In this document: in pieces, positions 1-35,362 of the stretch
How positions within the stretch are numbered: position 1 is the stretch's first letter
Layout of the letters: each line of letters starts with the position of its first letter
Assembly: GCA_024639005.1 (NCBI GenBank)
Contig: JAHEJD010000017.1
Location: 3,549 to 38,910 of the forward strand
Reading direction: 5' to 3'
Origin: Chromatiaceae bacterium
GTDB taxonomy: Bacteria > Pseudomonadota > Gammaproteobacteria > Chromatiales > Chromatiaceae
DNA length: 35,362 nt
Position numbers and translations under genes: made by a program
The notes under the pieces: model-generated
Told to the model about the DNA's origin: nothing
Database searches by the model: none
Seen by the model: the letters and a program-made list of their open reading frames with translations, nothing else

Positions 1-760
1 TCCGTGAACGCTGCACTCGGGGTCTGGCGGACCCAGCACGCACGCCAGCGTGGACGATGCCCGGCCGATTGGGAACAGAGGCAAAGGCACCACGGATATA
101 CCAGGGCCAGAAATTCAGGATTGAGACCATCGACGCGGCGATGTAGGTCGTCGAGCAGGCCACCAGGATCATGCGCGCATCCCCGACCTCTTTTTCTGCG
201 ACATAGCCGCCGCGGAGCATGGGGAGAGCCCGGTTGAAGCTCGCATCCAACTCCGAGGGAAGGGCCGCAAGCTGCGCGACCAGCCCGGTACCCAGAATCG
301 CAAATACCGCGGCGCCCAAGGCGCGAAAGGGTAACGGCCTGTGTGTCGTCAGGGCCAGCATCGGAACCGTCACCAGCACCACGGCCCCCATCTGCCCCGT
401 CACCTGCGCCAATTTGGTCAGATGGGTCCTCCACACAAAGGGTGGGTAGTCCGATGCGTCCTGCAGTGCGTGCGCCACCTCGTGCGCAGTCGTGGTCAGC
501 GCGGCCAGCGTCTTGCGATCAACGCGTGATCGCGCCAGACGCACCGCCTTGGCATATTGGTCGTAGTGATCACCGATGTCGGTGCTTTCGACCTTTACCG
601 CCTGCAATTGCTGGCGGTCCAGGATCTCGCGCGCAAACTCCCTCGCCGAAACGGGGACATCCAGTTCTTCGCCGTCGTGTTTCTTGATCAAATGACTGGC
701 CCAGGCCCGGGGCCCAAGGATCAGAATCGCAGCGGGAATGACTATCATCAGCGGATGCAT
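1..760 (-). CDS. YugP-like membrane zinc metallopeptidase (partial, C-terminus off window)
   Basis: Reading leftwards from an ATG at 760-758, the frame stays open to the window edge (about 253 residues), so the stop lies outside. A GGGGAG ribosome site precedes the ATG. The product begins with a hydrophobic segment (about residues 4-20), carries the zinc-binding motif HEVAH at residues 93-97 followed by ALQ, then two further membrane segments and an ELDAS motif that would supply the third metal ligand. This pattern is typical of the neutral zinc metallopeptidase family named after Bacillus YugP (Zn_peptidase_2), predicted integral membrane proteases of unknown substrate. The C-terminus appears somewhat longer than usual for the family. 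A small membrane-protein gene lies about 100 bases upstream on the same strand. Family assignment is from motif and topology; the substrate is unknown. Confidence 0.8.
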   Translation of the reverse strand, partial: MHPLMIVIPAAILILGPRAWASHLIKKHDGEELDVPVSAREFAREILDRQQLQAVKVESTDIGDHYDQYAKAVRLARSRVDRKTLAALTTTAHEVAHALQDASDYPPFVWRTHLTKLAQVTGQMGAVVLVTVPMLALTTHRPLPFRALGAAVFAILGTGLVAQLAALPSELDASFNRALPMLRGGYVAEKEVGDARMILVACSTTYIAASMVSILNFWPWYIRGAFASVPNRPGIVHAGVRAGSARPRVQRSR

Positions 761-866
761 CACGGCTCCCCACCAGACGACACATCGTCGCCGCGCTTGC
801 TGTCACGAGCTGTCGGGCGGACAGCTCCCGTCAGCGACCCATGGACGCGAGTCACCGCCGTGTGAA

Positions 867-1094
867 TCAGGCTTCGTCTGTAGCGATCTGCGGGATTGCG
901 CCCGGGTCGCTCAATATCTTTTTCGTCAGCGCGGAGCCTGCCATCGCGCCGATCAGTCCACCGACCAGTGGCCCCCAGGCACCGAGGGGCAGCGCATATG
1001 CAGCAGCGATTCGCGAAGAACCGTACCAGCCGCCTGCCCCACCCAAGAGTGTCCCGGCCCACACCATCAATGCGTCTTTTGGGTGCTGATCCAT
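867..1094 (-). CDS. small glycine-rich membrane protein, 75 aa
   Basis: A 75-residue product starts at ATG 1094 behind a very good GGAGGG ribosome site. The frame remains open further upstream, but the Shine-Dalgarno site decides for this start. Nearly the whole protein is two glycine/alanine-rich hydrophobic stretches (about residues 9-28 and 34-55) with repeated small-residue spacing such as GTLLGGAGG and GGLIGAMAGSA. This resembles glycine-zipper membrane proteins, which pack closely or oligomerise in a bilayer. I do not recognise a named family. It is on the same strand as the YugP-like peptidase downstream, with a gap of about 106 bases, and could be co-transcribed with it. Confidence 0.6.
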   Translation of the reverse strand: MDQHPKDALMVWAGTLLGGAGGWYGSSRIAAAYALPLGAWGPLVGGLIGAMAGSALTKKILSDPGAIPQIATDEA

Positions 1095-1353
1095 AACACC
1101 CTCCGTCGCATTGCCATGCGTCGTGTTTTCAAGCAGTTCGAAACATGAATAGCTTAGTACAAGCCTGGAACCGGTGGCCGAGACGCACAGGCATTTTTTC
1201 ATTCCGAGCACAGTCCATTGATCCGGGACAAGTTTCAATGACGCTGCCGGGCTCCCGACGCAAGGTCTAACGCAGCATTCCGGCACCAGAAGGGAAGTAA
1301 ATCTCTCATCCCGCGCCAAGATCCGGCGCCGTTTAGGCGGGGCATGGCTCAAG

Positions 1354-1382
1354 AAAAAAGGCGGGGATCACCCGCCTTTTTT
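1354..1382. terminator. bidirectional intrinsic terminator
   Basis: A 6-bp GC stem (GGCGGG at 1360-1365, CCCGCC at 1371-1376) with a 5-nt loop is flanked by six A on the left and six T on the right. It therefore has a U-tract in either direction. It lies just past the stop of the small gene at 1406-1603 on the minus strand, which it most likely terminates. Confidence 0.85.
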
Positions 1383-1405
1383 CTGTGCATGGATCGAGAA
1401 AACGA

Positions 1406-1603
1406 TCAGCCCTTGACCCAGTTAGCAAAATTGTCGGTGTTCTTGCCTTCACCGTCGCCGTAACCCGCCTCGTAGGCCTCTGTCAGGCGCTGTTCCTCGC
1501 GCTGGGGGTTTTGCAGGAACCCTGCCTGCCAACCCTGGATGTACTCCTCATCGACAGCCATCTCTTCCATTTTGGTCACAGCGTCGTAGTAGAACTGGTT
1601 CAT
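1406..1603 (-). CDS. small acidic protein of unknown function, 65 aa
   Basis: A 65-residue soluble acidic protein starts at ATG 1603 with a GGAG site upstream and ends just before a strong terminator, so it looks like a real single-gene unit. It has two similar aromatic/glycine motifs, YIQGWQAGF near residues 21-29 and AYEAGYGDG near residues 43-51, and ends in FANWVKG. The G-x-x-A/D-G spacing recalls ribosome modulation factor, a small stationary-phase ribosome-binding protein, but the CPY motif of that family is absent, so this is only a loose resemblance. No signal peptide or membrane segment is visible. Function unknown. Confidence 0.6.
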   Translation of the reverse strand: MNQFYYDAVTKMEEMAVDEEYIQGWQAGFLQNPQREEQRLTEAYEAGYGDGEGKNTDNFANWVKG

Positions 1604-1894
1604 GTTCGGTCTCCGAATCTAGCCAACTTCGTGCGCCTCGTACGTCAACCTGCCCCGCCTCGCGCACCTTACGGCGTCTGCCCCGGGGACTCGGCTGTCG
1701 CCACTGTGGTGCCCGGCAGGGCGGCGCTGTAAAAAGGGGACATTAGAATACTCTGCTTTACTAAAGACTGACAAGTTTCTTTTCGATATCGAAGCCTTAA
1801 GCGCGCTGGTTTGTGATCCCGTTGACCAACGATGGTTGACCAAGCCAGGCCGCCTTAGCATTCTTGTAGATCAGAACGCCCTGTAGGATCCTCG

Positions 1895-2938
1895 ATGCGC
1901 CCCGCCCAATTGCTGACCATTCTCGACCGCGAATTCATCAGTACCCGCGAGGGTCACCACACCCCGGTAATGCTCTGGGGCCCTCCTGGGGTCGGTAAAT
2001 CGGACATGATTCGACAGACCGGGGAACGCCATCAGGCACCGGTCATCGATATCCGGCTGTCGCAGATGGAACCCAGCGACTTGCGCGGCATCCCCTTCCG
2101 CAGCGGTGATTTCGTCGAATGGGCGGCGCCCGCGATCCTGCCCGATGCGGACCGCCACGGCCTCACCGGGATATTGTTCCTCGACGAAATCACCTCCGCG
2201 CCACCAAGCGTCTCGGCCGCTGCTTACCAATTGATACTCGACAGACGGCTCGGCGAATACGAGGTGCCCAGCGGCTGGGCGATCTTTGCCGCCGGCAACC
2301 GCCAGGGCGATCGTGGTGTCACCTACACCATGCCGGCTCCGCTGGCCAATCGCTTCTCGCACTTCGAGGTGGATACCCACCTCGACGACTGGGTGGCCTG
2401 GGCCTATCAGCACGGCATCGATGAGCGCGTCATCGCCTTCCTGCGCTTCCGTCCGGAACTGCTGTTCGATTTCGACCCGGCCCATAACCCCGTGGCGTTC
2501 CCCTCCCCGCGCTCCTGGGAGTTTGCTCACCGGAGTCTGCAGAAATTCGGCGATCGGGGGGAGCTGCTGCAAGGGACATTGCAGGCCTGCGTCGGACCGG
2601 CCGCCGGGATTGAGCTGACCGCGTTCGTCAACAGCCTTGACAAAATGCCGGACCTGGACGACATCGTGGCCGGCAAACCGGTACCGGTGCCGGACGAAAT
2701 CGATCTGCAGTACGCCGTGGCCGCGGCATTGGTCGGCCGCGCAATTCGCGCGCAGCAGTCCGACCTGGCGGCGCAAATCACGGGCCGCATCCTGGATTAC
2801 GCCCGCACCTTTCCTCAGCGGGAAATGGGGGTCATGCTGGTCTCCGACCTGCATCGGGCAATCGGCGAAAGCCTCTTCCAGGTGCCGCAATTCGCTACCT
2901 GGGCGAACGCAGTCGCGGATGTGATGCTGTACGAATAA
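1895..2938 (+). CDS. MoxR-type AAA+ ATPase, 347 aa
   Basis: This is an AAA+ ATPase of the MoxR group. Walker A (GPPGVGKS) is at residues 29-36, Walker B (ILFLDE) at about 93-98, and a sensor-like AAGNRQGD stretch follows. The C-terminal half is helical and less conserved. MoxR ATPases typically act as chaperones with a VWA-domain partner to insert cofactors or assemble complexes. The next gene, 33 bases downstream, is exactly such a partner. The ATG at 1895 follows a weak AGGATC site. Fold and family are well supported; the client complex is not identifiable here, although redox complexes are encoded nearby. Confidence 0.88.
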   Translation: MRPAQLLTILDREFISTREGHHTPVMLWGPPGVGKSDMIRQTGERHQAPVIDIRLSQMEPSDLRGIPFRSGDFVEWAAPAILPDADRHGLTGILFLDEITSAPPSVSAAAYQLILDRRLGEYEVPSGWAIFAAGNRQGDRGVTYTMPAPLANRFSHFEVDTHLDDWVAWAYQHGIDERVIAFLRFRPELLFDFDPAHNPVAFPSPRSWEFAHRSLQKFGDRGELLQGTLQACVGPAAGIELTAFVNSLDKMPDLDDIVAGKPVPVPDEIDLQYAVAAALVGRAIRAQQSDLAAQITGRILDYARTFPQREMGVMLVSDLHRAIGESLFQVPQFATWANAVADVMLYE

Positions 2939-2971
2939 GGGTGCGGCCTGACCAAGCTGAGCGAACGGAAC

Positions 2972-4324
2972 ATGACAGCGGACCTCGACGCTATCGAAAC
3001 CAAGCTGACCGCGGCGCGCGCAAAGCTGATCCTCGACAAGCCGTTTCTCGGCGCACTGGTACTGCGCCTGCCAATCGCCGCCGCCGATCCCAACTGGTGT
3101 CCGACCACGGCAACGGACGCGCGCAAGTTCTACTACAACCCACAATACATCGATGCATTGTCAATGGCGCAGACCCAATTCATGCTCGCCCATGAGGCGC
3201 TGCACTGCGCCCTGTCGCACTTTGCCCGCCGTCAGCATCGTGTGCAGCATCGCTGGGATCTGGCCTGTGACTATGCCATCAATCCGCTGTTGCTCGACGA
3301 TGGCCTGACGCCACCGCCCAACTGCCAAGTGATGCCCGACTACCTGGGCATGACGGCTGAAGAGATCTACCCGCTGATCGACGAGAACGATGACAGCGAC
3401 ACCATCGATCAGCACCTGTTCGATCAGGACAACCAGTCGGGGGGAGGTCAACAGGGCAAAGCACCCGACCGGCCCGATAACGCCCAGCAGCAGTCCGGCA
3501 GAGGCGACGACAATACGCAGCGAGACGACGATCGCGACCAGCACGGCGATAAACCGCTGGACCAGCAGTCCGATCAGCGCAACGGTGAAGGCGCCAGACC
3601 AATGGAAGCCGAGACATCCCGTGCTGAACAGGCGCCGCATGACGACGATCGCGAGGGTCGCGGCGAACCCACCCCGCCGCCGTTGAGCAACGAAGAGCGC
3701 CAGACGCTCGAGGTACAGTGGCAGCAGCGTCTGGCGGGCGCCGCGCAGCAGGCCATGCAGGCCGGCAAAATGGGCGGCAGCATGGCACGCCTGGTCGATC
3801 ATCTGCTGCAACCGCGGCTGCCATGGCGGATGCTCCTGGCGCGCTACATGACCGCGATGGCGCGCGATGACTTCAGTTATATGCGTCCATCGCGTCGCGA
3901 GGGTGACGCCATCCTGCCGTCGCTGAAGAGTGCGCAAGTCGAAATCGTCGTCGCAATCGACACCAGCGGCTCGATTCGCGAGAACGAGTTGGATGAGTTC
4001 CTGTCCGAAGTCTCGGCGCTGAAGGGACAAATGCGCGCCCGCGTGACCCTGCTGGCCTGTGACAGCAGTCTGTCAGAGGATGCGCCCTGGGTATTCGAAC
4101 CCTGGGAGGAGTTTCGCTGTCCGACGCGGATCCAGGGGGGCGGAGGCACCGACTTTCGGCCGGTCTTTGAATGGCTGGACCAACAGGGGCAACGTCCCGA
4201 GCTGGTGGTCTATTTCACCGACGCGCAGGGCCGGTTTCCGCAGTACGAGCCGAACTATGCCGTTATCTGGCTGGTCAAGGGAAAAGAGAGCGTCCCCTGG
4301 GGCCAACGGATTCAACTCAACTGA
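2972..4324 (+). CDS. DUF2201-type metallopeptidase-like/VWA partner protein, 450 aa
   Basis: The protein has three parts. An N-terminal metallopeptidase-like domain carries HEALH at residues 74-78. A long polar linker (about residues 140-250), rich in Asp, Gln, Arg and Gly, is probably disordered. A C-terminal VWA-like domain has the metal-site motif DTSGS beginning at Asp330 and a GGGGTDF segment downstream. This architecture matches the DUF2201/VWA-like proteins usually encoded beside a MoxR-type ATPase, as here. The pair is thought to work as an ATP-driven assembly or metal-insertion machine, but the client is unknown. Start ATG 2972; the spacing to the ATPase gene suggests one operon. Confidence 0.85.
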   Translation: MTADLDAIETKLTAARAKLILDKPFLGALVLRLPIAAADPNWCPTTATDARKFYYNPQYIDALSMAQTQFMLAHEALHCALSHFARRQHRVQHRWDLACDYAINPLLLDDGLTPPPNCQVMPDYLGMTAEEIYPLIDENDDSDTIDQHLFDQDNQSGGGQQGKAPDRPDNAQQQSGRGDDNTQRDDDRDQHGDKPLDQQSDQRNGEGARPMEAETSRAEQAPHDDDREGRGEPTPPPLSNEERQTLEVQWQQRLAGAAQQAMQAGKMGGSMARLVDHLLQPRLPWRMLLARYMTAMARDDFSYMRPSRREGDAILPSLKSAQVEIVVAIDTSGSIRENELDEFLSEVSALKGQMRARVTLLACDSSLSEDAPWVFEPWEEFRCPTRIQGGGGTDFRPVFEWLDQQGQRPELVVYFTDAQGRFPQYEPNYAVIWLVKGKESVPWGQRIQLN

Positions 4325-4364
4325 GCGAAGCGCGGTGAACGCGCCGCAGCCGTCACAAAGGCGC

Positions 4365-5849
4365 ATGAAGACAAGCAGACCTCGCCGGATGATATCGCGC
4401 CTAGTGCTAAGCGCTGTGCTGCTGATTGCGCAGGCGCCTCGCGCATTCGCGCTCGACACCGAACTGCCCGATCTCGGCAACTCCGCTGGCAGTCTGATGA
4501 CACCCAAGAGCGAGCGTGACCTCGGCAAGGCCTTTATGCGCAGCGTACGCCGATCACAAAACGTGATGGAGGATCCGCTGCTGACCGACTACATCCAACG
4601 ACTCGGCAAGCGACTCGTCGAGTCCAGCGGGGCACGCGGCACGCCGTTCCATTTTTTTCTGGTCGACGACCCGCGCATCAACGCATTCGCGGGCCCCGGC
4701 GGCTATATCGGTATTTTTACCGGCTTGTTGACCACCACCGAGACCGAGAGCGAACTGGCCGCCGTAGTGGCACACGAAATCGCCCATGTGACCCAGCAGC
4801 ACCTGCTGCGGGCCTGGGAGTCAGCCAGCCGTATGAGCATCCCGAACGCAGCGCTCCTGCTCGCCGCGATTGCCCTCGGCGCAGCGGTCGGCGGTGATGC
4901 GGCCGCCGCCGCGGCGATCGGTGGACAGGCAGCGCTGATCCAACAGCAGATCAACTTCACCCGCGCCAATGAGAAAGAGGCCGATCGCGTGGGAATAGAT
5001 ATCCTCAATGAGGCCGGCTTCGAGCCCCGCGCGATGCCGTCGTTTTTTGCGCGTATGGGCAAGGCCACCCGGGTCTACGACAGCAAGTTGCCCGAGTTTC
5101 TGAGGACCCACCCGGTAACGACCAGCCGCACCGCAGATGCATTGGGGCGCGCCGAACAGTTTCCCTATCGGCAAAACCCCCAGCACCTGAGCTATGAGCT
5201 CGCGCGGATCAATCTGCTGCAGCGGCAGATACCGCGACCTGAGGACGCCATCGATGAACTCGGCGGCATGCTCGATGACGGCCGATTCCGCAACGAAAGC
5301 GCGGTGCGTTACGGCATCGCGCTGGCGCAGATTCGTGCGAAACGTCTCGGTGACGCGACCGGGAACCTGCGGCAGTTGCAGCAGGCGCACCCCGAGGTCA
5401 TCGAGTTCATCGCGACGCTTTCACAGGCCGAGGCGCTGCAAGGGAACGGGGACGCGGCCCTGCGCCTCCTCGGGCGGGCTTTGGTCGATCACCCCGGGAG
5501 TTATGCCCTGAACGTGACCTATGCAGAGATCGCGTTAGCGCTGGGCGCCCCGGGCAAAGCCGAAGAAAGACTTGGACGATTTCTGGACTACCAGGATGAA
5601 GAACCCGTGGTGTATCAGCTTCTGGCACGCGCGGCTGGCGATCGGGGCGAACAGGCAATAGGTCACCAGCGCCTGTCAGACTATTATTATCTGATCGGCG
5701 ATCTGGACGCGGCGGTACTTCAGCTCGAGATCGCGTTGAAGACCCAGGGACTGAACTTTTTCGACGCCTCCAGACTCGAAGCGAGACTGGCCCAACTCAA
5801 GCGCGAACAGGACGAAAGCGAGACCGGCGGACGAAAAGCAAAGCCTTGA
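4365..5849 (+). CDS. bepA: BepA-type periplasmic M48 metalloprotease with TPR repeats, 494 aa
   Basis: An N-terminal signal peptide (about residues 1-29) is followed by an M48 peptidase domain with HEIAH at residues 137-141 and a likely third zinc ligand in the EADRVG motif near residue 205. Helical tetratricopeptide-like repeats fill the C-terminal half (about residues 280-480). Length and order match Escherichia coli BepA (YfgC, 487 residues), a periplasmic protease and chaperone that helps assemble LptD and other outer-membrane proteins. The ATG at 4365 is chosen because it directly precedes the basic signal-peptide start; an in-frame GTG at 4335 and ATG at 4389 are alternatives. It follows the MoxR/VWA pair by 40 bases on the same strand. 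Confidence 0.87.
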   Translation: MKTSRPRRMISRLVLSAVLLIAQAPRAFALDTELPDLGNSAGSLMTPKSERDLGKAFMRSVRRSQNVMEDPLLTDYIQRLGKRLVESSGARGTPFHFFLVDDPRINAFAGPGGYIGIFTGLLTTTETESELAAVVAHEIAHVTQQHLLRAWESASRMSIPNAALLLAAIALGAAVGGDAAAAAAIGGQAALIQQQINFTRANEKEADRVGIDILNEAGFEPRAMPSFFARMGKATRVYDSKLPEFLRTHPVTTSRTADALGRAEQFPYRQNPQHLSYELARINLLQRQIPRPEDAIDELGGMLDDGRFRNESAVRYGIALAQIRAKRLGDATGNLRQLQQAHPEVIEFIATLSQAEALQGNGDAALRLLGRALVDHPGSYALNVTYAEIALALGAPGKAEERLGRFLDYQDEEPVVYQLLARAAGDRGEQAIGHQRLSDYYYLIGDLDAAVLQLEIALKTQGLNFFDASRLEARLAQLKREQDESETGGRKAKP

Positions 5850-5950
5850 TTCATTCCATCAGATCCCCTTCCCCGCCGACCGATCAGGCCCGACCCTTGC
5901 CAAAGCCTCGCAATCGATTATCATTCTCGTCCTATCCCGCATCGGGGAAG

Positions 5951-5978
5951 TTGCTTTTTGCGACGTCCGGTGTATGCC
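5951..5978 (+). promoter_or_regulatory. possible sigma70-like promoter for the sox operon
   Basis: TTGCTT at 5951-5956 and TATGCC at 5973-5978 are separated by 16 bases in the gap before soxX. The -10 match is only partial and the 5' end is not known, so this is a weak proposal. Confidence 0.25.
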
Positions 5979-6013
5979 ATTCCGCTTTGCGGGCGGCGCC
6001 GATAAAAACTAAA

Positions 6014-6031
6014 CGCGCGCCAAAGCGCGCG
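6014..6031 (+). promoter_or_regulatory. GC hairpin in the soxX 5' leader
   Basis: A perfect 7-bp inverted repeat (CGCGCGC at 6014-6020, GCGCGCG at 6025-6031) encloses a CAAA loop about 40 bases before the soxX ATG. No T-tract follows, so it is not a standard terminator. It could stabilise the sox mRNA, act as a leader element or be a protein-binding palindrome. Confidence 0.5.
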
Positions 6032-6072
6032 ACTAAACCCACGTTGTAAGTTTTGTGAAAGGAGGAAGAGCG

Positions 6073-6444
6073 ATGCGGAAATCCGCTAGATTCGCGACCA
6101 CGACCGTTACCTTGGCTACCCTTTTCGCTGGCGCAGGCATGTTGCCGGTGGTCGCTGGCGCCGCCGACGCCGAAACGATAAAAATGGGCAAGGAAGTCTC
6201 TTACGATCGGAAGAAGGGGAACTGCCTCGCCTGCCACATGATGGACGATGGTGTCAGCCCAGGCGATATCGGACCGCCACTGATTGCGATGAAGGCCCGC
6301 TTCCCGGATCGCGCGAAGTTGCGCGCACAGCTGTGGGATCCGCAGGCCACCAATCCTGGTACGCGCATGCCGCCTTTCGGAAAATATCAGATACTGTCTG
6401 AGGCCGAGATCGACGCCATCGTCGATTATCTTTACACCCTCTGA
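6073..6444 (+). CDS. soxX: SoxX, monoheme c-type subunit of SoxAX, 123 aa
   Basis: SoxX is the small cytochrome subunit of SoxAX, the periplasmic complex that attaches thiosulfate to the SoxYZ carrier. A signal peptide (about residues 1-31) precedes one heme-binding motif, CLACH at residues 51-55. Met99 in the GTRMPPFG segment is the expected distal heme ligand. The ATG at 6073 is preferred over an upstream in-frame GTG at 6055, because the GGAGGAAGAG ribosome site lies between them. It is the first gene of soxXYZA. The presence of soxY, soxZ and soxA directly downstream makes the assignment very secure. Confidence 0.96.
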   Translation: MRKSARFATTTVTLATLFAGAGMLPVVAGAADAETIKMGKEVSYDRKKGNCLACHMMDDGVSPGDIGPPLIAMKARFPDRAKLRAQLWDPQATNPGTRMPPFGKYQILSEAEIDAIVDYLYTL

Positions 6445-6484
6445 CGGCCACTACCTCTCAACCGATTTGTTTAGGAGAAGTTCG

Positions 6485-6961
6485 ATGACGATGAACCTTA
6501 AACGCCGAGTCTTTCTGAAGGGCTCCATCGCTGCCGGGACGCTGGGCGTCGCGGTGAGTGCCGGCCTGCTGGCCCCGCGGGCGGTAATCGCCGCGTGGAA
6601 CGAGAAGGCATTCGGGGCCAAGAGCGTCGACGATGCACTGGCTGCTGCGATGGGGGACGCCTCCAATACCGCCAGCGACACCATCAAGATCAAGGCCCCG
6701 GACATTGCCGAAAACGGGGCCGTCGTTCCCGTCTCAGTCGCCTCCAGCATGACGGGCGTCGAGTCGATTGCGCTGTTGGCCGAGGGGAATGCCTCGCCCT
6801 TGGTCGCCACCTTTGCACTGGGTGCCGGTGCAGTCCCCGACGTGTCTACCCGCATAAAGATGGGCAAAACCAGCGACGTAATCGCGGTCGTCAAGGCCGG
6901 CGGAAAACTGTATTCCGCGCGCAAGAGCGTCAAGGTGACTATCGGTGGTTGCGGCGGCTGA
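6485..6961 (+). CDS. soxY: SoxY, thiosulfate-carrier subunit, 158 aa
   Basis: SoxY carries sulfur intermediates covalently on a C-terminal cysteine as they move between the Sox enzymes in the periplasm. The N-terminus has a twin-arginine signal (RRVFLKG at about residues 7-13) followed by a hydrophobic stretch, consistent with Tat export of folded SoxYZ. The protein ends in GGCGG, the swinging-arm motif with the sulfur-binding Cys. ATG 6485 follows an AGGAGAAG site; further upstream in-frame codons lack one. soxZ follows after 52 bases. Confidence 0.96.
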   Translation: MTMNLKRRVFLKGSIAAGTLGVAVSAGLLAPRAVIAAWNEKAFGAKSVDDALAAAMGDASNTASDTIKIKAPDIAENGAVVPVSVASSMTGVESIALLAEGNASPLVATFALGAGAVPDVSTRIKMGKTSDVIAVVKAGGKLYSARKSVKVTIGGCGG

Positions 6962-7013
6962 CCGGCCAAACCGCACAACCCTTCAACAGCCAACGAATTC
7001 GAGGTAATACTCC

Positions 7014-7331
7014 ATGGCGAAAAAAACTATCAAGATCCGCGCCAAACTCAGTGGCGACAAAACGACCGTAAAGTGTCTGATGACACACCCGATGGAAACC
7101 GGTCTGCGTAAAGACTCTAAGACCGGGAAAATGATACCGGCCCACTTCATTAACGAGGTGATGGCGGAATCAGGCGGCAAGACCCTCATGACCGCCAACT
7201 GGAGCGGCGGCGTGTCCAAGAATCCCTATTTGTCTTTTGCGTTCACCGGTGGCCAAAAGGGCGACGAGGTAAAGATCAGCTGGAAAGACAACCAGGGTGG
7301 ATCAGACTCGGGAGCGGTCCAAATCAAATGA
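7014..7331 (+). CDS. soxZ: SoxZ, thiosulfate-carrier partner, 105 aa
   Basis: SoxZ forms the heterodimer with SoxY that carries sulfur intermediates. It has the usual family length of about 100 residues, has no signal peptide of its own and is expected to be exported with SoxY. It shows the family's THPMETGLRKD segment and the KTLMTANWSGGVSKNPY region that packs against SoxY. ATG 7014 has a GAGGT site a few bases upstream. soxA follows after 70 bases. Confidence 0.95.
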   Translation: MAKKTIKIRAKLSGDKTTVKCLMTHPMETGLRKDSKTGKMIPAHFINEVMAESGGKTLMTANWSGGVSKNPYLSFAFTGGQKGDEVKISWKDNQGGSDSGAVQIK

Positions 7332-7401
7332 ACCGGTTGTCCCGCAGATCCCGTCGCTTGGGGGTCAATGTCGGACATCCACCGGGAGGAGAGAGACAAG
7401 C

Positions 7402-8250
7402 ATGAAATTGAATAAACTGGCCATAGCGGCGGCGTGCCTTCTCAGCGCCGCGACAGTGATGGCGGATAAAAAGGCAACAGACACCACGCCAGCTGAGGAT
7501 CTGAAGCTCTACCGTGACTATTTTCAGAAGCGCTTTCCCGGCGTGTCGATGAATGAATTCGGCAACGGCGTGTATGCGATCGATAAGGTATCGCGCGACA
7601 GCTGGGTCGCGATCGAGGACTTCCCGCCCTATGAACCGATGATGGAGGCCGGCGAGACCATGTGGAATACGCCTTTCGCCAACGGCAAAACCTACGGCAG
7701 CTGCTTCGGCGATGATCCTGCCCAGCGCAAGAACTACCCCTACTGGGACTCGAAACGCAAGATGGTGATAACCCTGCCGCTGGCGATCAACGAGTGCCGC
7801 GAGGCAAATGGCGAGAAGCCGCTGAAATACAAGAAAGGTGCGATCGCAGACCTGCTTGCCTACATGGCTTACGAGTCACGCGGTCAGCAGATCACCGTGG
7901 AGATCCCGGACGATCCCGACGCGCTGGCGGCCTACAACGAAGGCAAGAGCTTCTACTTCGCTCGTCGCGGCCAGCTGAACTTCTCCTGTGCCGGCTGCCA
8001 CATGGAGAGCTCCGGAATGCATGTGCGCACCGACATCCTGAGCCCGGAGTTGGGTCACACCTCCAACTGGCCGGTCTATCGGTCGAAGTGGGGCGAACTC
8101 GGCACCCTGCACCGCCGTTTCACCGGCTGCAACAAACAGGTGCGCGCCAAACCGTTCAAGGCCCAGGGTCGTGAGTACCGGAACCTCGAGTTCTTCCTAT
8201 CCCACATGAATAACGGGATCGAGTTCAACGGCCCATCGGCGCGCAAATAA
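7402..8250 (+). CDS. soxA: SoxA, monoheme-type cytochrome subunit of SoxAX, 282 aa
   Basis: SoxA is the catalytic subunit that forms the bond between thiosulfate and SoxY. A signal peptide ends near residue 21. Only one heme motif is present, CAGCH at residues 196-200. The N-terminal half keeps isolated cysteines (Cys101 and Cys132) but no CxxCH, so this is the one-heme form of SoxA rather than the two-heme form. Cys243 in FTGCNKQVR is the expected active-site cysteine persulfide that ligates the heme. ATG 7402 follows a GGAGGAGAG site. It is the last gene of the operon and is followed directly by a strong terminator. soxB and soxCD are not in this window. Confidence 0.96.
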   Translation: MKLNKLAIAAACLLSAATVMADKKATDTTPAEDLKLYRDYFQKRFPGVSMNEFGNGVYAIDKVSRDSWVAIEDFPPYEPMMEAGETMWNTPFANGKTYGSCFGDDPAQRKNYPYWDSKRKMVITLPLAINECREANGEKPLKYKKGAIADLLAYMAYESRGQQITVEIPDDPDALAAYNEGKSFYFARRGQLNFSCAGCHMESSGMHVRTDILSPELGHTSNWPVYRSKWGELGTLHRRFTGCNKQVRAKPFKAQGREYRNLEFFLSHMNNGIEFNGPSARK

Positions 8251-8266
8251 CTTTTGCGGCTCACTT

Positions 8267-8295
8267 CAAAAGCCCGGCCTCGGCCGGGCTTTTTT
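8267..8295. terminator. bidirectional terminator between soxA and the opposing gene
   Basis: A perfect 8-bp stem (AGCCCGGC at 8271-8278, GCCGGGCT at 8283-8290) with a CTCG loop has AAA to its left and TTTTTT to its right. It lies between the soxA stop (8250) and the stop of the converging gene (8317), so it probably ends both transcripts. Confidence 0.92.
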
Positions 8296-8316
8296 GATCG
8301 GCGGCAGGCTAAAAGG

Positions 8317-9093
8317 TCAATTCCGGGCGTGCGTTTTCGGCACTTGCTCCCCCGCCGCGAGCGTTTTCCCAGCGGTCTCCGCGGCCGACGGCCCGTCATC
8401 GTCCCAGGCCACCTCGACATCGAGGTCTCCCGACTCGGGCGCCTCGGCCCCCAGGAACTGTGGCAATCCCTCCTCAGCCCCTTCGCCCTCTGCGACCCCG
8501 GGATCTTCGACAGCGTCCGTGGCGTCCGTGGTGACCGGTTCCCCGGGCGAGACACTGCCACCAGGCGCTCCGCCGGCAAAGAGCGTCGAGTACTCGTTGA
8601 GCATCCGGCTCATGGTCTCCATCGTGTCGGTCAACTCCCCGGAAAGGCGCGCATTTTCCGCACGCAGGGCCTCGATCTCGGCATTATCGATCACCTGATG
8701 CTCCCCCTGCAGTGGCTCTGCAAACGCCTCCAGCTGTTGATACGGGACCAGCGCCGTCGTCAATTCGGTATCGAAGCGCGCGGCTGCATCGGCGTCGCGA
8801 CGCCGATAGATGCCGGCGAATCGCTGCAACAGCGCCAGTTCACCGCGCACCATTGCGGCCTTTGCCTGCTCCAACGGCTTCCCCGACATCTGCATGCGCT
8901 CGGTCAGGAAGCCTTCGATTACCGATTCCCGCCCCGCTCTGGACTTGTTCACGCGCGCCACCAGTGTCTCGATCGCCTGGTTGTCGCGGCGGCGCCTGGC
9001 ATTGTCGCGAAACCAGGAGACCGTCAGCAGCGCCAACAGCAGCAGCACTCCCTCGGCCACCAGCAACGCAAGGGTCAGGGTCACTGGCGTCAT
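8317..9093 (-). CDS. single-pass membrane protein with coiled coil, unknown function, 258 aa
   Basis: One N-terminal membrane segment (about residues 5-27) is followed by a basic patch (NARRRR), a helical region and a probable coiled coil near residues 130-165. A long acidic tail follows, rich in Gly, Ala, Asp and Glu, and probably disordered. No catalytic motif is visible and I do not recognise a named family. Its ATG overlaps the stop of the upstream VWA gene by four bases (ATGA), which implies translational coupling and a shared job with that exported protein. The 3' end meets the terminator shared with soxA. Confidence 0.75.
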   Translation of the reverse strand: MTPVTLTLALLVAEGVLLLLALLTVSWFRDNARRRRDNQAIETLVARVNKSRAGRESVIEGFLTERMQMSGKPLEQAKAAMVRGELALLQRFAGIYRRRDADAAARFDTELTTALVPYQQLEAFAEPLQGEHQVIDNAEIEALRAENARLSGELTDTMETMSRMLNEYSTLFAGGAPGGSVSPGEPVTTDATDAVEDPGVAEGEGAEEGLPQFLGAEAPESGDLDVEVAWDDDGPSAAETAGKTLAAGEQVPKTHARN

Positions 9094-10937
9094 GCCGCAT
9101 CCTCCTGCAGTTGGCCCGCGGACTGGGCGGCCGCGACTTCTGCCGGCATTTCGAGCTTCGCCTCAGGCGCCGGATCGCTGGTGACACCGACCCGCCGCCG
9201 GCGCAGCATTATCCAGACCCCGGCGGCGATCAGCAGGACCAGATTGAATGTACCGAAAAGGATCGCCGGCACTATCAAACCGGCCTCCTCGGTCGCTGCA
9301 TCCGCGACCGGGGCGGCCTCGGGCTCGGCCTGCTGTGTTGGCACGGGATCGGCGGCCTCAGGGACTGCCGGTGGCTCGGCGGTACCCGTCGGCGGCATCA
9401 CGCCGTCCCGAAAGATCGGCCCCACCATGCGCTCGATAGGATTGTCCAGACGACTCTTGCCGGATACCTGCACGAAGCTGGGGGCCAGTGGGTCGGATAG
9501 CCACGCCGTCCATTGACCGGCAGAGGTCTCGATCAAAGACAGCGGGATCCGCTGGCCGTCGGCACCCTGCTGCCAGGCGTTCAGCTGCGCACCGGGCTGG
9601 AGCACGGCCGGCTCACCGGCGACCGTCAGCACCATTCCGTCTGTACGGTCGCTGACGGATCCGGTGACCGGCTCATGCACAACCAGTCGGAAACGTTTTT
9701 CGCGCATGAACGTAGGACTGTCCACGGCAATCAGCAATTCGACATCCGGGGTCGCCTGCGCCTCGCTGTAGCGCATGGTGTAGAGGCCGTCACCTGGCTT
9801 CGCGTCGTCGCCCTCTCCGCGGTCGTTCAGGGGCAGCGGGCTTGCCGCATCGGGGCCCATGGCATCGGCGCGCACCTCCAGCAGGCGCAGGAACGCCTGG
9901 CGCGTCACCGGTTCGCCGCGATTGGTCAGCCCGGCCTCGACGCGGACGCTCTCGCCAGCGGCGAGATGGCTGGGGATCTCCGAGGTCTGCAGCTTCAGAT
10001 CGGTGACGATCATCACCCTGTTGTCCGGATCCAGATCGGCCTGCAGGCTCCACTCGCCCTTTTCCGGGGCGGCAATGGTAATCATGTCGTAGCCCTGGTC
10101 ATGCGACCAGGCGATCCCGGCGGGCAGGTCACTGTCGCTGTACTCTACGCCGGAGGGCGAGCGCAGCAGCACCGGCGGCGAATCGGGTTTACGGAATACC
10201 AGTACCGTCGCCTCGGTGACGCTGCCGTCCGCGACAAAGCGATTGTCCTGCAGCGGCACGGTATCCGGCTCGCCGACCTTTTCGAACATCCGCAGGAAGA
10301 CGCGCTGCAGTTCATCGGCCTGCGCGACCTGTTGATACCAGCCACCGGTCTCGCCGGCGAGACGCTGCATTAAGTCATGATCTGCGCGCTCAGACAGCGC
10401 GATAGTGTGCACCTTTGCGCCGGCGGCCTTGAGCCGCGGCAGCAACTCGTCGATTATTCGCGTGCGGGAAGCTGCGTTATCAGCCGCCTGTTTGGATATA
10501 TCGACCATGCCGTCTGTCAGCAAGACCAGATGGCGCGAGTGCGTAGCGGGTTCGCCCCGCCAGTCGGCCGAGGCCTTTTCGAGCACCGCCTCGATATTGG
10601 TGAACTGCCCCGGAGAGCTGATCTGCGCCGACAGCGCCCGAGTGCGCGTCTTCCATGCACCGTCGACCTCGGCCACCGGGACGAGATTGTTCGTCCATTG
10701 GGCAAAGGTCCAGACGCCGGCGAGCGTCCCCGGTTGCAGCAGGCCGGCCAGCATGCGCAGCGCAGGTCGGCGCAGATTTTGCGGGTCGTTCTGCAGCATA
10801 CTGCCGGAGATGTCTATCAGAACGCGGACATCGGCATGGTCCGGCGTTGCCGCCCGCAGCGGTGCCAGCTGCAGAGAAAGCACGACGACCACCAGTGACC
10901 AGCGGATCGCTCGCCAGCGCTTCATTGACACCCGCAT
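9090..10937 (-). CDS. exported membrane-anchored VWA-domain protein, 615 aa
   Basis: The protein has a signal peptide (about residues 9-29), a von Willebrand A domain with a MIDAS motif beginning at Asp42 (DISGS), and a large predicted beta-rich periplasmic region. A Pro/Ala/Glu-rich spacer and one membrane helix near residues 550-580 follow, ending in an arginine-rich cytoplasmic tail. The layout resembles the gammaproteobacterial family described as TIGR03503, but I cannot run the model. The start at 10937 has an AGAGG site at good spacing; the next in-frame ATG at 10925 is possible. It overlaps the downstream coiled-coil protein gene by 4 bases. The metal-binding VWA domain suggests a protein-protein interaction role in the periplasm. 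Confidence 0.83.
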   Translation of the reverse strand: MRVSMKRWRAIRWSLVVVVLSLQLAPLRAATPDHADVRVLIDISGSMLQNDPQNLRRPALRMLAGLLQPGTLAGVWTFAQWTNNLVPVAEVDGAWKTRTRALSAQISSPGQFTNIEAVLEKASADWRGEPATHSRHLVLLTDGMVDISKQAADNAASRTRIIDELLPRLKAAGAKVHTIALSERADHDLMQRLAGETGGWYQQVAQADELQRVFLRMFEKVGEPDTVPLQDNRFVADGSVTEATVLVFRKPDSPPVLLRSPSGVEYSDSDLPAGIAWSHDQGYDMITIAAPEKGEWSLQADLDPDNRVMIVTDLKLQTSEIPSHLAAGESVRVEAGLTNRGEPVTRQAFLRLLEVRADAMGPDAASPLPLNDRGEGDDAKPGDGLYTMRYSEAQATPDVELLIAVDSPTFMREKRFRLVVHEPVTGSVSDRTDGMVLTVAGEPAVLQPGAQLNAWQQGADGQRIPLSLIETSAGQWTAWLSDPLAPSFVQVSGKSRLDNPIERMVGPIFRDGVMPPTGTAEPPAVPEAADPVPTQQAEPEAAPVADAATEEAGLIVPAILFGTFNLVLLIAAGVWIMLRRRRVGVTSDPAPEAKLEMPAEVAAAQSAGQLQEDAA

Positions 10938-11081
10938 ATCGAGCCTCTGATGAGAAAGATGTTCCTCAATGGGTAACGGCCGGCCGCCTGGGCGCTTTAA
11001 CCTGTGCAAGATCGGATCAACAGAGCTGCTGTCGCTGGTGCGTGCTAATTTCCGAAGCCTTCCTACGGAACAGCGGGCCGG

Positions 11082-11975
11082 CTAGCGCTTGGCATAGGGA
11101 CTGGGGCGCCGGTCACCCGGCAGCTGGAAGCGCCGATAGGTCCACTGATAGTGCGTGGGAAATTCCCGGGCCAGACGCTCGACGCCCCGGTTCAGCGCGG
11201 CGGCGGCCGATTCGGGCGAGGCATCGCCAATCATCGGCTCGCCCTCGAAATAGTACACCCGATAGCGCCCCAGTTTGCGATCGTAGACGGCGCCGCAGAA
11301 CAACACCGCCGAGCCATGGCGGCGGACCAGTCGACTGATCAGCGTCATCGTCAACGCCGGATGACCAAAGAACGGCGCCACCACACCCGATGCACCGCCG
11401 GATTTCGGTACCTGATCCGGCAGGATGCCGACGATCTCGCCGCGCTTTAGGGTCGCGTGCAAGGCCTTCAGACCCTGCCGGTCGGTCGGGACGGGCGTGA
11501 TGCCCGAACGCTGCCTGCCGCGTCGCATCAGTTCGTCCATCACCTTGAGACGCGGTGGCCGATAGAGCGCCGTGGCTGGCGCGATCCGTGTCGCCAGATA
11601 GGCCATCAGCTCCCAGTTGCCGAGGTGCGGCATCGTGAAGATCAGCCCCCGGCCACGACCGATCAGCTCGCTGCCGAACGCGAGAAAGCCGTTTTCGTCG
11701 ACGACATCTCCCCAGTCACGCGGTCGGCCGGTCCAGATCCGCACCATTTGCGCCAGGCTGCGCCCGGTCTCAATCAGGTTCTGCCGCACCAGCCGCTCGC
11801 GCTCACGCGCACGCCAGTCGGGAAAGCAAAGCGCAAGATTGACCCGGGCGTTGTGCACCTCGCGCCCGTTGAGGCGATAGAGCAGCCAGCCGATGCCGTC
11901 ACCGAGGCGCCCCACCCAGGGAAACGGCAACACGCCCAGCAGCCGGATGAGCCCCTTGAGCAAACGGTCACGCAT
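11082..11975 (-). CDS. LpxL/HtrB-family lysophospholipid or lipid A acyltransferase, 297 aa
   Basis: The catalytic HX4E motif is visible as HLGNWE at residues 117-122, followed by conserved GxxPDQVP-like and HYQWTYRRF segments. This is the signature of the inner-membrane acyltransferases that add secondary acyl chains to lipid A (LpxL, LpxM). A hydrophobic N-terminus (about residues 10-35) would anchor it to the membrane. Length is normal for the family. Which member it is, and the acyl donor, cannot be told from sequence. It stands about 144 bases upstream of the VWA gene on the same strand. Start ATG 11975 has only a weak ribosome site. Confidence 0.88.
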   Translation of the reverse strand: MRDRLLKGLIRLLGVLPFPWVGRLGDGIGWLLYRLNGREVHNARVNLALCFPDWRARERERLVRQNLIETGRSLAQMVRIWTGRPRDWGDVVDENGFLAFGSELIGRGRGLIFTMPHLGNWELMAYLATRIAPATALYRPPRLKVMDELMRRGRQRSGITPVPTDRQGLKALHATLKRGEIVGILPDQVPKSGGASGVVAPFFGHPALTMTLISRLVRRHGSAVLFCGAVYDRKLGRYRVYYFEGEPMIGDASPESAAAALNRGVERLAREFPTHYQWTYRRFQLPGDRRPSPYAKR

Positions 11976-12065
11976 CGCTCGACAGCGCCTTGATCGGGTC
12001 GCGTTTGCAGCCGAAGATCCTGCTTTGGTCTATAGAAATCATTTCACCCTGACCGAGAGGCCGCG

Positions 12066-12494
12066 ATGAGCAACCAAGAACCACCCGAAGTATCCCCCAA
12101 ACAGGCCTGGCAGATGCTGCAAGATGACCCCCGTGCATTATTGGTGGATATTCGTTCGACTATGGAATTCCTGTTCGTCGGCCACCCCAAGGGTGCCGTG
12201 CACGTCGCCTGGATCGATGAACCCGACTGGGACATCAACCCCCACTTCGTCCCGGAGATCCGAAAACTGCTGCTCGGCGGCGCCGTCTGCGATATCGATG
12301 AGGGTTGCGCCCCGGTGATCCTGATCTGCCGAAGCGGCAAACGCTCCGCCGAGGCCGGCAAGGTGCTGCTGGAGGCCGGTCTCAAGAATATTTATAACGT
12401 GGACGAGGGCTTCGAAGGCGACCTTGACGAGAACCATCAGCGCGGGACCATCGGCGGCTGGCGTTTTCATAGCCTGCCTTGGGAGCAGTGTTGA
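12066..12494 (+). CDS. rhodanese-like sulfurtransferase, 142 aa
   Basis: A single rhodanese domain with the active-site loop CRSGKRS, catalytic Cys at residue 88. An ALLVDIRS segment near residues 24-31 and the GFEGD stretch near the C-terminus are also typical. Such proteins transfer sulfane sulfur from persulfides or thiosulfate. No signal peptide is visible, so it is probably cytoplasmic. In a sulfur oxidiser it may handle cytoplasmic persulfide sulfur, but its partners here (an HExxH protein and galU) do not indicate a pathway. ATG 12066 follows a GAGAGG site. Confidence 0.88.
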   Translation: MSNQEPPEVSPKQAWQMLQDDPRALLVDIRSTMEFLFVGHPKGAVHVAWIDEPDWDINPHFVPEIRKLLLGGAVCDIDEGCAPVILICRSGKRSAEAGKVLLEAGLKNIYNVDEGFEGDLDENHQRGTIGGWRFHSLPWEQC

Positions 12495-12541
12495 GGCCGT
12501 GATAGGCTCTAAGGCCACGTCAGTTTTTGTAATCCTGCTGC

Positions 12542-13036
12542 ATGTCTTTGAATGTCATTCTGTGCGGACCTGACTACCTGCAGGGTCTCGCTGAGCTGCT
12601 CCAGGACTACGGCATCACGGTCGATCTGGTCGCAGACGGCGCCGCCATCCCCGGCTCTTTCTGGGGCGATAGCGAGGCCGGTCTGATCGCTAACCACCTG
12701 TTCGTGCGCCGCGATACCCCACTGCACTCCGCACTGCACGAGGCCTGCCATTTCGTCTGCATGGACGGTGACCGGCGCGCGCGGCTGCACACGGATGCCG
12801 GTGGCGACATCGCGGAAGAAAACGCCGTGTGCTATTTGCAGGGGCTGCTCGCGGACGGAGTCCCGGGATTCAAGCGTGTGCGCCTGTTCGCCGATATGGA
12901 TGCCTGGGGTTATACCTTTCGGCTCGGTTCGGCACGGACCTGGTTCGAACAGGATGCGAGCGATGCCAGAGACTGGCTGATCGATCACCATATCATCGAT
13001 AATGCGCAGCGCCCGACGGGCGCCCTGCGCCGATAA
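12542..13036 (+). CDS. HExxH-motif protein of unknown function, 164 aa
   Basis: A small soluble protein with a zinc-peptidase-like motif HEACH at residues 66-70 and two glutamates (AEEN, about residues 91-94) 22 or more residues downstream that could be a third ligand, as in gluzincin-type minimal metalloproteases. It has no signal peptide. I do not recognise a named family and cannot say that it is catalytically active. It ends 14 bases before galU and is probably co-transcribed with it. Confidence 0.7.
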   Translation: MSLNVILCGPDYLQGLAELLQDYGITVDLVADGAAIPGSFWGDSEAGLIANHLFVRRDTPLHSALHEACHFVCMDGDRRARLHTDAGGDIAEENAVCYLQGLLADGVPGFKRVRLFADMDAWGYTFRLGSARTWFEQDASDARDWLIDHHIIDNAQRPTGALRR

Positions 13037-13050
13037 GGAATCAAGGGACC

Positions 13051-13887
13051 ATGACAACCATCAGAAAATGCTTATTCCCGGCCGCCGGTTACGGCACACG
13101 GTTTCTCCCGGCCACCAAATCGATGCCCAAGGAGATGCTGCCAGTCGTCGACAAGCCGCTGATTCAATACGGCGTAGAAGAGGCCATGGAGGCCGGCATG
13201 TGCAATATCGGCATCGTCACCGGCCGCGGCAAACGGGCGCTGGCCGATCACTTCGATGTCAGCTACGAGCTCGAACACCAGATCAGCGGCAGCTCGAAAG
13301 AGGGCCTGTTGAAGGATATCCGCCGCATCCTCGACGGCTGCACATTTTCCTACACCCGGCAATCGGAGATGAAGGGTCTGGGTCATGCCATCCTCACCGG
13401 TGAGAGCCTCGTGGGTAACGAACCCTTCGGCGTGGTGCTGGCCGACGACCTGTGCGTCGGTGAGGGCGATGGCGTCCTGACCCAGATGGCACGGATCTAC
13501 CAAAAGTACCGTTGCTGCGTCGTGGCGATCGAGGAGGTGCCCCACGACGAAGTGGAAAAGTATGGCGTGATCGCCGGCTCTGAACTCGAAGACGGGGTCT
13601 ATGTGGTCTCCGATATGGTGGAGAAACCACAGCCGGACGATGCGCCGTCCAACCTCGCGATCATCGGCCGCTATATCCTCACGCCCGATATCTTTGATGT
13701 GATTCGCAACACGCCACCGGGTCGAAACGGCGAAATTCAGATCACCGATGCGCTGCAGATCCAGGCAGAGCGCAACATGGTGCTGGCCTACCGCTTCAAG
13801 GGGAGGCGCTTCGACTGCGGCAGCGTGCATGGCTTCGTTGAGGCCACCAACTATTTCTACGAACGCTGGAAAGAGACCCAAGACTGA
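13051..13887 (+). CDS. galU: UTP--glucose-1-phosphate uridylyltransferase, 278 aa
   Basis: GalU makes UDP-glucose from UTP and glucose 1-phosphate, feeding cell-envelope polysaccharides and sugar-nucleotide-dependent glycosylation. The N-terminal nucleotide-binding signature AAGYGTRFLPATKSMPKEM (from about residue 7) and the later VEKPQPDDAPSNLAIIGRY region are typical. Length is that of bacterial GalU. ATG 13051 has an AAGGGA site. UDP-glucose could also feed the glucosyl-3-phosphoglycerate synthase encoded about 5 kb downstream, if that enzyme uses UDP-glucose. Confidence 0.95.
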   Translation: MTTIRKCLFPAAGYGTRFLPATKSMPKEMLPVVDKPLIQYGVEEAMEAGMCNIGIVTGRGKRALADHFDVSYELEHQISGSSKEGLLKDIRRILDGCTFSYTRQSEMKGLGHAILTGESLVGNEPFGVVLADDLCVGEGDGVLTQMARIYQKYRCCVVAIEEVPHDEVEKYGVIAGSELEDGVYVVSDMVEKPQPDDAPSNLAIIGRYILTPDIFDVIRNTPPGRNGEIQITDALQIQAERNMVLAYRFKGRRFDCGSVHGFVEATNYFYERWKETQD

Positions 13888-13915
13888 GCGGCGATCGCCG
13901 AGTGCGCTTAATCCG

Positions 13916-15280
13916 TCAATCGAGCAGCCTCAGGAATGCCGCCGCCTTGTCCAGGCTCTCCTGATACTCCGCAGCGCAGTCCGAGTCGGCGACAATCCCG
14001 CCACCGGCCCAGTAATAGACCATGTCGTGCTGCATCAGCAGGGTGCGGATGGTGATACTGCTGTCCAGGCCGCCATCGAAGCCGAGCCGGATGATATTGC
14101 CGCAGTAGGCCTCGCGACGCACCGGCTCGAGTTCATCGATGATCTGCATCGCGCGGCGTTTCGGGGCGCCGGTTATCGAGCCGCCGGGGAAACAGGCGGC
14201 GATCAGATCCAGCGCATCCTGGCCCGCGCGCAGCCTGCCCGTCACCGTGCTGACCAGGTGATGCACCGTCGCAAAGGACTCGACCTGGAACAGATCGGGC
14301 ACCTCGATCGTGCCCGGTTCGCAGACCCTGCCCAGATCGTTGCGCAACAGATCGACGATCATCAGATTCTCGGCGCGATCCTTTTCGCTGCTGAGCAACT
14401 GCGCACGCAACGCCAGATCCTGAACGGCGCTGCTGCCGCGCGGTCGCGTTCCCTTGATCGGCCGGGTCTGCGCCCGGCCATTGCATAGGCTCAGGAACTG
14501 CTCCGGCGATGAACTCAGGAGCTGGCCAAAAGGGTACTCGAGCAGGGCGCCATACGGCGCCGGATTGTCCAGCCGCATGCGCTGATACAGCGTCCAGGCA
14601 TCGCATTCGATGCGTGCCTTGAAGCGCTGACTGAAATTCACCTGGTAGCAATCACCGTCGCCAATGTATCGCTGGATCTGCTCGAAATCGCGCGCGTAGT
14701 CCGCGACAGACATCCCCGACTCGAGCAAGGTCCCGCGCACTTGGGGCGCCGCCCCGGGCGCTGCCGAGATCGCCAACAGGCGGCGCAGTGCGGACTGCCA
14801 GCCGGCGTGATCGCGTCGGTCGCGGCCCTGCCGGACGAAATAGCTGCGCTGCCGCGCATGATCGACCACGACCGCCCAGTCATACAGGCCGACCGCCATG
14901 TCCGGCCAATCCGCCAGGCCGCTGCGCGGCGGCAGCACCCCGTAACTGCGGATCAGATCGTAGCCCAGGAAACCGATGGCGCCGCCGCTGAAGGGGAGAT
15001 CCGCAATCGGGGCCGAGGCCTCCCCCAGCGCGGTTCGCAGCAGCGCCAGGGGATCGGCATGGTCCATCTGCTCGACTTCGCCGGCCGCGCTGCGGGTTGC
15101 CACGCCATTTTTGCTGAGCAGCGTCAGATAGGGATCGGCCGCCAGGATGTCGTAGCGGCCGCCGCCCGATTCCGGAAAGCCGCTGTCCAACCAGACTGGC
15201 CACGGAAGTTCCCTGAGCTGGGCGTAATAGTGACGATTGTCCGGCCAGTAAGGCAGACGCGTGACGAGACGCTCAGTCAC
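13916..15280 (-). CDS. pabB: aminodeoxychorismate synthase component I, 454 aa
   Basis: PabB converts chorismate with ammonia to 4-amino-4-deoxychorismate for folate synthesis. The chorismate-binding domain carries PIKGTRPRG from residue 274. The lysine (Lys276) is the diagnostic residue that separates PabB from anthranilate synthase, which has alanine there. FPGGSITGAPK and related C-terminal motifs are also present. Length is normal for PabB without a fused PabC or PabA. The start at 15280 is a GTG with a weak AGGG site. It converges on galU with a 28-base gap. A pterin dehydratase gene lies upstream on the same strand. Confidence 0.94.
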   Translation of the reverse strand: MTERLVTRLPYWPDNRHYYAQLRELPWPVWLDSGFPESGGGRYDILAADPYLTLLSKNGVATRSAAGEVEQMDHADPLALLRTALGEASAPIADLPFSGGAIGFLGYDLIRSYGVLPPRSGLADWPDMAVGLYDWAVVVDHARQRSYFVRQGRDRRDHAGWQSALRRLLAISAAPGAAPQVRGTLLESGMSVADYARDFEQIQRYIGDGDCYQVNFSQRFKARIECDAWTLYQRMRLDNPAPYGALLEYPFGQLLSSSPEQFLSLCNGRAQTRPIKGTRPRGSSAVQDLALRAQLLSSEKDRAENLMIVDLLRNDLGRVCEPGTIEVPDLFQVESFATVHHLVSTVTGRLRAGQDALDLIAACFPGGSITGAPKRRAMQIIDELEPVRREAYCGNIIRLGFDGGLDSSITIRTLLMQHDMVYYWAGGGIVADSDCAAEYQESLDKAAAFLRLLD

Positions 15281-15478
15281 GCCCTAGGGGCCTGCGCGGT
15301 AGAGATGCCGGTAGCCGGGGGTTTTCCAGTTCGAGTGCGGTTCGGTGGTCGTTCGAGGAGCATAGTGGGCACTACGCGACGAGAACGAGCGCCGAAGCGT
15401 GCCGAAGTGGGGAAGCCGCAGGTCCGTCATGCCCTGCCGCCCAGGCTCCTCGTCCAAGACCCGCCGCGCGCGGGCCCT

Positions 15479-15844
15479 TCAGGGTGCGCCAAGATAACGC
15501 CATTTCCCCTCCTGGGGGGCGCCCTCCAGCGCGGAGCCGGCATCAGGACGCCAAAACACCGTCTGTTCAATCATCGCGGCCAGTTCAAAGTCCTTGTCGC
15601 TGATCGCATCCTCGGAGTGGGTCCGCAGCTGCACCAGGACGCCACCCCAGCTGATGTGCAGATCGGGGTGATGCCAGGTCACCTCGGCGAGATGGCTGAT
15701 GCCATTGGCGAGCAGCATGCTGGCGCGCCAACCGTCAGTCTTGTACTGGCGACAGAGATGGCCCGACTCGACATACCAGTTTGGCAGACTGGCCTGCACA
15801 CGGTCACGCGCCTCTTGTTCGGTAAATGTGGACAACTGACTCAT
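15479..15844 (-). CDS. pterin-4a-carbinolamine dehydratase family protein, 121 aa
   Basis: This is a PhhB/DCoH-type protein, which dehydrates 4a-hydroxytetrahydrobiopterin and can support pterin recycling or molybdopterin metabolism. The family core is visible as E54...HHP (residues 58-60), WGG (66-68), and a later His and Asp. It is slightly longer than typical (about 100 residues) because of an extra C-terminal tail. ATG 15844 follows an excellent GGAGGAG site. No phenylalanine hydroxylase gene is in view, so the pterin substrate is uncertain. Confidence 0.87.
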   Translation of the reverse strand: MSQLSTFTEQEARDRVQASLPNWYVESGHLCRQYKTDGWRASMLLANGISHLAEVTWHHPDLHISWGGVLVQLRTHSEDAISDKDFELAAMIEQTVFWRPDAGSALEGAPQEGKWRYLGAP

Positions 15845-16180
15845 GTCTCCTCCTCACTGTGCTGCGAATGTGACCAACGAAAACGCTGCTCTCAGCGCCC
15901 TGAATCGTATTCTAGAGCGCGATCATTGCGCCAAGACCACGCCGGGTGGCAGGAAAAGACAGGGCACTGCGACACCGCCTGTGGCATGCGACGTCCCAAT
16001 CTGGTGCGCATGCCCCAGCACTGCGCGCAACCGACGTCAGGCTGCAGCGCCCATCAGGCGCATGAAGGCGAACACCGGCATACCCTGCTGGTATTGCCCA
16101 CAGCATGATAGAAGGCAAGGATGGCGCAATAATTGCCGCTCACGATGCCCAGAGGTCCAAGCCGTGTCGCTACGCGCCCG
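15845..16180. other. intergenic region upstream of the GH13_18 gene
   Basis: These 336 bases separate divergent genes and should hold both promoters. I see no clear sigma70 box, tRNA or terminator. No frame shows convincing coding character. The extent depends on the uncertain start of the next gene (16145 or 16181). Confidence 0.5.
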
Positions 16181-17950
16181 ATGAAAAGCCCCGAACCGGT
16201 ACCGCAGCCGCCGCAGATCCCGCCGAACCTGCCGGCGGCGGAGCGCATCGTCGCCCGCCTCACCTACCTGTACGGCCAGGACCGCGCCGAACCGGTCGCG
16301 CGGCGGGTTCGACGCCTGCTAGAGACCCACCGCCAGCTCCGCACACGCGTCTTGCAGGGTGACCTCTGGACACACCGCGACCTGGTCTTGATTACCTATG
16401 CCGACAGCGTCCAGTCGAGCACGCACCCCCCGTTGCAGACCTTGCACCGGTTCCTAAACGCGCACCTGGCCGATGCGTTCAGCCTGGTGCACATCCTGCC
16501 GTTTTTCCCCTGGAGTTCCGATGACGGCTTCTCAGTGACCGATTTTCGCGCCGTGAAAACTGATCTCGGCAGCTGGCATGACATCAAGCACCTCGCCGAG
16601 GACTTTGACCTGGCGATCGACCTGGTCCTCAATCACTGCTCGCGTGAGAATCTGTGGTTCATCGATTATCTCTTCGGCGACCAGCCGGCCTGCGACTACT
16701 TCATCGAGCTGGACCCCTCGACCAACCTCTCGCTGGTCACCAGACCGCGCAGCTCGCCGTTGCTGAGCGGCGCGCGCACCCAGACCGGGATGCGCCATGT
16801 GTGGACGACGTTCAGCAACGACCAGATTGACCTCAATTACGCCAATCCGGACGTATTGATCGAGTTTCTCGATATCCTGCTGTACTACATTCGGCGGGGC
16901 GCCCGCATGGTTCGCCTGGACGCGGTCGCCTATCTGTGGAAGACCATTGGCACCAGCTGCATCCATCTGCCGCAGACGCATCAGGTCATCAAATTGTTTC
17001 GCGATGTCCTCGAACTGGTCGATCCGGCTGCACTGATAATGACCGAGACCAACGTGCCGCATGCAGAGAACGTCGGCTATTTCGGGGATGGCGACGAGGC
17101 GCATGTGGTCTATCAGTTCAGTCTGCCGCCGCTGCTGCTGCACGGACTGATTGCCGGCACCAGCCGGTACCTGAATGCCTGGGCGATGACGCTGGAGGAC
17201 CTGGTATTGCCGTCGGGCTGCACCTTCCTCAACTTCACCGCCTCGCACGACGGCGTAGGCCTGCGCCCGCTCGAGGGACTCGTGCCGCCTGATGAAGTCG
17301 ACACCCTGCTGGCTACCATGCGAAAACGCGGCGGTTACATCTCGACCAAGTCCAACAGCGACGGCAGCGAAAGCCCCTATGAGCTGAACATCAGCTACTT
17401 CGACGCCTTTCGCGACAGCGCCGGCAACAATCGCTGGCATATTGAGCAGTTCATGGTAACGCAGGTTGTTTCGCTAGCCTTCAAGGGTATTCCGGCGGTC
17501 TATATCCATTGCCTGACGGCCACACCCAATGACACCCTTGGCGTCGAGCGCACCGGCATGACGCGTTCGGTCAATCGCCGCAAATGGGACCAAAGCGAAC
17601 TGCAGCAGCTGATCGATAACCCGGCCTCCGAGACCGGGCGGGTATTCAAACTGTACACCCGACTGCTGGAGTTGCGTCGCAGGCAAAAGGCGTTTCACCC
17701 AGACGCCAAGCAGAGCCTCCTGGACCTGGGCGATCCGCTGTTCGGCTTCGAGCGGACGTCGACCGACGGCGCACAACATATTCTGGTGCTCGCCAATCTG
17801 ACCGCGCGGAGCGTCACCCTGGGCCTCGACCGCCTGCCCACCGATCTCCGGGGCCGCGAAGAACTGCTGGCGCTCAACAGGCTAGAATTCAGCCAAGATG
17901 CGCTGATACTGGAACCCTTCGCGGTATTCTGGTTTAGTCAGCGCACCTGA
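16181..17950 (+). CDS. GH13_18 sucrose-phosphorylase-like enzyme, probably glucosylglycerate phosphorylase, 589 aa
   Basis: This is a retaining alpha-glucoside phosphorylase of glycoside hydrolase subfamily GH13_18. The nucleophile Asp247 lies in RLDAVAYLWK, the acid/base Glu289 in TETNVPH and the stabilising Asp357 in TASHDGVGLRPLEG. Known members act on sucrose, sucrose 6-phosphate, glucosylglycerol or glucosylglycerate. The next two genes encode a glucosyl-3-phosphoglycerate phosphatase candidate and synthase, so phosphorolysis of glucosylglycerate to glucose 1-phosphate and glycerate is the best guess. This is inferred from context, not from specificity residues. The start is uncertain: ATG 16181 was chosen because the upstream stretch from ATG 16145 has rare codons and no ribosome site. 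Confidence 0.85.
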   Translation: MKSPEPVPQPPQIPPNLPAAERIVARLTYLYGQDRAEPVARRVRRLLETHRQLRTRVLQGDLWTHRDLVLITYADSVQSSTHPPLQTLHRFLNAHLADAFSLVHILPFFPWSSDDGFSVTDFRAVKTDLGSWHDIKHLAEDFDLAIDLVLNHCSRENLWFIDYLFGDQPACDYFIELDPSTNLSLVTRPRSSPLLSGARTQTGMRHVWTTFSNDQIDLNYANPDVLIEFLDILLYYIRRGARMVRLDAVAYLWKTIGTSCIHLPQTHQVIKLFRDVLELVDPAALIMTETNVPHAENVGYFGDGDEAHVVYQFSLPPLLLHGLIAGTSRYLNAWAMTLEDLVLPSGCTFLNFTASHDGVGLRPLEGLVPPDEVDTLLATMRKRGGYISTKSNSDGSESPYELNISYFDAFRDSAGNNRWHIEQFMVTQVVSLAFKGIPAVYIHCLTATPNDTLGVERTGMTRSVNRRKWDQSELQQLIDNPASETGRVFKLYTRLLELRRRQKAFHPDAKQSLLDLGDPLFGFERTSTDGAQHILVLANLTARSVTLGLDRLPTDLRGREELLALNRLEFSQDALILEPFAVFWFSQRT

Positions 17951-17986
17951 ACCCCGCGGTTCAACAGCGCAGGACCCGCTAGGCCT

Positions 17987-18832
17987 ATGCAGCCCATACC
18001 CACCCTCATCTTCAGCGACCTGGACGGGACTCTGCTCGACCATGACGACTACCGCTTCGATGCCGCCCGCCCGGCGCTGGCGGCCATCCGCGACCTGGGC
18101 ATCCCGCTGATACTCAGCACCAGCAAGACCCTGGCCGAAGTCGCGGCGATCAATCAGGCGCTCGATAATCACCATCCGGCGATTGTCGAAAACGGCAGTG
18201 CCCTGTGCTTTCCGCTCGATCACGAATATCCCTTCGAGCTCGTCGCGCATGAAACGCTCGATGCCCATATGGTCATCAGACTCTCTCCCCCCTACGCAGA
18301 AATCCGGCATTTCATCCAGCGACAGCGAGGCGAGCACGACTGGAAGCTCCGCGGCTTCGGCGATATGCGCACCCAGGACGTGATGGAATTGGCAGGCCTC
18401 GATGAAGAGTCGGCGCACAGGGCCATGCAGCGCATGGGCAGCGAACCCTTCGTGTGGCTGGACGACGAGACCGCGCTGGCGCGTTTCCGCCAAATCGCAC
18501 AGGAGCAGGGACTGGCGATCACCCGTGGTGGTCGGTTCTGGCACCTGATGGGCCAGACGAGCAAGGCCGAGGGGCTCAAGGCGATACGCACGCTCTATGC
18601 AGTGGATAGTGCCGAGCGCATCACCAGCGTTGCGCTCGGCGACAGCGATAATGACAAAGCGATGTTGCAGAGTGCCGATATTGCCGTCGCGATCAAGCGA
18701 CCGGACGGCAGTCATCTGGATTGCCATGGCATTCGGCAGACGCTGCTCACGGATCAACCAGGTCCTGCCGGCTGGAACGAGGCCATCCTGCAGATCCTGT
18801 CGCAGCACATCCGCGATACGCCCAAGGTCTGA
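17987..18832 (+). CDS. HAD-IIB glucosyl/mannosyl-3-phosphoglycerate phosphatase, 281 aa
   Basis: A HAD-superfamily phosphatase: Asp11 and Asp13 form the catalytic DxD in SDLDGTLLD, with an STSK segment and a C-terminal GDSDNDK metal-binding motif. The cap and length fit the mannosyl-3-phosphoglycerate phosphatase group (MpgP), some members of which also act on the glucosyl form. It would remove phosphate from glucosyl-3-phosphoglycerate to give the osmolyte glucosylglycerate. The synthase gene begins 11 bases after its stop, and the phosphorylase gene ends 36 bases before its ATG, so the three look co-transcribed. Sugar specificity is inferred from the neighbouring GT81 enzyme. Confidence 0.87.
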   Translation: MQPIPTLIFSDLDGTLLDHDDYRFDAARPALAAIRDLGIPLILSTSKTLAEVAAINQALDNHHPAIVENGSALCFPLDHEYPFELVAHETLDAHMVIRLSPPYAEIRHFIQRQRGEHDWKLRGFGDMRTQDVMELAGLDEESAHRAMQRMGSEPFVWLDDETALARFRQIAQEQGLAITRGGRFWHLMGQTSKAEGLKAIRTLYAVDSAERITSVALGDSDNDKAMLQSADIAVAIKRPDGSHLDCHGIRQTLLTDQPGPAGWNEAILQILSQHIRDTPKV

Positions 18833-18837
18833 GGAGG
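18831..18837 (+). promoter_or_regulatory. ribosome-binding site fixing a TTG start for gpgS
   Basis: GAGGAGG overlaps the stop of the phosphatase gene and sits six bases before TTG 18844. It marks that codon as the start and rules out the earlier in-frame ATG at 18721, which lies inside the phosphatase gene. Confidence 0.85.
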
Positions 18838-18843
18838 CAACGG

Positions 18844-20049
18844 TTGGACTTTTTCCAGAACGGCACCATCACCACGCTGCACAAGCTTTGCCGCCGATCG
18901 ATTGAGGAAATGGAGGCCGAACTCAAGGCATTTTCGGCCGAACGCCCGATGGCACTGATCCTGCCGAGTCTGTATTCCGAGTTGGAAGGCCCCGCCCTGC
19001 CGAAGATCGTCGAGGAACTGAAACACGCCACCTATATCTCGGAGATCATTGTCGGCCTCGATCAGGCCAACGAAAATCAGTTCGAACATGCCAAGGCGTT
19101 CTTCTCCGTCCTACCGCAGAACGTGCACATCCTCTGGAACGACGGGTCCTGGCTGCGTGAGATCGATGCACAGCTGCAGGCGCAGGATCTCGCCCCGACC
19201 CAAGCGGGAAAAGGGCGTAACGCCTGGTATTGCATGGGCTACGCCCTGGCGCTCGAGCACTGCGAGGCCATCGCCCTGCACGACTGCGATATCCTTACCT
19301 ACGACCGCAGCCTGACCGCGCGCCTGTTCTACCCAGTGGCAAACCCCGCCTTCAGTTTCGATTTCTGTAAGGGTTACTATTCGCGCATCGATGGCGACCG
19401 TCTCAGCGGCCGTGTCACCCGATTGTTCGTCACGCCGTTGATTCGCGCCTTGAAGAAGGTCGTAGGCCAAATGGACTATCTCGAGTTCATGGACAGCTTT
19501 CGCTATCCTCTGTCCGGTGAGTTCTCGCTCAGTCGTAATTTCGTCAAAATGCTGCGCATACCGAGTGACTGGGGCCTCGAGGTCGGCGTACTCTCAGAGG
19601 TCTATCGCACCCTGGCGCGCGGCAGCGTCTGCCAGGTCGATATCGCCGACCAATATGATCACAAGCACCAGGCGCTTTCCCAGGACGACGCCAACCAGGG
19701 CTTGATGCGGATGAGCGTGGAGATCGCCAAGTCGCTCTATCGCAAGCTTGCCACCGAGGGAATCACCCTCTCGACCGAGGACTTCCGGTCGCTCAAGGCC
19801 GCTTACTATCGTATTGCGCTGGATTCCACCGAGCAGTATTTCTACGATGCGCGAATCAATGGCCTGCGCTATGACCGCCATCATGAGGAAAGCAGTATCG
19901 AGGTGTTTTCGCAAAGCATCATGGCAGCCGGCGAGACCTTCCTGGCCAACCCGATGGAGTCCCCATTCATCCCGAACTGGAACCGGGTGCATGACGCCTT
20001 TCCGGATATCTGCCAGCAATTGATCAAGGCGGTGAAGGCGAATAGCTGA
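18844..20049 (+). CDS. gpgS: glucosyl-3-phosphoglycerate synthase (GT81), 401 aa
   Basis: GpgS transfers glucose from a nucleotide sugar to 3-phosphoglycerate, the first step to glucosylglycerate, a compatible solute used under salt stress or nitrogen limitation. The protein begins MDFFQNG and has the segments VGLDQANENQFEHAKAFF and ILWNDG. The metal/nucleotide DxD-like motif is HDCDILTYD near residues 146-154, followed by SFDFCKGYYSRI. Length matches the family. The start is a TTG with a very strong ribosome site. Its stop overlaps the ATG of the next gene by one base (TGATG). Confidence 0.92.
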   Translation: MDFFQNGTITTLHKLCRRSIEEMEAELKAFSAERPMALILPSLYSELEGPALPKIVEELKHATYISEIIVGLDQANENQFEHAKAFFSVLPQNVHILWNDGSWLREIDAQLQAQDLAPTQAGKGRNAWYCMGYALALEHCEAIALHDCDILTYDRSLTARLFYPVANPAFSFDFCKGYYSRIDGDRLSGRVTRLFVTPLIRALKKVVGQMDYLEFMDSFRYPLSGEFSLSRNFVKMLRIPSDWGLEVGVLSEVYRTLARGSVCQVDIADQYDHKHQALSQDDANQGLMRMSVEIAKSLYRKLATEGITLSTEDFRSLKAAYYRIALDSTEQYFYDARINGLRYDRHHEESSIEVFSQSIMAAGETFLANPMESPFIPNWNRVHDAFPDICQQLIKAVKANS

Positions 20050-20942
20050 TGCAGGCCCGACGTTTCCGCGTCTTATCAAAGATGTCCGGCCCCAGCACCG
20101 CGGCGTACCTGGGTCTCTGCATGTGCTTTCTGTTGGGGGTAGCGACGGCCGCGGACCCGATGCCCGATGCAGCCGCAAACGGCGCCGGGCGCAGCGCGGC
20201 GTTAACCCCGGAGGCGCAATCCAAGATCGACGTCCATGCGCGCGGTGAACAAGGCGACACCCTGTTGCACTGGGCGACGTTCGAGGGCAACGAAGACATG
20301 GCGAGGCGGCTGATCGCTGCAGGTGCGAATCCCAACGCGCGGGTCGAAGAGGGCGGCACACCCCTACACCTGGCCGCCTACCGCGGCCATACGTCCATCG
20401 CCGAGTTACTCATCGCAAATGGCGCCGTGGTCAACGTCAAGACCGATGCGGGCATAACGCCCCTAGACTGGGCGCAGCGCAATGGCCACGAGGAAATGAT
20501 CGGCCTGCTGTTGGCGAACGGCGCAAAACAGGGACGCCAACTGCCTCGCAGCCGATCCGCTGCCTCCCCGACCAGCGCGGTCAGAGCCAGAGTGAAGCGG
20601 CCGGCGACGCCTAGACAACCGCTGCGTCTGGACCTCGATTCACTACCCGAATTGAAATCGCTCACATCAACCGCCAGTACCGCAACTGCCGCCACCTGGC
20701 GCGTGCAGCTTGGGGCCTTCCGCTCGGCGGAACGCGCCACTGCCGCCCGAGCGCTCTATCGCAAGCAATATGCCGAGCTGCTGTCTCAGGTGGACTTGGA
20801 AATACGCAGAGCCACAGTCAACGAAAAAGAGTTCTATCGGGTGCAGGGGATGACGACGAGCAAGAGTGCGGCGACATCCCTGTGTGATCAGCTGCAGCGG
20901 CGCGACCAGCCCTGCCGCGCGATCAAGTCACCGACCCGATAG
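20049..20942 (+). CDS. exported ankyrin-repeat and SPOR-domain protein, 297 aa
   Basis: A hydrophobic N-terminal segment (about residues 18-35) acts as signal or anchor. About three ankyrin repeats follow (residues about 65-160, with GDTLLHWATFEGN, GTPLHLAAYRGH and GITPLDWAQRNGH). A basic Ser/Arg/Pro linker leads to a C-terminal SPOR-like domain (about residues 213-290, starting WRVQLGAFRS). SPOR domains bind denuded peptidoglycan at division sites. The ATG overlaps the gpgS stop (TGATG), so the two are translationally coupled despite having no obvious biochemical link. Domain calls are from repeat and motif pattern; the function is unknown. Confidence 0.82.
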   Translation: MQARRFRVLSKMSGPSTAAYLGLCMCFLLGVATAADPMPDAAANGAGRSAALTPEAQSKIDVHARGEQGDTLLHWATFEGNEDMARRLIAAGANPNARVEEGGTPLHLAAYRGHTSIAELLIANGAVVNVKTDAGITPLDWAQRNGHEEMIGLLLANGAKQGRQLPRSRSAASPTSAVRARVKRPATPRQPLRLDLDSLPELKSLTSTASTATAATWRVQLGAFRSAERATAARALYRKQYAELLSQVDLEIRRATVNEKEFYRVQGMTTSKSAATSLCDQLQRRDQPCRAIKSPTR

Positions 20943-20953
20943 TCATAATCGGG

Positions 20954-21121
20954 CTAGCTGCCTGTCGGACTTGACCGTTTGCGGCGAAAATCACCGGGAG
21001 CGAATCAAATCAGGTTATCGTCTGACGAGAATAGCCCGGCTATTTGACGCAGAGGATAAGCGGAGTCGATCGCTATCCAGGGATTTGCAGCCAAACAGCG
21101 TTAAGTCCGACAGGCCGCTGG
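20954..21121. repeat. 168-bp foldback (MITE-like) near-palindromic element
   Basis: A perfect 12-bp inverted repeat (CCTGTCGGACTT at 20961-20972, AAGTCCGACAGG at 21103-21114) extends imperfectly outwards to 20954 and 21121 and inwards through matching GTTTG and AAATC blocks. The centre is a second perfect palindrome, AATAGCC-C-GGCTATT at 21030-21044, and both repeats share one symmetry axis near 21037. The element therefore folds as one long imperfect hairpin. It contains no reading frame of note. A non-autonomous transposon remnant or a structured RNA are the main options. Confidence 0.6.
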
Positions 21122-21153
21122 ACGGCGGGTCTCGTCGACCGGCCCCCAGTCGA

Positions 21154-21588
21154 TTACAGGTAATCCGGCAGTCGTCCACGAATCCGGGCGGCGGCCTGCG
21201 TCGTCACGTCGGTGGCGACCTCGTCTTTGATGAGGCCGCGCAACGCCTCGGATTGATGTTTTCGCAGCATCCCGAGGAAAGACGGGGCGGCCATGACGTA
21301 GAGTCTGCCGAAGGCGTGGCTGTTGCGGCCTTTTTCGAGATGCCGGCAGACCTCGGCGGCGAAGCGGTTGGCCGATTCGTCCTTGGCCCCATTTTCGTTG
21401 CCGTAACCATGCTTGGCGCCGTTGCCGCTGTTGCCACGCCCCCCGCGATCACTCACGAGATCCCCTTCATGCAGGCGCCCCTCGGGGTTGCTCAGGGTCT
21501 CTATTTCATCGAGTGCGCCGGCAGGCTTGTCGGTCTTGAAGAACCGCGCGCGACTTGCGTCGGCGACGACCACCCAAATATTGCTCAT
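21154..21588 (-). CDS. host-attachment family protein (PF10116-like), 144 aa
   Basis: The N-terminus IWVVVADASRARFF, a glycine/asparagine-rich variable middle (about residues 45-70) and the C-terminal region FAAEVCRHLEKG...LYVMAAPSFLGMLR match the family named 'protein required for attachment to host cells'. Despite the name, members occur in many free-living proteobacteria and the fold resembles release-factor/NYN-like domains; the biochemical role is unclear. ATG 21588 follows a GAGGGAG site. It is a single gene on the minus strand, flanked by the foldback element and by the Mrp operon promoter region. Confidence 0.83.
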   Translation of the reverse strand: MSNIWVVVADASRARFFKTDKPAGALDEIETLSNPEGRLHEGDLVSDRGGRGNSGNGAKHGYGNENGAKDESANRFAAEVCRHLEKGRNSHAFGRLYVMAAPSFLGMLRKHQSEALRGLIKDEVATDVTTQAAARIRGRLPDYL

Positions 21589-22021
21589 TATTGCTTTCTC
21601 CCTCTGCGGTTACGGTTTCAGCAGACTTTCCCTCCGTTTCACGCCCGGCATGACCTTTCGCCTTCGAACACCCCGCGCAGCCCACTTGCGCGCGCTGATT
21701 CGTGAAATTCTCGGCCACCGACGACAAACCACCGAGGTCGTCGACGATCCCCTGGTTGAGGTTAGCGAAAGGGGCCTGGTCTCTCAAGTCTAGCCTCAGA
21801 TGCCAGATCGGGCCCCGACGGGACCCCGCGACGTCTGGCCGCGAATGCCCGCATCGCCAGAAAGTGCCGCGTTCCCGAGGTATGCCAACCGGCATTCTGC
21901 GCCAGCCCCCCGCGATCACCAGACGTTGCCAGCAGGGGCGCGTTTGGTTAACGTCGAGGCGTAGATTAACCCTATCGACAAAACTAAAGGCCGTTACCCC
22001 CACCGGCCGCGTACTGAAAAG
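21589..22021. other. intergenic region between divergent genes
   Basis: These 433 bases should contain the Mrp operon promoter and that of the minus-strand gene. A small inverted repeat (GGTTAA at 21946-21951, TTAACC at 21966-21971) lies about 50 bases before the first Mrp gene and could be an operator. I see no convincing gene, RNA or terminator; open frames here lack family features and ribosome sites. Confidence 0.5.
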
Positions 22022-22489
22022 ATGCACTACCTGTTCATATCGGTCTTTCTGTTTGCGTTCTGGCTGGTCTTGTCAGGCCACTTCACGTTGCTGCTGCTAG
22101 GCTTCGGCGCCGTGTCGGCAGTGTTGGTTACCTGGTTTCTGTCGCGCATGGATGCGACGGACCGCGAACGCCGCAAGTTTTATCCCGGCGGCAAACTGCT
22201 CGGCTACTTTGGGTGGCTGCTATGGTCCGTGGTCAAGGCCAACATCGATGTGACCCGCCGTATCTGGGACCCCAGGCTGCCGATCAAGCCCGACTGGACC
22301 CGTCTGGACACCAAGGTCTCGACGCCGATGGAAAAGACGCTGTACGCCAACTCCATCACGCTGACACCCGGCACCCTCACTACCGATGTGGGCGAGGATC
22401 ATTTCTTCATACATGCACTGTCGCAGGAGGGCATCGACGAACTTCGCGAGGGTGAGATGGAACGGCGCATCCGTCGTCTGGGCGTCTAA
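22022..22489 (+). CDS. mrpE: Mrp-type Na+/H+ antiporter subunit E, 155 aa
   Basis: MrpE-family subunits are small two-helix membrane proteins of the multi-subunit cation/H+ antiporter. The hydrophobic N-terminus (about residues 1-38) and a later FGWLLWSVVKANIDVTRRI segment match the family, followed by the typical soluble TPGTLTTDVGEDHFFIHAL region. It is the first gene of the operon; ATG 22022 has only a weak site. Length is normal. Confidence 0.92.
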   Translation: MHYLFISVFLFAFWLVLSGHFTLLLLGFGAVSAVLVTWFLSRMDATDRERRKFYPGGKLLGYFGWLLWSVVKANIDVTRRIWDPRLPIKPDWTRLDTKVSTPMEKTLYANSITLTPGTLTTDVGEDHFFIHALSQEGIDELREGEMERRIRRLGV

Positions 22490-22493
22490 GGCG

Positions 22494-22778
22494 ATGCTGA
22501 TCACCGCGATCTTCGCCATTCTCGTTACCATGGTGTTGGTGTTAATCCGGGCCTTTATGGGACCTACCGAATACGACCGCATGCTCGCGGCCAACGTATT
22601 CGGTACCAAGACCGTGCTGCTGATCGCGCTGGCCGGCCACATGTTGTCGTGGAACAGTTTTCTCGATGTCGCCCTACTCTACGCACTGATCAACTTCGTC
22701 AGCACTATCGCCGTGATGCGTTTCTTCGAATACGGCAAGCCCGGGGACAAGACCGCGCCAGCAGAGCACGTACCATGA
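22494..22778 (+). CDS. mrpF: Mrp-type antiporter subunit F, 94 aa
   Basis: A small three-helix membrane subunit. The RAFMGPTEYDRMLAANVFGTK segment and the following ALLYALINFVSTIAVMRFFEY helix are the MrpF/MnhF family signature. It begins four bases after the mrpE stop, and its own stop overlaps the next ATG by four bases. The start is ATG 22494, with the preceding in-frame codons inside mrpE. Confidence 0.92.
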   Translation: MLITAIFAILVTMVLVLIRAFMGPTEYDRMLAANVFGTKTVLLIALAGHMLSWNSFLDVALLYALINFVSTIAVMRFFEYGKPGDKTAPAEHVP

Positions 22779-23122
22779 GTCTGCTGGTCGAATTACTCGC
22801 TAATCTGTGCCTGCTCAGCGGCGGCGTCCTTGTGATTACGGGTGGCGTCGGCATGTTGCGCATGCCCGACTTCTTTGCCCGTGTGCATGCGGCCGGCGTG
22901 ACCGAGACGCTGGCCACGCCGCTGCTGCTGATTGGATTGATGTTGCAGATGGAGTGGTCGCTGGATCTGATCAAGGTGCTGATCATCATTGTCCTGATCT
23001 TGGCAACCAACCCGACCGCGACGCACTCGATGGCCAAGGCCGCACTGCACGGTGGAGAGCGACCACTGATCGCCGGCGATGACAAGGTAACGGCGCAGGA
23101 GGACGCCCCATCGAAGCCCTGA
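22775..23122 (+). CDS. mrpG: Mrp-type antiporter subunit G, 115 aa
   Basis: MrpG/MnhG subunit: three hydrophobic helices with the family block GGVGMLRMPDFFARVHAAGV followed by TLATPLLLIGLML. A polar tail of about 25 residues ends the protein. ATG 22775 overlaps the mrpF stop (ATGA). Its 3' end contains the ribosome site and apparent ATC start of the next subunit, giving a 13-base overlap. Confidence 0.92.
   Translation: MSLLVELLANLCLLSGGVLVITGGVGMLRMPDFFARVHAAGVTETLATPLLLIGLMLQMEWSLDLIKVLIIIVLILATNPTATHSMAKAALHGGERPLIAGDDKVTAQEDAPSKP
23097..23112 (+). promoter_or_regulatory. ribosome site and apparent ATC start of the MbhD/MrpB gene
   Basis: AGGAGGA at 23097-23103 is a near-perfect Shine-Dalgarno sequence. 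Six bases later stands ATC (23110-23112), not ATG, GTG or TTG. The first standard start in frame, GTG 23149, is 45 bases beyond the site and inside the first membrane helix. Either ATC initiates here or a true ATG has mutated or been misread. Confidence 0.65.
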
Positions 23123-24084
23123 TCGACGTCATCCTGCTGGGTTTTCTGGTGCTGATCGCAATCGCGGCAATCCGTATGCGGGATCTGTTCGGCGTGGTCA
23201 TCCTGTTCAGCATCTACAGCCTGATGACCGCCGTGCTGTTCATGGACCTCGACGCCGTCGACGTGGCCTTTACCGAGGCGGCCGTCGGTGCCGGGGTATC
23301 AACGGTGCTGATGCTGTCCAGCCTGCGCCTGACCAGTCGTTGGGAACGCCGCCCGGTACACGGCCCGCTGTTGCCGCTGCTCGTGGTCGGCATCACCGGC
23401 ACGGCGCTGATCTACGGCACGCTGGACGCGCCGCTGCTCGGCGACCCCGGTGCCCCGGTCCATCAGCACGTCGCCCCCCGCTATATCGAACAGGGTCCGG
23501 CGGAGGTCGGTATGCCCAATATGGTCACCGCGGTACTGGCCAGTTACCGCGGCTACGATACCTTCGGCGAGACCCTGGTGATCTTCACCGCCGGCGTCGC
23601 GGTACTGCTGTTGCTCGGCATTCAAGAGGGGCCGCACGCTCAACCCGGACGCGCAGCCATCGGCGGCGACCAGGTAGTGCTGCGCGTCGTCGTCAAGCTG
23701 CTGATCCCGCTGATCCTGCTGTATGGGCTTTACGTGCAGTTCCACGGCGACTTCGGCGCCGGCGGCGGCTTCCAGGCCGGGGTGATCTTCGCCACCGGCT
23801 TCGTACTCTATGACCTGGTGTTCGGCGCAGGCAATGCCCGCCTGGTCGTGCCGCCGACCTGGCTGCCAAGGCTCGCCGCGATCGGCATATTGATCTACGG
23901 CGGTGTCGGCCTGGTCTCCCTGTTCGCGGGCAAACCCTTCCTGGACTATTCCGCGCTCTCGAAGGACCCGGTGGGCGGTCAACACCTGGGCGTGCTGCTG
24001 GTCGAACTGGGTGTCGGGGTTACCGTGTTCTCCATAGTGCTTGCGATCTATATGGCGCTGGCCGGCAGGAGACGACGGGCATGA
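23110..24084 (+). CDS. mrpB: fused MbhD(DUF4040)-MrpB antiporter subunit, 324 aa from ATC
   Basis: The N-terminal third (about residues 1-80, with RMRDLFGVVILFSIYSL and DVAFTEAAVGAGVST) is the MbhD/DUF4040 domain that in classical Mrp systems forms part of the C-terminus of MrpA. The rest matches MrpB/MnhB (VRVVVKLLIPLILLYGLYV, then FGAGGGFQAGVIFATG). Fusion of these two parts replaces the missing MrpA tail. The coordinates assume the ATC start at 23110, because it restores the first helix (ALIDVILLGFLVLIAIAAI) and has an ideal ribosome site; GTG 23149 is the conservative alternative. The stop overlaps mrpC by four bases. Confidence 0.88.
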   Translation: MEALIDVILLGFLVLIAIAAIRMRDLFGVVILFSIYSLMTAVLFMDLDAVDVAFTEAAVGAGVSTVLMLSSLRLTSRWERRPVHGPLLPLLVVGITGTALIYGTLDAPLLGDPGAPVHQHVAPRYIEQGPAEVGMPNMVTAVLASYRGYDTFGETLVIFTAGVAVLLLLGIQEGPHAQPGRAAIGGDQVVLRVVVKLLIPLILLYGLYVQFHGDFGAGGGFQAGVIFATGFVLYDLVFGAGNARLVVPPTWLPRLAAIGILIYGGVGLVSLFAGKPFLDYSALSKDPVGGQHLGVLLVELGVGVTVFSIVLAIYMALAGRRRRA

Positions 24085-24488
24085 GCGGACTGCCGGGGCT
24101 CTATAATTACTGGATCGCCGTGTTCCTGATGATGGCCGGCTTCTATGTGGTCATCTCACAGGGCAATCTGGTCAAGAAGCTGGTCGGCCTGGCGTTGTTC
24201 CAGACCTCGGTCTTCATCCTGTACATCTCGCTGGGCAAGGTGGCCGGCGGCAGCGCGCCGATCTTTGATGCCGGGGTCACGGTCTACTCGAACCCCTTGC
24301 CGCACGTGCTGATACTGACCGCGATCGTCGTCGGTCTCGCCACCACCGCCGTGGGTCTGGCGCTGATCGTACGGATTCAGGAGGCCTACGGCAGCGTCGA
24401 AGAGGAAGACATCCACGCCCAGGATCTGATCGACGACGAGCGTGAGACGCCGACGCAAGCCTTTGGGCCGGAGGATGATCGGCAGTGA
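24081..24488 (+). CDS. mrpC: Mrp-type antiporter subunit C, 135 aa
   Basis: A NuoK-like three-helix subunit. The YYVVISQGNLVKKLVGL-like first half, IFDAGVTVYSNPLPHVLILTAIVVG and the final GLALIVRIQEAYG helix match MrpC/MnhC. A charged tail of about 28 residues follows. ATGA overlap with the preceding gene and GTGA overlap with the next indicate tight coupling. Confidence 0.93.
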   Translation: MSGLPGLYNYWIAVFLMMAGFYVVISQGNLVKKLVGLALFQTSVFILYISLGKVAGGSAPIFDAGVTVYSNPLPHVLILTAIVVGLATTAVGLALIVRIQEAYGSVEEEDIHAQDLIDDERETPTQAFGPEDDRQ

Positions 24489-25969
24489 CCCTGCTCGATC
24501 ACCTTCCGGTACTGGTGGTGCTGCTGCCGCTGTTTGCAGCACCATTGTGCGTGCTGATCGACCGCGCGCGTCCGGCCTGGCTGCTATCGCTGATCGCATC
24601 CTTGCTCAGCCTCGCAGCGGCGATAACGCTGCTGATGCAGGTCTCGAGCAGCGGCGCCATCCGGTATCAGCTGGGAGGCTGGGCCGCACCGTGGGGTATC
24701 GAATACCGCATTGACCTGCTCGGCGCCTATGTACTGCTGATCGTCAGCGCGATCGCCCCGCTGGTGATGGTATTCGCGCTGCGCAGCGTCGAAAAGGAGA
24801 TCCCGAGACAACGCATCGCCCGCTTCTATGCCGCCATGCTGCTGGTCTTTGCCGGACTTGCCGGCATCACCGTGACCGGGGATGCCTTTAATCTGTTCGT
24901 CTTCCTCGAGATCTCATCACTGGCGTCGTATGCAGTGATCAGCATGGGCAGTGACCGGCGCGCACTGAACGCGGCCTTCCAGTACCTGGTGATGGGCACC
25001 ATCGGCGCCACCTTTATCCTGATCGGTATCGGCTTCCTGTACATGATGACCGGCACGCTGAATATGATCGACCTCGCCGAAAGGCTGCCGGCGGTCTCGG
25101 AGACCCGCACTGTGCGCGCCGGTTTCGCGTTTCTCACCGTCGGCATCGGCCTCAAGCTGGCGCTGTTCCCGCTGCACCTGTGGCTGCCCAATGCCTACGC
25201 CTATGCACCATCCGCGGTGACGGCCTTCCTCGCTGCGACGGCGACCAAGGTCGCGGTCTATGCGCTGCTGCGCTTCCTGCTCGAGATCTTCGGCGTGCAG
25301 TTCTCGCTGCAGGCGATGCCGCTCGACCTGATTCTGATGGTATTGGGTCTCGCCGGCATTGTGTCGGCATCGCTGGTCGCCGTCTTCCAGCAGAACGTCA
25401 AGCGCATGCTGGCCTACTCCAGTGTCGCGCAGATCGGCTACATGATGCTCGGCATCGGCCTGGCCTCGACCACGGGCGTCACCGCCGCCATCCTGCATGT
25501 CTTCAACCATGCGTTGATGAAGGGTGCGCTGTTTCTCGCGCTGGGTGCCGTGGCCTATCGCATCGGGTCGGTGACGCTGCGCGATTTTGCCGGGCTCGGG
25601 CGGCGCATGCCCTGGACCATGGCGGCGATCGTCATCGGCGGCCTCAGTCTGATCGGCGTGCCGCCCACGGTCGGTTTCGTCAGCAAATGGTATCTGGTGC
25701 TCGGCACCCTGGAGCAGGGGCTGTGGCCAGTGGCGCTGCTGATCCTGCTGGGTTCTCTGCTGGCACTCATCTACGTCTGGAGGCTGGTGGAGGCGGCCTA
25801 TTTCGGCCAACCCCCCAGCGATGCGGCGACGCTGCAGGAGGCGCCGCTGTCGATGCTGATCCCGGTCTGGATCCTGGTCGGCGCCAACATCTACTTCGGT
25901 GTGTATACCGAGGTCAGCGTCGGCGTCGCGAGCCGGGCCGCCATCCAACTGATGGGGATTGAGGGTTGA
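24485..25969 (+). CDS. mrpD: Mrp antiporter ion-conducting subunit D (first copy), 494 aa
   Basis: An ND2/ND4/NuoM-type ion-conducting membrane subunit with about 14 helices. The key glutamate lies in FVFLEISSLASY, the middle-membrane lysine in GIGLKLALFPLHLW, and a second lysine in AATATKVAVY, so both charged positions of the proton path are kept. GTG 24485 is the start and overlaps the mrpC stop by four bases. It is the most canonical of the three D-like subunits in this operon. Confidence 0.93.
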   Translation: MTLLDHLPVLVVLLPLFAAPLCVLIDRARPAWLLSLIASLLSLAAAITLLMQVSSSGAIRYQLGGWAAPWGIEYRIDLLGAYVLLIVSAIAPLVMVFALRSVEKEIPRQRIARFYAAMLLVFAGLAGITVTGDAFNLFVFLEISSLASYAVISMGSDRRALNAAFQYLVMGTIGATFILIGIGFLYMMTGTLNMIDLAERLPAVSETRTVRAGFAFLTVGIGLKLALFPLHLWLPNAYAYAPSAVTAFLAATATKVAVYALLRFLLEIFGVQFSLQAMPLDLILMVLGLAGIVSASLVAVFQQNVKRMLAYSSVAQIGYMMLGIGLASTTGVTAAILHVFNHALMKGALFLALGAVAYRIGSVTLRDFAGLGRRMPWTMAAIVIGGLSLIGVPPTVGFVSKWYLVLGTLEQGLWPVALLILLGSLLALIYVWRLVEAAYFGQPPSDAATLQEAPLSMLIPVWILVGANIYFGVYTEVSVGVASRAAIQLMGIEG

Positions 25970-27450
25970 GCGGGGCGCAGCTGCTGGCCTGCATCCTGGC
26001 GGTGCCGATGCTCGGGGCGATCGGTGTCGCCTTGACGCGACACAGGCCGAACCTGCGCGAAGGCGTGAGTATTGCCGCCGGCATCGTCCTGTTCCTGTTG
26101 GTCGCGACCCTCGCCGCGACCATCTCCTGGGATGCAGCGCCGACCCTGGTGCTGGCCGAGCCCGTGCAGGGCCTCGCGCTGGCCCTGACACCGGAGCCCT
26201 TGGGGATGTTGTTCGCGCTGGTCGCCAGCTTTCTGTGGCCAATCACCACCTTATACGCGCTCGGCTATATGCGCGCCCATCACGAGCAGAATCAGACACG
26301 CTTCTACGTCGCCTTCGCCGTCTCGATCGGTGCGGCCATGGGCATCGCGCTGGCCGGCAATATGCTGACCCTGTTCGTGTTCTACGAGATCCTGTCGGTG
26401 GCCACCTACCCGCTGGTGACGCATGCCGGCACGGACAAGGCAAGACGCGCCGGCCGCCTCTACTTAGGCCTGCTGATGGGCACCTCGATCGGCTTCCTGC
26501 TGTTGGCCATGGTCTGGACCTGGCAGCTCACGGGCACGCTGGACTTTACGCCCGGCGGCGTGTTCGGCGACAAAGTCGGCAGCGGTATGCTCAGCGTTCT
26601 GCTGGTGCTCTATGTATTCGGCACCGGCAAGGCGGCGATCATGCCCTTTCATCGCTGGCTGCCGGCGGCGATGGTGGCGCCGACACCGGTGTCGGCGCTG
26701 TTGCACGCCGTTGCAGTCGTCAAGGCCGGGGTATTCACTATCCTCAAGGTCGCGGTCTATATCTTCGGCATCGACACCATTGCGGGTCTCGCAGCGGCCG
26801 ACTGGCTGCTCGCTCTGGCCGGATTCACCATCTTGATGGCCTCGATCATTGCGCTGCGCAAAGACAACCTGAAGGCCCGGCTGGCGTACTCGACTATCAG
26901 TCAACTCAGCTATATCGTGTTGGGCGCGATGTTGGGGGTCGTCGCCGGCGCGGTCGGCGGCGGTCTGCATATCGCGATGCACGCCTTCGGCAAGATCACG
27001 CTTTTCTTCTGCGCCGGCGCCATCATGGTCACGGCGCACAAGACCCGGGTCAGCCAGCTCAACGGTATCGGCCGGCGCATGCCATGGACCATGGGTGCCT
27101 TTGCCGTGGGCGCCGTGTCGATGATCGGCGCGCCACCCGCGGCAGGCTTTATCTCCAAATGGTATCTGGTGCTGGGTTCACTGGACGCCCAGCAGTTGTT
27201 CGCAGTGGCGGTGATCGTGATCTCGACGGTGCTCAATGCCGCCTATTTCATGCCCATCATCTATGCCGCCTTCTTCAAGCCAGAGGATCCGGCGCAAGAT
27301 CAGGATGCGCATGGCGGGGGGCATGCCGACCACGGCGAGGCGCCCTGGCCGATCCTGCTGGCGCTGGTAACGACTGCGCTATTCGCCGTCTTGTTGTTCT
27401 TCTTTCCGGGCGCCCCGTTGGCGCTCGTCCAGCGAATGGTAGCCCTGTGA
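25966..27450 (+). CDS. second ND/MrpD-like ion-conducting subunit, 494 aa
   Basis: A second MrpD/NuoM-type subunit, same length as the first but clearly diverged. Key charged residues remain: Glu in FVFYEILSVATYP, Lys in FGTGKAAIMPFHRWLP and lysines in AVAVVKAGVFTILK. In classical Mrp one of the large subunits is MrpA; this may fill that place without the extra MrpA C-terminal domains. The start is TTG 25966, overlapping the first copy's stop (TTGA). A His-rich loop (QDAHGGGHADHGEAP, near residue 445) precedes the last helix. Confidence 0.9.
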   Translation: MSGAQLLACILAVPMLGAIGVALTRHRPNLREGVSIAAGIVLFLLVATLAATISWDAAPTLVLAEPVQGLALALTPEPLGMLFALVASFLWPITTLYALGYMRAHHEQNQTRFYVAFAVSIGAAMGIALAGNMLTLFVFYEILSVATYPLVTHAGTDKARRAGRLYLGLLMGTSIGFLLLAMVWTWQLTGTLDFTPGGVFGDKVGSGMLSVLLVLYVFGTGKAAIMPFHRWLPAAMVAPTPVSALLHAVAVVKAGVFTILKVAVYIFGIDTIAGLAAADWLLALAGFTILMASIIALRKDNLKARLAYSTISQLSYIVLGAMLGVVAGAVGGGLHIAMHAFGKITLFFCAGAIMVTAHKTRVSQLNGIGRRMPWTMGAFAVGAVSMIGAPPAAGFISKWYLVLGSLDAQQLFAVAVIVISTVLNAAYFMPIIYAAFFKPEDPAQDQDAHGGGHADHGEAPWPILLALVTTALFAVLLFFFPGAPLALVQRMVAL

Positions 27451-27749
27451 TGGAAACACCGCATAAGCAGACGCAGCCCGACGCGGCGGGCAAGCGCCCA
27501 AAACACTGGCTGTACCGCAGCGAAAATCTGCCCAAACTGTGGATGCTGCAGATCCTGGTCCTGGCGCTGGCGCTTGTCCCGGAATTCTTCGTCCACCACC
27601 ACCCACATTTCGAGCATGAGGCCTTTACCCTGGACGCCAGCTTCGGTTTTTACGCCTGGTATGGTTTCCTGGCCTGCGCCGGCATGGTCGCGCTGGCCAA
27701 GATCCTCGGCATCTTTCTAAAGCGCGAGGAAAGCTATTATGACGACTGA
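27450..27749 (+). CDS. small two-helix membrane protein with His-rich loop, 99 aa
   Basis: A charged N-terminal tail of about 30 residues leads to two hydrophobic helices (about residues 35-50 and 70-92). The short loop between them contains FFVHHHPHFEHE, and the C-terminus ends EESYYDD. No standard Mrp subunit letter fits. Its ATG overlaps the stop of the second D-like gene (TGATG) and its 3' end overlaps the third D-like gene by 11 bases, so it is embedded in the operon and is probably a subunit or assembly factor of the complex. The histidines could bind a metal or protons. Function unknown. Confidence 0.8.
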   Translation: METPHKQTQPDAAGKRPKHWLYRSENLPKLWMLQILVLALALVPEFFVHHHPHFEHEAFTLDASFGFYAWYGFLACAGMVALAKILGIFLKREESYYDD

Positions 27750-29427
27750 CCTCGCGTTTCCGCCGGGCCTGATCCTCGTCCTGGGCGCCGTGCTGATCCC
27801 CTTCGCCGCCGAGCGACAGCGCCTGCTGCTGTTGCTCGGCCTGCCGCTGCTGACGCTGGCCGCGGTCTGGTGGCTGCCCAACGGCAGCCTGTTGCAGCTG
27901 GGCTTTCTCGACTACACGCTGGAGCCGGTCAAATCGACCGCCGAGGGCCGCCTGTTCGCCACCGTATTCTCGATCATGGCCTTGGCCGGCGGACTCTATG
28001 CGCATCGCCAGGCCAGCACCCTTGAGCTGACCGCCGCCTTCATCTATGCGGGCTCGGCGATCGGCGTGACCTTCGCCGGTGACCTGCTGACCCTGTTCGT
28101 GTTCTGGGAGCTCATGGCCTTTGGCTCAACCGTGGTCATATGGTCCGCAGGCAGCGTCGGCGCCCAGCGGGCCGGCCTGCGCTACCTGCTGGTCCATCTG
28201 TTGGGCGGGGTGATACTGATGGTCGGCATTGTGGCCCAGGTAGCCGCGACCGGATCGCTCGCCTTCACTGTGATGACGCCCGACAGCCTGGCTACCGCGC
28301 TGATCCTGATCGGCTTCCTGGTCAATGCCGGCGCCCCACCGCTGTCTGCCTGGATCGCCGACGCCTATCCCGAGGCCACGCCAAGCGGCACCGTGTTCCT
28401 GTCCGCATTCACCACCAAGACCGCAGTCTTTGCGCTACTGGTTGGCTTCCCGGGGGCTGAGATCCTGGTCCCGATCGGCCTCTATATGGTCTTCTACGGC
28501 ATCATCTATGCGCTGCTGGAAAACGACATGCGGCGCATCCTCGCCTACAGCATCGTCAACCAGGTGGGCTTCATGGTCGCGGCAATCGGCATCGGTACCC
28601 CGATGGCGTTGAACGGTGCGGCGGCCCACGCCTTTGCGCACATCATCTACAAGGCCCTGCTGTTGATGTCGGCCGGCAGCGTGCTGATGATGACGGGCAA
28701 ACGCAAATGCACCGATCTCGGCGGCCTGTTCCAGAGCATGCCGCAGACCGCGATCAACGGCATTGTCGGCGCACTGGCGATCTCGGCCTTTCCGTTCACC
28801 TCCGGCTTCGTGACCAAGTCGCTGGAGACCCAGGCGGCCGCGAACGAGGGCATGCTCTTGGTCTGGCTGCTACTGCTGGCGGCGTCGGCGGGTGTGTTCC
28901 TGCACGCAGGCATCAAGTTTCCCTGGTTCGTATTCTTTCAGAAGGATTCGGGGCTACGACCGCCGGAACCACCGGCCAATCTGCGCTACGCGATGTGGTC
29001 GTTCTCGTTTCTCTGCCTGGCGCTCGGCGTCTACCCTGCCCCGCTGTACGCGATCCTGCCCTACCCGGTCGACTATCAGCCCTACACCGTCGATCACCTG
29101 GTCAGCCAGTTCCAGATCCTGTTGTTCGCGGGCTTTGCATTCTTCGTGATGCTCAAGCAGATGCGGCGCACACTGACCATCAGCCTCGACTTCGACTGGT
29201 TCTATCGCAAGTTCCTTAAGGCGATCGGCAATGAGTTTACGGGGCTCACCAGCGCGGCGCGAGACGAAAAAGAGGAGCAGGCCCTGGCCGGCGTGTGGCG
29301 ACTGGTCGATAAGCTCTACCAGCACCACGGTCCGCAGGGCATGCTCGCCCGCTCCTGGCCGACCGGGAGCATGGTGATCTGGGTCGCCGCGCTGCTCGGT
29401 CTGTCGCTGCTGCTCTATTACATCTGA
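27739..29427 (+). CDS. third ND/MrpD-like ion-conducting subunit, 562 aa
   Basis: An MrpD/NuoM-like membrane subunit with an added soluble C-terminal segment (about residues 475-540) and a final helix. The glutamate of the ion path is kept (FVFWELMAFGS). At the helix-7 site, however, the usual Lys is replaced: LVNAGAPPLSAW has Asn196 where the first copy has Lys in GLKLALFPLHLW, and Ser203 where that has His. The later lysine in AFTTKTAVFALL remains. This form probably conducts differently or plays a structural role. ATG 27739 starts inside the preceding small gene. It is the last gene of the operon. Confidence 0.9.
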   Translation: MTTDLAFPPGLILVLGAVLIPFAAERQRLLLLLGLPLLTLAAVWWLPNGSLLQLGFLDYTLEPVKSTAEGRLFATVFSIMALAGGLYAHRQASTLELTAAFIYAGSAIGVTFAGDLLTLFVFWELMAFGSTVVIWSAGSVGAQRAGLRYLLVHLLGGVILMVGIVAQVAATGSLAFTVMTPDSLATALILIGFLVNAGAPPLSAWIADAYPEATPSGTVFLSAFTTKTAVFALLVGFPGAEILVPIGLYMVFYGIIYALLENDMRRILAYSIVNQVGFMVAAIGIGTPMALNGAAAHAFAHIIYKALLLMSAGSVLMMTGKRKCTDLGGLFQSMPQTAINGIVGALAISAFPFTSGFVTKSLETQAAANEGMLLVWLLLLAASAGVFLHAGIKFPWFVFFQKDSGLRPPEPPANLRYAMWSFSFLCLALGVYPAPLYAILPYPVDYQPYTVDHLVSQFQILLFAGFAFFVMLKQMRRTLTISLDFDWFYRKFLKAIGNEFTGLTSAARDEKEEQALAGVWRLVDKLYQHHGPQGMLARSWPTGSMVIWVAALLGLSLLLYYI

Positions 29428-29896
29428 GCCGGGCTATTTAGATTCGGCAAGCTGAACGGCGCGCGATGAACAGGACTTGTAACACCCGGCAAGTCCAATA
29501 CTATTTGAATGAGTTAATAAACTAAAAACAAACAAAACCGCTACGCCGGTGGCGTTACCGGCGCCGTAAACTCCGATTGTATGCCGAATTCGCGCCCAAA
29601 ACCCGGATGAGGCGGGCTCCCTGAGACCGGGTTGGGCCGCAAGAAAAATAAACAAAACGTATACAGCGAGAGACGGCATGGGATGCCTCGAACACGTCAC
29701 CCCTAAGCGATTCGCGCCTCGCTATGGCGGTTTTCTTGAGTGCTTTAACCCAGATCAATGACGTACTACGTCTGAATGTGATTCGCTGTTCGCGACAAAA
29801 TTCACAAACAATAAAAATAACGACACCGCTTCTGCCGTTCCGCTGAGAACGGTGAATAACTAAAGCGCAACGCCAAATCCGAGGAGGATAGCCATC
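29428..29896 (+). other. AT-rich leader/promoter region before the cytochrome operon
   Basis: These 469 bases separate the antiporter and cytochrome operons. Three A-rich tracts stand out (about 29515-29538, 29641-29660 and 29804-29822) against GC-rich surroundings. Hairpins lie at 29544-29563 (CGCCGGT/ACCGGCG), 29595-29636 (CCCAAAACCCGG with CCGGGTTGGG) and 29835-29852 (CCGTTC/GAACGG). None has a clean T-tract, so no clear terminator for the antiporter operon is seen. I found no convincing gene here on either strand. Confidence 0.6.
29760..29772. promoter_or_regulatory. 13-bp palindrome, possible operator
   Basis: GACGTA-C-TACGTC is a perfect inverted repeat with a one-base centre, about 125 bases before the pentaheme cytochrome ATG. 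Its position suits binding of a dimeric regulator. It does not match the FNR/ANR consensus, and the regulator is unknown. Confidence 0.4.
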
Positions 29897-31156
29897 ATGT
29901 CGCTGATTCATGGATTAGTGCGCGCTTGCAGCGTCTTATGCCTGCTGGCGCCGTCGGTGTTTGCCGCAGAGGCGGTCCAGCACGTCGATGCGGAGGCCTG
30001 CAAGCAATGCCACGAGGAAATCTATACGCAGTGGAAGGGTTCGATGCATGCCAACAGCTCGGCGTTAAAGGATCCTATCCATGGTGCGTTCTACAAGAAG
30101 GTGATGGGTGACCCCACGCAGGAGAACGTGCGCAACAAAAAGGGCAAGTACCCGGTGTGTCTCAAGTGCCATGCGCCGGTCGCGGCGATGGACAAGAAGA
30201 CCAAACTGGATGCCAAGAAGTCCTACATGGACGGCATCAGCTGCACCACTTGTCACTCCTTCAAGGCCTTCAAGGGCACCGATTCCGCCGACGGCAAGCC
30301 GCTCTACGGCATCGACGCCTACGAGATAGACAAGACCAGTCTCCACGGGCCCTCGGGGATCAGTTACACCACGGAGCGGACGCCCGAGGGCGCGGCTTGG
30401 CCGACGCCGGTTCACCATCCGGTACCGCTCGAGGGTAACAAGACCGCACTGTTCAAGAGCAATGACGCCTGCATGGGTTGCCACGAGAAGCGCAGCAATG
30501 CGCACGGCACGCCATTGTGTCGTACCGGCAACGAATACCGTACATCGAATAACTTCGTGAGCTGTCAGGCCTGCCACATGGCGATCGTCAGCGTACCGAA
30601 GATGAAAGACGGTGAAGTGGTACCGGGGGAGATGGTCAGCATTCCGGATCACAGCATGGCCGGCGGTCACGACGGCAAGATGATCACCCGCGGCATCGCA
30701 ATGAGCATGGATACGCGGCGCGAAGGCGACACCATCAAGACCACGCTCATCGTGCGCAATCGCCTGCCGCACGCCTATCCGACCGGCGCGCCCTTCCGCA
30801 ACTTCTACATCCGCGTCGCGACGTACGACAAAGACGGCAAGATGTTGTGGAAGAACTACAAGGTGCATCCGATCAAGGACGATCCCAAAGCGGCGTTTTG
30901 GTACACGCTGGGTGACGCGAGCGGCAAGCCGACCGCTCCGCCCACGGCCACGCAGGTGCTCAAAGATACCCGCCTGAAGCCAAACGAGGTACGTACGCTG
31001 GAGTACGACATCCCGCTGCAGCCGGGTACCAGTATCGTGCGCGCCGAGGCGCTGTACGACCTGATGCTGCCACCGATCAAGGCGAAGATGAAAGGCAAGC
31101 TGCCAGACGATCTGTTGCAGCCGAAGCTGGCCGCATCTGCCGAGATCCGGCTGTGA
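29897..31156 (+). CDS. pentaheme c-type cytochrome, cytochrome c554-like, 419 aa
   Basis: A signal peptide (about residues 1-24) precedes five CxxCH heme sites: 35-39, 88-92, 116-120, 192-196 and 223-227. The first region (CKQCHEEIYTQWKGSMHANS) resembles cytochrome c554-family multiheme proteins. The C-terminal third (about residues 255-419) has no hemes; its NRLPHAYPTGAPFRNFYI stretch suggests a beta-sandwich domain found after such heme domains. It would act in the periplasm, either shuttling electrons or as an enzyme of unknown substrate. A GAGGAGG site sets ATG 29897. It heads a four-gene set with a tetraheme cytochrome, an iron-sulfur protein and an NrfD-like protein. Confidence 0.88.
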   Translation: MSLIHGLVRACSVLCLLAPSVFAAEAVQHVDAEACKQCHEEIYTQWKGSMHANSSALKDPIHGAFYKKVMGDPTQENVRNKKGKYPVCLKCHAPVAAMDKKTKLDAKKSYMDGISCTTCHSFKAFKGTDSADGKPLYGIDAYEIDKTSLHGPSGISYTTERTPEGAAWPTPVHHPVPLEGNKTALFKSNDACMGCHEKRSNAHGTPLCRTGNEYRTSNNFVSCQACHMAIVSVPKMKDGEVVPGEMVSIPDHSMAGGHDGKMITRGIAMSMDTRREGDTIKTTLIVRNRLPHAYPTGAPFRNFYIRVATYDKDGKMLWKNYKVHPIKDDPKAAFWYTLGDASGKPTAPPTATQVLKDTRLKPNEVRTLEYDIPLQPGTSIVRAEALYDLMLPPIKAKMKGKLPDDLLQPKLAASAEIRL

Positions 31157-31197
31157 AGGCAACCTCCGGGCTGACCATCTAGATCGGAACTGACGGC

Positions 31198-32082
31198 GTG
31201 CGCGGGCCGGTCGAAATCGTGCTGTCGCTGACCGTTGCACTGGCGCCTGCGATGTTGGCGGGCACCAGCGCGGCGGAACAGCCGGCGTCTAGCGCGACCG
31301 AAGAGTCCGCTGGCGTCGACGACTGGGACTGGGGCGCCATCGGCGACCTGGATGATGCGCCAGTCGTTGGCAAACCGAGCAGTTCCCGCGCGGTGGCTGG
31401 CAAGACACCAAAGGCACGCGGCAACGCCGAGAACGCGAGGCCGGATCTCGCTGCGACGCCGCGTCCGGCCTATGCCGTGTTCGAAGACGTACCGCCGTTC
31501 GAGGTAATACCCAGCGTGCGCGATGCCGATATGCACCCCTGCTCCAACTGCCATCAGTGGGTGTTGAGCGATCCCACGCCACGCACGCTGAAGACACCCC
31601 ACGACAATTTCGAGTTGCAGCACGGCCTGCATGGCAAGGGAAAATTTTGGTGCTTCACCTGCCACGATCTCGATGGCAAGGGTGGGCTGAAGACACTGGA
31701 GGGTGAACAGCTCGAATTCGGCGACGCCTATGTGCTGTGCAGTCAGTGTCATCCGGACCAGGCGCGCGACTGGGTGTTCGGCGCCCACGGCAAGCGTCAG
31801 GGCAACTGGCAAGGCACGCGGCAGGTGTTCAACTGTACCGCCTGTCACTATCAGCATCGACCGGCCCTTAAGGCGCGTGCACCGGAGCCGGGACCACCGA
31901 TGCGCCTGGGACTCGAGCGTCCCGCGCACTGGGTAGCGAAGAACAAACGGCAGGACACTGAACACGTCACGCGTGCCGTCGGGCAGACACGGGCAGCCAC
32001 TCAAGAGCGGCCCAACGCAGAAAGCGATACGGACGAAGACCGCGCCCACATAGCAGAACGGCCCGACGATGAAAAATCCTGA
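31198..32082 (+). CDS. tetraheme c-type cytochrome, 294 aa
   Basis: After a signal peptide (about residues 5-26) comes a Ser/Ala/Asp-rich spacer with DDWDWGAIGDLDDAP (42-55). Four CxxCH sites follow at 115-119, 152-156, 181-185 and 213-217. The CTACHYQHRPAL and FGAHGKRQGNW segments resemble small multiheme proteins encoded beside NrfC/NrfD-type membrane modules. The last 75 or so residues are polar and probably disordered. The start is GTG 31198, the only standard start ahead of the signal peptide, with a weak ribosome site. It overlaps the iron-sulfur gene by 14 bases, so the two are almost certainly made together. It probably links the membrane module to the pentaheme cytochrome. Confidence 0.85.
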   Translation: MRGPVEIVLSLTVALAPAMLAGTSAAEQPASSATEESAGVDDWDWGAIGDLDDAPVVGKPSSSRAVAGKTPKARGNAENARPDLAATPRPAYAVFEDVPPFEVIPSVRDADMHPCSNCHQWVLSDPTPRTLKTPHDNFELQHGLHGKGKFWCFTCHDLDGKGGLKTLEGEQLEFGDAYVLCSQCHPDQARDWVFGAHGKRQGNWQGTRQVFNCTACHYQHRPALKARAPEPGPPMRLGLERPAHWVAKNKRQDTEHVTRAVGQTRAATQERPNAESDTDEDRAHIAERPDDEKS

Positions 32083-33004
32083 CCCCGAAAAACCTACGCT
32101 GAAGCCGGATGAACAGGCGCGCCGGCGCTTTCTTCAGGGGCTGGCGGCTGCAACCGGGGCGGGTGCCGCAAATGCCGCGTTCGGCGCCTGGGGCGGCAAC
32201 ACGCTGTCGGATGCGTTTGCCGATTTTTTTCAACAGCACTATCAGCGCATGACGGAAGACGAGATAGGCGACACCATTGCGCGCATCGAACGCAAGGCGC
32301 AGCGCCGCTACGGCGTCGACCTTCAGTGCGATAACACGCCGCCGCAGGATGGCGTCGTCTTCGGTTATGCCATCAATGTCTCCAAGTGCCGCGGCTACCG
32401 CGACTGTGTGCATGCCTGTGTGAAGGAAAACAATCTCAGCCGCGACACCCAGTACATTCGCGTGATCGAGATGGATCGGGACAGTGTCGATCTGCGCCAT
32501 GGCGATCACTATTACGACCATGCCGAAGTGCCCGTCGAGGGCAAATATTATCTGCCGATGCAGTGTATGCAGTGCGACAATCCGCCCTGCGTCAAGGCCT
32601 GTCCGGTAGAGGCCACTTGGAAGGAGCCAGACGGCATCGTGGTCGTCGACTACGACTGGTGCATCGGTTGTCGATACTGCATGACGGCATGCCCCTATCA
32701 GGCGCGGCATTTCAATTGGGGCTCGCCCGATCTGCCGGCAGAGGCGATCACTGTACAGACCCATTATCTGGGCAACCGTCCGCGACCGCGCGGCGTAGTC
32801 GAGAAATGCCATTTCTGCGTGCAGCGCGCCCGCAAGGGCCGCCAGCCGGCCTGCCAGGAGGCCTGCCCGACCGGTGCCCGGATCTTCGGCAACCTGCTCG
32901 ATCCGAACAGCGAAATACGCTATGTACTCGAGCACAAGGCGATCTTCCGCCTGAAGGAGGACCTGGGTACAGAGCCGAAGTTTTGGTACTTCCGCGATGA
33001 GTGA
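32069..33004 (+). CDS. Tat-exported four-cluster iron-sulfur protein (NrfC/DsrO/TtrB-like), 311 aa
   Basis: An RRRFLQG twin-arginine signal (residues 18-24) implies export with cofactors already in place. Four groups of cysteines follow, as in NrfC, DsrO and TtrB: 107/113/117, 166/169/174/178, 198/201/204/208 and 247/250/262/266. The first group has Tyr110 where the second cysteine should be (CRGYRDCVHAC), so one cluster may be [3Fe-4S] or otherwise ligated. It would wire the NrfD-like quinone site to the periplasmic cytochromes. Its gene overlaps both neighbours, by 14 and 8 bases. No catalytic molybdoenzyme subunit is encoded next to it. Confidence 0.92.
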   Translation: MKNPDPEKPTLKPDEQARRRFLQGLAAATGAGAANAAFGAWGGNTLSDAFADFFQQHYQRMTEDEIGDTIARIERKAQRRYGVDLQCDNTPPQDGVVFGYAINVSKCRGYRDCVHACVKENNLSRDTQYIRVIEMDRDSVDLRHGDHYYDHAEVPVEGKYYLPMQCMQCDNPPCVKACPVEATWKEPDGIVVVDYDWCIGCRYCMTACPYQARHFNWGSPDLPAEAITVQTHYLGNRPRPRGVVEKCHFCVQRARKGRQPACQEACPTGARIFGNLLDPNSEIRYVLEHKAIFRLKEDLGTEPKFWYFRDE

Positions 33005-34298
33005 GACCAAGGCCAATCTGACTGGCTTCCTGGTCAGCAGCCTGGGCCATATGGTGCGTGGCGGTATGCTCTATTGGCTATGGCTTGTCGCCCTGCTGTC
33101 CCTCATGTTCGCCGGCGGATGGTTCTATTATCTGCAGCTGCGCGATGGCCTGATCGTCACCAACATGACCAATCAGGTGTCCTGGGGCTTTTACATCTCC
33201 AACTTCACCTTCCTGGTCGGTGTGGCCGCCGCGGCGGTGATGCTGGTCGTACCCGCATACATCTTCGACCGCAAAGACATCAAGGACGTGGTGCTGATGG
33301 GAGACACCATCGCGATCGCGGCCGTCACCATGGCGATCCTGTTCGTGGTCGTCGATCTGGGCCGGCCGGATCGTTTCTGGCACCTGATTCCGTTCATCGG
33401 GCGGTTCAATTTTCCACAGTCGCTGCTCGCCTGGGACGTCATCGTGCTCAACGGCTATCTGCTGCTGAACCTCGGGATCTCCTTCTATATCGTTTACAAC
33501 CATTACCAGGGAAAAGACCCCGCGCAGGCGCGCTATTTCCCGTGGGTGCTGTTGGCGATCTTCTGGGCCATCTCGATCCATACCGTGACCGCGTTCCTGT
33601 ACTCAGCGAACTCCGCGCGACCCTTTTGGCACAACGCGCTGCTGGCGCCGAGATTCATTGCGTCCGCCTTCGCCTCCGGCCCCGCGCTGATGGCGATCGG
33701 CCTACAGATCATCCGGCGGATCAGCGACTATCCAATCCGCCAGACCGTGATCGATCATCTGGCGCTGGTTACCGCGATCGCGCTGCAGATCACGCTGTTC
33801 TTCCTGGTGGCAGAGCTGTTCACCGACTTCTACAACGAAGGCGAGCACGCGGCCTCGGCCCGCTATCTGTTCTTCGGCCTCGACGGTCACACGGGCCTCA
33901 CTCCGTGGATCTGGACCGCTGTGATATTGCTCACGATCGCAATGGTGATATTGATGATTCACCCGCTGCGCAGGCACCCCCTGTCGATGAACTTCGCCTT
34001 CGTACTCACCGTGGTCGGCATCTGGATAGAAAAGGGTATGGGCCTGGTGATCCCGGCCTTTGTCCCCACGCCGATCGGCGAGATCTACGAATACACCCCG
34101 AGTACCACGGAGATCATGGTATCGCTCGGCATCTGGGCCTTCGGCCTGCTGCTGTTCACGCTGTTGGCCAAGGCGTCGCTGCCGGTGCAATGCGCGTTCC
34201 TTCGACAGAAGTCGAACAAGCAAGGAGAGATCGATGATTTTCCTGCGACACGTGAGGCCGGCACGCGCCGTCCGGCGGCTAACGGCGTCCCAATTTGA
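32997..34298 (+). CDS. NrfD/DsrP/PsrC-like membrane quinone-interacting subunit, 433 aa
   Basis: A polytopic membrane protein of about ten helices and typical NrfD-family length, with conserved-type segments GFYISNFTFLVGVAAAAVML and LGRPDRFWHLIPF. NrfD-type proteins bind quinone and pass electrons to or from an iron-sulfur partner, as in PsrC, DsrP, ActC and QrcD. Here the partner is the upstream gene, whose stop this ATG overlaps. A polar tail of about 35 residues ends the protein. Whether it oxidises quinol or reduces quinone, and whether it pumps ions, cannot be told from sequence. Confidence 0.92.
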   Translation: MSETKANLTGFLVSSLGHMVRGGMLYWLWLVALLSLMFAGGWFYYLQLRDGLIVTNMTNQVSWGFYISNFTFLVGVAAAAVMLVVPAYIFDRKDIKDVVLMGDTIAIAAVTMAILFVVVDLGRPDRFWHLIPFIGRFNFPQSLLAWDVIVLNGYLLLNLGISFYIVYNHYQGKDPAQARYFPWVLLAIFWAISIHTVTAFLYSANSARPFWHNALLAPRFIASAFASGPALMAIGLQIIRRISDYPIRQTVIDHLALVTAIALQITLFFLVAELFTDFYNEGEHAASARYLFFGLDGHTGLTPWIWTAVILLTIAMVILMIHPLRRHPLSMNFAFVLTVVGIWIEKGMGLVIPAFVPTPIGEIYEYTPSTTEIMVSLGIWAFGLLLFTLLAKASLPVQCAFLRQKSNKQGEIDDFPATREAGTRRPAANGVPI

Positions 34299-34444
34299 AC
34301 TATGATTGCCAGGTCACCGACAGACGTCCGATCGGTTGCAATGGCGGGCGACATGCTTAAAGATCACGTCGTATTTGGCGTTATTTGATCGCCGAAACGG
34401 CAAACTGGGCCGGCCTGGCCCAAACCCAACGTGGAGAGTGAATA

Positions 34445-35008
34445 ATGAGCAGACCTGAGATTACCGAAGACATGATTTTCCAGTGCTTCGCGGCGGCACA
34501 GCAGTCCGCGGACAGCACCAAGACGGCCCAGTCCTTCGTGGACGTCGAAGAATACGAGAATCAGATCATGTATCCGGAATTTGCGCGTTGGGCCAGGACA
34601 GCCGGTTATCCGCAGCTGGCGACCCTATTCATGAAGGTGGCCGGCGAGGAGAAGCTGCACGCCGTCTGGCTGCGTGAACTCTATGACGATATCGGCGTAC
34701 CGGATCGCGGCGAAGATACCCAGCGTGCCATCGATGCCCTGACCACCATTCGCGCCAACTGTGACGCGTTGATCGCCCAGAATCCGGACGGCGTAGTCGA
34801 GAAGGCGCTCAAGGTGGCGATCTCGGTGGAAGAGCGGGAGTATCAGGATATCTATCCACGTTTCCGTGATCAGGCGCGCGCGCGCGGAGACCTCAGAGAG
34901 GCGGAGGTCTACCAACGCGTCGTCGATTCAGAGGCGGAACACGCCGAATGGTTCCGTGCCGCACTGCACGAGTTCCAGGCCGGTCAGGTCCAGGCCGCTG
35001 CACACTGA
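34445..35008 (+). CDS. rubrerythrin-like diiron protein without rubredoxin domain, 187 aa
   Basis: A ferritin-like four-helix protein with two rubrerythrin-type half sites: an EEYENQ...EEKLH pair (about residues 35-72) and an EEREYQ...EAEH pair (about residues 127-166). These supply the carboxylate and histidine ligands of a diiron centre. There is no C-terminal rubredoxin (no CxxC pairs), so an outside electron donor is needed. Rubrerythrins reduce peroxide or sense oxygen. ATG 34445 follows a GGAG site. It is 146 bases after the NrfD gene, with a GGGCC/GGCCC hairpin in between, so it may be a separate unit. Confidence 0.88.
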   Translation: MSRPEITEDMIFQCFAAAQQSADSTKTAQSFVDVEEYENQIMYPEFARWARTAGYPQLATLFMKVAGEEKLHAVWLRELYDDIGVPDRGEDTQRAIDALTTIRANCDALIAQNPDGVVEKALKVAISVEEREYQDIYPRFRDQARARGDLREAEVYQRVVDSEAEHAEWFRAALHEFQAGQVQAAAH

Positions 35009-35079
35009 GTTCGGGGTACGAAGACTGGCCCTCCGGGATCACATCATCTAACCCCGCGGGCTTGCCGTTAAGACCTGAT

Positions 35080-35105
35080 GGGCCGGCAGCCGACTGCCGG
35101 CCCTT
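35080..35105 (+). terminator. probable terminator or stable hairpin after the rubrerythrin gene
   Basis: A perfect 10-bp stem (GGGCCGGCAG at 35080-35089, CTGCCGGCCC at 35094-35103) with a CCGA loop lies about 70 bases after the rubrerythrin stop. Only TT follows, so termination may be weak or factor-dependent. Confidence 0.65.
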
Positions 35106-35204
35106 GATGTCCGCCGACGAAGAGAATCCGGCGGGCGTCAGTGGATTCGACGAACCGGCGCGCCCAGCGCCTGCCCCCAATCACCACATATCAAGGAGAC
35201 CTCC

Positions 35205-35362
35205 ATGCACAGACTGATCCTTTTATTTACTCTCATGGCTGGCCTCGGGGCGGCACAGGCGGAAACGGTCAAGGGGCGCATCGCCGTCGTTTCGCAGCAG
35301 GCGGGCACGATTCAGATCGAGGTGAAGGGTAAGGACAAGTCGGTCAGCAAGGTCGTTGTGCG
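35205..35362 (+). CDS. exported protein, N-terminal part only (runs off the window)
   Basis: ATG 35205 follows an AAGGAG site. The first 19 residues form a clear signal peptide ending GAAQA. The visible mature part begins ETVKGRIAVVSQQAGTIQIE and looks like a small beta-rich domain. Too little is present to assign a family; exported rhodanese-type proteins with such an N-terminal domain are one possibility. Confidence 0.65.
   Translation, partial: MHRLILLFTLMAGLGAAQAETVKGRIAVVSQQAGTIQIEVKGKDKSVSKVVV

Follow-up and report, generated by a model that had tools for sequence, protein, structure and literature searches.

A DsrOP-type gene trio beside a pentaheme cytochrome c552 gene in a Chromatiaceae bacterium: a candidate quinone:cytochrome oxidoreductase

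The four genes and their products

The window, a stretch of 35,362 nucleotides on contig JAHEJD010000017.1 of a Chromatiaceae bacterium, carried four open reading frames at positions 29897-34298 in the ORF listing (Table 1). As the first-pass annotation had described them, the genes are consecutive and three of them overlap: genes 2 and 3 share 14 bases, genes 3 and 4 share 8 bases, and a gap of 41 bases precedes gene 2. Its assignment of a five-heme cytochrome, a four-heme cytochrome, an iron-sulfur (FeS) protein and an NrfD-type membrane protein was borne out by the CXXCH counts (five and four) and by Pfam matches to Fer4_11 (E=2.7e-21) and NrfD (E=4e-42). The tetraheme, FeS and NrfD genes (31198-34298) are called the trio below.

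Table 1. Coding features of the four-gene set and the gene that follows it.
Feature	Position	Strand	Remarks
Gene 1, pentaheme cytochrome c552 (T. tepidum low-potential c552 / PHC type)	29897-31156	+	419 aa, 5 CXXCH
Gene 2, tetraheme cytochrome	31198-32082	+	294 aa, GTG start, 4 CXXCH
Gene 3, Tat-type ferredoxin-like FeS subunit, DsrO-like	32069-33004	+	311 aa, Tat-like RRRFL
Gene 4, NrfD-family membrane subunit, DsrP branch	32997-34298	+	433 aa
Rubrerythrin-family protein	34445-35008	+	PF02915 E=3e-15

Judged from its alignment, the pentaheme is homologous along its full length to Thermochromatium tepidum cytochrome c552, for which a crystal structure is known (PDB 5ze8): the phmmer match to 5ze8_A (E=3.9e-102) covered residues 16-416 of 419, with five CXXCH motifs. 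The protein also matched Cytochrome_C554 (PF13435, E=1.3e-16) and has an N-terminal hydrophobic segment. No in-frame TGA interrupts the open reading frame, and the selenocysteine position of MccSep may be a leucine here, as read from a weak alignment (E=0.0014). An identity with NrfB was ruled out (E=0.058). The tetraheme reached no cut-off in Pfam or NCBIfam; its hydropathy profile shows one N-terminal hydrophobic segment and no second. Its four CXXCH motifs are conserved across homologues, together with four further histidines at 99-100 % conservation (78 rows), and all four hemes are predicted to be His-His ligated. In the pentaheme, five further histidines besides those of the CXXCH motifs are invariant in 35 aligned rows. 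A conserved further histidine is thus available for each heme in the alignments, all nine hemes of the set look bis-His, and the set would accordingly be an electron carrier without a catalytic heme.

The FeS protein gave only Fer4-type matches in Pfam. The first-pass annotation had considered it a Tat-exported four-cluster protein; the Tat-like motif is present, but only three of the usual cysteines occur in the first cluster motif (Cys-x2-Tyr-x2-Cys-x3-Cys), in which Tyr110 replaces the second cysteine in the alignment column, leaving 15 motif cysteines in the protein. This first site may hold a [3Fe-4S] cluster. The protein narrowly missed the NCBIfam DsrO cut-off (194.6 bits, cut-off 200) and stayed below the equivalog cut-offs of NrfC (116.4 vs 377.6) and QrcC (159.9 vs 400).

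The NrfD subunit, with ten hydrophobic segments by hydropathy, exceeded the NCBIfam cut-off for DsrP (394.2 bits, cut-off 350), not that of the QrcD equivalog (52.5 vs 570); no window protein matched the NrfD equivalog at E<=0.1. Its fold matches those of ActC chains (Z 33.0-34.8; 6btm_C with Z 34.8 and an rmsd of 3.6 over 391 residues) and of PsrC (Z 19.8). Asp120 and Ser142 align with a histidine and a serine of ActC whose positions are assigned to the quinone site in PMC8076601, and they are conserved at 95 % and 98 %, respectively, in 85 NrfD rows. Sequence comparison places the subunit in the DsrP branch and shows its quinone site to be conserved.

Gene neighbourhoods of the trio and of the pentaheme

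The comparison covered 81 related loci, made up of the 80 top-ranking NrfD relatives from a genome scan and one plasmid locus, and the trio was found across many phyla. In 69 of these loci the sequence extended more than 2.2 kb upstream of nrfD; all 69 had the FeS gene and 68 the tetraheme gene, so this neighbourhood is not due to chance. The expectation that all four genes are regular neighbours therefore held for the trio, but the complete set was observed together in ten loci alone, which make up a small clade (the window, G189/L007, G190, G192, G067, G023 and L008-L011). An octaheme cytochrome resembling hydroxylamine oxidoreductase (HAO-like) was encoded beside the trio in 17 of the 81 loci and NapA within 8 kb in 10; DsrK was encoded within this distance in none, the closest case being L036 with dsrM at 7.9 kb and dsrK farther out.

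The score above the DsrP cut-off could be explained if the trio were the JOP portion of a DsrMKJOP system that has become separated from dsrMK. DsrJ is a triheme cytochrome, in agreement with the 3-heme ORF of L006, while the window cytochrome has four hemes. The host has a separate Dsr cluster on C84, the four-gene set lying on C14. Besides DsrK (624.5 bits) and DsrO (291.8 bits), that cluster encodes an NrfD protein, a 3-heme ORF and a DsrM-like protein which, at 151 bits, stays under its cut-off. With DsrK lacking near all 81 loci as well, a displaced JOP module was disfavoured and is extremely improbable.

Beyond the window, the same contig encodes a rhodanese, followed by a PsrA-like molybdenum enzyme (641 bits to 2vpw_A) with FeS and NrfD subunits of its own. 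The absence of a molybdenum enzyme claimed by the first-pass annotation is thus correct within the window only, and its description of the set as a stand-alone link was too strong. Rhodanese and PsrA genes lay downstream in 7 of 9 window-type loci having at least 1 kb of downstream sequence; neither was encoded in the 6 kb downstream of the four genes in L011 or in the 1.1 kb downstream in L009. The rubrerythrin-family gene sits between the four-gene set and the rhodanese-PsrABC genes; a homologue lies past PsrC in L134, L135 and L140.

In 210 genomes of the order, the pentaheme was present in 114, as a more distant form in 106 and in the window form in 8. Genomes with the more distant form mostly encoded an HAO-like octaheme (93/106 scoring above 480 bits; within 6 kb of the pentaheme gene in 90/106) and a NapC-type protein at E<=1e-40 (91/106). 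At the same thresholds, neither was found in the eight window-form genomes, seven of which had the window-type NrfD, and none of the 210 genomes was found to combine the octaheme-NapC genes with a window-type set. The Fisher value of 9e-7 takes no account of shared ancestry. A second NrfD form (42-45 % identity) was present in 25 of the 210 genomes, of which 18 also had a NapC-type protein, so the exclusion is limited to the window form. The remaining window-form genome, G196, had no NrfD match; in G001, the pentaheme and NrfD genes were on different contigs and the FeS gene had no adjoining tetraheme gene. G193, of the same genus, has the order pentaheme-octaheme-NapC-OTR-rubrerythrin; in G189 the pentaheme, the trio and rhodanese-PsrABC lie between an OTR-type protein and a rubrerythrin.

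Proposed electron path and alternatives

The first-pass view of a nine-heme electron link between quinone pool and periplasm was supported, and none of the four genes encodes a catalytic subunit. We give an even chance to the more specific reading that the trio works as a quinone:cytochrome oxidoreductase of the DsrOP type which replaces NapC as the quinone-side partner of pentaheme c552 and oxidises quinol within a sulfane-sulfur/polysulfide cluster. We infer the assembly of the complex, the electron path, its direction and the substrate. Quinone would bind to NrfD close to the periplasmic face, the FeS clusters would take the electrons outward, and the tetraheme would hand them to the soluble pentaheme, the usual flow starting from quinol and ending at the pentaheme. 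With rhodanese and PsrABC next door, the pentaheme may feed a periplasmic reduction of sulfane sulfur, polysulfide or a similar acceptor. The trio would take the place of the NapC-type tetraheme protein that goes with the pentaheme in the majority of relatives within the order. The sulfur or nitrogen substrate considered earlier fits the rhodanese-PsrABC genes here and NapA and the HAO-like octaheme beside the trio elsewhere.

The direction is argued from the partners. NapC/NirT proteins are quinol dehydrogenases and NapA is a reductase, which favours quinol oxidation. Electrons could instead run from the oxidation of a sulfur compound via pentaheme, tetraheme, FeS protein and NrfD into the quinone pool, as in QrcABCD, which reduces menaquinone from periplasmic cytochrome c3 (PMC13059093). 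This reversal, which we hold to be rather doubtful, would suit the low potential named in the title of the c552 structure paper, as cited in PMC11976967, and a purple sulfur host with pufM and a Dsr cluster. In such a phototroph, the quinone pool could receive electrons from sulfur compounds at this site, a possibility that counts against a quinol-oxidising complex. The octaheme neighbours belong to a family with hydroxylamine oxidoreductases and hydrazine dehydrogenase among its matches, and since it includes oxidising and reducing enzymes, the octaheme genes beside the trio leave the direction unfixed. Against the reversal stand the NapC/NirT-type alternative partner at the locus (PF03264, E=3.6e-37), the ten loci with NapA near the trio and the lack of a sulfur dehydrogenase among the four genes.

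The window genome also encodes an octaheme homologue on another contig (G000 C31:9692-10753), so a nitrogen substrate is possible. If the set formed a branch of nitrite or hydroxylamine respiration, pentaheme c552 would donate electrons to this HAO-like cytochrome, the terminal enzyme; such a branch would agree with the close linkage of pentaheme and octaheme genes in the order and with the best PDB match of the octaheme (4qo5, E=7.6e-38). A possibly related octaheme of Beggiatoaceae, with homologues in purple sulfur bacteria, is reported to reduce nitrite and to oxidise hydroxylamine and hydrazine (PMC6449678). A four-gene locus of Thermosulfurimonas dismutans and Dissulfuribacter thermophilus, with TDIS_0606 (HaoA-like multiheme), NrfD-family, 4Fe-4S and cytochrome c genes beside napMADGH, was proposed in 2017 to serve nitrite metabolism, in Thermosulfurimonas as nitrite reduction, or tetrathionate/polysulfide metabolism (PMC5276818); as described there, it resembles the trio-octaheme-NapA loci and has no pentaheme c552. 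However, the octaheme of the window genome shares 51 % identity with the pentaheme-linked octaheme and falls into a more distant group, no other multiheme gene occurred in the 20 kb read around it, and G189, G067 and G023 have the trio but no octaheme match at E<=1e-30. We regard this branch as unlikely.

Very unlikely is an outer-membrane or extracellular route to chalcogen oxyanions or minerals, similar to the Geobacter Ext cluster, which holds a pentaheme, a 10-12-heme protein, a rhodanese and a porin and in which loss of extI impairs selenite and tellurite reduction (PMC5877670). The pentaheme matched ExtKL weakly (62.9 bits, equivalog cut-off 250), and an 11-heme protein adjoins it in L009, L010, L135 and L138, the L009 copy scoring 208 bits to ExtM (cut-off 800). 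These scores are far under the Ext cut-offs; in the window genome, an ExtM-like query gave a single match of 31 residues (E=3.5e-6) and an OTR-type query found nothing.

Relation to described systems and implications

Quinol oxidation by the trio, the reading preferred here, invites comparison with known NrfD-type complexes. NrfBCD of the E. coli-type NrfABCD combines an NrfD-type membrane protein, an FeS protein and a pentaheme carrier to feed a periplasmic enzyme. On paper the set described here would function in a similar way, but NrfA is not among the four genes, nor among the six window proteins scanned, and the pentaheme is not NrfB. DsrMKJOP shares the DsrP branch of NrfD and an FeS subunit nearly at the DsrO cut-off; it differs in DsrM and DsrK, which do not accompany the set, and in its triheme instead of a tetraheme. 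Qrc differs by the unreached QrcC and QrcD cut-offs. Alternative complex III has a membrane subunit of similar, ActC-like fold, but its one-chain ActB with Mo-like and FeS domains has no counterpart here, the 311-residue FeS protein being Fer4-type only. The earlier statement that the set is none of these four systems stands, the gene content being distinct from each. PsrABC, encoded downstream with the rhodanese, is a separate enzyme connected to the trio by synteny only; with its own NrfD-type subunit it needs no second quinone partner, which counts against the proposed link. Gene 1 is homologous to the T. tepidum c552 / PHC family, of which the more distant members in the order mostly lie beside octaheme and NapC genes, not beside the trio.

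The claim of an undescribed complex did not survive, as the pentaheme has a solved relative and the trio matches the pACIII or (TMH1-)DsrOhPh-tetrahaem locus of cable bacteria, described in 2025-2026, where a tetraheme with His-His hemes and DsrO and DsrP homologues occur together and apart from dsrMK (PMC11976967, PMC13047784). Quinone-to-periplasm electron transfer was suggested for that locus, with relatives in Gamma- and Betaproteobacteria in a clade separate from canonical DsrP (PMC13047784); TMH1 is said to be unique to cable bacteria (PMC11976967, PMC13047784). Compared with the published description of pACIII, the window trio differs in following a pentaheme c552 gene and preceding rhodanese-PsrABC. 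A gene link of trio and pentaheme is absent from the available text of both accounts, though both proteins occur in cable bacteria (PMC11976967, PMC13047784).

Tentatively, a partner exchange may have taken place in one purple sulfur lineage and its relatives, in which the DsrOP-type trio replaced a NapC-type quinol dehydrogenase and octaheme and joined rhodanese-PsrABC. If this is true, the trio complex would be a direct redox partner of PHC-type pentahemes generally, those of cable bacteria included, and its FeS chain would start at a cluster with three cysteines, in contrast to typical NrfC proteins with their four clusters. As a warning, the NCBI DsrP model labels proteins of this kind as DsrP even when DsrMK genes do not adjoin them. 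The trio is widespread, and it could supply the missing step between quinone and periplasmic cytochromes in cable bacteria. Gene linkage points to a concrete partner, pentaheme c552, a relative of which has a solved structure, and to NapC with octaheme as the alternative to the trio at this position; the role of the trio thereby becomes testable with soluble, purifiable proteins and cultured purple sulfur bacteria.

Genes of the set and their redox sites

Reading of the open reading frames in the window confirmed the four genes proposed in the first-pass annotation, and the five and four CXXCH motifs found in the products of genes 1 and 2 bore out its heme counts. Gene 1 aligned over residues 16-416 with the pentaheme cytochrome c552 of T. 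tepidum (PDB 5ze8, E=3.9e-102), reportedly the subject of a paper by Chen et al. in 2019. Gene 3 codes for a Tat-type iron-sulfur (FeS) protein scoring 194.6 bits with the NCBI DsrO model (cut-off 200), gene 4 for an NrfD protein that reaches 394.2 bits with the NCBI DsrP model, above the cut-off of 350. The NrfD protein of the genome's own Dsr cluster was not matched by this DsrP model at E<=1e-20. Simple hydropathy revealed ten hydrophobic segments for gene 4, a single N-terminal one each for genes 1 and 2 and none for gene 3.

Coordinates of the genes in the window and of features at related loci (L numbers)
Feature	Sequence	Coordinates	Strand	Remark
Pentaheme cytochrome, c552 type (gene 1)	window	29897-31156	+	
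Tetraheme cytochrome (gene 2)	window	31198-32082	+	
FeS protein (gene 3)	window	32069-33004	+	
NrfD protein (gene 4)	window	32997-34298	+	
Mrp-type cation/proton antiporter, subunit B	window	23149-24084		upstream of the set
Mrp-type antiporter, subunit D types	window	24485-25969 and 27739-29427		upstream of the set
Sucrose phosphorylase-like and glucosyl-3-phosphoglycerate synthase-like genes	window	16133-20049		both below cut-offs
15-CXXCH protein beside pentaheme gene	L007	3651-6557 (minus strand)		first half scores 568.6 bits with TIGR04315 (octaheme tetrathionate reductase family)
Tetraheme variant with three CXXCH	L144	10505-11341		
Tetraheme variant with three CXXCH	L145	10494-11477		
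Tetraheme variant with three CXXCH	L146	10943-11881		
NrfD gene, Flammeovirga kamogawensis plasmid NZ_CP076130.1	L004	11896-13113		annotated as DsrMKJOP subunit DsrP

The AlphaFold2 model of gene 4 (mean pLDDT 77.4, pTM 0.79) had the NrfD fold, with Z 33.0-34.8 for ActC chains and 19.8 for PsrC (2vpw_C). Asp120 and Ser142, conserved at 95% and 98% in 85 NrfD rows, share their alignment columns with one His and one Ser, respectively, of ActC, positions with quinone-site roles (PMC8076601). The tetraheme model, computed with AlphaFold2 from 64 sequences and holding no hemes (mean pLDDT 70.1, pTM 0.54), had no Foldseek match at E<=0.001 and no VIA-align 2 match at Z>=2 among the five chains compared; a phmmer search of the PDB sequences gave a single match at E<=1 (E=0.3).

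Exactly ten histidines were invariant in 35 aligned pentaheme rows, five of CXXCH motifs and five others, and the tetraheme alignment of 78 rows kept its four CXXCH histidines and four others at 99-100%. This conservation suggests that all nine hemes of the set are probably bis-His coordinated, without an open site. For one pentaheme relative, the sPHC of cable bacteria, this disagrees with PMC11976967, which counts it as a potentially catalytic cytochrome in which one heme is pentacoordinated. Cys208 of the pentaheme, outside the heme motifs, was also invariant in the 35 rows. The FeS protein retains 15 motif cysteines, while the second cysteine of motif I is replaced by Tyr110. Of 81 rows, 39 have Cys in this column and 36 have Tyr, the rest being two Asn, two Ser, one Val and one gap; the NrfD tree requires at least two Cys/Tyr changes (with locus L012 counted as Cys), or six changes if Asn, Ser and Val each count as a state of their own. 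The motif I site is presumably, judging from NarH and DmsB, the cluster farthest from the quinone and adjoining the cytochrome.

Spread of the tetraheme-FeS-NrfD trio

Genes 2 to 4 form a trio that was followed in 81 loci from at least ten phyla, the best 80 of at least 557 confirmed NrfD relatives in a genome scan plus the Flammeovirga plasmid locus; conservation therefore holds for near relatives (48-82% identity) rather than for the whole NrfD family. Where more than 2.2 kb preceded nrfD in this sample, the FeS gene was present in 69 of 69 loci and the tetraheme gene in 68. Several loci end near the module, and among 84 rows the FeS gene was seen in 80 and the tetraheme gene in 77; contig ends account for every absence apart from locus L014, which lacks the tetraheme despite 8.6 kb preceding its FeS gene. 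In the NrfD tree, a quick IQ-TREE search with SH-aLRT support only, the pentaheme loci L007-L011, the window and L014 formed one clade (SH-aLRT 100); loci L039 and L051 had long branches. DsrP and PsrC lie on saturated branches, so that the tree is no test of the relation to DsrP.

Within 8 kb of the trio, a HAO-like octaheme cytochrome was encoded at 17 of the 81 loci, NapA at ten, RquA at six, the pentaheme at five, rhodanese and PsrA at two and DsrK at none. On the Flammeovirga plasmid, the NrfD gene has as neighbors NapD, a NapA-type enzyme and two tetraheme cytochromes. The three-CXXCH tetraheme variant is encoded after the FeS and NrfD genes, not before them, in the three loci read; NrfD in these genomes is 42-45% identical, and genome G023 carries a second copy of this form. 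Rhodoquinone was considered as the key to the trio and dropped. The rhodoquinone methyltransferase RquA, found with an SQR-like flavoprotein at the six loci (L023, L024, L029, L030, L031 and L036; in L031 310.3 bits, cut-off 175), all of gammaproteobacteria, among them Thiothrix and two animal symbionts, is not a general partner because it was not found in the window genome and only five of the 24 RquA-bearing genomes among the 210 Chromatiales had any counted NrfD form. A low-potential quinone may be used in those six.

The first-pass annotation had taken the set as a candidate for an undescribed complex, a view that its core did not sustain. PMC11976967 treats the tetraheme, FeS and membrane neighbors in cable bacteria as a candidate alternative complex III (pACIII), PMC13047784 describes a DsrOhPh-tetrahaem locus with its separate clade and its gamma- and betaproteobacterial relatives and suggests electron transfer from quinone to periplasm, and a NrfD-FeS-cytochrome locus with a HaoA-like gene beside Nap had earlier been noted in PMC5276818. 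Other NrfD-containing clusters with a pentaheme appear for Planctomycetota in PMC10732223. In its components the trio resembles a quinone-reactive complex with a multiheme cytochrome at its far end.

Alternative partners of the pentaheme

A pentaheme was present in 114 of the 210 genomes, in a close form (64-100% identity) in eight and a more distant form in 106. Distant-form genomes had an octaheme at >480 bits in 93 cases, within 6 kb of the pentaheme gene in 90, and a NapC/NirT-type tetraheme in 91. None of the eight close-form genomes had an octaheme (>480 bits) or NapC (E<=1e-40), and seven, all but G196, had the window-type NrfD. For NapC against pentaheme form, Fisher's exact test gave 9e-7, which overstates independence because the eight genomes are relatives. 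The octaheme threshold counts 96 of 128 genomes with a match at E<=1e-30 and leaves outside a lower-scoring group of about 50% identity that has a member in the window genome; NapC was counted with one protein of locus L141 as the sole query, and all co-occurrence counts come from hand-transcribed listings of genomes, contigs and positions.

Within the genus, the window genome G000, G189, G190 and G192 carry the trio, G186, G187, G188 and G193 carry octaheme and NapC, and G191 has neither these nor a pentaheme. The order pentaheme-octaheme-NapC-OTR-rubrerythrin in G193, compared with an OTR-type 15-heme protein, pentaheme-tetraheme-FeS-NrfD-rhodanese-PsrA-PsrB-PsrC and rubrerythrin in G189, suggests that one cassette was exchanged for another at a single site. 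The HAO-like octaheme of the window genome lies on contig C31, and no OTR-type protein was found in this genome. A partner exchange in one lineage, in which the trio would have replaced NapC and octaheme and would be a direct partner of PHC-type pentahemes generally, is rather doubtful. A second NrfD form (42-45% identity) occurs in 25 of the 210 genomes, 18 of them with NapC, and speaks against general exclusion.

Sulfur context and direction of electron flow

The window spans positions 3549-38910 of contig C14. Downstream of the set (locus L005, contig C14) follow a rhodanese-type protein with three rhodanese matches, predicted to be secreted on the strength of its relatives' N-termini as judged by eye, and PsrA-, PsrB- and PsrC-like genes, the PsrA start being about 2.4 kb beyond NrfD. 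PsrA scored 641 bits against polysulfide reductase of T. thermophilus (2vpw_A) and 462.5 bits with the PhsA model, which falls short of that model's cut-off (694), so that polysulfide and thiosulfate are indistinguishable as substrates. Nine window-type loci extend 1 kb or more downstream; rhodanese and PsrA were found in seven of these (G000, G189 on the same contig as L007, G190, G192, G067, G023 and L010) and were not seen in L009 (1.1 kb) or L011 (6 kb); L008 ends too early to be counted. The window genome also has pufM and a separate Dsr cluster with DsrK (624.5 bits), DsrO (291.8 bits) and a DsrM-like protein (151 bits, under its cut-off). The sucrose phosphorylase-like and glucosyl-3-phosphoglycerate synthase-like genes of the window perhaps serve a compatible solute. 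A periplasmic sulfur-transfer protein serving Psr, Sud, is known in Wolinella, and the rhodanese-PsrABC neighbors point to sulfane sulfur or polysulfide as substrate.

Oxidation of quinol by the trio and reduction of the pentaheme would be favored because the trio takes the place of NapC beside the pentaheme and has NapA near it in 10 of 81 loci. The octaheme association leaves the direction undecided since this family works both ways, a property that also favors the opposite course, in which the same complex moves electrons from c552 to quinone; we regard this as unlikely. An Ext-type outer-membrane or extracellular electron route is very improbable. For the preferred explanation the chances appear even: a DsrOP-type quinone:cytochrome oxidoreductase would replace NapC as quinone-side partner of c552 and pass electrons from quinol to the pentaheme, in the service of sulfane sulfur or polysulfide conversion. 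Its odds, like those of the partner exchange and of the Ext-type route, are lowered by the bidirectional octaheme family and the co-occurrence of the second NrfD form with NapC. Four features may be new, as none was found in the relevant parts of the cable-bacterial and Thermosulfurimonas papers or in open-access titles and abstract beginnings, a scope outside which most subscription papers lie: the linkage of the pentaheme c552 to the trio, the alternation with octaheme and NapC, the proximity to rhodanese-PsrABC genes and the replacement of Cys by Tyr.
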